From a virus, in IMG/VR virus record IMGVR_UViG_3300036781_000138, positions 1 to 40,513 of that record: 40,513 nt of DNA; one strand, 5' to 3'. The position numbers and the translations under genes were made by a program. The notes beneath the pieces were generated by a model. The model ran no database searches and was not told the origin of the DNA. It saw nothing but the letters and a program-made list of their open reading frames with translations. Numbering within the stretch: position 1 is the first letter of the stretch; every line of letters begins with the position of its first letter. This document shows positions 1 through 40,513 of the stretch, one piece after another.

Positions 1-45
1 TGTTTTTTAAGCGCTTCGCGGTTACTCTCGCGCTGCGCAAGCGAT

Positions 46-119
46 GGCCGGGTGGCAGAGTGGTCATGCAGCGGACTGCAAATCCGCGTACGCCGGTTCG
101 ATTCCGACCTCGGCCTCCA
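46..119 (+). tRNA. tRNA-Cys (anticodon GCA), intact at left junction
   Basis: The sequence folds as a full tRNA. The acceptor arm GGCCGGG pairs with CTCGGCC (one G-U pair), the anticodon loop is CTGCAAA with anticodon GCA, the T-loop is TTCGATT, and the discriminator is U followed by an encoded CCA. The 3' half from base 70 lies inside the attL repeat, so the prophage restores the tRNA when it integrates. The 45 bases upstream belong to the host and hold no gene that I can see. Confidence 0.97.
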
Positions 120-124
120 TCGCA
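70..124. repeat. attL: 55-bp direct repeat with attR
   Basis: These 55 bases are identical to 40387-40441. They cover the anticodon arm, variable loop, T-arm, acceptor 3' strand and CCA of tRNA-Cys, plus five bases. Identity stops abruptly on both sides. This is the usual core for integrases that use the 3' half of tRNA genes; the exact crossover is probably in the anticodon or T-arm symmetry. Confidence 0.95.
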
Positions 125-135
125 ATCAATAACTT

Positions 136-156
136 AGGCCCCTAATGGGGCCTTTT
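136..156 (+). terminator. Rho-independent terminator after tRNA-Cys
   Basis: AGGCCCC, a TAAT loop, then GGGGCCT followed by TTTC. It lies just inside the prophage and would end tRNA-Cys transcription before the integrase, replacing the host terminator that was displaced to the right side (40448-40481). Confidence 0.8.
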
Positions 157-197
157 CTTTGCCTGAAATCCGGGGATTCCGGGGCAAAATCCCGTGT

Positions 198-244
198 TTG
201 ACACTCGTATTCGGGTGGCAGACTCGTGTAAGGTTGACTCTTGT
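198..244. promoter_or_regulatory. Candidate integrase arm-type sites (three direct repeats)
   Basis: Three related sequences lie between attL and the integrase gene: TTGACACTCGT (198-208), GACTCGTGT (221-229) and TTGACTCTTGT (234-244). The reverse complement of TGACACTCG appears near attR at 40346-40354. Repeats of this kind flanking both att cores are typical of arm sites bound by the N-terminal domain of tyrosine integrases. The assignment rests on position and similarity only. Confidence 0.35.
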
Positions 245-268
245 TCGTGGACGGGAGTTTTCAGGGGT

Positions 269-1393
269 ATGGCAACCAAGCGCATTCGCGGCAACACATG
301 GCATTACACGGTTCGCCGTGCCGGCATTCTGCCCAAGCCGTTGTATCTGACGTTCGATGATGAAGCCGAAGGCGACGAGTACGTTCGACGCATCGAGGCG
401 TTGCTCGATCGCGGGATTGTTCCCGACGAACTTGTTGCCAATGTCGACGCGCCGAAGAAGACGTTACGCGCGTCCGTGCGTCGCTACGAAGAAGAACAGC
501 ACATCACCGACGAGGATCACGAGCTGTTGCGCATCGTGACGATGCGATTGCCTCGTGAGCTGAGCCTGCCGGAACTGACTTTCCAGTGGGCCACGAAGTG
601 GGTTAGCTCTCTCAAGCGCGAGCAGAACCTGGCGCCATCGACCATCCGGAAGCACGTCGGTGCGTTGTCCAGGTGCCTTACCTGGCTAGCCGCTCACGGC
701 GACATCCCGTTCAACCCGATGACGTCGCTACCCAAGGGATACGCGACCTACACGCCGGCAGACACGGAGGCAGTAAAGAAGATTGACGGCGTCGCGAAGG
801 TCTCGACCGAACGCGACCGTCGCCTGGAGGGCGACGAGGAGGAGAGGATTCGGGGGATTCTTGCCGGGGCCAAGCCTGAGAACAGGCAGCGGGCGCTAGA
901 GCTGCGCGAGGGCGACGCCCTGGTGTTGCTGTACGACATGGCGCTGGAATCGGCCATGCGTATGCGGGAAATGTACACGCTATCGGTTCGCCAGATTGAC
1001 CTACCGCGGCGAACCGTGTTCCTTGACAAGACGAAGAACGGAGACCGTCGTCAGGTGCCGATCAGCACCGTGCTACTGGCGTTGCTGAAGCCGTACCTAA
1101 AGGGCAGGGTGCCCGACGACCAGGTGTTCCCCTGGTGGAATGGTGACCTAGACAAAAAGGCGCTGGAGCGCACGACGTCGCTACTGTCCAGGCAATACTC
1201 GCGCATCTTCGAATCGGCCGGGGCCACCGGCCTTCACTTCCATGACCTTCGCCATGAAGCGACGTCGCGCCTATTTGAGCGGACGTCGCTTAGCGATATG
1301 GAAATTGCGAAGATCACCGGGCACAAAAGCATGAGCATGCTTCGCCGGTACGCTAATTTACGAGCGTCGACTCTGGCCGAGCGGATGTGGTGA
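269..1393 (+). CDS. int: Tyrosine site-specific integrase
   Basis: Integrates and excises the prophage at the tRNA-Cys att site. With the ATG at 269 the protein has 374 residues. The catalytic set of the tyrosine recombinase family is complete: Arg231 (in RMRE), His325 and Arg328 (in HDLR), His352 (in GHKS) and nucleophile Tyr361 (in RRYAN). The N-terminal third would hold the arm-binding and core-binding domains. A GTG at 194 in the same frame would add 25 residues, but these overlap repeats that look like arm sites, so 269 is preferred. The gene ends tail-to-tail with the leftward gene 1353-1703, overlapping by 41 bp. The position beside attL is the classic one. Confidence 0.95.
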   Translation: MATKRIRGNTWHYTVRRAGILPKPLYLTFDDEAEGDEYVRRIEALLDRGIVPDELVANVDAPKKTLRASVRRYEEEQHITDEDHELLRIVTMRLPRELSLPELTFQWATKWVSSLKREQNLAPSTIRKHVGALSRCLTWLAAHGDIPFNPMTSLPKGYATYTPADTEAVKKIDGVAKVSTERDRRLEGDEEERIRGILAGAKPENRQRALELREGDALVLLYDMALESAMRMREMYTLSVRQIDLPRRTVFLDKTKNGDRRQVPISTVLLALLKPYLKGRVPDDQVFPWWNGDLDKKALERTTSLLSRQYSRIFESAGATGLHFHDLRHEATSRLFERTSLSDMEIAKITGHKSMSMLRRYANLRASTLAERMW

Positions 1394-1703
1394 CCGACTC
1401 GTAACGGCCAAGGTCGGGAAGCGATCGCGCCACCCGCTTCGGTGGCGCCGTCGCCCGAACCGAACGTGTCGACGGGGCCCTGGCCTTGCGCTTCCGCTCC
1501 TCCGCTTGCTTCCTCCCCTCGTCGCGCACGTACGCAATGAGGTCTTCGCGAAGTAGCACCGTGTGCTTCTGGTTGAGGCAGACGGCAGGCACGGCGCCCG
1601 CGTCGACCAGGTCTTTCATCGACTCGTATCCGAGTCGCAGGAACGCGGCGGCCTGTTTCAGGTCGAGCGTTTCGAAGTGTACGGGAAAGTTGTTATCGCT
1701 CAT
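1353..1703 (-). CDS. Small HTH protein, possible excisionase
   Basis: A 116-residue protein. Residues about 10-60 look like a MerR/excisionase-type winged HTH of the helix-turn-helix 17 kind: a predicted helix (LDLKQAAAFLRLGYESMKDL), then a strand region and REDLIAYVRDEG. The C-terminal half is rich in Arg, Lys, Pro and Ser and probably disordered. It is last in the leftward operon and overlaps the 3' end of the integrase by 41 bp. That position and fold suggest a recombination directionality factor; a plain DNA-binding regulator is the alternative. Confidence 0.65.
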   Translation of the reverse strand: MSDNNFPVHFETLDLKQAAAFLRLGYESMKDLVDAGAVPAVCLNQKHTVLLREDLIAYVRDEGRKQAEERKRKARAPSTRSVRATAPPKRVARSLPDLGRYESVTTSARPESTLVN

Positions 1704-1751
1704 TGCGGCACCTGGATATCGGACAAGAGAAGCGGGCCGCTTGGCCCGCTC

Positions 1752-1761
1752 CGTTTAAACG
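1752..1761. repeat. CGTTTAAACG palindrome, copy 1
   Basis: Perfect 10-bp palindrome between the ends of ssb and the excisionase-like gene. The surrounding CCGTTTAAACGCTATG is identical over 16 bp to the copy at 15405. See the finding on this family. Confidence 0.8.
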
Positions 1762-1768
1762 CTATGTC

Positions 1769-2287
1769 CTAGAAAGGGATGTCATCGTCGTCAAACCCTT
1801 CATTGGCAGGCGGTGTCGATCGCTGGCCGCCGCCCTGGGCGCCCTGGCCGCCATAGCCGCTTTGTGCGCGCTGCCCGCCGCCGTAGCTGCCGCCAGCATT
1901 CCCGCCGCCGTTGCCGCCGCCCTGGCGCTGCCCGCCGCCATCACCGCCGCCGTTCCCACCGAGCATCTGCATTTCGTTGCCGATGATGTCGGTCGAGTAA
2001 CGCTCGATACCATCCTTGTCGGTGTACTTGTCCGTGCGAAGCGAGCCTTCGATATAGACCTGGCGGCCCTTCTTCAGGTACTCGCCGGCAATCTCGGCCA
2101 GCTTGCCGAACAGCTTCACGCGGTGCCATTCGGTGCGCTCTTGCTTCTCGCCGGACTGTTTGTCGGTCCAGGCTTCCGACGTCGCGATGCGAAGGCTGGT
2201 GATCGCCGTACCGCTGCCGGTGTATCGCGTTTCGGGGTCGGCGCCAAGGTTGCCGACGATGATTACTTTGTTGATTCCGCGTGCCAT
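1769..2287 (-). CDS. ssb: Single-stranded DNA-binding protein
   Basis: A 172-residue SSB. Residues 1-110 form the OB-fold, starting [20 protein letters not shown] and including the family pattern around residues 55-75 ([13 protein letters not shown], then [12 protein letters not shown]). Residues about 110-160 are a Gly/Gln/Ala linker, and the protein ends in DDDDIPF, the acidic tip that recruits partner proteins. It coats single strands during phage recombination and replication. It sits downstream of a Sak4-like ATPase and an exonuclease, a combination known from phages whose Sak4 annealing depends on SSB. Confidence 0.96.
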
Positions 2288-2291
2288 GGGG

Positions 2292-2540
2292 TTACTTGAT
2301 TCCGGCGTGAGGGTTGATGGTCATCGGTGCAAAGAACGCCACCGTTGCGAAGATCAGCACCACGACGAACAGCAGCGCAATGACGGCGGCGAGCGCCAGG
2401 GCGAGGACGACGAACGGCATCGTCAGGACGGTCACCCAAGGTGCGAGAAGAATTCCCGCACCCTTGGCGAGCGACAGTGTCAGCATGTCGAACGTGATGG
2501 CGATATAGAGGTACGTTTTCATTTTGCTATAGGTAAACAT
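2292..2540 (-). CDS. Small membrane protein
   Basis: An 82-residue protein, with the start chosen at the ATG at 2540 ([10 protein letters not shown]), preceded by GAGG. The open frame extends further upstream but would then overlap the next gene. Two or three hydrophobic stretches cover residues about 8-75 ([52 protein letters not shown]). No family is recognised. It is located between the zinc protein and ssb in the leftward operon. Its role is unknown; interference with the host envelope or superinfection is possible but not supported by any motif. Confidence 0.7.
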
Positions 2541-2557
2541 GGTGTGCGGGAGCCTCG

Positions 2558-2776
2558 TTAGTGGCGTGTTGTGGTGCGGCTGTATTCGCGCTCGCATGCG
2601 GGATCGCAGAACAGGCGCTTCGGGTTGTCGAACGGGTTGGCATCGCAGTCGGGGTTCAGGCACTTGCCAGTCGCCGCGGGAGCCTTGAACACGGAGGCGC
2701 GTACACGCTGCGCCTGGAGGCCCTGTTCAAGGTTCAGGGCGTCGAACTGTTGGGCCATGTCGAAGACGTCAGGCAT
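2558..2776 (-). CDS. Small C4 zinc-finger protein (DksA/TraR-like tail)
   Basis: A 72-residue protein. The start at 2776 is supported by GGAGG nine bases upstream. The N-terminal half is helical (MAQQFDALNLEQGLQAQRVR). The C-terminal half has four cysteines spaced as in a zinc finger (CLNPDC, then FCDPACEREY). Small phage proteins of the DksA/TraR family have this layout, and those proteins act on RNA polymerase. The family match is by eye only. The gene overlaps the stop of the upstream gene by 8 bp. Confidence 0.75.
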   Translation of the reverse strand: MPDVFDMAQQFDALNLEQGLQAQRVRASVFKAPAATGKCLNPDCDANPFDNPKRLFCDPACEREYSRTTTRH

Positions 2777-3092
2777 GTGGATGTGCCTCCAGGTGGATGA
2801 CTGCGCCCGCCAGGTAATTGATAGCGCCGAGCAGTTCATTCACTGCGCGATCGCGCGGCAACGCCTGCGACTCGTGCACCTTCTTGATCGCCTGGCCGAG
2901 CAGGAAGCCGGGACCAACTGCGTCGGCGATCCACTGCATCGGCTGTTCGTGGAACGGCATGTCGTCGGCGTGGCGCTCGGCTCCCTTACCCTTTGCTGCC
3001 TGTTCGAATGCGCGACAGAACACTTCGGCGAGCGACTCATAGCCAGCGCAACGAAGCCAGAAGGCTTTAGGCTTTGCCTTCTCCTCGTTCAT
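2769..3092 (-). CDS. Hypothetical phage protein
   Basis: A 107-residue soluble, largely helical protein with Trp and Cys near the N terminus (KAFWLRCAGYESLAEVFCRAF). No family is recognised. It starts 4 bp inside the end of the upstream HTH gene (ATGA overlap) and ends 8 bp inside the zinc-protein gene, so translational coupling in the leftward operon is likely. Confidence 0.75.
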   Translation of the reverse strand: MNEEKAKPKAFWLRCAGYESLAEVFCRAFEQAAKGKGAERHADDMPFHEQPMQWIADAVGPGFLLGQAIKKVHESQALPRDRAVNELLGAINYLAGAVIHLEAHPHA

Positions 3093-3349
3093 GCCTCACC
3101 CCCGAGAACCGGAAGCGCGCCTTCTTCGTATGCCTGCACGTCGGCCAGCGGATACAGAACACGGCCCGCGATCTTCACGAACGCCGGCCCGATACCCTGG
3201 GAGCGCCAGTTAGCCAACGTGCCGACGGAGTACGCACCGTTCCACCGAGCGACCACCTCCGCGGGCGTGAGATTCACGCCCGCAGCGGCCCGCTTTCCGT
3301 GCTTGCGCTGAAGCGCGCGCAGAGTCGTAAGGAAAGCGGCGGCGTTCAC
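3089..3349 (-). CDS. Small HTH DNA-binding protein
   Basis: An 86-residue protein. Residues about 28-75 fit a MerR/AlpA-type HTH followed by a wing and a tyrosine-containing helix (VARWNGAYSVGTLANWRSQG, then GRVLYPLADVQAYEEG). This form is common among phage excisionases and AlpA-like regulators. It overlaps both neighbours by four bases. Two HTH candidates therefore exist in this operon (this one and 1353-1703), and either could be the excisionase. Confidence 0.75.
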   Translation of the reverse strand: MNAAAFLTTLRALQRKHGKRAAAGVNLTPAEVVARWNGAYSVGTLANWRSQGIGPAFVKIAGRVLYPLADVQAYEEGALPVLGGEA

Positions 3350-4299
3350 TCGGCCGTCTCCCCAATCTCGTCGTTGAGGCCGGCCAGTGCAGCGCCACCA
3401 GGCTTCGCGTCCGTGCGCTGGCGGTCGTACTCGTCAGCGGAAGCCGCCAGGGTCTTCATTACACCGCTGTCGACCAGCTCAACCTTGATCGCCTTCGGCA
3501 GCGCCTTGAATGCGGCCTCCAGTGCAACGCGGCCCTTCTCGCTGATGGTGCGCAGCTCGTTCGTCGCTCGCTCAGCTTCGGGATTTACCTTTCCGCCGCC
3601 GTCCACCCAATCGCGCACGGCGCGACCGTCTTCGCTCGTGATGTAGTCATTTCCGCGACCCAGGAACGGCCGCAGTTCCGACGGGCACTTAATCACGTCC
3701 TGCGAAGTGCCCTCGTTCCACATCATGATCGACGCGGACATTTCGAAAGGAAGATTCTTCTCCCAAATCGGCTGGATGCCAAGCGACTTCGGCTTTTTGA
3801 TGTCCGTGAAATCCATCTGTTCACGAGCGCGTACGCAGAAGATCACGTGCATGTTGCACTGGAGAGCGGTCTCGATCAGCTTCTTGTGCTGACGCTTCGC
3901 CTCGATCATCTTCTTGGGGTGCGTGTCGGCGATATCGAGCGTGCCGCCGGTGCCTTCCCACCCGTGCGAATAGCTATCGATAATCAGCACTTCGATGCCC
4001 ATCGCCTGCATTTCAAGGATGGCTTCGACGTAGCGCGACGGCGAGAACGGGGCATACAGGCCGCCGTACCACCACCGCTCTTTCGTCGGGTGCGTCGGAT
4101 GCTTTTCGAGCACTTCGGAATACAGGCGACCGCGGCCGTTCTCGGCATCGATGAAGCCCATTTTCGACGTGTCGAAGTTGGCGAGGCCGTAACCGAACTC
4201 GATCGCGGTACGCGTCTTGCCGGTGCCACTGGTGCCGATGAACGAGAAGACGAGAAGCGCGCCCGCGCGTTCCGCCTTGACGATGTTAAGTATGGACAT
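3346..4299 (-). CDS. Sak4-like RecA-fold ATPase (single-strand annealing recombinase)
   Basis: A 317-residue P-loop ATPase. Walker A is GTSGTGKT at residues 22-29 and Walker B is VLIID at 104-108. The region from about 10 to 215 fits the AAA_24/Sak4 group of RecA-like phage recombinases; the last 100 residues are an acidic, variable tail. Sak4 proteins promote strand annealing together with SSB. Here the gene lies between a RecE-like exonuclease and ssb, forming a complete recombination set. A generic AAA ATPase is the weaker alternative. Confidence 0.82.
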   Translation of the reverse strand: MSILNIVKAERAGALLVFSFIGTSGTGKTRTAIEFGYGLANFDTSKMGFIDAENGRGRLYSEVLEKHPTHPTKERWWYGGLYAPFSPSRYVEAILEMQAMGIEVLIIDSYSHGWEGTGGTLDIADTHPKKMIEAKRQHKKLIETALQCNMHVIFCVRAREQMDFTDIKKPKSLGIQPIWEKNLPFEMSASIMMWNEGTSQDVIKCPSELRPFLGRGNDYITSEDGRAVRDWVDGGGKVNPEAERATNELRTISEKGRVALEAAFKALPKAIKVELVDSGVMKTLAASADEYDRQRTDAKPGGAALAGLNDEIGETAE

Positions 4300-4301
4300 G
4301 G

Positions 4302-4406
4302 TTAGTACGCGCCCCTATGCGCGAGGGTGTAGAAGCCGAATACAAGGACCGCCGCTTTGATGGCGTACAAGACGAAAAGGGCGATCCAGAGGTGTGACTC
4401 TTTCAC
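4302..4406 (-). CDS. 34-residue single-pass membrane peptide (GTG start)
   Basis: This short frame fills the space between the exonuclease and the Sak4-like gene almost exactly, with two bases of gap on each side. From GTG at 4406 it reads VKESHLWIALFVLYAIKAAV and continues to a hydrophobic end with a short basic tail, so one transmembrane helix covers residues about 7-26. No Shine-Dalgarno is seen; coupling to the exonuclease stop two bases upstream would explain its translation. Longer in-frame ATG starts would overlap the exonuclease by more than 40 bp. Function unknown. Confidence 0.55.
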   Translation of the reverse strand: MKESHLWIALFVLYAIKAAVLVFGFYTLAHRGAY

Positions 4407-4408
4407 TT

Positions 4409-5581
4409 TCAATTGAGCGCGGCCGATGCTGCGAGCGCCGTCTCCTGGCGATGCCATGCCTTGAGGGAAATCTGTTCGATGCGGTTGCTGTAACCAGGCC
4501 ATGCGTTCGCCTGGCGGCACTCATTGAGGCGGCGAAGGTCGGCGCGATACTCCAGGCGGCCCAGGTCAGCGTCTTCCTTGTCGAGCACATACACGCCGAC
4601 GGAGTAGGGCGGCTTCTTTTCCTGCGCGATGAAGATGAAGCCGCGCGCGCTCTTGTGGTTGACGTTGCCCTGGCGAATCGCTTCGTTGACGCCGTCGACA
4701 TAAAACGGGTCTTGCACGTCGTAACGCCACTTCTGAATCGAGCTGACGAAGCCCGTCGGGCTGGCGTCGATCGTCGACTTCAGGTCGAGAATCAGGCCGC
4801 ACTCCGTGAAGCGATCGGGACGGCAGCGAAGCTCCTCGCCCGTCTCCTGGTCGACCCAATAGAACGAGACTTCCGAACGGCCAGGCTTGCGGAGCAGGGC
4901 ACCCGCGGCGGGGTGCTGAAACACCTTGTCGCGCATAGCGTGAAGCGCAATCCAATCTTCTTCCGACAGGACGACGCGGCCCTGGTTGTTCGCGGCCCAC
5001 TGCGCCTGTACGTCGGACCACAACGTAACGGGGATGCCGTTCGCACGCAGGATGTCGGCCAGCTCGTGACGGGAGCCGCTGGTGGAAAGCTTGCCGGGGC
5101 GCGTCGCGTTGAGGCGGTCAAGCTCGGCCTTCAGATCGTTGCCCTTGAGCAGATCGAGCGCGGCCCGCGATGCGTCGGTGACTTCGATGTCGTGCTCGGG
5201 CCAGGCGGCGAGGATGCGCTCTACCTGGTCGGCCTTTGCGCCGCTGGTGGGCAGCTTCGGGAGGCGCCCCTCGTTAAGCTTTTCTACCATCCCAACGAGC
5301 ACTTCGCGACTGTCGATCGCTTCGGGAACGTCCTGCATGCGGAGACCGAGCGCGTATGTACGAACGAATTCCTTCGGCTCCAACACGATCGCGTGGTATG
5401 CCGATCCGAACACCTGATCGGGGGTTGATTCACGGTCTTCAGGCTTCGCGTGCTTCACGAAGTCGAACAGTTCGGCCGACTTGTGTATGAGGTCGAGGCC
5501 CGACTTCGAAGTCCCAGAGCCGCCGTGATAGTCACTATTCGGCAAATCCAGGTACATGCCAGGGTGTCGCGAATGCTGCAT
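4409..5581 (-). CDS. RecE-like exonuclease (PD-(D/E)XK)
   Basis: A 390-residue protein that matches the C-terminal nuclease region of exodeoxyribonuclease VIII (RecE). The N-terminal signature MYLDLPNSDYHGGSGTSKSG is typical of this family. The nuclease core shows Asp256 (CRPDRF) and Asp266-Leu-Lys268 (ILDLKST), giving the PD-(D/E)XK set. It would resect 5' ends to make the 3' single strands used by the Sak4-like annealing protein and SSB. It is the first gene of the leftward operon, about 30 bases after the predicted transcription start. Confidence 0.88.
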   Translation of the reverse strand: MQHSRHPGMYLDLPNSDYHGGSGTSKSGLDLIHKSAELFDFVKHAKPEDRESTPDQVFGSAYHAIVLEPKEFVRTYALGLRMQDVPEAIDSREVLVGMVEKLNEGRLPKLPTSGAKADQVERILAAWPEHDIEVTDASRAALDLLKGNDLKAELDRLNATRPGKLSTSGSRHELADILRANGIPVTLWSDVQAQWAANNQGRVVLSEEDWIALHAMRDKVFQHPAAGALLRKPGRSEVSFYWVDQETGEELRCRPDRFTECGLILDLKSTIDASPTGFVSSIQKWRYDVQDPFYVDGVNEAIRQGNVNHKSARGFIFIAQEKKPPYSVGVYVLDKEDADLGRLEYRADLRRLNECRQANAWPGYSNRIEQISLKAWHRQETALAASAALN

Positions 5582-5661
5582 TAGTGCACCATTGATGATG
5601 AATGAATGAAAGTGAAGTATCAGTGCTGTTATCGTGCACTGTCAACACTTATCATTCATCC
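5582..5661. promoter_or_regulatory. Divergent early control region with nested inverted repeats
   Basis: Eighty AT-rich bases separate the leftward recombination operon from the rightward replication operon. Two inverted pairs are nested: AGTGCAC (5583-5589) with GTGCACT (5634-5640), and GATGAATGA (5597-5605) with TCATTCATC (5652-5660). The second pair resembles TGAATGAT sites near 18 kb. The layout fits operators of an early or lysogeny regulator; which protein binds is unknown. Confidence 0.6.
5617..5645 (-). promoter_or_regulatory. Leftward sigma70-type promoter for the recombination operon
   Basis: Read leftward: TTGACA (5645-5640), 17-bp spacer, TGATAC (5622-5617). The -35 matches consensus fully and the -10 at four of six positions. 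The GTGCAC half-site lies in the spacer, so a bound regulator would block polymerase. The leader to the exonuclease ATG would be about 30 bases. Confidence 0.65.
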
Positions 5662-7071
5662 ATGATCGAACTGTTCCCCGACCAGCTCACCTTTGTAGAC
5701 GGCCTTCGTGACGCCTTTCGTAACCATCAATCGGTGATGGGTTGCGCGGCCACGGGGTTCGGGAAAACGGTCACGTCGGCGTACATAGCCAAGTCGGCTA
5801 CCGAGCGGAAAAAGCGCGTGATCTTCAGCGTGCACCGCGACAACCTGCTGACGCAGACGTCAGGAACCTTCAACGACTTCCGCATACCGCACGGCTTCAT
5901 CGCGTCGGGTATGCCGTATCACCGCGATACGTACCTCCACGTCGCTAGCATCCTCACTTTGCAGCGCCGACTCGACAAGATCGAGCCGCCGGACCTCCTG
6001 GTTATCGACGAGGCCCACCTGGCGATGGCCAAGGGCTGGAAAACGGTCGCCGACTACTTCCGCGCCCGCGGGACGAAGGTTCTCGGGAATAGCGCCTCGC
6101 CTCAGCGCCTAGACGGTAAGTCCCTGCGCGACCTGTTCGATACGATGGTGATGGGCCCCGAGGTGCGGTGGCTCATGGATAACGGGCGCCTGTCCGACTA
6201 CGAGTATTACGCCCCTGACGTTCCGGACATGTCGACCATCCGAAAGCAGATGGGCGACTACGACCAGCGCACGGCTGGCGAGCTGATGGACAAGCCGAAG
6301 CTAATCGGCAGCGTCGTCGCGAACTACAAGCGCCTAGCAATGGGGCGGCGCACCGTCTGTTTCTGCATCAACGTGCGCCATTCGCTCAACACGGTTGCGG
6401 AGTTCATCGCCAACGGTGTGCCGGCTGCACACATCGACGGGAACACGCCAAGCGGCGAGCGCAAGCGCATCCTGAACGACTTCGCCGACGGCAAAATCCT
6501 GGTTCTGTGCAACGTCGAGCTGGTGACGACGGGCTTTGACCTGTCCGCCCAGGTAGGGCGCGACGTGCCGGTGGAGTGCGTCATTCTGTGCCGGCCGACG
6601 ATGTCCCTCGCGCTGTTCGTGCAGATGGTCGGGCGAGCGCTGCGGCGGAAGGCTTACCCGGCGATCATCCTAGATCACGCGGGCAACAGCCTGCGGCACG
6701 GGTTCCCCGATGATCCGCGGTATTGGAACCTGGACGGGGACGAGGTGACGCCTACCGGCCCGCGCGAAGGTCCGCCGCCGCCCGTGACCTGTACGGGTTG
6801 CTATCGCCAGGTCAGGCGTCCAGCGCCGTCTCACTGCCCGCACTGCGGTAAGCGGCTCATGGCTGAGGCGAAACCGATCGTTGTCGCTGAGGGCGACCTG
6901 GTCCTCCAGACGGACGACCTGAAGGCGGCGATACGGTTCACGCGTGCCCAGGAGGAACGGGACGCGAAGACGCTCCAGGAGCTAGTCGCCCTGGGCGCGC
7001 AACGTGGCTACGCGAGCCCTCAGACCTGGGCGTTTAAGAAGTGGTCGAATAGTCGCTTTCGCAATAAGTGA
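5662..7071 (+). CDS. DEAD/DEAH-type superfamily 2 helicase with zinc ribbon
   Basis: From ATG 5662 the protein has 469 residues. Motif I is ATGFGKT at 30-36, motif II DEAH at 116-119 (VIDEAHLAM), motif III NSASPQR, and motif VI QMVGRALRRK at 321-330. A C4 zinc ribbon follows, with Cys377, 380, 392 and 395. This is the arrangement of phage replication or recombination helicases of the RAD3/UvsW-like class. A longer start at 5602 is possible but would run through the operators. No Shine-Dalgarno precedes 5662; a weak -10-like TTATCA at 5649-5654 would put the transcript start at the ATG itself, so leaderless translation is possible. First gene of the rightward early operon. Confidence 0.9.
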   Translation: MIELFPDQLTFVDGLRDAFRNHQSVMGCAATGFGKTVTSAYIAKSATERKKRVIFSVHRDNLLTQTSGTFNDFRIPHGFIASGMPYHRDTYLHVASILTLQRRLDKIEPPDLLVIDEAHLAMAKGWKTVADYFRARGTKVLGNSASPQRLDGKSLRDLFDTMVMGPEVRWLMDNGRLSDYEYYAPDVPDMSTIRKQMGDYDQRTAGELMDKPKLIGSVVANYKRLAMGRRTVCFCINVRHSLNTVAEFIANGVPAAHIDGNTPSGERKRILNDFADGKILVLCNVELVTTGFDLSAQVGRDVPVECVILCRPTMSLALFVQMVGRALRRKAYPAIILDHAGNSLRHGFPDDPRYWNLDGDEVTPTGPREGPPPPVTCTGCYRQVRRPAPSHCPHCGKRLMAEAKPIVVAEGDLVLQTDDLKAAIRFTRAQEERDAKTLQELVALGAQRGYASPQTWAFKKWSNSRFRNK

Positions 7072-7303
7072 CGAAAATTGTCCGCGTAGGATTACGCCTA
7101 CGCGTCCATGAACCATTTCTGACGAATTGCGTCACATTGCGACGCATCCGACACCTATCGATCATGAATTTCACGGAATCATGATGAATAATCGTTGACG
7201 CATGGTGCACCTTCGTGCACCCTTGGCGTCCATCGATCACCCGCCGATAGGAGTCTGAAGATTTGAGCCTGACCACCCGCAACATTCCGCGCGGGGGTCT
7301 CAC
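7072..7303. other. Non-coding gap with inverted repeats
   Basis: No credible gene in 232 bases. Features seen: ATCATGA (7161-7167) with TCATGAT (7179-7185) as an inverted pair; a tight hairpin GGTGCAC-CTTC-GTGCACC at 7204-7221, which reuses the GTGCAC core of the control region at 5583 and 5634; and a weaker CCCGC/GCGGG stem (7276-7295) just before the next gene. No T-tract follows, so these are more likely operators or leader structures than terminators. Confidence 0.5.
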
Positions 7304-7498
7304 GTGACCATGCGACTGACCATTCCCCCGCGCATGAAGCTTCACGAGGTCCGCGAACAGCTCGCGGAGACCCCGCCCGACCAAATCCAGGCCTTGCTCG
7401 CCCACAGCAAGGCGCTGAGCAAGTGGCACATCGCATACGCGCAGAGCTTGGCGCGCGTCCTCCGCGAGTACAGACGTACGTCGGAGGTGCAGCACTGA
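7304..7498 (+). CDS. Small hypothetical protein
   Basis: A 64-residue, mostly helical and basic protein (VREQLAETPPDQIQALLAHS). Start choice: GTG at 7304 with GGGGG six bases upstream, or ATG at 7310. No family is recognised. It opens the gene run that includes the ParB-like protein. Confidence 0.6.
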   Translation: MTMRLTIPPRMKLHEVREQLAETPPDQIQALLAHSKALSKWHIAYAQSLARVLREYRRTSEVQH

Positions 7499-7508
7499 CC
7501 GCCACATT

Positions 7509-7518
7509 CGTTTAAACG
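7509..7518. repeat. CGTTTAAACG palindrome, copy 2
   Basis: Perfect 10-bp palindrome in the gap before the ParB-like gene, followed by GC and, after a short insert, GCTATGACC as at copy 3. Confidence 0.8.
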
Positions 7519-7532
7519 CACAAGGAACAGCT

Positions 7533-8444
7533 ATGACCGCGCCAAGTTTCAAACAGATGGTTAAGGACGGCACGATACGACGCGCCGACGCGATGAAGAT
7601 GGGCCTCGACGACATCCACGAGGAACAAGGTTTCAACGCGCGCGCAGAAGGCCCCGAGCTGGAGGCGTCCATTGACGCACTCGCCGAGTACATCCAGGGC
7701 GGCGGCGCCGTCCCACCGTTGGAAGTGCGACCGCGCGCCGATGGTGGCGTGTGGGTGGTAGACGGCCATCGCCGCCGCCGCGCATTCATCAAGGCCCGCG
7801 CCGCGGGTGCAGACATTGGCCCGATCGATGTCCGTCCGTTCGTCGGCAATGATGCCGACCGCGTCGCCCGCATCGTGTCGAGCAACGCGAATCTTCCGCT
7901 TACTCCGCTGGAGACCGCGAGCGTCTACAAGCGCCTTGCCGCATTCAACCTGGCGGCGCAAGACATCGCGCGCAAGGTCGGCAAGACCCGTGCTCACGTC
8001 GAGCAGATGCTTATCCTGGCGAACGCCAATACTGACGTGCACGCCATGGTCGCCGACGGGACCGTGTCCGCCGCCGTCGCTGTCGAGGTCGTGCGCAAGC
8101 ATGGCGAAGCCGCGGGGACCGTCCTGGGCGTCGAGGCAGGCAAGGCGAAGGCCGCAGGTAAGTCTCGCGTCACTGCCGGGACGATCGCCGGCAAGTCGCT
8201 GCCCCGCAAGATCGTCGACGGCCTGGTGACGACGGTGGACGACTTCACGTCGACGCTGAGCATGGAAGCGCACCAGGTTCTCAACTCGCTGAACCTGAGC
8301 GAGCCGCGGACCGTCAGTGTTGACGCTGCGGCTCTCCTGCGCCTCCTGGACGCGTCCGGCGACGTTCAGAACGCCAAGCGTAAGCAGGAGCAGAAGGAAC
8401 GCGACAAGGCCGCGCTCGCGGCGCAGACGGAGCTTCCGGCGTGA
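7533..8444 (+). CDS. ParB/KorB-like nuclease-domain protein
   Basis: A 303-residue protein. Residues about 20-105 form a ParB N-terminal (sulfiredoxin-fold) domain with the box DGHRR at 77-81. Residues about 115-160 hold an HTH (FNLAAQDIARKVGKTRAHVE). The C-terminal part is helical and Lys/Ala/Gln-rich. There is no ParA partner and no parS-like repeat that I can see, so a role in replication, transcription or DNA nicking is more likely than partition. It has a good start (AAGGAACAGCTATG) and its stop overlaps the next GTG start. Confidence 0.88.
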   Translation: MTAPSFKQMVKDGTIRRADAMKMGLDDIHEEQGFNARAEGPELEASIDALAEYIQGGGAVPPLEVRPRADGGVWVVDGHRRRRAFIKARAAGADIGPIDVRPFVGNDADRVARIVSSNANLPLTPLETASVYKRLAAFNLAAQDIARKVGKTRAHVEQMLILANANTDVHAMVADGTVSAAVAVEVVRKHGEAAGTVLGVEAGKAKAAGKSRVTAGTIAGKSLPRKIVDGLVTTVDDFTSTLSMEAHQVLNSLNLSEPRTVSVDAAALLRLLDASGDVQNAKRKQEQKERDKAALAAQTELPA

Positions 8445-8875
8445 GCGAGCACGGCATACAGAACATGATCCGCAATCACCTGGTCGATAGCTGTTACTGC
8501 TATCGCGCAAACGTGGGTGCAGGCTACACGTCGGGGAAGAAGGAAATCTTCCGACCCGACCGCCCGATGGCTGTCCCGGTGAAGCCTGGCGACGTCGTGC
8601 TGTACAACGCGCGCCGTTTCGACACAGGCCTGCCGGTCGGCTTTCACGACCTGTTCGGCTTTGTCCCGGTGACCATCACGCCCGAAATGGTCGGGCAGAC
8701 CTTCGCGCGCTTTATCTCCTGGGAAGTAAAGGACGAAAAGGGCCGCATGCGTCCTGGACAGGTTGAGTTCCGCAACGCGATCAATGGAGCCGGCGGTATC
8801 TCCGGTGTCGTGCGATCGGTCGATGACGCTCAGGCGCTTGTCGACAAGGCGAAGGCGGGTCGCACATGTCATTGA
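8441..8875 (+). CDS. VRR-NUC domain nuclease
   Basis: A 144-residue protein with the PD-(D/E)XK pattern of VRR-NUC nucleases: Asp70 (GFHDLFGF), Glu95-Val-Lys97 (ISWEVKDEKGR) and Gln107 (RPGQVEFRN), then GAGGISGVVRSVDDA, the typical family ending. Such phage enzymes act on branched DNA (Holliday junction or flap cleavage). GTG start overlapping the ParB-like stop (GTGA), so translation is probably coupled. Confidence 0.85.
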   Translation: MSEHGIQNMIRNHLVDSCYCYRANVGAGYTSGKKEIFRPDRPMAVPVKPGDVVLYNARRFDTGLPVGFHDLFGFVPVTITPEMVGQTFARFISWEVKDEKGRMRPGQVEFRNAINGAGGISGVVRSVDDAQALVDKAKAGRTCH

Positions 8876-9132
8876 GGAAGAATCAAATCGGCTACGTACA
8901 GCGCGGCGGCTACGGCGCGGTTGCGGCAGCTCGGCAAGTGACGCTTGCCGGTGGCGGTGTCGTTCTCGTCGACGACGACGGCCTGGTCTACCTGACGAAA
9001 GAGTTCCCCACAAACCCAAAGAAAATTACGCACGTCGTTGGCGTCTATAACGCCAAGGCCGAGCGCGGACAGATTGCGCTCGACATCGGCGAGCGCGCAG
9101 ACCAACTAGAAGAAATCAAAGGAAAGGCATGA
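8866..9132 (+). CDS. Hypothetical protein
   Basis: An 88-residue protein with a beta-rich N-terminal half (VVLVDDDGLVYLTKEFPTNP) and a helical end. No family is recognised. It overlaps the nuclease gene by 10 bp and the dUTPase gene by 4 bp, so it sits in a coupled operon concerned with DNA metabolism. Confidence 0.75.
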   Translation: MSLRKNQIGYVQRGGYGAVAAARQVTLAGGGVVLVDDDGLVYLTKEFPTNPKKITHVVGVYNAKAERGQIALDIGERADQLEEIKGKA

Positions 9133-9647
9133 ACGTGAATTCGCAGTCCAAGGACAGCAGCGCCGCAATCATGGCGGCGTTGGCGGGAATGGGCGACAAC
9201 GTGTATGGCCGCGACGTGGCCGCACTGAAGTACAAGCGTCTGACTGTGGCGGCTTATGCACCGCGTTACGCAACGGATGGTTCCGGCTGTTTCGACTTGA
9301 TGGCGTCGGAAGCTGGCGAAGTAGGGGCACACACGCACGGGGAAGTCGGCACTTCGCTGGCGTTTGAAATACCGACGGGCCACGTCATGCTCGTGTTTTC
9401 GCGCTCGGGGCACGGGTTCAAGAATGGCGTTCGTCTGACGAACTGCGTCGGCGTCATCGATAGTGATTACCGCGGCGAAGTGCGCATATCGCTTCGCAAC
9501 GACAGCCCGCTTCGGTTCGACATCAAAGCAGGTGATCGCATTGCGCAGGCCATGCTCGTGCCGATCCCCTACGTCGCCCTGGTGGAGGTCGACGAGCTTA
9601 GCGACACGAACCGTGGCGTCGGCGGCTTCGGTTCAACGGGTAACTGA
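9129..9647 (+). CDS. dut: dUTP diphosphatase (trimeric dUTPase)
   Basis: Hydrolyses dUTP to dUMP and pyrophosphate, keeping uracil out of phage DNA and supplying dTMP synthesis. All five motifs of the trimeric family are present in 172 residues: ATDGSGCFDL (48-57), SRSGHG (91-96), TNCVGVIDSDYRGEV (104-118, catalytic Asp111), GDRIAQAM (135-142) and the C-terminal RGVGGFGSTG (about 162-171). The 35-residue N-terminal extension is unusual for the core enzyme but common in phage versions. Overlaps neighbours at both ends. Confidence 0.96.
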   Translation: MNVNSQSKDSSAAIMAALAGMGDNVYGRDVAALKYKRLTVAAYAPRYATDGSGCFDLMASEAGEVGAHTHGEVGTSLAFEIPTGHVMLVFSRSGHGFKNGVRLTNCVGVIDSDYRGEVRISLRNDSPLRFDIKAGDRIAQAMLVPIPYVALVEVDELSDTNRGVGGFGSTGN

Positions 9648-9859
9648 TGGACGTCGCGCCCGTACATCGCGAGGTGTGCCCAGGCGCGACTCACTTCTAC
9701 CTGGCGGGGAGTGATCGCCCCGCCTGGGCGAAGGGGATGGTCGTCTTGTGCCGGATTGGCCGGCACGTATTTCTCACGGAGGCGAGCGACAAACATGCAG
9801 GCACACGAGTTCGCACGCAGGGCCGGGAAGATCGAGTTCCGGCACGCACAATCCACTAA
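9647..9859 (+). CDS. Possible small protein overlapping next gene
   Basis: A 70-residue frame starting in the stop of dUTPase (TGATG overlap). The first 45 residues look protein-like (VCPGATHFYLAGSDRPAWAK, then VVLCRIGRHVFLTEA). The end overlaps the next gene by 65 bp in another frame and has an Arg/Thr-rich composition typical of out-of-frame reading. Probably real but of uncertain end; function unknown. Confidence 0.45.
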   Translation: MDVAPVHREVCPGATHFYLAGSDRPAWAKGMVVLCRIGRHVFLTEASDKHAGTRVRTQGREDRVPARTIH

Positions 9860-10106
9860 GGCGAAGCGCGGCGCGCTCGCCAAGCTGATTACTCAGGCCG
9901 GCGCGGCGTACATGATCGCGAACGGCAAGATCACGGGCTATCGGATGAAGGATGGCTCTATCGCATGTAGGAAGCGGCGCTTTCCTACACTCGACGCGGC
10001 TACGGCTGAGATTGATAGGATTCACCGCGTTAAGACACACGAGCACGTGCCTGTGCGGGCATACGCCTGTCATTGCAAGGCTTTTCACCTTACTTCGAAG
10101 GAATGA
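9795..10106 (+). CDS. Hypothetical protein with C-terminal zinc-knuckle-like motif
   Basis: A 103-residue basic protein. The start at 9795 is preceded by GGAGG. It ends in VRAYACHCKAFHLTSKE, resembling the YxCxxCxxxHLTS ending of small phage zinc proteins. The first Cys-x-Cys here is tighter than the usual Cys-x2-Cys. The N-terminal part is Lys/Arg-rich, suggesting nucleic-acid binding. Last gene before the terminator at 10148-10177. Confidence 0.7.
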   Translation: MQAHEFARRAGKIEFRHAQSTKAKRGALAKLITQAGAAYMIANGKITGYRMKDGSIACRKRRFPTLDAATAEIDRIHRVKTHEHVPVRAYACHCKAFHLTSKE

Positions 10107-10147
10107 TTGATCGGTGTAGGAACGCGAAAAACTATTCACTCCTGTGA

Positions 10148-10177
10148 ACGTTCGGTGTACCATCACCGGACGTTTTT
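10148..10177 (+). terminator. Rho-independent terminator of the rightward early operon
   Basis: A 10-bp stem (ACGTTCGGTG with CACCGGACGT, one G-U pair), a TACCAT loop, then TTTT. It ends the operon that begins with the helicase. A short inverted pair TTCAC-TCCT-GTGAA lies just upstream at 10135-10148 and may be an operator. Confidence 0.85.
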
Positions 10178-10196
10178 CATTTCTGGATAGTGAGCC

Positions 10197-10403
10197 GTGC
10201 AGGATCGTACCGCCCGCTTAAACGCACTCATGAAGGCCCATGGCCTTAGCCCCGCTGCGGTGGGTCAGATCCTCGGCCGATCCGCGCAGACCGTTCGTGT
10301 ATGGCGCTGCAAGTGGGACGGTCGGGTAATCCCCGATATGGCCCTCGCGCTCCTGGAGAAGTCGATAACCACGCTGGCGACCGATGAGGTGGCCTCAGCG
10401 TGA
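10197..10403 (+). CDS. Small Cro/CI-like HTH protein
   Basis: A 68-residue protein with an XRE-type HTH over residues about 8-45 (LMKAHGLSPAAVGQILGRSA, then QTVRVWRCKWDGRVIP). Single-domain and small, like Cro proteins or small phage regulators. GTG start at 10197 (ATG at 10230 is an alternative). The stop overlaps the primase GTG start (GTGA). It follows the early terminator, so it starts a new unit. With no classical CI present, it is one of the few candidates for an early repressor. Confidence 0.75.
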   Translation: MQDRTARLNALMKAHGLSPAAVGQILGRSAQTVRVWRCKWDGRVIPDMALALLEKSITTLATDEVASA

Positions 10404-12715
10404 GCAGTATCGACTTTGCCCTGGTCAACGACGCGCTGGACGCCGAGACCGTTGTTCCGCAGTGGTTCCCAGGCGGCAAGAGGACAGGGCGCGAATACGT
10501 CGCGCTCAATCCCATGCGCACCGATCGTTCGGCCGGCTCGCTTTCCGTCAACCTCAAGACAGGCAAGTGGGCCGACTTCGCGTCCGGCGATGCCGGCGGC
10601 GACCTCGTGTCCCTGTACGCCTACCGCTACCACCGCGGCGACCAGGTGGCCGCGGCGCGTGAGCTGGCCGAGACGTACGGCGTACGCACCGATGCAGACG
10701 CCCGCCAGGCTTACGCCGAGCGCGAGAAGGTCGCGAAGATCGAGGACGTCAAGCCGGTGCCGGTGTTCCCCGTTCCCGTGGGTGCGGGCGAGCCCGAATT
10801 CAAGCATTTCAAGTTCGGCCAGCCGACGAGCATCCACCTCTATCGCGACGACAACGCCCGACCGCTGATCTACGTCGTGCGATTCGACCCGCCCAACATG
10901 CGCAAGCAGGTCGTGCCGCTGTCCTGGTGCAAGCACGCCAATGGCGTCGAGCGCTGGACATGGGCAGGCATCCGCACCGGCAAGGTGCCGCTGTATGGCC
11001 TGGAGCTTCTTGCGGAGCGTCCCGATGCCGATGTCCTGGTCGTGGAGGGCGAGAAGGCCGCGGACGCAGCTCGCGCGTTTATGGGCGACTTTGTCGTGGT
11101 CACCTGGTTGGGTGGTATGCAGCGCGCACCGAAGGTCGCACTCAAGGCCCTGCACGGCCGGCGCGTCACGTTCTGGCCTGACTTCGATGCCCATCGCGTC
11201 CCGCTGACGGACGACGAGAAGGCGGCCGGCGTCGATCCGCAAAGCAAACCCATCAAGCCCCTGCACGAGCAGGGCGGCATGCAAGCCATGATGGCGATTG
11301 CCGAAGACCTCAAAGGCAAGTCGCAGCTTTCCCTCGTCGGCTACACGCCAGGCGAATACGAACACGGCTTTGACCTGGCCGACGGATGGGACGAGTCGTC
11401 GGCCGTGGCGTACATGCGCGAGAACGGCGGCGATCCCTGGGACGTCATCACGGGGCGTAAGACGAAGACCGTCGCGGAGACGCCGCCCGATCGTGTGCCG
11501 CTGACAAACCCGGTGAACCTCTACGGCTTCCCGCACCAGAACGCGAAGTACCAGCCGCTCAATACGCGCGAGAACCTGGCGTTCCTCATGGACGAGTACG
11601 GCATCACGGCCAGGTACAACGAAGTGAAGAAGTCCGTCGAGCTGCATTTCCCATCGCGCGAGTTCTTCGGCGACACGCGCCAGGAGAACGCGCTCGTGGA
11701 GCTGTCGAGCCTTTGCAGCATGAACCAGCTTCCGAAGGGAGACCTTTCGGCGTACGTGAAGAACATCGCGTGCGACAACGTGTATTCGCCTGTGCGTGAG
11801 TGGATCGATTCCAAACCCTGGGATGGGAAGCCCCGAATCCCGGCCCTTCTGGCGACGCTCGAGACGGCCCCGGAGAACAAGGAACTAAAGGACGCCCTGG
11901 TATACCGCTGGCTCATATCGGCCGTGGCCGCTGCGTATCGCCCGCCGGACTTCGAAGCGCACGGCGTGCTCGTCTTCACGGGCGAGCAGGGCAAGGGCAA
12001 GACGGCATGGTTCCGTCGGCTTGCTCCGTCGGCTATGGGCGTGATCCTGGTCGGCGCCTCCGTCGACCCATCGGACAAGGACAGCGTGACCCGCGTGGTG
12101 TCGCACTGGATCGTCGAACTTGGCGAGCTGGACGGCACATTTCGCAAGGCGGACATCGCCAGGTTGAAGGCATTCGCGACGGCTCCTGTCGACAAGCTGC
12201 GGCGTCCATACGATCGCCTGGAGTCGGAATACAAGCGAACGACCGTCCTGGGCGCATCGGTCAATCAGGGCCGCTACCTGGTGGACGACACGGGTAACCG
12301 CCGCTGGTGGACGGTATCCGTGACAGCGATCGACTACATGCACACGATCGACATGCAACAGCTATGGGCTGAGGTGCTGACGCACTTTAAGCGCGGCGTG
12401 CAGTGGTGGCTCACTGATGACGAAGTGAAGGCGCTGAACGCGTTGAACGAGTCGCACGAGGAAGTCGACCCGGTGCGCGAGAAGATTCTCCGCGCATTCG
12501 ACTTCGAAGGCGGCGCCACGCTCATCAACGAAATGACCGCATCCGAAGTCCTGCACTACGTCGGCTACGAGAACACGAACAACCGCCAGGCTACACACGC
12601 GGCGAAGCTCCTGCGCGAGCTGTGTGGGACAGATGCGCGTCGTACGAAGACGGGGAGGCTGTTCCCGATGCCGCGGAAGCTCAATCGCAACGAGCCGATG
12701 CAAACCATTTTCTAG
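10400..12715 (+). CDS. TOPRIM primase / VapE-type helicase fusion
   Basis: A 771-residue replication protein. The N-terminal 200 residues resemble the primase-associated region of phage primases (WADFASGDAGGDLVSL). A TOPRIM domain follows, with Glu216 (VVEGEKAADAA) and Asp261-Phe-Asp263 (WPDFDAHR). The C-terminal half, about 425-770, is a virulence-associated E (VapE/D5-like) helicase with Walker A GEQGKGKT at 528-535. It would prime and unwind phage DNA and is probably the main replication initiator. GTG start overlaps the HTH gene stop. Confidence 0.9.
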   Translation: MSSIDFALVNDALDAETVVPQWFPGGKRTGREYVALNPMRTDRSAGSLSVNLKTGKWADFASGDAGGDLVSLYAYRYHRGDQVAAARELAETYGVRTDADARQAYAEREKVAKIEDVKPVPVFPVPVGAGEPEFKHFKFGQPTSIHLYRDDNARPLIYVVRFDPPNMRKQVVPLSWCKHANGVERWTWAGIRTGKVPLYGLELLAERPDADVLVVEGEKAADAARAFMGDFVVVTWLGGMQRAPKVALKALHGRRVTFWPDFDAHRVPLTDDEKAAGVDPQSKPIKPLHEQGGMQAMMAIAEDLKGKSQLSLVGYTPGEYEHGFDLADGWDESSAVAYMRENGGDPWDVITGRKTKTVAETPPDRVPLTNPVNLYGFPHQNAKYQPLNTRENLAFLMDEYGITARYNEVKKSVELHFPSREFFGDTRQENALVELSSLCSMNQLPKGDLSAYVKNIACDNVYSPVREWIDSKPWDGKPRIPALLATLETAPENKELKDALVYRWLISAVAAAYRPPDFEAHGVLVFTGEQGKGKTAWFRRLAPSAMGVILVGASVDPSDKDSVTRVVSHWIVELGELDGTFRKADIARLKAFATAPVDKLRRPYDRLESEYKRTTVLGASVNQGRYLVDDTGNRRWWTVSVTAIDYMHTIDMQQLWAEVLTHFKRGVQWWLTDDEVKALNALNESHEEVDPVREKILRAFDFEGGATLINEMTASEVLHYVGYENTNNRQATHAAKLLRELCGTDARRTKTGRLFPMPRKLNRNEPMQTIF

Positions 12716-12754
12716 ACCACCAAGAAGAATTTCTGAACGACCTTCACAAACCAC

Positions 12755-12782
12755 TTGACGTTACGCGCGTAACAACTAATAT
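12755..12782 (+). promoter_or_regulatory. Promoter with palindromic operator in the spacer (accessory operon 1)
   Basis: TTGACG (12755-12760), 16-bp spacer, TAATAT (12777-12782). The spacer is almost entirely the palindrome GTTACGCGCGTAAC. A second copy lies just past the predicted start of transcription. Binding at either site would occlude polymerase, so repression is the simplest reading. Confidence 0.75.
12760..12773. repeat. GTTACGCGCGTAAC operator-like palindrome, copy 1
   Basis: Perfect 14-bp palindrome overlapping the -35 and filling the spacer of the promoter at 12755-12782. Confidence 0.85.
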
Positions 12783-12796
12783 ACGCACCAAGACGC

Positions 12797-12810
12797 GTTA
12801 CGCGCGTAAC
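12797..12810. repeat. GTTACGCGCGTAAC operator-like palindrome, copy 2
   Basis: Perfect second copy; its centre is 37 bp from the centre of copy 1, about three and a half helical turns. It ends two bases before the ATG of a 25-residue frame. Confidence 0.85.
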
Positions 12811-12812
12811 AC

Positions 12813-12890
12813 ATGAGGCGCCGTGAAGAAGCCATTTTCGCCACCCATAAGAAGACGGTCGACCCGCCCGTCTGTCCATCAACCCACTGA
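12813..12890 (+). CDS. Possible 25-residue leader peptide
   Basis: First ATG after the palindrome-controlled promoter; reads MRRREEAIFATHKKTVDPPV plus five residues. There is no Shine-Dalgarno because the operator occupies that position. It contains the repeat CATAAGAAGACG, also seen at 16141 and in part at 12914. It could be a translated leader or chance. Confidence 0.3.
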   Translation: MRRREEAIFATHKKTVDPPVCPSTH

Positions 12891-12905
12891 CCAGGAGTAA
12901 GCACG

Positions 12906-13496
12906 ATGCGCCGCATAAGAAGAAAACGGAAACGCAGAAGACGAAGCCCTTCGGGGCGCTCCACCTCAACGACAACCAACTGGATGATGAAGATGGAAAC
13001 GGATAAGACAGCAGAGATACCCAAGCCGTACGCGTACCTGATCGATGATTCGGTGGTGTTCCCCGCCTGGATCACGTACGAGGAGAAGTGGGCCAGGCAC
13101 TACGCCGAGCACGGGAAGAAGGTGATCCCGCTGTTCGCGAAGCCGGAAGACGTCGCGGCGCCTGGTCCGGCTGAGCGCATGGACAGTGACGCGGCTCGCC
13201 GCATCCTGCACGACCGTGACGCAATGCGGGCGATTAACAGCCTTCGACGCCTGGTGAAGGCCGAGCCCGGTATGCCTTTGCAGGAAGTCGTCGACCTGGT
13301 CGCTGCGCGGCTGTCCGCGGCTGAGGTGATCGTCAACGACTACGAAGACATGATTAAGCTCAGCGGACGCACGTACGACGTCGAGTACAAAGACCCGTTC
13401 TCGGGTCAGATGAAGCTAAATGGCGCAGCCGTTCGGGTGAAGGTGCTGAACGATCTTCGCAAGACGTTCAATCCCGTCGACGCGAGGGTGCACTAA
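12906..13496 (+). CDS. Hypothetical phage protein with Arg-rich N terminus (start uncertain)
   Basis: From the ATG at 12906, which has a good AGGAG nine bases upstream, the protein has 196 residues and begins with a strongly basic stretch (RRIRRKRKRRRR). From METDKT (12993) onward it looks like an ordinary soluble phage protein (about 167 residues; PYAYLIDDSVVFPAWITYEE). The -1 frame over 12908-13006 is open for 32 codons and ends with natural-looking sequence (KPFGALHLNDNQLDDEDGNG), its stop overlapping the 12993 ATG. So either the basic N terminus is real, or a one-base indel has disrupted a small upstream gene. Function unknown; ends one base inside the next gene. Confidence 0.7.
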   Translation: MRRIRRKRKRRRRSPSGRSTSTTTNWMMKMETDKTAEIPKPYAYLIDDSVVFPAWITYEEKWARHYAEHGKKVIPLFAKPEDVAAPGPAERMDSDAARRILHDRDAMRAINSLRRLVKAEPGMPLQEVVDLVAARLSAAEVIVNDYEDMIKLSGRTYDVEYKDPFSGQMKLNGAAVRVKVLNDLRKTFNPVDARVH

Positions 13497-14044
13497 TGGC
13501 AAATGTCTATATCGTCTACGGCCCGCAGGGCACCGGGAAGTCGCTCCATAAGGACGCGATCGCTAAGGTGCTTGGCTGCGCGCATATCCACGACGGTCCC
13601 GAGGGCGAGCACGCCAACGCGGTGCGATTCGTGAGTCAGCTAAACCGCGTGCGTACGCCTGGTAATCACCTGGTCTTGACCAGCCTGACGCCGAGCGACT
13701 TCAGCGGACACACCACCATCGATCACCACATGTTGCCGATCGCGGACGCACTTCGTATGGCGCTTGTCCGGCACGAGGTGCCGGCTACGGGTGACGCCGA
13801 ACTGGAGAAGCTTCGTGCGCGAATCCGCGACCTGGAGAATGTCAACTTCGCCCTGGGTATGAGCCTGGTCGGCGAGGCACGCGCCGTACCGCCGCCGATT
13901 GTCGAGCTGGCCGAGTGCCGCGCACGCGGATGGCATGACAGCGCGCCGGCCTACCGCTCAGGATGGAATGACTGCCGCCTGGCGATGATGGGCCAGGAGC
14001 CCGTCGGGAACACTGACTCGCTGGCGAAGGATGGTGGGGCGTGA
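13496..14044 (+). CDS. P-loop protein, possible nucleotide kinase/ATPase
   Basis: A 182-residue protein with Walker A GPQGTGKS at 9-16. No clear Walker B. The C-terminal part is helical and ends with a segment common in phage proteins (ARGWHDSAPAYRSGWNDCRL). It resembles small AAA or kinase-like P-loop proteins in phage early regions; substrate unknown. Starts in the stop of the previous gene (TAATG) and overlaps the next by four bases. Confidence 0.75.
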   Translation: MANVYIVYGPQGTGKSLHKDAIAKVLGCAHIHDGPEGEHANAVRFVSQLNRVRTPGNHLVLTSLTPSDFSGHTTIDHHMLPIADALRMALVRHEVPATGDAELEKLRARIRDLENVNFALGMSLVGEARAVPPPIVELAECRARGWHDSAPAYRSGWNDCRLAMMGQEPVGNTDSLAKDGGA

Positions 14045-14295
14045 GCGTCGAATTCAAGCCGGGTGATCGAGTTCGATATGTCGGCGGCCACACGTCGTTC
14101 TATGTGTCACCGAAGACGAATGCGCAGGGCACCGTTACCGAGGCGCCGCTCGAAAAGTTCTGGAACGGTCACGGCGTCAATGTTCATTGGGACGAACGCC
14201 TTCGATACTGCAAAGAAACCGACCGGCGCGAATGGCGGATGAATCCGGGAGAGTTGGAATTGATCGGTTCCGTGAAGGGCGGGACCAGCACATGA
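14041..14295 (+). CDS. Hypothetical small beta-barrel-like protein
   Basis: An 84-residue protein starting FKPGDRVRYVGGHTSFYVSP, a pattern seen in small SH3-like barrels. No assigned family. GTG start inside the previous stop (GTGA), and its end overlaps the next ATG by four bases: a tightly coupled operon. Confidence 0.75.
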   Translation: MSVEFKPGDRVRYVGGHTSFYVSPKTNAQGTVTEAPLEKFWNGHGVNVHWDERLRYCKETDRREWRMNPGELELIGSVKGGTST

Positions 14296-14555
14296 GTCAG
14301 TTTCAGCACCAATACCAACACCACGACCCGATGACGAAGGCAAAGCCGCAAGAGGTGTTCGACAAAACGGCGTCTCACCTCCTGAAGCACGGCAAGTTCG
14401 GGCCGGAGCCACCGGCGTTCCCCGGTTGTATCAACCTGGTGACCCACCTCCACGTCGTGCGCAATATGCACGAGGAAAAGGACTGGCCCTTGCAGCTTGC
14501 CAACACGGCCGCGACCTTCGGCCTGTCGACCGCTGTTCTGAACCGCGTGCACTGA
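14292..14555 (+). CDS. Hypothetical protein
   Basis: An 87-residue His-rich protein (QFQHQYQHHDP at the start; HLHVVRNMHEEKDW in the middle). Starts at ATG 14292 with an ATGA overlap. No family is recognised. Last gene of accessory operon 1. Confidence 0.7.
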   Translation: MSQFQHQYQHHDPMTKAKPQEVFDKTASHLLKHGKFGPEPPAFPGCINLVTHLHVVRNMHEEKDWPLQLANTAATFGLSTAVLNRVH

Positions 14556-14607
14556 GCTGACGTCACGACGGCATGCCGTCAAAGTTGAAACTTTGGAGAG
14601 AATGGCA

Positions 14608-14621
14608 GTTACGCGCGTAAC
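14608..14621. repeat. GTTACGCGCGTAAC operator-like palindrome, copy 3
   Basis: Perfect copy just upstream of the -35 of the promoter at 14627-14654; 23 bp centre to centre from copy 4. Confidence 0.85.
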
Positions 14622-14626
14622 ACCTA

Positions 14627-14654
14627 TTGCGTTACGCGCGTAACAGCGTATAGT
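14627..14654 (+). promoter_or_regulatory. Promoter with palindromic operator in the spacer (accessory operon 2)
   Basis: TTGCGT (14627-14632), 16-bp spacer, TATAGT (14649-14654). As in the promoter at 12755, the spacer holds the GTTACGCGCGTAAC palindrome and the spacing is the same 16 bp, so one regulator probably controls both units. Confidence 0.7.
14631..14644. repeat. GTTACGCGCGTAAC operator-like palindrome, copy 4
   Basis: Perfect copy in the spacer of the promoter at 14627-14654. Confidence 0.85.
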
Positions 14655-14704
14655 CGCTTGCAACGGGCGACGAGGGGTCGCCTTACCGACCTGGACGACA
14701 ACCC

Positions 14705-15247
14705 ATGAAGCTCGCCGAAATGAACGCCCGCCTTGCCACCATGACCCCGGCGCAGATTGCCAAGGTCCGTACGATGATCGTCCAGGGCTACGGCGCTCAT
14801 GGGATCAGCCAGAACTACGACGTAACGGTGAAGCAGGCGAATGCGGTGTTTGAGTTTCATCGCCTGGAGAGCTTCGCGAACGCGAACGACCGCACGATGA
14901 AGACCGGCGCGGAGCGCACCGCGGAGAAGCTGGCGGCAATGACGACGCAGGAGCTTGCCGCAAAGGCGGAACGCCTTCGTACCAATTGGGACCGCGCTTG
15001 CTTCCAGCCGAACTGGCGGGAGCTGCGGGCAAACATCGAAAAGTTGCAGGAAGCCGTGGCGGTCGAACTTTTCAAGCGTCATGACGCCGCCGCCGAAGCC
15101 GACATTCTCAACGACCTACGCAAGGAGGAAACGCGCCTCGTGTCCATCATCCAGAGCGATTACACGAACGACGGCGAGAACGCCCATGCCTGGGCATCGC
15201 TTGAGCAGGTCCGCGCGGACATGACTCGTTACGAGGTGACCGCATGA
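14705..15247 (+). CDS. Hypothetical protein with possible HTH
   Basis: A 180-residue helical protein. Residues about 14-50 could be an HTH (PAQIAKVRTMIVQGYGAHGI, then SQNYDVTVKQANAVFEF). The middle and C-terminal parts form long amphipathic helices (EKLAAMTTQELAAKAERL). First gene after the second palindrome-bearing promoter, so a candidate for the regulator of those palindromes by position. Function not known. Confidence 0.72.
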   Translation: MKLAEMNARLATMTPAQIAKVRTMIVQGYGAHGISQNYDVTVKQANAVFEFHRLESFANANDRTMKTGAERTAEKLAAMTTQELAAKAERLRTNWDRACFQPNWRELRANIEKLQEAVAVELFKRHDAAAEADILNDLRKEETRLVSIIQSDYTNDGENAHAWASLEQVRADMTRYEVTA

Positions 15248-15411
15248 GCACCGTCGCGACCCCGATAACTTGCCCGAAGTGCGGCGAATGGTTGCAGCTC
15301 AGCGTCGGCGACTTCGCGCCGAATGATTCGCTCGACCTGTTGCTGACGTGCGAGTGCGGCGAGCCCGACCGCAACGCATTCGTCCCGCTCTTTCACTTTC
15401 TGCCCGTTTAA
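15244..15411 (+). CDS. 55-residue zinc-ribbon protein
   Basis: Starts at ATG 15244 overlapping the previous stop (ATGA). It has two Cys pairs, CPKC at 10-13 and CEC at 36-38, giving a probable zinc ribbon. No family is assigned. Its stop codon lies in the CGTTTAAACG palindrome. Confidence 0.68.
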   Translation: MSTVATPITCPKCGEWLQLSVGDFAPNDSLDLLLTCECGEPDRNAFVPLFHFLPV

Positions 15412-15414
15412 ACG
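15405..15414. repeat. CGTTTAAACG palindrome, copy 3
   Basis: Contains the TAA stop of the zinc-ribbon gene and is followed directly by the ATG of the SprT-like gene. Confidence 0.8.
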
Positions 15415-15416
15415 CT

Positions 15417-16115
15417 ATGACGATGAATCGCGAAACCTGGCTTAATCAGATCGCCGTGAAGATGGCGCCGCGCTTCGCGGAAATGGGGCACCCGCTGCCC
15501 TCTTTCCGTGTCGCTGTGGGCTGGCCGTCTGCCGGTAAGGACGCGCCCGTATCGGGCGAGTGCTGGAACAAGACTATTTCCGCCGATGGTCATTTCGAAA
15601 TCTTCCTTAACCCTGGGCGTGCCGATTCCATGCTGGTCGCCGCTACGTTTGCTCACGAGCTGATCCACGCGGCCGTCGGGCTCGACCAGGGGCACAAGGG
15701 CGACTTCGCCAAGATGGCGCTTGCTATGGGCTTTGCCCGACCGCTGACGCAAGCCAGTGCAGTAACTCCGAAACCGTTGGTCGACTGGATTCAGCCGATG
15801 ATCGATGAACTTGGGCCGCTCCCGCACGCGGCAATCAACTATTCGCGCGGCGGTTCCATGCGGGTACGTCGGACGGCTTCAGGTGTGAATCCGATCATCC
15901 CGAAGGCGGCGCTTGCTGACGATGGCGAAGGCGCTTCCGTTGGCGGTGACGGGGACGAGGAGGCCCCGGCGAACAACCGTCCGCCGACACAGTCCACGCG
16001 CCTCCTGAAGGTCGCGTGCGGCGAGTGTGGATATACCGTGCGGGTGACGTCGAAGTGGCTTGAGAAAGGCGCTCCAGGTTGTCCGGATCACGGCCCGATG
16101 AAGGAGGCCGCCTAA
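15417..16115 (+). CDS. SprT-like zinc metallopeptidase-domain protein
   Basis: A 232-residue protein. The HExxH motif is HELIH at 80-84, with His93 (LDQGH) as a likely third zinc ligand, the SprT pattern. A C-terminal zinc ribbon is present (CGECGY, then CPDHG). SprT/Spartan-type proteins cut DNA-bound proteins or act as elongation factors; the phage versions are uncharacterised. The linker between domains is acidic and Gly-rich. Start at ATG 15417 (ATG 15423 also possible). Located in accessory operon 2. Confidence 0.82.
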   Translation: MTMNRETWLNQIAVKMAPRFAEMGHPLPSFRVAVGWPSAGKDAPVSGECWNKTISADGHFEIFLNPGRADSMLVAATFAHELIHAAVGLDQGHKGDFAKMALAMGFARPLTQASAVTPKPLVDWIQPMIDELGPLPHAAINYSRGGSMRVRRTASGVNPIIPKAALADDGEGASVGGDGDEEAPANNRPPTQSTRLLKVACGECGYTVRVTSKWLEKGAPGCPDHGPMKEAA

Positions 16116-16234
16116 TGACCAGGTCGACGTACCAGGTGCTCATAAGAAGACGCGGGGAGACGCACGGCCCCGCGGGCCAGGTCAATGACCTGGTCACGGG
16201 CGGAGGGCGACCACAAGGCCGCTCGCATCCCTGA
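16115..16234 (+). CDS. 39-residue protein with strong ribosome binding site
   Basis: Begins in the stop of the SprT-like gene (TAATG) and has a near-perfect Shine-Dalgarno, AAGGAGG at 16101-16107, seven bases upstream. It reads MTRSTYQVLIRRRGETHGPA and ends SHP. No family. The gene contains inverted repeats: TGACCAGGTC (16116-16125) with GACCTGGTCA (16187-16196), and the near-palindrome CCAGGTCAATGACCTGG (16177-16193). Confidence 0.55.
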   Translation: MTRSTYQVLIRRRGETHGPAGQVNDLVTGGGRPQGRSHP

Positions 16235-16248
16235 AGGCATAGGACAGC

Positions 16249-16533
16249 ATGCAGACCAGCTCAACCCACGCAGCGCACGAGCAGCGCCTGCGAATCGGAA
16301 ACCGATACGTCGCCCTATGCGGGGTGGCGGGTGTGAAGCCGTCGCACGACGCCCAGGGCGTTGCGGCGGTGCTTGGCGTGGCGGAATCCCGCGGCTCGCT
16401 GGCGATCGACCTGGACGCGCTGGAGCACGCCGAGACGGCCGTGTTCGGACACGACGTTGTCGGGATGCTCCGTTACCTGGACACAACCACGGGTCGCCTG
16501 GTCGCGCGATGGGCGCCGAGGTGCACACAGTGA
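16249..16533 (+). CDS. Hypothetical protein
   Basis: A 94-residue mixed alpha/beta protein (LRIGNRYVALCGVAGVKPSH; HDVVGMLRYLDTTTGRLVAR). No recognised family. Start ATG 16249 after AGGACAG; its stop overlaps the next GTG start. Confidence 0.65.
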   Translation: MQTSSTHAAHEQRLRIGNRYVALCGVAGVKPSHDAQGVAAVLGVAESRGSLAIDLDALEHAETAVFGHDVVGMLRYLDTTTGRLVARWAPRCTQ

Positions 16534-16916
16534 CCAGGTACTCCAACGAGCACGCCCTGGCGATCGCATCCGACCTGGAGAACGAGGTCTTCGGGGCCAG
16601 CGACTCCGAAGGCGAGCAGATCGAGGAGGCGGCATCGGTCATTCGATCGCTCATTGCCGACCGTGACGAGCTGAACGAACGCGTCGGACGGATAAACGAA
16701 GCCGCGGTTGGAATGAACACCGCGCTCAACACGGCCAGGACGGCTAGGCCGCTGCGCGCCTGGACGGTCGACGACGGGGATGTCCTGTGGATTACCCAAG
16801 AGGTGGCTAGCGACGCGTGGTGCGGAACGCCGTTAGATGCTGGCTGGCCTGGCTACCACACCCACTTTCTACCGCTGCCCGACATGAAGGCGGTTTACTT
16901 CGGGACGGAGGCATAG
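16530..16916 (+). CDS. Hypothetical protein
   Basis: A 128-residue protein; GTG start at 16530 overlapping the previous stop (GTGA) and preceded by GAGG. The N-terminal half is an acidic helix pair (SDSEGEQIEEAASVIRSLIA); the C-terminal half is Trp- and Tyr-rich with beta character (GDVLWITQEVASDAWCGTPL). Not assigned to a family. Confidence 0.68.
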   Translation: MTRYSNEHALAIASDLENEVFGASDSEGEQIEEAASVIRSLIADRDELNERVGRINEAAVGMNTALNTARTARPLRAWTVDDGDVLWITQEVASDAWCGTPLDAGWPGYHTHFLPLPDMKAVYFGTEA

Positions 16917-16930
16917 ACGTCGGCAAGGCG

Positions 16931-17269
16931 ATGAACGATGCACGCTCGTGGGCTACATGCGGTGGGCGCAGTGATGAAGGGTGGCGCACATGCGTCACTC
17001 GATCGATAGAGGCAATGCAAGGTATGATCCCGCAGGGCACACCAGCAGGGGCAGTAGTGGCGAAGATTGAACAGCGGCCGGTGCGGCGAGCAGCGGCCAC
17101 CGAACAGAACAAGATCGCCGACGGCGGTAAGCGGTTGCCTGGCGGCGTGATGTCGCCCGAGGCGGCCGGGGACCTGGAGTTCCTACTCGGCATCGAGTAC
17201 GCGCCTAGCCGACTGAAGGTGATCGAGAGAGCGCTGCACGACGCTTGCGCTCGGCGCCGCAAGAAATAA
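16931..17269 (+). CDS. Small basic protein, possible ribbon-helix-helix
   Basis: A 112-residue frame from ATG 16931; the true start may be later (for example 17027 or GTG 17055). The C-terminal 35 residues (LPGGVMSPEAAGDLEFLLGI, then PSRLKVIERALHDA) resemble a ribbon-helix-helix DNA-binding unit, with a basic tail RRRKK. Last gene before a strong terminator; a regulator is likely but unproven. Confidence 0.6.
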   Translation: MNDARSWATCGGRSDEGWRTCVTRSIEAMQGMIPQGTPAGAVVAKIEQRPVRRAAATEQNKIADGGKRLPGGVMSPEAAGDLEFLLGIEYAPSRLKVIERALHDACARRRKK

Positions 17270-17291
17270 CCCGCCTCACGGCGGGTTTTTT
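17269..17291 (+). terminator. Rho-independent terminator
   Basis: ACCCGCC, a TCAC loop, GGCGGGT, then TTTTT. It separates the rightward accessory operon from the convergent leftward gene. The other strand has a weaker T-rich flank and may also terminate. Confidence 0.92.
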
Positions 17292-17294
17292 GCG

Positions 17295-17795
17295 TCATTC
17301 GAATTCGGGATAGAGCCGCTTCACTTCGGCGACATGCTGTTCCGTCACCTGGGACGGCTTGGCCGATTTCCCTTGCATGAGGTACGCGCCATAGATGATG
17401 CCCTGGGCAGGGGTGACGCGGCCGAACTTGGCCTTGGCCTCGCGGGCAGCGGCTACGGCATCCTCTAGATTGTCCGGGAGGACGACCGGGGAGCCTACGC
17501 ACGTGCCGCCTGGTTCGCAGATGGCGAAGCGAACACCGCTCGACCAGCGGCGGCGCTCAAAGCCGGCTGCTGAAACCACCTGGCCGACGGCCTTCGATGA
17601 AGAACCATCCATGCCCAAAGCTACACGGGCCTGATCGACGGTGATGTATTGACCTTCGAACTTTTGCAGAAGCGTCTCGCGCACCTGTTGCGACTTCGGC
17701 TCATGCGGGCCCGCAGTAAAGCCACTTTCGCTAGCCGCGATCTTCTCAAGGGAGGCGGCGATGCGCTCTAAGAGAGAGACAACGTGCTGATCCAT
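17295..17795 (-). CDS. Hypothetical protein with winged-helix-like middle; candidate regulator
   Basis: A 166-residue protein, leftward and alone between two rightward operons. The N terminus is a short coiled coil (VVSLLERIAASLEKIAASES). Residues about 48-92 could be a winged helix (YITVDQARVALGMDGSSSKA, then GFERRRWSSGVRFAI), comparable to the wing seen at the C terminus of some phage replication proteins. The rest is helical. It is divergent from the Mor-like gene across a control region rich in inverted repeats, the place where a lysogeny regulator is expected. That role is inferred from position only. Confidence 0.7.
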   Translation of the reverse strand: MDQHVVSLLERIAASLEKIAASESGFTAGPHEPKSQQVRETLLQKFEGQYITVDQARVALGMDGSSSKAVGQVVSAAGFERRRWSSGVRFAICEPGGTCVGSPVVLPDNLEDAVAAAREAKAKFGRVTPAQGIIYGAYLMQGKSAKPSQVTEQHVAEVKRLYPEFE

Positions 17796-17981
17796 TATTC
17801 ATCCGTCCGTTTGTTGGTGTTGGCGGATAGTACACCGAAAATCCGAGAAGGCGACATATCTCAAAAGTTCATTTGCAACACCGAACTGACACCATGCAAA
17901 CGGTCGTTTGAATATAAGTTACTGATTCCTATGGTGACAGGGTGACAGAGTAACTAAGGCTTAGAAAGGGGGCGTATAAGG

Positions 17982-18006
17982 ATGATGTATCATTTATATA
18001 CATCAT
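17982..18006. promoter_or_regulatory. Operator-like inverted repeat (9-bp arms)
   Basis: ATGATGTAT, 7-base spacer, ATACATCAT: perfect arms, about 130 bp upstream of the Mor-like gene's promoter. TGAATGATGTAT, read on the minus strand, also occurs within the first codons of the Mor-like gene. Confidence 0.65.
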
Positions 18007-18110
18007 TCATTGCTAGAGAGAGGGTTTCCAATCGGTGTTTTGCCCGTCACCGCGTCACCCGAGCCGTTCAAGGCGTTGGGACGCAATGGTGAATGCATGA
18101 AGTCCGATGA

Positions 18111-18139
18111 TTCACACACGAGAACGCATCGTGTATGAT
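18111..18139 (+). promoter_or_regulatory. Sigma70-type promoter of the Mor-like gene, leaderless mRNA
   Basis: TTCACA (18111-18116), 17-bp spacer, TATGAT (18134-18139); each hexamer matches consensus at five of six positions. The predicted transcription start falls at or next to the ATG at 18146, so the mRNA would have no leader. The -35 lies in an inverted repeat, suggesting repression in the lysogen. Confidence 0.7.
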
Positions 18140-18145
18140 TGGTGC

Positions 18146-18559
18146 ATGTACGAATACATCATTCACAAGCCATTACCGGCACGGGCTCAGCTCGTGGCTG
18201 ACGTCATTGGACGTGAACGAACACTGTACCTCGTGCGCAATTGGAAGAAGACCCTCACGAGCAATCCGAAACAGCGTGAGTGGGTGTGCATCTACATCCC
18301 GAAGAAACTGCCGCTCGATCACGAGCTGGTAAAGGTCATGGGATGGCCCGATGCTGAGAAGCTGGTTCGTGCGTTCCGCGGCGAGATACTGACGCTGTCG
18401 AATTGCGCTGAGGTGGATCGCATGTGGCGCAATGCCTCGATCCGTCGACTGCACGACGAGGGCCATTCGACGGCAACGCTGGCCGAGTGGTTCGACATGA
18501 CCGACCGTCAGGTGCGCAACGTCCTGAAGGAAATGCCCATAGAGGCGACGATTCACTGA
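18146..18559 (+). CDS. Mor transcription activator family protein
   Basis: A 137-residue protein that fits the Mor/C family of phage Mu activators. It has an N-terminal dimerisation region (RAQLVADVIGRERTLYLVRN), a second similar unit (DHELVKVMGWPDAEKLVRAF) and a C-terminal HTH at about 108-128 (TATLAEWFDMTDRQVRNVLK). Mor dimers bind upstream of middle or late promoters and recruit RNA polymerase. Position just before lysis, packaging and structural genes suggests control of all late genes. An earlier in-frame ATG at 18107 lies upstream of the promoter -10 and is excluded. The 17-bp late repeat (copy 1) forms codons near its C terminus. Confidence 0.87.
   Translation: MYEYIIHKPLPARAQLVADVIGRERTLYLVRNWKKTLTSNPKQREWVCIYIPKKLPLDHELVKVMGWPDAEKLVRAFRGEILTLSNCAEVDRMWRNASIRRLHDEGHSTATLAEWFDMTDRQVRNVLKEMPIEATIH
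18529..18545 (+). repeat. Late-region 17-bp repeat, copy 1 (one mismatch)
   Basis: GGAAATGCCCATAGAGG, coding E-M-P-I-E at the end of the Mor-like gene. Followed by a stem-loop at 18568-18596 (CACTCCGCGC with GCGCG-T-GAGTG) that ends three bases before the holin-candidate ATG. Confidence 0.85.
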
Positions 18560-18599
18560 AGCCCCGACACTCCGCGCATTCGTTCGCGCGTGAGTGCAT

Positions 18600-18911
18600 A
18601 TGGACTTCGATAAGACCACCATCGGGCAGATTGCCGCCGGTATCGGCGCCTCTCTGTACCTCCTGCGTAAGACGTTGCTCTCCGACCGTGTAACGGCCGC
18701 AAACGACAACGCGCAAATCAACATGATTGCGAACCTTCAGGCCGAGCGAGACGCGGCTGTGAAGCGTGCTGACGAGGCAATCTCGCAGCGTGACGCCGTC
18801 ATGAGCGTGCTTAGCGATTTGAAGGTTCACATCGCGCAGCTTGAGAGCCAGGTCGAACGGCTCTCCGGCGAAGTGTCGGCACTTCGTGGCGAGGGTGGGG
18901 CGCACGCATGA
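18600..18911 (+). CDS. Holin candidate / coiled-coil membrane protein
   Basis: A 103-residue protein with one hydrophobic segment (IGQIAAGIGASLYLLRKTLL, about residues 8-27) and a long C-terminal coiled coil (AERDAAVKRADEAISQRDAV). It directly precedes the endolysin, overlapping it by four bases, which suggests holin or another lysis membrane role; a single-segment holin with a large coiled coil is unusual. ATG 18600 has no Shine-Dalgarno; a GTG at 18594 is possible. A strong stem-loop ends just upstream. Confidence 0.68.
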   Translation: MDFDKTTIGQIAAGIGASLYLLRKTLLSDRVTAANDNAQINMIANLQAERDAAVKRADEAISQRDAVMSVLSDLKVHIAQLESQVERLSGEVSALRGEGGAHA

Positions 18912-19408
18912 CGCGCGCTCTCACTGTCGACCCGAGCGGCGCGGGCTACCGCGTCGATGCATTTCTGGACGTGCTCGCGTACAGCGAGATTAAGCCGGCT
19001 CTCCTGGCTAAGTCCGACGATGGGTACAACGTCCTGGTCGGCAGCACGCCGAGCAAGCCGCTCCTGTTCACGGGCTACGACGACCATCCGCGCATTCTCA
19101 ACCGTGCCATGAACTCGACGGCCGCGGGTCGTTACCAATTCATCCGCGCGACGTGGGATGCGCTCGCTCGTCGTCTTTGCCTGGCGAACTTCGGGCCGCG
19201 TTGCCAGGACTTGGCATGCGTCGAGTTGCTGAAGGAAAACGGCGCGTACCAGGCCCTCATCGCCGGCGACTTCGACGAAGCGCTGCGTTGTGCTTCGCGC
19301 GATTGGGCAAGCCTTCCGTATTCGAAAGCGGGCCAGCCGACCAACACGGCTGCTTCGCTCCTGGTCGTCTACCAGGCGGCCGTCACCAAGTACCAGGCGG
19401 TGCATTGA
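18908..19408 (+). CDS. Lambda R-like endolysin (lytic transglycosylase)
   Basis: A 166-residue enzyme that cleaves peptidoglycan at the end of the cycle. It follows the lambda R pattern throughout: AFLDVLAYSE with catalytic Glu27, GYNVLVGST, FTGYDDHPRI, STAAGRYQFI, then a conserved DWASLPYSKAGQ ending. No signal peptide, so export depends on the holin. Overlaps holin candidate and Rz genes. Confidence 0.92.
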   Translation: MTRALTVDPSGAGYRVDAFLDVLAYSEIKPALLAKSDDGYNVLVGSTPSKPLLFTGYDDHPRILNRAMNSTAAGRYQFIRATWDALARRLCLANFGPRCQDLACVELLKENGAYQALIAGDFDEALRCASRDWASLPYSKAGQPTNTAASLLVVYQAAVTKYQAVH

Positions 19409-19785
19409 TGTTCGACCTGAAGACGTTGGAAAAGACCGCGGCAGTCGTCGCGCTCGCGGTGGCCCTGGCCGCCGCTTACTACACCGGCAAGCACGGTGCC
19501 GAAGAAGACGCGTTGACTGCCCAGGTCAAGGCCGTAGCGCAGCAGCGCAATGACGACGTTGCGGAGATGCAGCGCCGTCTCGACCAGACCACGGCGAACG
19601 CACGCATGGCCCAAGCCATCGCAGTCGCAACGGCTGTCGCCCAGGCAAAGCTCGACAGCGCCCACACCGATAACACCAAGGCGATCACCACCTATGTTCA
19701 AGCGCACCCTTCTACTGACGTCTGCACTCTTGATGATGACGGGTTGCGCCTCTGGCGTGCGGCCAATGCCGGCGTTGCCCCATGA
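19408..19785 (+). CDS. Rz-like inner-membrane spanin
   Basis: A 125-residue protein with an N-terminal transmembrane helix (about residues 10-27, AAVVALAVALAAAYYTG) and a periplasmic coiled-coil domain (AEMQRRLDQTTANARMAQAI). This is the i-spanin layout. It pairs with the overlapping lipoprotein to fuse inner and outer membranes at lysis. Start ATG at the endolysin stop (TGATG). Confidence 0.88.
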   Translation: MFDLKTLEKTAAVVALAVALAAAYYTGKHGAEEDALTAQVKAVAQQRNDDVAEMQRRLDQTTANARMAQAIAVATAVAQAKLDSAHTDNTKAITTYVQAHPSTDVCTLDDDGLRLWRAANAGVAP

Positions 19786-20095
19786 CAACGTCCACCTGAG
19801 CATCGACCCGAACATCATGCGTACGTACGACGAGCTGCCTCAGCCTGCCGACGGTCGCCTGTCGACGCTCATGCTCAACCACAACGACGTGGCCCACATC
19901 GCCAACTCGTGCCGCCTCGACCACAACGCCCTGATAGCGGCTATCGAAAGCCAGCAGGGCGTCGACATCAATGGCGGCCAACCCGTTGCGCCCCATGGGC
20001 CAGCGACTCCGGGCGCGGTCAATACCATGCCGACGCGTCGACCCGGTACAGAAAATGGGTCCTCCTCCGACCCCCATCCGCTGCGGCGTCCCTGA
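19694..20095 (+). CDS. Rz1-like outer-membrane spanin lipoprotein
   Basis: A 133-residue lipoprotein: signal peptide MFKRTLLLTSALLMMTGCAS with lipidation Cys18 (MTGC). It starts inside the Rz gene in a different frame, overlapping by 92 bp, the classic Rz/Rz1 nesting. It is longer than most Rz1 proteins; the C-terminal part from about residue 95 is Pro/Gly/Arg-rich. Confidence 0.85.
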   Translation: MFKRTLLLTSALLMMTGCASGVRPMPALPHDNVHLSIDPNIMRTYDELPQPADGRLSTLMLNHNDVAHIANSCRLDHNALIAAIESQQGVDINGGQPVAPHGPATPGAVNTMPTRRPGTENGSSSDPHPLRRP

Positions 20096-20174
20096 CACCG
20101 CGAGATTGTGTGTGTGGGTGGAGTTTCGAAAAGTGACTTTTTTAGTACGTATCCGCGAGGAAAGGCTGTAATTC
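20096..20174. other. Short gap before terminase, possible cos region
   Basis: Seventy-nine bases with a GTGTGTGTGGGTGG stretch and an AAAAGT-G-ACTTTT inverted repeat (20129-20141). In phages with Nu1/GpA terminases, cos lies directly upstream of the small subunit, so this stretch or the end of Rz1 is where to look. No clear cos sequence is recognised. Confidence 0.3.
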
Positions 20175-20723
20175 GTGGCAAAAGGGCGCGGCATCAAAGT
20201 AAATCGGCGCGACCTGGCGGCTACTTTCGGCGTCACCCCGCCGACCATTGATTCATGGGTCCGCCTGGGCGCTCCATTCGACGAGCGCGGGGCGGGGAAG
20301 GGTAAGCCCTGGGTCTTCGATACGGCCGACGTGTCGGCCTGGCTAGAGGCGCGTGCAGCGGCTGCGGCGCCTGGCGGTACGGCCAACGCAGACGCCGAAA
20401 CGCTGAAGCTCCGCAAGCTCTCCGCGGAGACGCAAATCGTCGAGCTTGCGCTTGCCAAGGATCAGGAGCTTGTCGCTCCGCTCGACCAGGTAGAGCGAAC
20501 CCTAACGCGCCTCTTTGCCCAGGTGCGCGGAAGCCTGCGGAACATTCCTTCCCGATGCGCCTCCCTGGTCGTCGGCGAGAACGACGAACGGAAGATTAAG
20601 GCGACGCTCCTCGCTGAGGTCGACCTGGTGCTGGAGGCATTGGCGAAGTTCGACCTATTGGCCGACCCCGACGCTGAGGACGACGACGAAGCCACGGACG
20701 ACGAGACCTACGACGATGCTTAA
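20175..20723 (+). CDS. Terminase small subunit (Nu1-like)
   Basis: A 182-residue protein. The N-terminal winged HTH (VNRRDLAATFGVTPPTIDSW) binds phage DNA at the packaging site. The central helices contact the large subunit, and the C terminus is very acidic (PDAEDDDEATDDETYDD). GTG start at 20175 after GAGGAAAGG. Works with TerL to start packaging. Confidence 0.9.
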   Translation: MAKGRGIKVNRRDLAATFGVTPPTIDSWVRLGAPFDERGAGKGKPWVFDTADVSAWLEARAAAAAPGGTANADAETLKLRKLSAETQIVELALAKDQELVAPLDQVERTLTRLFAQVRGSLRNIPSRCASLVVGENDERKIKATLLAEVDLVLEALAKFDLLADPDAEDDDEATDDETYDDA

Positions 20724-22806
20724 CACCAGCCTCAAACCGAATCCCTCCGGCGTCCGCCGCGCGGTCAGGGCCGCGCTTCGCATGTTCATGCCGCCGCCGG
20801 ACGTTAAGGTCTCCGAGTGGGCCGAGGCAAACCTCGTGATCCCCGAGGGCAACGCCAAGCCTGGCCCGTTCCGCCTGGCGAACGCGCCGTACCAGCGCGA
20901 ACCCATGGATATGTTGAATCACCCGGATTGCCGTCGGGTGACGTTGAAATGGGGCGCTCAGGTGGGCAAGACCTTGCTTGCGCTATGCATGCAGGGCTTC
21001 AGCATCGCGTCAACGCCCACGTCGCAGATGATGATGCAGCCGTCGCAAGGCGACCTGCAAACGTGGCTCGAAACGAAGTTCACGCCCATGGTCACGGCCA
21101 ACGCCGAGCTGAACAAGCTCTTGGCGAAGCCGCGTGGCCGCGAAGGCGTCAACAACCAGCGCATGAAGTCGTATCCCGGCGGCTTCATGATGTACGCCTG
21201 GGCCGGTTCGCCGAAGACCATGCGCGGCCGATCCGCACCGCTGATCGTGTGCGACGAGGTCGACGGTTACCAGCGCACGAAGGAAGGTCACCCAGTTGGT
21301 CTCCTCTGGCAGCGTTCCGCCACGTTCGGCGATCAGCGCTTCCTACTGGAGATTTCCACGCCCACGACGAAGGGCGAAAGCTACATTGACGACGCATACG
21401 AGGCGGGCGACCAGCGCCGTTTCTATGTCCAGTGTCCCGACGCCAATTGCCTGCACGAGCAAACACTGGACTGGTCGAACGTATCGTGGGTGGGTCGCCG
21501 CGACACCCACGAGGAAATTCTCGCCCACATCGACGAGCAGGAGCCGGAAACGGCTTGCTACGTCTGCAATGACTGCGGGATGCAGTGGGGTGACGGCGAG
21601 CGAGCCGCGGCGATCCGCAATGCGGAATCTGTCGGTGCCGGCTGGCGTGCATCGCGGCCGTTCAAGGGCCACGCTTCGTATCACCTCAACGAGCTGTATT
21701 CGACGTTCCGCAAGCTGCGCGACGTCGTGCAGGACTACCTCGACAAGCTGAAGACGGACGATCTTCAGACGTTCACGAACGTGTGTCTCGCAGAGACCTA
21801 CGAGGAAAAGGGCGAGAAGGTCGACGCTACTGGCCTCATGGCGCGTACGGAGCTGTACGCGGCCGACGTGCCCATGCGCGGCATCTACCTGACCGCCGGT
21901 ATCGACATGCAGCCCGATCGCCTGGAGGTCGAGACCGTCGCCTGGGCCGAGAACGAGGAATCGTGGTCAATCGACTACAAAGTGTTGTGGGGCGACCCGC
22001 TCGTTGGCGACGTGTGGGACGACCTCGACGATTACCTGGCAAGTGGCTTTCAGCACGAATCCGGGATGATCCTTCCTATTGCAGCAGCGTGCCTTGATAC
22101 CGGCGGCAACAAGGGCTACACGCAGCGAGCCTATGACTACTTGAAGGGCAAGACCGGCCGTCGCCTGTTCGGCATCAAGGGCGTGGGCGGATGGGGTCGC
22201 GCTGTCGCGGAAAGCCCGCAGCGCAAGCAGTCGGGCAAGAACGCCCGAAAGATCGACCTGTTCCTGGTGGGCACGGACGAGGCGAAGAAGATCGTTATGC
22301 GTCGCCTGGGAATCGTTCGTCCCGAGGGCACGCCTGAAGACACGGCGATTCCTGGTCTTTGCCATTTCCCCGCGGGTCGCGATCCCGAATGGTTCAAGCA
22401 GATCACGGCCGAGAAGCTGATTACCCGTTACGTGAAGGGTCAGCCGGTACGCACCTGGGAGAAGCCCGACAAGGCACGAAACGAGGCGCTTGACTGCCGC
22501 GTGTACGCGCTTGCCGCCCTGAAGATCATGGCGCCGAACCTGCACCGCGTCGCGCTGAAGATCGCCGCGTATCGCAAGCACGCTGCGCCGAAAACGTTCT
22601 CCCAAACAGTGGCAGATACCGCCGTGAAACTACACGAAACGCTTACCGCGCTGGCCGATGAAGGCAAGCGCCAGGACGAAACCCCGAGCGCGGAAATCCC
22701 CATAGAGGCCCCCGAGGACACCTCTACGCAAACTGCGCGCGTGTTCCACACACGACGGAAGCTCAAGGGCGGCCGCAAATCGGGGAACTTCGCAACGAAA
22801 TGGTGA
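20716..22806 (+). CDS. Terminase large subunit (GpA family)
   Basis: A 696-residue packaging motor. ATPase: Walker A-like GAQVGKT at 80-86 and Walker B with Asp180-Glu181 (LIVCDEVDGY). A zinc-ribbon-like Cys set lies near residues 240-290. The nuclease domain starts near 390 with Asp397 (TAGIDMQPDRLEVE). This matches lambda GpA, which cuts cos DNA. Overlaps TerS by 8 bp. The 17-bp repeat (copy 2) encodes EIPIE in the variable C-terminal tail. Confidence 0.95.
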   Translation: MLNTSLKPNPSGVRRAVRAALRMFMPPPDVKVSEWAEANLVIPEGNAKPGPFRLANAPYQREPMDMLNHPDCRRVTLKWGAQVGKTLLALCMQGFSIASTPTSQMMMQPSQGDLQTWLETKFTPMVTANAELNKLLAKPRGREGVNNQRMKSYPGGFMMYAWAGSPKTMRGRSAPLIVCDEVDGYQRTKEGHPVGLLWQRSATFGDQRFLLEISTPTTKGESYIDDAYEAGDQRRFYVQCPDANCLHEQTLDWSNVSWVGRRDTHEEILAHIDEQEPETACYVCNDCGMQWGDGERAAAIRNAESVGAGWRASRPFKGHASYHLNELYSTFRKLRDVVQDYLDKLKTDDLQTFTNVCLAETYEEKGEKVDATGLMARTELYAADVPMRGIYLTAGIDMQPDRLEVETVAWAENEESWSIDYKVLWGDPLVGDVWDDLDDYLASGFQHESGMILPIAAACLDTGGNKGYTQRAYDYLKGKTGRRLFGIKGVGGWGRAVAESPQRKQSGKNARKIDLFLVGTDEAKKIVMRRLGIVRPEGTPEDTAIPGLCHFPAGRDPEWFKQITAEKLITRYVKGQPVRTWEKPDKARNEALDCRVYALAALKIMAPNLHRVALKIAAYRKHAAPKTFSQTVADTAVKLHETLTALADEGKRQDETPSAEIPIEAPEDTSTQTARVFHTRRKLKGGRKSGNFATKW
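22692..22708 (+). repeat. Late-region 17-bp repeat, copy 2
   Basis: GGAAATCCCCATAGAGG, exact, in the TerL C-terminal tail; followed by an inverted repeat that begins in the motif (TAGAGG 22703-22708 with CCTCTA 22721-22726). Confidence 0.88.
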
Positions 22807-22809
22807 TGA

Positions 22810-23361
22810 ATGTCCGTCAGCACAAACCAGCATGTACCGGCAACGGCGACGGCTGGCCTAAGCCTGACTTTCGTTCTCGCCCTTCGTGACTTCCCTGCAC
22901 CGCAGTGGAGCGCAATGCTCCTCCTGCGCGGTCCTTCGAAGGCCGATATCGAGGCGACCGCGGCAGGTGCGGAACACGCGTTCAACGCCGACGCCGAACT
23001 GACGGCCGAGTGGAAGCCTGGCCTTCACTGGTACAGCGTCCGCGTATCGAGCGGCGATGATGTCCGCGAGGTCGGGAAGGGGCAAATCGATGTCCTTCCC
23101 GACTTCGCGAACCTCCCCGCCGGCTACGACGGCCGCACACAGAACGAAATCGCGCTCGATTCGATCCTTGCCGTGCTCGCGAAGCGCGCCACGCAGGATC
23201 AGATGCGTTACACGATCGACAACCGCGAGTTGTGGCGCACACCGATCAACGACTTGTTGGCGCTCAAGGCGTCCTATGTGGCAGCCGTGCGCCGGGAACG
23301 AGCGAAAGCTTCGGGCCGTAGCCGGTTCGGCCGCGCAATCCCTGTGAGGTTCAGCTCATGA
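22810..23361 (+). CDS. Head protein between TerL and portal (gpW-like C terminus)
   Basis: A 183-residue protein. The N-terminal half is beta-rich (LSLTFVLALRDFPAPQWSAM). The C-terminal 60 residues (IDNRELWRTPINDLLALKAS, then YVAAVRRERAKASG) resemble the small gpW head-completion protein that lies at this genome position in lambda-like phages. Overlaps the portal gene by four bases. Role in head completion is inferred. Confidence 0.72.
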   Translation: MSVSTNQHVPATATAGLSLTFVLALRDFPAPQWSAMLLLRGPSKADIEATAAGAEHAFNADAELTAEWKPGLHWYSVRVSSGDDVREVGKGQIDVLPDFANLPAGYDGRTQNEIALDSILAVLAKRATQDQMRYTIDNRELWRTPINDLLALKASYVAAVRRERAKASGRSRFGRAIPVRFSS

Positions 23362-24932
23362 AACTCCCGCGCCTGTTCGGCCGCTCCGCAGTAGCGTCGA
23401 CCGAAGCCCTGCCGAAGTCCATCGCAGAGAATCCGGCGAAGCCGCGTCGAAGCTTGCTGGCCCGCTCTCTGTCGTCCATGTTCAAGTCCGCGCAGTCGAA
23501 TCCTAACGACAAGTGGACGTCGATTTCCGTCTCCCCGGACGCGTTCATCACGCAGATGCAGCCCGTTCTCGTCGCCCGCTCGCGCGAGCAGTGGAGCAAC
23601 AACGACTACGTTCGCAACTTCATTCGCCTGGTGCGGCAGAACATCGTCGGCGCGACCGGCATCAAGATGCAGGCCAAGGTAAAGAAGCCGCGTGGTGCGC
23701 TCGATCAGGACGCGAATTCGGCTATCGAGTCGTCATGGGTCGAGTGGGGTACACCCGGTAACTGCGAAGTCACCGGAACGCTTTCGTGGCGTGCGGTGCA
23801 GGAGCTTTGCGCCGAGACCACCGCGCGAGACGGCGAGTTCATCATTCGGTATATCTACGGCGAAGACGCCGGTCCGTTCGGCTTTGCCCTCCAGCTCATC
23901 GACCCGCAGCGTCTTATGACGCGTTACGACGTCGACAACTATGGCAACGATGGTTCGTTCATCCGCCACGGCATCGAGTTCAACCGATACGGCCGACCCA
24001 CTTTCTACCACTTCACGAGCACTGACGAGCGGGACGCGCGGTTCTACACGATCAACTGCCGCGGTTTCGTTCGCGTCCCTGCCGACCAGATCCTCCACCG
24101 CTTCCGCGTGGAAATGGTCGGGCAACGCCGCGGCCTCCCCTGGACGTCCACGTCGCTGTCGCGCCTGCACCACCTGTCGGGCTTCGAAGAAGCCAGCGTG
24201 CAGAACGCGCGCGCCACCGCGACGAAGATGGGCTTCATTGAGTACGAAAAGGGCTTCGGTCCCGAGGCGGACGACGACGTAGACGTCGCATCGACCATCG
24301 AAGCCGAGCCCTTGTCGTTCCACGAGCTGCCCGAAGGCGCAAAGCTCGCAGAGTGGAATCCGGTCTATCCAGGCGGCGAGTTCGCGACCTTCACGAAGGC
24401 AATGCTGCGCGGTGCCGCTGCCGGTTGGGGCGTTCTTTACAACAACGTCGCAGGCGACCTGGAGGGAGTGAACTTCTCAAGCATTCGCCAGGGCACGCTC
24501 GACGAACGCGACCACTGGAAAGCACTTCAGCAGTGGATGACGGAAGCGCTGATCGTCCCCGTGTACGAGGCATGGCTCAAGGTCGCGCTTCTGAAAGGCG
24601 CTATCACGAACAAGGGTAAACCCTACAGCGCTGATCGCCTGAAGGACTTCCGCGCCGTTGCATGGCAGGGCCGTCGCTGGACGTGGATCGACCCGCGGGC
24701 CGACGTTGCGTCCGCTCTCGACTCCATCCGTGGCGGCCTCGCGTCTGCAAGCCAGGTCATTCGCGAGTCGGGGCGCGACCCGAACGAGGTCTTCCGTGAA
24801 ATTGCTGAAGACCTGGGGCAGATGAAGGAAGCCGGGATTCCCGAGAAGTACATCGAGCTGTTCATGAATGGCGTACCCACGCCGCCGAAGCCGGCGCAGC
24901 CGGCCGATACCAAAGAGGAAGTAACCGCGTGA
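23358..24932 (+). CDS. Portal protein (lambda B family)
   Basis: A 524-residue portal that forms the dodecameric DNA channel at one head vertex. Family landmarks: REQWSNNDYVRNFIRLVRQN near residue 75, ETTARDGEFIIR near 155, QLIDPQRL near 180, and ADQILHRFRVEMVGQRRGLP near 240. The C-terminal tail is Pro/Ala-rich. Overlaps its two neighbours by four bases. Confidence 0.95.
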   Translation: MKLPRLFGRSAVASTEALPKSIAENPAKPRRSLLARSLSSMFKSAQSNPNDKWTSISVSPDAFITQMQPVLVARSREQWSNNDYVRNFIRLVRQNIVGATGIKMQAKVKKPRGALDQDANSAIESSWVEWGTPGNCEVTGTLSWRAVQELCAETTARDGEFIIRYIYGEDAGPFGFALQLIDPQRLMTRYDVDNYGNDGSFIRHGIEFNRYGRPTFYHFTSTDERDARFYTINCRGFVRVPADQILHRFRVEMVGQRRGLPWTSTSLSRLHHLSGFEEASVQNARATATKMGFIEYEKGFGPEADDDVDVASTIEAEPLSFHELPEGAKLAEWNPVYPGGEFATFTKAMLRGAAAGWGVLYNNVAGDLEGVNFSSIRQGTLDERDHWKALQQWMTEALIVPVYEAWLKVALLKGAITNKGKPYSADRLKDFRAVAWQGRRWTWIDPRADVASALDSIRGGLASASQVIRESGRDPNEVFREIAEDLGQMKEAGIPEKYIELFMNGVPTPPKPAQPADTKEEVTA

Positions 24933-26821
24933 ACAAGCTCGCTACTCGCTTGCAGGAAATCAAGGAGCGCGGCGGCCTTCGCCGAGAAGCCACGTTTGGC
25001 GCTGTCGACATCGAAGCTCGTACGGTCGAGCTGTCGTTTTCGTCTGAAATCGAATACCCGCGGTGGTTCGGCATCGAGGTGCTGTCTCACGATGCTGCGG
25101 CCGTCAATCTTGCACGACTCAACGACAGTGCTGCGCTTCTGTGGAACCACGATTGGGACGACATGCGGGGTGTCGTGGAGCCAGGCACCGCGCGAATCGA
25201 CAGTGACCGCAAAGGCCGCGCCCTCGTTCGCTTCAGCAAGAGCGCCGATGGCGAAAAGCTCATGCATGACGTCGACGACGGCATCGTCACGAAGGTTTCA
25301 GTCGGGTACGAAGTCAACGGCATGAAGTGGGTCGAGGAGCGCGCCGACACCGATGTTTACCTGGTGACGGATTGGGCTCCCTACGAGCTGTCTTTCGTGA
25401 GCGTGCCGGCCGACCACACCGTAGGCGTCGGACGCGCCGCGGAAATCCCCATAGAGGGCGCGGCAAAGCCATCTGACCAAACTTTGCCTGTAGTCGCAGA
25501 ACCCACCACTATCGAGGCAACCAGGTCCATGACCGAAGAAGAGCGTAAGGCACAGGAAGAGGCGCGCCGCCAGGCGGACGCCGCAGCACGAACCGCCGGA
25601 AGCGAAGGCGAGCGCAATCGCGTGCGATCCATCGGCGAAATGGGCAAGCAGTACGGTCACACCGACCTGGCCCTCCAGTTCATTAGCGAAGGAAAGTCCG
25701 CCGACGAGTTTCAGCGCGCTCTCCTGACGGCGATGAACCAGCACGTCAACAAGCCGCTGGACGAGCAGGTCCGTGCCGCGGAAATCGGTCTTACCGAGAA
25801 GGAAGCGGGCAACTTCAGCTTCCTGCGCGCGATCCGCGCTCAGCTCCCGAACGCCACGAAGGCCGACCGCGAAGCGGCTCGCTTCGAAATGGAATGCTCG
25901 CGCGCTGCCGAGCAGACCTATGGCAAGACCGCAAAAGGCATCCTCGTGCCGGCCGACGTGCTGAACCAGCGCACGTTCTCCACCACGACGCCGGCCGGTG
26001 GCTCCGGTGCGAACCTGGTTGCAAGCCAGCTTCTCGCGGGCTCGTTCATCGAAATGCTGCGCGCCCGTACCTGGCTGATGCAGCGTGCGACCGTCATCGG
26101 CGGCCTGGTCGGCAACATCGACATTCCGCGCCAGAAGGCTGGCAACACGGCCTATTGGGTCGGTGAAGGTAACGGTCCCGCCAAGGGCGAGCCGGCCATG
26201 GACCAGGTGCAGTTCTCGCCGAAGGAACTGGCAGCTCTGACCGAAATCACGCGCAAGTTGATGAAGCAGGCGACGCCGGACGCCGAGAACATCGTGCGTA
26301 ACGACCTGATCCGCGCGATGGCCCTGGGCATCGATCGCGCCGGTATCTATGGTTCGGGTACGGCTTTCCAGCCGCTCGGCGTCGCGAACATGACCGGCGT
26401 CAATGCGGTTGCGCTTGCCACCGCCGGCCAGCCGTCGTTCGACGAGCTGGTGGACATGGAAACCGCTATCGCGCTCGACAACGCCGACGTCGGCGCCATG
26501 TCCTACGCCTTCAACGCCGCCGTCCGTGGCTCGCTGAAGAAGACCAAGCGTTTCCCGGACAGCGCGAGCGACGCGACCATCTGGGAGCAGGGCAACACGG
26601 TAAACGGCTACGCCACCGACGTTTCGAACCAGATCGATTCGGGTGATGTCCTGTTCGGCAATTGGGCTGACCTGATTATCGCCATGTGGGGCGGACTGGA
26701 TATCACGGTCGATCCGTTCACCCTGGCTGATACCGGCGGTACGCGAATCATCACGTTCCAGGATATCGACTGCAACGTGCGCCACCAGGAGTCGTTCTGC
26801 CTGGGTCGCAAGGCCGCTTAA
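24929..26821 (+). CDS. Fused HK97-type prohead protease and major capsid protein
   Basis: A 630-residue fusion. Residues about 10-165 are a U35-type prohead protease with His74 (LLWNHDWDD) and Ser124 (TKVSVGYEV). Residues about 200-320 form a helical delta/scaffold-like region, and about 325-630 an HK97-fold capsid (PAGGSGANLVASQLLAGSFI; AALTEITRKLMKQATPDAEN; RAMALGIDRAGIYGSG). The 17-bp repeat (copy 3) encodes EIPIE in the linker after the protease. An internal ATG at 25529 (residue 201, MTEEER) with GAGG 11 bases upstream could make separate capsid chains. GTG start overlaps the portal stop. Confidence 0.93.
   Translation: MNKLATRLQEIKERGGLRREATFGAVDIEARTVELSFSSEIEYPRWFGIEVLSHDAAAVNLARLNDSAALLWNHDWDDMRGVVEPGTARIDSDRKGRALVRFSKSADGEKLMHDVDDGIVTKVSVGYEVNGMKWVEERADTDVYLVTDWAPYELSFVSVPADHTVGVGRAAEIPIEGAAKPSDQTLPVVAEPTTIEATRSMTEEERKAQEEARRQADAAARTAGSEGERNRVRSIGEMGKQYGHTDLALQFISEGKSADEFQRALLTAMNQHVNKPLDEQVRAAEIGLTEKEAGNFSFLRAIRAQLPNATKADREAARFEMECSRAAEQTYGKTAKGILVPADVLNQRTFSTTTPAGGSGANLVASQLLAGSFIEMLRARTWLMQRATVIGGLVGNIDIPRQKAGNTAYWVGEGNGPAKGEPAMDQVQFSPKELAALTEITRKLMKQATPDAENIVRNDLIRAMALGIDRAGIYGSGTAFQPLGVANMTGVNAVALATAGQPSFDELVDMETAIALDNADVGAMSYAFNAAVRGSLKKTKRFPDSASDATIWEQGNTVNGYATDVSNQIDSGDVLFGNWADLIIAMWGGLDITVDPFTLADTGGTRIITFQDIDCNVRHQESFCLGRKAA
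25441..25457 (+). repeat. Late-region 17-bp repeat, copy 3
   Basis: Exact copy in the protease-capsid linker, in the same reading frame as copies 1 and 2. Followed by GGCAAAG (25462-25468) and CTTTGCC (25482-25488) as an inverted repeat, then the candidate internal capsid start at 25529. Confidence 0.88.
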
Positions 26822-26837
26822 CCGGCAACGAAGCAAC

Positions 26838-26861
26838 AACGGCCGCCGATCGGCGGCCGTT
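26838..26861 (+). terminator. Strong palindrome after the capsid gene, possible attenuator
   Basis: Perfect 24-bp palindrome with 12-bp arms beginning AACGGCCGCCGA, followed by CTTCC. The T-tract is weak, so partial termination or mRNA 3' end protection for the abundant capsid message is more likely than full termination. Confidence 0.6.
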
Positions 26862-26885
26862 CTTCCATCCATGAGGTGAATTGCA

Positions 26886-27218
26886 GTGTCCGTAAAGACC
26901 TTTACCCTGAAGCTCCTGAGTGCGATCGTCGTTGCCGGCGAGGTGATTACCCGCGGTAGTCTCGTCGAGCTTGCCGAATCGGAAGCGAAGCACCTGCTGT
27001 CCCGCGGCAAGGCTCGCCTTGCTACCGAAGACGACGCGGTAGCCGTTGTGAAGCAGCCGGCGCCCGAGGCCGCAGCTCCGTCGCTGCCCGAGAAGCCCGC
27101 CACGCCCGCCGCGCCCGCTGCCGAAGCCACCGCCGAGGCCGATACCCCGAAGGACGCTCAGCGCGCCGCTCAGGGCGTCGACAGCACGATCGCGACGACC
27201 GATCAGGCCGCCGCGTAA
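26886..27218 (+). CDS. Hypothetical head-region protein, Ala/Pro-rich tail
   Basis: A 110-residue protein. The first 45 residues form a small barrel-like domain (TFTLKLLSAIVVAGEVITRG, then LVELAESEAKHLLSRGKARL) often found next to capsid genes; the rest is Ala/Pro/Glu-rich and likely disordered. GTG start at 26886 with GAGGTG upstream. Possible head decoration or connector accessory. Confidence 0.75.
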   Translation: MSVKTFTLKLLSAIVVAGEVITRGSLVELAESEAKHLLSRGKARLATEDDAVAVVKQPAPEAAAPSLPEKPATPAAPAAEATAEADTPKDAQRAAQGVDSTIATTDQAAA

Positions 27219-27562
27219 TGCCAATCCCGTCGTTCGACGACCCGCGCGACTTCCTGGACGACTTCGCGGTGCGCGTCACCGTGACGCCGGCCAATGGTGA
27301 CGGGTCGTCGTTCGACGTGACTGGCTTGTTCGACGAGAAGTACCAGGGTGTGAACCTGGGCGACTTTCAGATGCAGGCGGCGCCGCGTCCGCGGTTCAAG
27401 TGCATGGCCGTCGACGTGGCAAGCCTGAAGAAGTACGACGCGGCCGTTGTGCACGACGATGACCTGAAGACGTCGACCGATTATTTCCTCGAGCACGACC
27501 CGGCTCCCGACGGCTACGGCTACGCGATCCTGTTCCTGGCTCGCGACACCGACGGCGTTTAA
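27218..27562 (+). CDS. Head-tail joining protein (FII-like, by position and fold)
   Basis: A 114-residue beta-rich protein (FAVRVTVTPANGDGSSFDV; VNLGDFQMQAAPRPRF; DYFLEHDPAPDGYGYAILFL). Size, position after capsid and the DPxPDGxGxxxLxL ending fit head-tail attachment proteins in phages with this capsid. Its stop codon lies in the CGTTTAAACG palindrome. Confidence 0.75.
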   Translation: MPIPSFDDPRDFLDDFAVRVTVTPANGDGSSFDVTGLFDEKYQGVNLGDFQMQAAPRPRFKCMAVDVASLKKYDAAVVHDDDLKTSTDYFLEHDPAPDGYGYAILFLARDTDGV

Positions 27563-27565
27563 ACG
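27556..27565. repeat. CGTTTAAACG palindrome, copy 4
   Basis: Contains the TAA stop of the head-tail joining gene; its last base is the first base of the next gene's GTG start. Confidence 0.8.
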
Positions 27566-28131
27566 TGCTGACCGCAAGCGTAGACGTCGAGTCGCTTAAC
27601 CGCGCGATAGTCAGTTGCCAGGCGACGGAAGCCCAGGCACGGAAGGCGCTCAACAGCACGATGGTGAAGATGGCCGCATGGGTGCGTACGCGTACCCTCC
27701 GCGGCCTTTCGGCCAAGCTGAAGATTCAGCAGCAGATACTTCGCCGCCGCGTGCGTACGTTCCGCATGGGAGGCGCGCTGAGCCACGCGCAGGGCGACGG
27801 TTCGGTAAAGGTGTGGTTCGGCCTTAACCCGATCCCGTGGGGCGACCTGAAGCCACGCCCCATGGGCAATGCCGGCGTGATCGCGGCAGGCGGACGGCGT
27901 GACGAGCACGCATTCATTCTGGATCAGTCGACGAAGGGCGGTCGCAATGTGCGTCGCGTCATGAAGCGCGAAGGCAAGGGGCGCTTGCCGCTCATTGAGC
28001 TGAAGGCGCTTATCGGCGACGAGGCAACCGAGTACCTGAATCACTACATCACTGCGAGCGCCGAGTTCGGCGACCAGTTCATGCGTACATTTGAAAGGGA
28101 GCTGAAGTGGCGGACATCGACCCGAGCCTAG
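27565..28131 (+). CDS. Minor tail protein Z-like / tail completion protein
   Basis: A 188-residue basic protein with the pattern of GpZ/HK97 gp10-like proteins: an N-terminal helix, SAKLKIQQQILRRRVRTFRM, KVWFGLNPIPWGDLKPRPM, HAFILDQSTKGGRNVRRVMK and the final FERELK. It is thought to fit the neck or tail end. GTG start at 27565; overlaps next gene by 25 bp. Confidence 0.8.
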   Translation: MLTASVDVESLNRAIVSCQATEAQARKALNSTMVKMAAWVRTRTLRGLSAKLKIQQQILRRRVRTFRMGGALSHAQGDGSVKVWFGLNPIPWGDLKPRPMGNAGVIAAGGRRDEHAFILDQSTKGGRNVRRVMKREGKGRLPLIELKALIGDEATEYLNHYITASAEFGDQFMRTFERELKWRTSTRA

Positions 28132-28670
28132 ACTACGACCGATTTTGCGACCAGGTCGAGGCCGAGATTAAGCAGAAGTTTCCCGCGTTCAAAACAGTGG
28201 TTTTCGACCTGGACGACGAGAGCGAAGACATCGCTACGCCTGCTGTCTTGCTGGAGATATGCGAGGCAGAACCCGATGACGGCGCCCAGGCAGGTACGGG
28301 GCAGCTCCCGGCGCTATTGCGCGTAGAGGCCCGCATCATCATGGGGGTACGCACTCCCCAGGTTAAGCGAGCCGTACGCAAGGCCGCACTCGCACTTGCT
28401 GGATGGCTGCACCTCAAGCGGTGGGACGGCGTCATCGCGGACCCCGCGCGCATCCTCGCGTGCTCCCCGGACGAGTTCGACCCGCGCCTGGACAAGTGGG
28501 CCGTGTGGCGCGTCGAGTGGCATCACCGTGTGTTCGTGGGCGAAGCGTACGACGATCCCGACCTGAATCACGGCGGTGTCCCTACGGCTTTCTTCAGCTT
28601 CTCGCCCGACATCGGCATCCCGAGCCAGGGCGACTACCAGCAGCTCCCAGGGGGCGCCGCCAATGCATGA
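28107..28670 (+). CDS. Tail terminator-like / Gp37-like protein
   Basis: A 187-residue protein resembling short-chain tail terminators of Mu- and P2-like phages by size and by VLLEICEAEPDDG plus repeated beta strands. GTG start at 28107 inside the previous gene. The function is inferred from its place between the Z-like neck protein and the baseplate spike. Confidence 0.65.
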   Translation: MADIDPSLDYDRFCDQVEAEIKQKFPAFKTVVFDLDDESEDIATPAVLLEICEAEPDDGAQAGTGQLPALLRVEARIIMGVRTPQVKRAVRKAALALAGWLHLKRWDGVIADPARILACSPDEFDPRLDKWAVWRVEWHHRVFVGEAYDDPDLNHGGVPTAFFSFSPDIGIPSQGDYQQLPGGAANA

Positions 28671-29268
28671 GCACGCTTTCGTAACCGGCGAGCATGGCCG
28701 AATGATCGCGTGCCTGGCGATGATCGGCACCGTTAACCAGCTCGACGAGGCTAACGCCAGGGTGACCGTCGACGTCGACGACATGACGACGGACTGGATT
28801 CCGTGGGGCACTCGTCGGGCGGCTGGCGACAGCGACTGGTGGGCGCCTGAACCAGGTGAACAGGTTCTCGTCGTGAGTCCATATGGCGACCCGTCCCAGG
28901 GCGTCGTGGTGTGCTCGATCTTCCAGGATGGCCACCCGGCGCCCGCCAACGTGAAAACCATCTGGCGCAAGCGGTTCGCCGATGGCTCGACGGTGTCGTA
29001 TGACCGCGCGGCGCACGCCATGACGGTCGACGTAGGCACCGGCACCGTTACGGTGAACTGTGACCAGGCCACCGTTAAGGCGGCCACGTCGGTGACGCTC
29101 GACGCACCTACAACGCATGTGATGCACGACCTGGTCGTTGATGGCAACACTAAACTGAATGGCAACACTGCCGTGAAGGCGATCACGTCCAACGGTGTAA
29201 ATATCAGCGATAGCCACTTCCACGGAAACGGAAACGGCGGCGCCCCGACGACGAAAGTCCAGGGCTGA
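28663..29268 (+). CDS. Baseplate spike protein V
   Basis: A 201-residue P2 gpV-like spike. It has an N-terminal OB-fold (IGTVNQLDEANARVTVDVDD; PGEQVLVVSPYGDPSQGVVV) and a C-terminal triple beta-helix with repeated short strands (TVTVNCDQATVKAATSVTLD). It ends with HFHGNGNGG, similar to iron-binding tips (HxH) of membrane-piercing spikes. Overlaps the previous gene by eight bases. Confidence 0.9.
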   Translation: MHEHAFVTGEHGRMIACLAMIGTVNQLDEANARVTVDVDDMTTDWIPWGTRRAAGDSDWWAPEPGEQVLVVSPYGDPSQGVVVCSIFQDGHPAPANVKTIWRKRFADGSTVSYDRAAHAMTVDVGTGTVTVNCDQATVKAATSVTLDAPTTHVMHDLVVDGNTKLNGNTAVKAITSNGVNISDSHFHGNGNGGAPTTKVQG

Positions 29269-29269
29269 C

Positions 29270-29286
29270 GGAAATCCCCATAGAGG
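29270..29286 (+). repeat. Late-region 17-bp repeat, copy 4
   Basis: Exact copy, intergenic, two bases after the V stop. Its last bases begin the hairpin at 29285. Confidence 0.88.
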
Positions 29287-29319
29287 CCGCGCAACGCGGC
29301 CTTGCCGATCATTCGGCAA
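29285..29319 (+). other. Two tandem hairpins up to the start codon of W
   Basis: GGCCGCG-CAA-CGCGGCC (29285-29301) and TTGCCGA-TCAT-TCGGCAA (29302-29319), back to back. The A of the W ATG is the last base of the second stem. There is no T-tract and no Shine-Dalgarno, so control of translation or RNA stability is likely. Confidence 0.75.
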
Positions 29320-29657
29320 TGAATGGGATGAATGCGTCCACCGGTAAGCCTCTCAGTGGCATTGAACACTGCAAGCAGAGTGTGCGCGACATCCTGAGCA
29401 CTCCAAAGGGATCGCGCGTGATGCTGCGCGCCTATGGAAGCGACCTGTTCACGATGGTGGATAGGCCGATGAACCAGTCGACAAAGATGGACATGGTCGC
29501 CGCGACTACCGACGCGCTTGCGTTGTGGGAACCACGCATCCGCGTGACGAACGTGAGCTTCAGCGTGACCCCTGGCGGCCAGGTGACCGTCGACGTCACC
29601 GGGCAGTACAAGCCCGATGGGCAGGAAATCACTATCCCCGGAATCGTGGTGAAGTAA
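29319..29657 (+). CDS. Baseplate protein W (gp25-like)
   Basis: A 112-residue P2 gpW/T4 gp25-like protein: GIEHCKQSVRDILSTPKGSR, YGSDLF, then ALALWEPRIRVTNVSF. It is part of the baseplate wedge that nucleates sheath contraction. ATG 29319 lies in a hairpin; ATG 29328 is an alternative start. Confidence 0.9.
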   Translation: MNGMNASTGKPLSGIEHCKQSVRDILSTPKGSRVMLRAYGSDLFTMVDRPMNQSTKMDMVAATTDALALWEPRIRVTNVSFSVTPGGQVTVDVTGQYKPDGQEITIPGIVVK

Positions 29658-30538
29658 TGGCAGGCGTAGACCTTTCGAAACTCCCTTCGCCTGATGCTAT
29701 CGAAACGATCAGTTACGACGACATCAAAGCGCAGATCATTGCCGCCCTTGGGCCCGACTATCAGAACATGGTGGAGTCGGACCCAGGCATGAAGGTGGCC
29801 GGAATCGCCGCTTATCGCGAAACGCTGGTGCGCAAGCGGGCGAACGACGCCGTACGAGCGTGCATGCTCGCCTTTGCACGGGAGGCCGACCTCGACCAGC
29901 TCGGGGCGAACAACGACGTTCCGCGCCTTGTCGTCACGCCTGGCGACCCTAACGCCAGCCCTCCTATTCCCGATGTGATGGAGGAGGACGAGCCCTATCG
30001 GGCACGCATCCAGCTATCGTTTGAGGGATACACGACCGCGGGTAGCGACGGCAGCTATCGATTTCACGCGCTGTCCGCGACGGGCAAGGTTATCGATGTC
30101 AAGCCGCTATCGCCGTCGCCTGGCGTCGTTGACGTGTACGTACTGTCGAACGAGGGCAACGGCACGCCGTCTCAGGCGACGCTCGACGCCGTGACGGCCG
30201 CGCTGTCTGCCGAACTTGTCCGCCCCATGACGGACAACGTCAACGTTAAGCCGGCCGATATCGTCGAATACGAAATCGTCGCCGAGCTAACCCTGTATCC
30301 GGGGCCGGATAGCTCCGTCGTACTCGGGGCATCGGAAGAAAAAGCGCAGGCGTACGCCGATAGCATCCAGCGGCTCGGCTACGACGTGAGCCTGTCGGGT
30401 ATCGATGGCGCGCTACACCAGCCTGGCGTACAGAACGTCGTACGCACGTCTCCCGCTTCGTTCATCGAAATTGCGGATAACCAGGCGTCCTACTGCACGA
30501 AGATAACCGTAACAGTAGCGTCTCAGACCGATGACTGA
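29657..30538 (+). CDS. Baseplate protein J
   Basis: A 293-residue P2 gpJ-like baseplate wedge protein: N-terminal helices with AAYRETLVRKRANDAVRA and AFAREADLDQLGANN, then a beta domain (YRARIQLSFEGYTTAGSDGS). Starts in the W stop (TAATG) and overlaps the I gene by eight bases. Confidence 0.93.
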   Translation: MAGVDLSKLPSPDAIETISYDDIKAQIIAALGPDYQNMVESDPGMKVAGIAAYRETLVRKRANDAVRACMLAFAREADLDQLGANNDVPRLVVTPGDPNASPPIPDVMEEDEPYRARIQLSFEGYTTAGSDGSYRFHALSATGKVIDVKPLSPSPGVVDVYVLSNEGNGTPSQATLDAVTAALSAELVRPMTDNVNVKPADIVEYEIVAELTLYPGPDSSVVLGASEEKAQAYADSIQRLGYDVSLSGIDGALHQPGVQNVVRTSPASFIEIADNQASYCTKITVTVASQTDD

Positions 30539-31067
30539 GAGCCTTCTCCCACCGAATGCGACGCCATTCGAGATAGCGCTGGAAGGCGCTACCGCACGCC
30601 TTGGCGCAGTGCCGGTTGAAATCATCGCAACCATGCAATCGCCGCAGAACTGCCCCGCCGAAATCCTCCCGTGGCTTGCGTGGGCCTTCAGCGTCGACGA
30701 TTGGGACGACACCTGGAGCGAGGCTCAGAAGCGCGCGACCGTTGCCGCCTCGTACCAGGTCCACCGGCATAAGGGAACGATCGGCGCGGTGCGCGCAGCG
30801 CTCGCCGCCCTGGGCATTCAGATCGACGTCGTCGAGTGGTTCCAGGAGTCGCCGCCAGGTGATCCGTACACCTTCCGATTGAGCGTGGGCATCGACCAGG
30901 ACGGGGTCAGTCAGCAGCAATACGCGCGAATCCTCAGCGTCGTGAATTCATCGAAAAACCTCCGATCACACATGACGTCCGTGGACGTTGAGATTGCGAC
31001 GCGATCCGACCTGTTCATGGCCGCGGCTACGGGCGTCGGCTTCAACATTTGCGTACTTCCTGGGTAA
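30531..31067 (+). CDS. Tail protein I
   Basis: A 178-residue P2 gpI-like baseplate protein: SLLPPNATPFEIALEGATAR, CPAEILPWLAWAFSVDDWDD, SYQVHRHKGTIGAVRAALAA. Bridges baseplate and fibre in P2-like tails. Follows the J-I-H gene order. Confidence 0.93.
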   Translation: MTESLLPPNATPFEIALEGATARLGAVPVEIIATMQSPQNCPAEILPWLAWAFSVDDWDDTWSEAQKRATVAASYQVHRHKGTIGAVRAALAALGIQIDVVEWFQESPPGDPYTFRLSVGIDQDGVSQQQYARILSVVNSSKNLRSHMTSVDVEIATRSDLFMAAATGVGFNICVLPG

Positions 31068-31070
31068 CCG

Positions 31071-32660
31071 ATGCAGACCTATAAGACAATCCTCACGAAT
31101 AAGGGCCTCGCGCTCTCGGCTTCGTCTGATACGAGCGGGAAGCCGCTCGCGCTCTCGCACATGGCGATCGGCGACGGCGGTGGTAATGCGACCACGCCTG
31201 ACCCGGCGCAGACTTCGCTTGTCCGTGAGGTCTATCGGGACGTCATTAGCAACATTACGCCTAACCCGAACGTCCCCGGCCAGTTCACGGCTGAGGTCAA
31301 CGTACCGTCTTCTGTCGGCGGATTCACGATCCGAGAGGCGTGCATTCTGACCACCGACGGCGACCTTTTCGCAGTGTGCAACACCCCGGCGACTTACAAG
31401 TCCACGCTTTCCGAAGGCTCGTTCGGCGACGGGACCGTGAAAATGGTTTTCCAGCTAGCGAACGCGGCGACGGTCAACCTTTCCATTGATACGTCGATCG
31501 TTATGGCGACGCGTCAGTGGGTGGTGAACAACATCACGTCGGCGGCGATCCTTCCTGGCGGGCTCACGCACCAGATGCTTTCGAAGAAGTCGAACGCGGA
31601 CGGCGATGTCGTGTGGGTCGACCCGAGCGCGGCTGTCCAGGTCATTGTCGACACCATCGAAGAAACTCAAACGCTCGCAGCGAATCAGTTGCTTGTGAAC
31701 CTCACGAAGGTTACGACGTCGGCGCTCGCTGTTTATGTCAACGGTACGCGTTTGATGGCGAGCGAGTGGGCGGAAACGACTGCAACCCAATTTTCTCTTA
31801 CGAAGACGTATGCCGCCGGAACGAAGGTCACCGCCGTGCAGAACGAGCAGACGGGACAGACCGACGTACTCCGGCGCGCAAACAATCTTTCTGACGTCGC
31901 CAATCCGGCTACGTCGCTAGCCAATCTAGGGGGCGTAGCGAAGACGGGCGGAGCGATGGCCGGCGCTCTCGCGCTGTTTGGTGGCGATACGGGCGTAACG
32001 CCTCCGCAGTTCGACCGCGATACGTCTCTCGCAACGACCGAGTTCGTGCAGAACGTCGGCGAGCACTACGCGGGCGTCTTCCCGTTCCAGGCAAATACCG
32101 CGCTCAACTCGACCCACGTTGGCTCGTTTGTTTACGCCTACGGAAACACTGCACTCACGTTTGCCATGCCTGCGGCGGCGGGGCTACAGGCAGGCGTATG
32201 CCTTACCATCTTGAATGCGTCGTCCTTCCCGCTCTCCCTGAGCGCACCGACGAACACTCACTTCAACTTCGGTCAGACGCAGCTTGATACCGTCATTTTG
32301 CAGTCGGGCGACTCCATCACGTTCACGCTTGTGGGCAGCTCGTGGTTCGCGGCAGGCGGGAACGGCATGGATCAATATTCCACGTCTTTCTATCGCGGCA
32401 CCGGCTACCAGAAGCTACCTAGCGGCTTCATCATCCAATGGGGCATTCAGCCGACGAACACGGGCGGCGACACCGTTGTGACGCTCCCGCTCGCGTTCCC
32501 GAATGGCCCCGTCTCTCTTTCCGTAACGGCATCCATCGTTAGTAGCGTGGGCTATGCCAACTATTGGAACTTTCTCAAGACGAGTTTCAACATGAACTCG
32601 TGGAGCAACGCAGGCACGCGCCTTGCGACACAGAACGCGTGGATCGCAATCGGGTACTAA
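31071..32660 (+). CDS. Tail fibre protein (H-like)
   Basis: A 529-residue fibre. The N-terminal 150 residues match the P2 H/phage tail-collar attachment region (YKTILTNKGLALSASSDTSG; LALSHMAIGDGGG). Then a shaft region with NNLSDVANPATSLANLGGVA repeats and a GGDTGVTPPQFDRDTSLATT segment. The C terminus, from about 445, is a gp53-like receptor domain (GYQKLPSGFIIQWG; VVTLPLAFPNGPVSLSVTAS). It determines the host range. Confidence 0.92.
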   Translation: MQTYKTILTNKGLALSASSDTSGKPLALSHMAIGDGGGNATTPDPAQTSLVREVYRDVISNITPNPNVPGQFTAEVNVPSSVGGFTIREACILTTDGDLFAVCNTPATYKSTLSEGSFGDGTVKMVFQLANAATVNLSIDTSIVMATRQWVVNNITSAAILPGGLTHQMLSKKSNADGDVVWVDPSAAVQVIVDTIEETQTLAANQLLVNLTKVTTSALAVYVNGTRLMASEWAETTATQFSLTKTYAAGTKVTAVQNEQTGQTDVLRRANNLSDVANPATSLANLGGVAKTGGAMAGALALFGGDTGVTPPQFDRDTSLATTEFVQNVGEHYAGVFPFQANTALNSTHVGSFVYAYGNTALTFAMPAAAGLQAGVCLTILNASSFPLSLSAPTNTHFNFGQTQLDTVILQSGDSITFTLVGSSWFAAGGNGMDQYSTSFYRGTGYQKLPSGFIIQWGIQPTNTGGDTVVTLPLAFPNGPVSLSVTASIVSSVGYANYWNFLKTSFNMNSWSNAGTRLATQNAWIAIGY

Positions 32661-32668
32661 GGGAAAAC

Positions 32669-33253
32669 ATGGGCCAGAAATTCGCAGCATACGACGCGCA
32701 GGGCGTAATTAACGGCTTCTACGATAGCGCCGATAGCCCCCTACCAGATGGCGTCGCCGCCATCGCGATCACTGCCGATCAGTGGTTTGCGTGTATCACA
32801 ACGCCTGGATACGTCGTGCGTAACGGCGTGCTCGTTGCGCCGACCCCGCTAACTGACGCGGAAAAGCTCGCCGCGCTTCAGCCAGCGCTTTGCGTTGAGA
32901 TCGACGCCGCCGCCGATGCGGCATATGTGGCTATTGGCGGCTCAAGCCCTGGACGATTGGCCGAGTATCAGCAGGCAAGCACGGACGCGAACGCCTATCG
33001 TGCCGCAGGTTACGACGGGACAATCCCCCCGACCATTCTTTGCCAGTGCATCGCGTCGGGACAGACGCCGCAGCAGGCGACGGACGACATCATCGCCATG
33101 GCTACCGCTTGGAACCAGGCGCTAGTCGCTATTCGATCCGCTCGCCTCATCGGTAAGTCAAAGGTGAATGCGTCGACGACCAGCGTTGATGCGCAAGCCC
33201 AGGCTGACGCGGCGATGGCGAACATCATGGCAGTTGCAAGCGCGACAGAATAA
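32669..33253 (+). CDS. Tail-fibre-associated / assembly-like protein
   Basis: A 194-residue protein following the fibre. The start resembles fibre assembly proteins (KFAAYDAQGVINGFYDSADS; ITADQWFACITTPGYVVRNG). The C-terminal half is helical and Ala-rich, with no known motif. Likely chaperone for fibre trimerisation (P2 G position). Start ATG 32669 after GGGAAA. Confidence 0.78.
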   Translation: MGQKFAAYDAQGVINGFYDSADSPLPDGVAAIAITADQWFACITTPGYVVRNGVLVAPTPLTDAEKLAALQPALCVEIDAAADAAYVAIGGSSPGRLAEYQQASTDANAYRAAGYDGTIPPTILCQCIASGQTPQQATDDIIAMATAWNQALVAIRSARLIGKSKVNASTTSVDAQAQADAAMANIMAVASATE

Positions 33254-33255
33254 CC

Positions 33256-33272
33256 GGAAATCCCCATAGAGG
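33256..33272 (+). repeat. Late-region 17-bp repeat, copy 5
   Basis: Exact copy, intergenic, three bases after the fibre-assembly stop; followed by the terminator-like hairpin before the sheath gene. Confidence 0.88.
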
Positions 33273-33285
33273 GACCAGGTGCATG

Positions 33286-33329
33286 AAGCCCGGAAGATTG
33301 ATGTTGTCCCATCAATCACCGGGCTTTTT
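33286..33329 (+). terminator. Terminator-like hairpin two bases before the sheath start codon
   Basis: Two-part stem: AAGCCCGG with CCGGGCTT and, inside, GATTGAT (33296-33302) with ATCAATC (33311-33317), loop GTTGTCCC, then TTTTT. By rule it is a good Rho-independent terminator, yet the sheath ATG follows at 33332. In P2, the sheath starts its own transcription unit at this place. Confidence 0.8.
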
Positions 33330-33331
33330 GC

Positions 33332-34537
33332 ATGGCTGCTATCGGCAACTTCTTTCATGGCGTGCAGGTCGTTTTCATCGACGACGGTACGCGCAGCATC
33401 GCCGTCGCGTCGACGAGCGTAATCGGCATCGTCGGAACCGCGCCTCGTGCGGACGTCGATACCTTCCCCATCAACAAGCCCGTCGTGATCGCGGGTTCGC
33501 CTGCCATGGCCGCAAAGCTCCTGACGGCAGTCGGTGCCAGCGACGGTACGCTTCCGGCGCATGTCAACGCGATTCTGGAGCAGTCGAAAGCCGTTATCGT
33601 CGTGGTGCGGGTCGAGGAAGGCGAAACCGACGCCGAGACTCTGGCGAACGTGGTCGGCGGCGTCAACGCAAACGGCACGTACGAAGGCGTGCACGCATTC
33701 CTTGCCGCCGAATCGCTCGCTCAGGTCAAACCGCGAATTCTTATCGCGCCGGGATTCACCCACCAGGAAGGCGGAACCGCTGGCAACCCGACGAGCAACG
33801 CCGTCGTTGCCGAGCTGAAGGGCGTTTCGAACACCCTCCGCGCGATCTACCTGAAGGATGGTCCGAGCACGACCGACGCCGCGGCGCTCGCCTCGCCGAC
33901 GCTGTACGACGACAAGCGCGCGTACATGGTCGAGAACCGCTGCCTCACTACCGACGACGAAGGTAACACGGTGCCGGTGTGGGGTAGTGCGGTAGCCGCT
34001 GGCTTGTTCGCCGCCAAGGACAACGCGGTCGGCTGGTGGGCATCGCCGTCGAACCAGACCGCCTCCGGCGTCGTGGGTGTCGAGCGCGCCATTCCGTTCA
34101 GCATGTCCGATGCCACCGCTGCGTCGAACATTCTCAACGCCGCCAAGGTGAACCTGTTCGTACAGCAGAACGGTACGCGGTTGTGGGGAAACCTCACGCT
34201 CTCCACCGACCCGAAGTGGCAGTTCATCAACATCGTCCGTACGGCCGACATCATCGCCGACAGCCTGGAGGCCGCACATCTGTGGGCCGTCGACCAGGGC
34301 ATCACGAAGAACTATGTCACCGAAGTGCAGGAAGGCGTTAACGCGTTCCTCCGCGACCTGACGCTGAAGGGCGCGATTCTCGGCGGCGAGTGCTGGGTTG
34401 ACCCCGACCTCAACCCGGCCAGCCAGATCACGCAGGGCAATGTCTTTTGGGACTTCGACTTTGGCGGCGTGTATCCCGGCCAGAGCCTCACCTTCCGCAT
34501 GCACATGACCGACAAGTACATCAAGGACATTTTTTAA
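33332..34537 (+). CDS. Contractile tail sheath protein (FI-like)
   Basis: A 401-residue P2 FI-like sheath subunit: FFHGVQVVFIDDGTRSIAVA at the N terminus, VIGIVGTAPRAD, LIAPGFTHQ, and a conserved C terminus (QGNVFWDFDFGGVYPGQSL, RMHMTDKYIKDIF). It must be made in large amounts, yet no Shine-Dalgarno is seen before ATG 33332, because the preceding bases are the hairpin and T-tract. Confidence 0.95.
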   Translation: MAAIGNFFHGVQVVFIDDGTRSIAVASTSVIGIVGTAPRADVDTFPINKPVVIAGSPAMAAKLLTAVGASDGTLPAHVNAILEQSKAVIVVVRVEEGETDAETLANVVGGVNANGTYEGVHAFLAAESLAQVKPRILIAPGFTHQEGGTAGNPTSNAVVAELKGVSNTLRAIYLKDGPSTTDAAALASPTLYDDKRAYMVENRCLTTDDEGNTVPVWGSAVAAGLFAAKDNAVGWWASPSNQTASGVVGVERAIPFSMSDATAASNILNAAKVNLFVQQNGTRLWGNLTLSTDPKWQFINIVRTADIIADSLEAAHLWAVDQGITKNYVTEVQEGVNAFLRDLTLKGAILGGECWVDPDLNPASQITQGNVFWDFDFGGVYPGQSLTFRMHMTDKYIKDIF

Positions 34538-34540
34538 GCC

Positions 34541-35047
34541 ATGAGCGCACGCGACGTTCTCAAAAATCTTAACGCCTTCGTCAACGGTATCGGCTATGCC
34601 GGCCAGGTCGACGAATACAACCCGCCGAAACAGACCCTCAAGCTTGAGGAGTTCATGGGCGGCGGCATGTTCGCCCCGGCGGAAATCACGATGGCGATGG
34701 AGAAGATGGAGGCGGACCTCTCCATCCTCGCATACGACGCCCTCATCCTTTCCGACTTCAGCATTGCAGAGGGTAACAACACCTCGCTGACCGTCCGCGG
34801 TCACCTGGAGAGCTTCGACGGCACGAAGTCGGGCGTCGTGCACATCCTGCGCGGAAAGATCAAGGAACTTGACCGCGGCTCCTGGAAGCCCGGCGAGAAG
34901 GCGCTCCTTAAGCTGAGCATGGCGGTCACCTATTTCAAGGAAACCCGCGACGGTGTCGTGATCCACGAAATCGACCCGGCGAACATGAAATACGTCGTCG
35001 GCGGTATCGACGTCCTCGCAATCGCCCGCGCCAATCTCGGCATTTAA
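34541..35047 (+). CDS. Major tail tube protein (FII-like)
   Basis: A 168-residue P2 FII-like tube protein (DVLKNLNAFVNGIGYAGQVD; LKLEEFMGGGMFAPAEITMA; TSLTVRGHLESFDGTKSGV). Three bases after the sheath stop. Followed by the hairpin at 35064-35086. Confidence 0.94.
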   Translation: MSARDVLKNLNAFVNGIGYAGQVDEYNPPKQTLKLEEFMGGGMFAPAEITMAMEKMEADLSILAYDALILSDFSIAEGNNTSLTVRGHLESFDGTKSGVVHILRGKIKELDRGSWKPGEKALLKLSMAVTYFKETRDGVVIHEIDPANMKYVVGGIDVLAIARANLGI

Positions 35048-35063
35048 TCCGAACCAACATCAA

Positions 35064-35086
35064 GCCGGCGGCTAACGGCCGCCGGC
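35064..35086 (+). terminator. Hairpin after the tail tube gene, possible attenuator
   Basis: GCCGGCGGC, loop TAACG, GCCGCCGGC, then ATCATTTC. A strong stem but weak T-tract; may stabilise sheath-tube mRNA or reduce downstream transcription. Confidence 0.6.
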
Positions 35087-35105
35087 ATCATTTCAGGGAA
35101 TCAAC

Positions 35106-35414
35106 GTGGCAAAGAAGAATATCGATACGTCGACCGACTCCGACCTCCCTTCCTACATCGTCGAGAATGACGACGGTTCCGCAGTCGTCACGCTGGTCAA
35201 GGCTGCGACGATCAACGGCGAGAAGGTGACGGAAATAACCATGCGTGAGCCGACCGTCGGCGACCTGAAGCGTGCGCAGAAGTCCAAGGGCACCGACGCC
35301 GAAAAGGACGTTTTCCTGATCGCGAACCTGTGCGAAATCGCTCCCGCTGACATCGACGCCCTGACGCTGCGTAATTACAGCCGCGTATCGGAATGCCTGG
35401 CGCTTTTTACCTAA
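35106..35414 (+). CDS. Tail assembly chaperone E
   Basis: A 102-residue protein in the position of P2 gpE, the tape-measure chaperone (KAATINGEKVTEITMREPTV; EKDVFLIANLCEIAPADIDA). It ends at CTT TTT ACC TAA, where a -1 slip would enter the E' frame. Confidence 0.88.
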   Translation: MAKKNIDTSTDSDLPSYIVENDDGSAVVTLVKAATINGEKVTEITMREPTVGDLKRAQKSKGTDAEKDVFLIANLCEIAPADIDALTLRNYSRVSECLALFT

Positions 35415-35548
35415 TCGGCGAGAAGTTCATCCGCGCAGGGATTCTCTCGCTGGCTTCACATACTGGCTGGGCCGAGTCCGAGATAAAGGCGATGCCTGTC
35501 TCGGACTTCCTCGACTATCTGGACGGGTTGCCGCGAAATGGCAAATAA
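35106..35548 (+). CDS. E-E' fusion by -1 ribosomal frameshift
   Basis: After Phe101 (TTT 35406-35408) a -1 slip on the TTTTT run continues in frame from TAC at 35408 for 46 codons to TAA at 35546-35548. The extension reads YLIGEKFIRAGILSLASHTG, then GWAESEIKAMPVSDFLDYL, which looks like real tail-chaperone sequence. E' overlaps the tape measure start by 11 bases, as in P2. The product would have about 147 residues. The 46-residue extension has no start codon of its own near its beginning, which supports the slip. Confidence 0.8.
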
Positions 35549-37886
35549 GCAATTCAAGGCATCGATCGTTCTCGGGGGCGTGGTATCCAGCTCCCTAAAG
35601 ACCGCCTTCGGCTCGACCGAGGGCGGTCTTAAGCGCATCGGCACGCAGGTCACAAACCTGACGTCTCGCCAGCGTCTTCTCGGAAAGACCATTCAGCAGT
35701 TCGCTCGCTCGGGACGTGACCTCACGAGCCTTCGCGCGAGCTATGCGGCTGTCACCGCCCAGGTGAACAAGCTGACCGCCGCGCAGGACCGCCTCACGGC
35801 CGCCAAGAAGCGCAGCGACAAGCTTCAGGCGATCGGCGGCAAGGTCGCGGGTGCGGGCGCCGCTATCGGCCTTGTAGGTGCCGCTGGCACCGCCGGCATT
35901 CTCGCCACCATGAGCGAGGCGAAGAAATACGCGATGGAGTCATCCCGCGTGAAGGCGCTCGGCCTGGACGATCGCACGACCGCAATGGCGATCGACTTCA
36001 GCTCGCGCATGAAGACCTTCGGCACGTCGCAGCTTGAGAACCTGACGCTCATGCGCGACGCGCTATCCGTGTTCGGCGATCTTCACCACGCCGAAATGGC
36101 GACGCCCATCCTGGCAAAGATGAAGTTTGCAAACTCGGCCTTCTACGGGAAGGAAAAGGGCGAGGAGAATGAAGCGCAGTTCATGGACATGCTGAAGGTG
36201 ATCGAGCTGCGCGGCGGCACGTCCAGTAAAGAGGAGTTCTCCAAGCAGGCCAACATGGTGCAGAAAGTCATTTCTGCAACGGGTGGTCGGGTTGGTGCCT
36301 CCGAATGGCGCAACCTGATTTCTACGGGCGGCCTTGCCGCGAAGGGCACGCGCGACGACGCGTTCTACTACCAGTTGGAAACACTCGTCCAGGAAATGGG
36401 CGGCGACCGCGTGGGCACTGGCCTGTCGGCGGCGTATTCGAACCTATACCAGGGGCGCACATCAAAGCGCGCAGCGATGAACCTGGATAAGTTCGGGCTG
36501 ATCGGTGACAAGTCCAAGGTAAAAAACGACAAGGTCGGCCAGATTGCACACCTTGACCCCGGCGCGCTGAAAGGTAGCGAGCTGTTCCGTCAGTCGCAAT
36601 ACGAGTGGATGAAACAGGTTCTTCTCCCGACGCTCGCGAAGAAGGGAATCACGAGCAAAGATCAGGTGCTTGACGCCATTGGCTCGATCTTCACGAACAA
36701 GAAAGCGGGCGACCTGTTCGGCGCGATGTACCTCCAGCAGGCGCAGATTGAAAAGAGCGAGCGCGTAAACCGCGGCGCATACGATATCGACCAGTTGAAC
36801 GGAGAAGGGCAGAACACACCGGAAGGTAAGCGCCTGGCCGCTGAGGCGAAGCTGCACGACCTGAAGCTCCGTGTCGGGCGCGACGTTCTTCCGCTCTACA
36901 CGAAGGGCCTCACGCTCGCGGCCGGCGCCCTGGAGCGCCTGAACAAGTTCGTTGACCGGCATCCGCGCCTGGCGAAAATGATGGTTGTAGGCGTTGCTGC
37001 GGTCGTTGCGGGCATGGCAGTCCTTGGCCCACTCTTGATCGCCGTTGGTAGTGCGCTTAGCGCGTACGCGGGTTACACGCTCTTGATCGCTAAGTTCGGT
37101 GCAGGTGCCGCTACGGCGACGGGTGAAATCGGCCTGTTCGGCAAGGCGCTTCGTCTCGTTGGTGGCGCAATTCGTTGGGTGGGTACGACGATCCTTGCGA
37201 GCCCGATTTTTTGGGCGGCTGCGGCAATCGGCGTCGTCGCATATGAGATTTACCGTCATTGGGATGGCGTGAAGGCTTTCTTTTCCCGGCTGTGGGTCGA
37301 CATTAAGTCGATTTTCGGCGGTGCGCTCGACTTCCTCATGGGTGTTGTGACGCTGGACTTCGGTCGAATGGGGAAGGGCATCGAGGAAATGTTCACGGGC
37401 GTTGGTTCGTTCGTGCAACACATCTTCGACGGTATCAATGCCGGTATCGCAACGATGGTGTCCGACGCGCTTACGGCCATGGGCCTGATCGATCAGAAGA
37501 AGCGTGAGATTGAAGTCGGCAAAGAGCGCGCGGCCAACGAAGAAAAGGACCGCGATTCCAAGTTGACCGCGGGCGTCGGTCTTTGGAGCAAGCTGAACAT
37601 CGGCGCCGTGCCGGCGCTGTATGCGATGTGGAATGCCCATAGTCAGCTCGCGGCGGCCAACGACAAGGCGGCGTCGGCGGAGAAGGGCGGAACGGGGTCC
37701 GTTCCGGCAATGGCGACGTCGGGCTCCACGGACGCCAGCACTACGGTTCACCAGACGAACGAGATCAACATCACGCAGCAGCCGGGGCAGGATTCGAAGG
37801 CACTCGCACGCGAAGTTGCCGGACACCTCCAGCGTGCGCAGGGTTCAGCGCAGCGCGGCCAGCTTATCGACTCGACGGGGCACTGA
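35538..37886 (+). CDS. Tail tape measure protein (T-like)
   Basis: A 782-residue protein setting the tail length. N-terminal coiled coil (LKRIGTQVTNLTSRQRLLGK; AQDRLTAAKKRSDKLQAIGG), then hydrophobic segments near residues 475-555 (MMVVGVAAVVAGMAVLGPLL; YTLLIAKFGAGAATATGEIG; STILASPIFW-like region) and a late coiled region. The length fits a moderate myovirus tail. C-terminal VHQTNEINITQQPGQDSKAL is a common tape-measure ending. Confidence 0.94.
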   Translation: MANKQFKASIVLGGVVSSSLKTAFGSTEGGLKRIGTQVTNLTSRQRLLGKTIQQFARSGRDLTSLRASYAAVTAQVNKLTAAQDRLTAAKKRSDKLQAIGGKVAGAGAAIGLVGAAGTAGILATMSEAKKYAMESSRVKALGLDDRTTAMAIDFSSRMKTFGTSQLENLTLMRDALSVFGDLHHAEMATPILAKMKFANSAFYGKEKGEENEAQFMDMLKVIELRGGTSSKEEFSKQANMVQKVISATGGRVGASEWRNLISTGGLAAKGTRDDAFYYQLETLVQEMGGDRVGTGLSAAYSNLYQGRTSKRAAMNLDKFGLIGDKSKVKNDKVGQIAHLDPGALKGSELFRQSQYEWMKQVLLPTLAKKGITSKDQVLDAIGSIFTNKKAGDLFGAMYLQQAQIEKSERVNRGAYDIDQLNGEGQNTPEGKRLAAEAKLHDLKLRVGRDVLPLYTKGLTLAAGALERLNKFVDRHPRLAKMMVVGVAAVVAGMAVLGPLLIAVGSALSAYAGYTLLIAKFGAGAATATGEIGLFGKALRLVGGAIRWVGTTILASPIFWAAAAIGVVAYEIYRHWDGVKAFFSRLWVDIKSIFGGALDFLMGVVTLDFGRMGKGIEEMFTGVGSFVQHIFDGINAGIATMVSDALTAMGLIDQKKREIEVGKERAANEEKDRDSKLTAGVGLWSKLNIGAVPALYAMWNAHSQLAAANDKAASAEKGGTGSVPAMATSGSTDASTTVHQTNEINITQQPGQDSKALAREVAGHLQRAQGSAQRGQLIDSTGH

Positions 37887-37887
37887 A

Positions 37888-38355
37888 GTGGGTAGTCAAT
37901 TCGTTACCGGCGTACTCGATACGATCCAGCAGGCACTCACGCAGACGAACGAAAGCGGTAACGCGCCTGTCTTGCTGATGCTCGGCGCGTTCAAGTTCAG
38001 CCTCAACACGGCCGTGTTTCAAGAGCGGAGGCGTTCCACCGAATACCGGTGGGCCGCCATCCCGCAGTTCCAGGACGTCGACGCGCTCCAGTACGTGGGG
38101 CTCGACGACACGATGTCACTGCCTGGTGTCGTCTATCCGGACTTCCGCGGGGACGATCAGCAGATCGAGCGCCTTCGAGCAATCGCAAGCCTGGGCAAGC
38201 CGCAGCGGCTTATCGACAGCGACGGCTCCGTCCTGGGCTATTGGGTCATCACGCAGGTTACCGACACGTCGTCTTTCTTCAAGGCTGACGGCGGCGCTCG
38301 CAAGCAGGAATTCGACGTTTCATTGAGGTTCTATGGCACAGACCTACCGCAGTAA
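37888..38355 (+). CDS. Tail protein U
   Basis: A 155-residue P2 gpU-like protein (VLLMLGAFKFSLNTAVFQER; STEYRWAAIPQFQDVDALQY; LIDSDGSVLGYWVITQVTDT). GTG start at 37888, one base after the tape measure stop. Thought to work at the tail tip. Overlaps gene X by 23 bp. Confidence 0.9.
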   Translation: MGSQFVTGVLDTIQQALTQTNESGNAPVLLMLGAFKFSLNTAVFQERRRSTEYRWAAIPQFQDVDALQYVGLDDTMSLPGVVYPDFRGDDQQIERLRAIASLGKPQRLIDSDGSVLGYWVITQVTDTSSFFKADGGARKQEFDVSLRFYGTDLPQ

Positions 38356-38548
38356 GCAGGGCGATGTACTCGACGCAATTGCCTATGAGCAGTACGGGCA
38401 GTGCACGTCCGACACGCTCAACATCGTGATGGAGGCAAACCCTGACCTGCGCGCCCTTGTCGTTCTGCCGGCTGGTGTCCTGGTGAACCTTCCCGACATG
38501 GTCGTTACGCCGACGCCGTCGAAAGCGGGGGTATCGCTGTGGGACTAA
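38333..38548 (+). CDS. Tail protein X (LysM-like)
   Basis: A 71-residue P2 gpX-like protein with a LysM-like fold (YRSKQGDVLDAIAYEQYGQ; VLPAGVLVNLPDMV). Possibly peptidoglycan-binding at the tail tip. ATG lies inside the U gene; its end overlaps D by 10 bp. Confidence 0.92.
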   Translation: MAQTYRSKQGDVLDAIAYEQYGQCTSDTLNIVMEANPDLRALVVLPAGVLVNLPDMVVTPTPSKAGVSLWD

Positions 38549-39627
38549 CGTATAGCCCAAGCTTCCGCATCGAGGCGAACGACAACGACATCACGGCAAC
38601 GATCGCCGATCGATTCAGCGGACTTAGCCTGTCCGACGAGACGGGATTCACGGGCGACACCATGGAGCTGACGCTCGCGGACAATGACGACGAGAATCCC
38701 GTGCGTATTCCCCCGCGGGGAGCCGAGCTGAGGCTGTGGCTCGGCTACGATGGAGACCTCGTTCCGAAGGGCTTGTTCGTGGCGGCCGAAGTCGAGCTTA
38801 CGGACTCCCCCGGCACTATGACGATCACGGCGCGCGCAGCGCCGTATGAGGGCACGCCCAAGGGCAAGACGGACTTCGCGACGCAGAAGACCCGGAGCTG
38901 GCCCAAGGACACCACCCTAGGCGCAATGGTCCGCAAGATGGCGGCCGAGCATGGAATGGAGGCGGCGGTCTCTGAGGAGCTGGCGAGCATCCCGCTTCCC
39001 CAGGTTGACCAGTCCGCGGAGTCCGACATCAATCTCCTGGTCCGCATGGCGCGGCGTTACGACGCGATCGCCAAGCCGGCCGGGGGCAAGCTCATATTCG
39101 CGAAGCGAGGCAACGCTAAGACCGTCAGCGGCGCAGACCTGCCGACGATCACGCTAGAGCGCGCCGACGTCATCCCTGGCTCGCTTCGGATGCGTATATC
39201 CAGTCGAGATAGCGCCGGCACTGTCCTGGCTTTCTACCGCGACAACAGGGCCGCTAAGCGGCACATGGTTACGGCGGGCACTGGCGACCCCGTGAAGCGC
39301 ATCCGCTCCGGGTTCAAGAACCTGGCAGAGGCGAAGGCCGCGGTAGAGGCCGAACTATCCAGGCGAGCACGCGGCCAATACCACCTTTCCTTCTCCGTGA
39401 AGGGGCGACCCGAGCTGACCGCGGAGGCGAACCTCACCATGGGGGTCTCGTGGCGGGATGGGATCGCCGGGGACTGGATCGTCACCAGCGTGAGGCACCA
39501 CGTCGATTCCAGCGGCGGGTACACGTGTGATGTCGAGGCAGAGAAGCCTAACGATGATCCCGACGTTGAGGACGCGACCAGCGGCGACGTCACCGACCAG
39601 GCTACGGGCGTAGCTGCCGCAGCGTAG
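38539..39627 (+). CDS. Tail hub / late-control D-like protein
   Basis: A 362-residue P2 gpD-like baseplate hub (SFRIEANDNDITATIADRFS; ADNDDENPVRIPPRGAELRL; YEGTPKGKTDFATQKTRSW; DQSAESDINLLVRMARRYDA). The name late control D is historical; it is structural. GTG start at 38539. Last gene of the tail module. Confidence 0.94.
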   Translation: MGLTYSPSFRIEANDNDITATIADRFSGLSLSDETGFTGDTMELTLADNDDENPVRIPPRGAELRLWLGYDGDLVPKGLFVAAEVELTDSPGTMTITARAAPYEGTPKGKTDFATQKTRSWPKDTTLGAMVRKMAAEHGMEAAVSEELASIPLPQVDQSAESDINLLVRMARRYDAIAKPAGGKLIFAKRGNAKTVSGADLPTITLERADVIPGSLRMRISSRDSAGTVLAFYRDNRAAKRHMVTAGTGDPVKRIRSGFKNLAEAKAAVEAELSRRARGQYHLSFSVKGRPELTAEANLTMGVSWRDGIAGDWIVTSVRHHVDSSGGYTCDVEAEKPNDDPDVEDATSGDVTDQATGVAAAA

Positions 39628-39677
39628 TCGATCGCCTCTCGCACGCCATGAGAACGCCGGGTGGCATCCTCCCGGCC

Positions 39678-40097
39678 ATGGGACGACGCGTGAGCAAACT
39701 CGTGATGGGGCCAGCCGGCATATGCAACGTATGCGGGCACCGCTGCGGCACCCTCGACCAGGCCGGGATCGCCTGTTACCACTGCGGGCTCGGCCTGTTC
39801 GTCCACCGCGCGTTCTGGACGTTCCATAGGTGCCCCGAATGCGACGGCCTGTACAGCACCGCGTGCGACACCTGTAACGGGGTGGGGTGCCTGGCCGTCC
39901 CCAAGGAACTCGACCTCGACGTGGCCGACCTGTATCGGTGGATGGCGGCCCTGGTCGACCGATACCGCGGCGCCGACGCCGTGCCCGCCCTGGTCAAGGA
40001 GGCGGCGGACTTCGCCCGTGTCCAGCTCGACGGATCGTGTAGCCTTAATGGCCGGCAGTTCGCCGGACCAAGCAGGAGGGAACATGGGACAGTTTGA
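39678..40097 (+). CDS. Cys-rich zinc-finger protein, possible moron
   Basis: A 139-residue protein (start uncertain: ATG 39648, 39678 or GTG 39690). Cys pairs CNVCGHRC, CYHCG, CPEC and CDTCNGVGC resemble DnaJ-type zinc binding (CxxCxGxG); the C-terminal part is helical (LYRWMAALVDRYRGADAVPA). A GCCGGG/CCCGGC hairpin lies at 39656-39676. It sits outside the tail operon next to attR, where morons and lysogenic conversion genes often sit. Function unknown. Confidence 0.7.
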   Translation: MGRRVSKLVMGPAGICNVCGHRCGTLDQAGIACYHCGLGLFVHRAFWTFHRCPECDGLYSTACDTCNGVGCLAVPKELDLDVADLYRWMAALVDRYRGADAVPALVKEAADFARVQLDGSCSLNGRQFAGPSRREHGTV

Positions 40098-40299
40098 TGA
40101 AATCCTCGCCAAGGGCAACGAGGAAATGCTCAAGGTTGAAAGGTCGAAGCGTATGCAGAACCTCGCCGCAACACTTCTCGCAGCCCATTGGGCGGACTTC
40201 TCGCACCAGACTATTGACGAGGCGAGGGCCAAAGTCCGGCAGGCATTTGCCGCCGCGGAGCTGATCGAAGCCGAAGCCGAGGCCCGATTCAACTCGTAA
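40084..40299 (+). CDS. Small helical protein beside attR
   Basis: A 71-residue protein, charged and helical (FDEILAKGNEEMLKVERSKR; AHWADFSHQTIDEARAKVRQ; AAAELIEAEAEARF). It has a strong AGGAGG (40074-40079) four bases before ATG 40084 and a CCGGC/GCCGG stem just upstream. Overlaps the previous gene by 14 bp. Unknown function, possibly expressed in the lysogen. Confidence 0.75.
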   Translation: MGQFDEILAKGNEEMLKVERSKRMQNLAATLLAAHWADFSHQTIDEARAKVRQAFAAAELIEAEAEARFNS

Positions 40300-40386
40300 A
40301 AGGCACTATCATTGCCCCGCAGCAAGCGCGACGGCGTGACAATGGCGAGTGTCAGCTCACGTAAGTGCCTGAAAGTGCATGGTAAT

Positions 40387-40441
40387 AGCGGACTGCAAAT
40401 CCGCGTACGCCGGTTCGATTCCGACCTCGGCCTCCATCGCA
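40387..40441. repeat. attR: 55-bp direct repeat with attL (truncated tRNA-Cys)
   Basis: Identical to 70-124. It carries the anticodon arm, T-arm and CCA but lacks the acceptor 5' strand and D-arm, so it is not a working tRNA. Just upstream, 40346-40354 holds the inverse of the arm-site candidate seen near attL, and AGGCACT (40301-40307) pairs with AGTGCCT (40364-40370). Confidence 0.95.
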
Positions 40442-40447
40442 TTTTTG

Positions 40448-40481
40448 AAGGCGCAACCGTTTCCGCGGCTGCGCCTTTTTT
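40448..40481 (+). terminator. Host terminator right of attR
   Basis: AAGGCGCA with TGCGCCTT, an inner CCG/CGG pair, then a run of T. Likely the original tRNA-Cys terminator before integration. Confidence 0.82.
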
Positions 40482-40487
40482 CTTTCC

Positions 40488-40513
40488 GCCCGGATGGCGA
40501 AATCGGTAGACGC
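40488..40513 (+). tRNA. tRNA-Leu, 5' part only (cut by window end)
   Basis: The sequence begins GCCCGGATGGCGAAATCGG and then TAGACGC, the typical acceptor 5' strand and D-arm of bacterial tRNA-Leu. The anticodon lies beyond the window. Confidence 0.85.

Follow-up and report, generated by a model that had tools for sequence, protein, structure and literature searches.

A repeated 17-bp element as the probable operator of a Mor/C-like activator in the bipartite late promoters of a phage group

In phage P2, activator-dependent late promoters precede V/W and the sheath gene FI, and the activator Ogr is a zinc-finger protein whose short dyad site lies near -55, unlike the 17-bp operator described here. 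In phage Mu, the C-dependent late promoters have non-consensus -10 and -35 elements (PMC4461284; PMC4287176), with the C sites lying upstream of or overlapping the -35 position (PMC4461284), and the Mor site spans -51 to -36, centred at -43.5 (PMC4287176). Here we describe a 17-bp element that recurs through the late region of a viral sequence record 40,513 bases long, which was analysed over its whole length and is called the window below. With a probability that we put at about nine in ten, this element serves the phage's Mor/C-like activator as its operator and, as such, makes up one of the two parts of a late promoter. Late control of this phage group seems to be unstudied, and the literature searched, as far as it was accessible and with the Murka, Arya and KIRK papers included, does not describe such a motif, although it may be described elsewhere.

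The window carries a tRNA-Cys (46-119) followed by a gene that we read as an integrase (194-1393), and a profile search of its proteins against Pfam identified the terminase and portal as lambda-like, the tail genes as P2-like and the protease and capsid as a fusion. The gene for the Mor/C-like late transcription activator, listed at 18107..18559 on the + strand with a product of 150 residues, lies directly upstream of the lysis genes. The 17-mer GGAAATCCCCATAGAGG occurs five times, always on the + strand, with four identical copies and one, GGAAATGCCCATAGAGG, with a single mismatch. This mismatched copy, the site of the lysis promoter (18529..18545), lies within the 3' end of the activator gene; the second (22692..22708) is in the C-terminal tail of the terminase, the third (25441..25457) in the linker between protease and capsid, the fourth (29270..29286) between the gpV-like and gpW/gp25-like genes, and the fifth (33256..33272) upstream of the sheath gene. 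The preliminary description had reported five copies on the coding strand with only the first one mismatched, and its coordinates proved to be exact, as did its account of the junctions that host them and of three coding copies in one frame (KEMPIE, AEIPIE, AEIPIE) next to two intergenic ones. Counting with up to 3 mismatches still yields only these five copies, whereas 100 shuffled sequences averaged 0.03 and none of them reached five, so the motif is clearly enriched over the shuffled control.

What kind of conservation is this? At the three coding junctions the operators keep one reading frame in nearly every phage, encoding an E-x-P-x-E type peptide, while the genes themselves are unrelated. 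Conservation of the 17-mer at the protein level can be ruled out, since two copies are intergenic and the spelling shifts in step across non-homologous genes. It is probably because the compact late region has no gap that three operators lie inside coding sequence. A dyad operator can be ruled out as well: in all 17 genomes compared, the best dyad in the 17-mer is no better than in shuffled letters (p 0.38-1.0).

Palindromic repeats were encountered separately. In the early region of the window, a 14-bp sequence that is a perfect palindrome, GTTACGCGCGTAAC, is present at four positions grouped as two close pairs (12760, 12797, 14608 and 14631), with 0.29 occurrences expected in the window at up to 2 mismatches, and its core recurs 2-4 times in three relatives (L018, L052 and L079); it is possibly an operator or a parS-like site. 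A ParB-like protein is apparently encoded at 7533-8444. The ep3-like genomes (L105-L140; KA2-1, ep3, Alux-21 and ECOO78) contain 4-6 copies each of another palindrome, ACAATCATTGT.

To what extent is the 17-mer shared? Terminase relatives were searched for repeats without the window's motif as input, and activator-bearing phages were then read as whole genomes. Many terminase relatives carry a word of 12-19 bases at the terminase end (for example GGAAATCCCACAAGAGG, GGAAAAAGCGCCAGAGG, GGAACCACTGCCAGCGG and TGACAAACCCCAAGAAG), which recurs approximately 2.2-2.9 kb further on in the protease-capsid region and approximately 6.5-7.4 kb further on before gpW. A de novo repeat search of the activator-bearing phages likewise brought out such words in Mica, Murka, Persinger, PPpW-3, Mano and the ep3-like phages, where most have five copies; MQ-4, ECOO78 and others also have words of their own at these junctions. 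The five junctions are the end of the activator gene before lysis, the terminase end, the protease-capsid linker, the gpW start and the sheath start, and at these, which a scan of related phages had been proposed to examine, a relative usually has five sites spelled with its own 17-mer. Copies differ at 0.87 of 17 bases within a genome, as opposed to 6.13 when one junction is compared across genomes. The most degenerate copy in the relatives is the one at the activator junction, which would serve lysis (mean 1.31 mismatches, versus 0.12-0.59 elsewhere); in Arya it was not found within 4 mismatches, and in one genome (G004) the gpW-junction copy was not found. The hosts of these relatives include Escherichia, Enterobacter, Klebsiella, Serratia, Pseudomonas, Xanthomonas, Burkholderia, Achromobacter and Acinetobacter. 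A megablast of the window's late region against phages gave no match, nor did a search for close relatives among viral contigs with the activator protein.

The exact 17-mer, on the other hand, is not common to other phages, since its database matches are scattered, single and chance-like: three single matches in IMG/VR, the inspected one of which (L002) has an unrelated gene context, and 46 among 84,980 genomes. The earlier statement that nothing known matches the sequence thus holds for the exact word, apart from such isolated matches, and misses that each relative has a spelling of its own, which is the very reason why the exact word matches nothing known. For the same reason, the proposal that the copies are linkers for homologous exchange of phage modules, with no regulatory role, is hardly credible in spite of their position at module boundaries: a sequence private to each phage, differing at 6.1 of 17 bases between relatives, offers no shared homology for exchange, and its coupling to a -10 element (below) would be left unexplained.

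Namely, a -10-like hexamer begins 20 bases past each copy, and in all five window copies its second base is A and its sixth T; the preliminary description, which had listed a shared inverted repeat after each copy, overlooked this real second element. The hexamers, all on the + strand, are GACACT (18566..18571), CAAACT (22729..22734), CAAACT (25478..25483), GATCAT (29307..29312) and GAAGAT (33293..33298). For the first, the predicted start is A18578, upstream of the gene read as a holin, which starts at 18594, and for the second it is G22741, upstream of the head-tail joining gene starting at 22810. The hexamers were first spotted by eye in the window and then tested on relatives' sites picked by the 17-mer alone. 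In the window, not one of 200,000 random draws of five positions had ANNNT in all five at one offset, for any of 60 offsets. Among 83 sites in 17 genomes, ANNNT stands at that exact offset in 74, while other offsets give a mean of 3.5 and a maximum of 16; it should be noted that the genomes are related, so that their sites do not count as 83 separate events. Exceptions that lack the -10 at the offset include the capsid copy of one genome (G003) and the activator copy of another (G004). The columns that stand out, numbered from the end of the 17-mer, are A+22 (74/83), A+24 (52/83), A or C+25 (82/83) and T+26 (75/83). In 21 further loci the -10 is found at the offset in 53 of 59 sites, and in 58 of 59 if one base either way is tolerated. 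If the hexamer is placed at -12 to -7, position +33 becomes exactly +1, and a purine stands there in 74% of the 83 sites from the 17 genomes. In this numbering the operator spans approximately -49 to -33, centred at -41. The hexamer consensus, as read from the sequences, is mostly [G/C]ANN[A/C]T, and the -35 position shows no consensus. Indeed, a sigma-70 promoter scan of 17800-36000 picked up none of the five predicted promoters, all of which lack a recognisable, TTGACA-like -35 at 16-18 nt from the -10.

Which protein would read these sites? The window activator matches PHROG 836, annotated as late transcriptional activator, with an E-value of 2.8e-26, and Pfam Mor with 23.3 bits, under the cut-off of 24.9, which is passed by the Murka homologue (32.5) and by the distant homologues of YPCBV-1 (50.9) and B23 (43.4). 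Of 24 aligned activator proteins, 11 match Mor at E<=0.01. Proteins from 34 phage records share approximately 35-47% identity with the window protein. Its predicted model (pLDDT 85.7) gives only HTH-like PDB matches in Foldseek, none at E<=0.001, and sequence searches for a Mor structure found none. The true start of its gene is probably the ATG at 18146 rather than the listed 18107. A good sigma-70-like promoter, TTCACA-17-TATGAT (18111-18146), overlaps the listed start of the gene, and transcription from it is predicted to begin with the A of the in-frame ATG at 18146, a better fit to the conserved N-terminus; going by these positions, the activator mRNA of the window phage may be leaderless.

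Covariation points to the activator as the reader of the sites. Taken pair by pair, operator distances correlate with activator HTH distances at r = 0.48, compared with 0.24 for the N-terminal part of the activator and 0.25 for the terminase; the partial correlation of operator and HTH given the terminase is 0.42 (0 of 5000 permutations), and that of operator and terminase given the HTH is 0.04. In particular, the helices DRQVRN and DRHVRN go with GGAAAT.., ERTVKR with GACA.. and EKWVTA with GGAACC... These data bear on the strongest alternative, in which the sites are late promoters read by another phage protein or by a host sigma factor or activator, the Mor-like gene being adjacent by chance. 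The lack of dyad symmetry in the operator and the activator's Pfam Mor score under the cut-off would both fit such a reading, but the site varies among phages and tracks the activator HTH over general relatedness, while a host factor would be expected to dictate one spelling per host. What is more, the activator gene accompanies the motif in nearly every locus with enough upstream sequence, one exception (L059) having approximately 6 kb upstream. We therefore consider a different reader improbable.

Phages with a different late regulator provide a natural control. In the Hapunavirus genomes VP882 and phiHAP-1 the late genes stand in the same order, with an annotated Q-like antiterminator in place of the activator, and the repeated promoter element is absent from them: over four junctions they show no shared 17-mer, with 15 and 14 mismatches, like random regions, as opposed to 0-1 mismatches for activator phages in the same test. 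The repeat is likewise absent from a locus (L051) with 10 kb of upstream sequence and no activator match there.

This control also speaks against the idea that the element acts in RNA, be it as a put/nut-like antitermination site or through its AGAGG end recruiting a ribosome by way of a hairpin, since the element is absent from precisely those phages that have a Q-type antiterminator. Every copy is on the coding strand and a strong hairpin comes after the one at the sheath gene, as such an element would have it. However, the claim that an inverted repeat follows each copy did not survive: within the 60 nt after it, only the sheath copy folds above shuffled sequences (z -5.3), the other four giving z of -0.8, -0.4, +0.2 and -1.2, so a common hairpin is absent. 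Furthermore, a terminator-like hairpin stands just ahead of the sheath copy in most relatives, which places this copy outside the upstream transcript, the element is upstream of the predicted transcription start, and an RNA element would leave the fixed -10 spacing and the purine at +1 unexplained. A role in RNA is thus very improbable. Of the three hypotheses offered initially, the RNA element and the exchange linkers, the sites of the latter being phage-specific and coupled to the -10, are disfavoured, and that of late promoters or activator sites for the Mor-like protein is strongly supported by the fixed-spacing -10, the purine at +1, the shared junctions, the covariation with the HTH and the absence from syntenic Q-type phages.

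In the activator-operator reading, three promoters deserve closer attention. The fourth is predicted to start at 29319, the A of the ATG of the gpW/gp25-like baseplate wedge gene (29319..29657, + strand), for which a Shine-Dalgarno sequence is absent (+0.3 kcal/mol). A gpW site is present in 16 genomes, and in every one of them the ATG follows the last T of the -10 by 7 or 8 bases and the operator by 33 to 35, so that transcription is predicted, from these positions, to start on the ATG or one base before it; this agreement is partly inheritance, the loci being homologous. The gpW Shine-Dalgarno averages -2.0 kcal/mol in these genomes, and the other Mica late genes average -4.4. The ATG being fixed to the -10 and the Shine-Dalgarno weak, the gpW mRNA is predicted to be leaderless, and gpW could be translated from read-through mRNA as well.

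The third promoter concerns a single ORF (24929-26821) that encodes both the prohead protease (Peptidase_S78, residues 55-164) and the major capsid protein (Phage_capsid, residues 360-626), and it is predicted to lie inside the linker. From its predicted start, G25490, the next in-frame ATG is at 25529, from which the capsid part could be made without the protease, raising capsid over protease. As for the fifth, whose predicted start is T33305 and whose sheath gene begins with the ATG at 33332, it overlaps a terminator-like hairpin (33285..33328, + strand; -30.9 kcal/mol, z -5.3), whose left arm contains the -10 and whose loop contains the predicted start. For this reason the new sheath transcript cannot form the hairpin, the sequence from 33305 onward folding with just -3.0 kcal/mol. 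In most relatives a hairpin with a T-run, an annotated terminator in Mica, stands immediately upstream of the operator, and we read the sheath junction there as the place where the upstream transcript ends and a new one begins.

The sites, the -10, their spacing, their conservation and their covariation with the activator are read directly from the sequence. From these we infer that the activator binds to the sites, that initiation occurs at the predicted bases and that the timing is late. In other words, each promoter would consist of a 17-bp activator site, a 20 bp spacer and a -10-like hexamer; the activator would bind all five and recruit host RNA polymerase, and the lysis, head-joining, capsid, baseplate and sheath/tail operons would be turned on together. 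An unexplained repeat would thereby become a readable late-promoter code for a widespread phage group, with definite predictions, namely exact starts, a leaderless mRNA for a structural gene and a promoter nested in a terminator. Because each phage re-spells all its operators with its HTH, the group is also a natural series for the coevolution of activator and site. On balance we favour the view, with somewhat more confidence than doubt, that there is a whole group of myophages, temperate and lytic, with one Mor/C-like activator, a private, concertedly evolving and asymmetric 17-bp operator and a conserved leaderless gpW mRNA.

How does this arrangement compare with the described systems? The late operons contain P2-like tail genes, as in the Ogr system. 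With Mu C and Mor the window shares the use of one site ahead of each of several late operons, and this site overlaps the -35 position at a fixed distance from the -10; the operator is without the dyad symmetry reported for Mor and C sites, and formal membership of the Mu C/Mor class is incomplete because of this, because the protein is below the Pfam cut-off and because its model match is insignificant. As with the C-dependent promoters Plys, PI, PP and Pmom, one small HTH activator would serve several late operons, lysis included. Unlike these, the five window promoters lie amid lambda-type terminase and capsid genes and P2-type tail genes rather than in a Mu genome, their operators are asymmetric, near-identical among copies and in three cases within genes, and the gpW promoter is predicted to start at the ATG. 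Finally, compared with Mor at the Mu promoter Pm, the protein similarity is distant (Pfam Mor) and the window has several late promoters, while the position of the site is similar, -51 to -36 in Mu and approximately -49 to -33 here.
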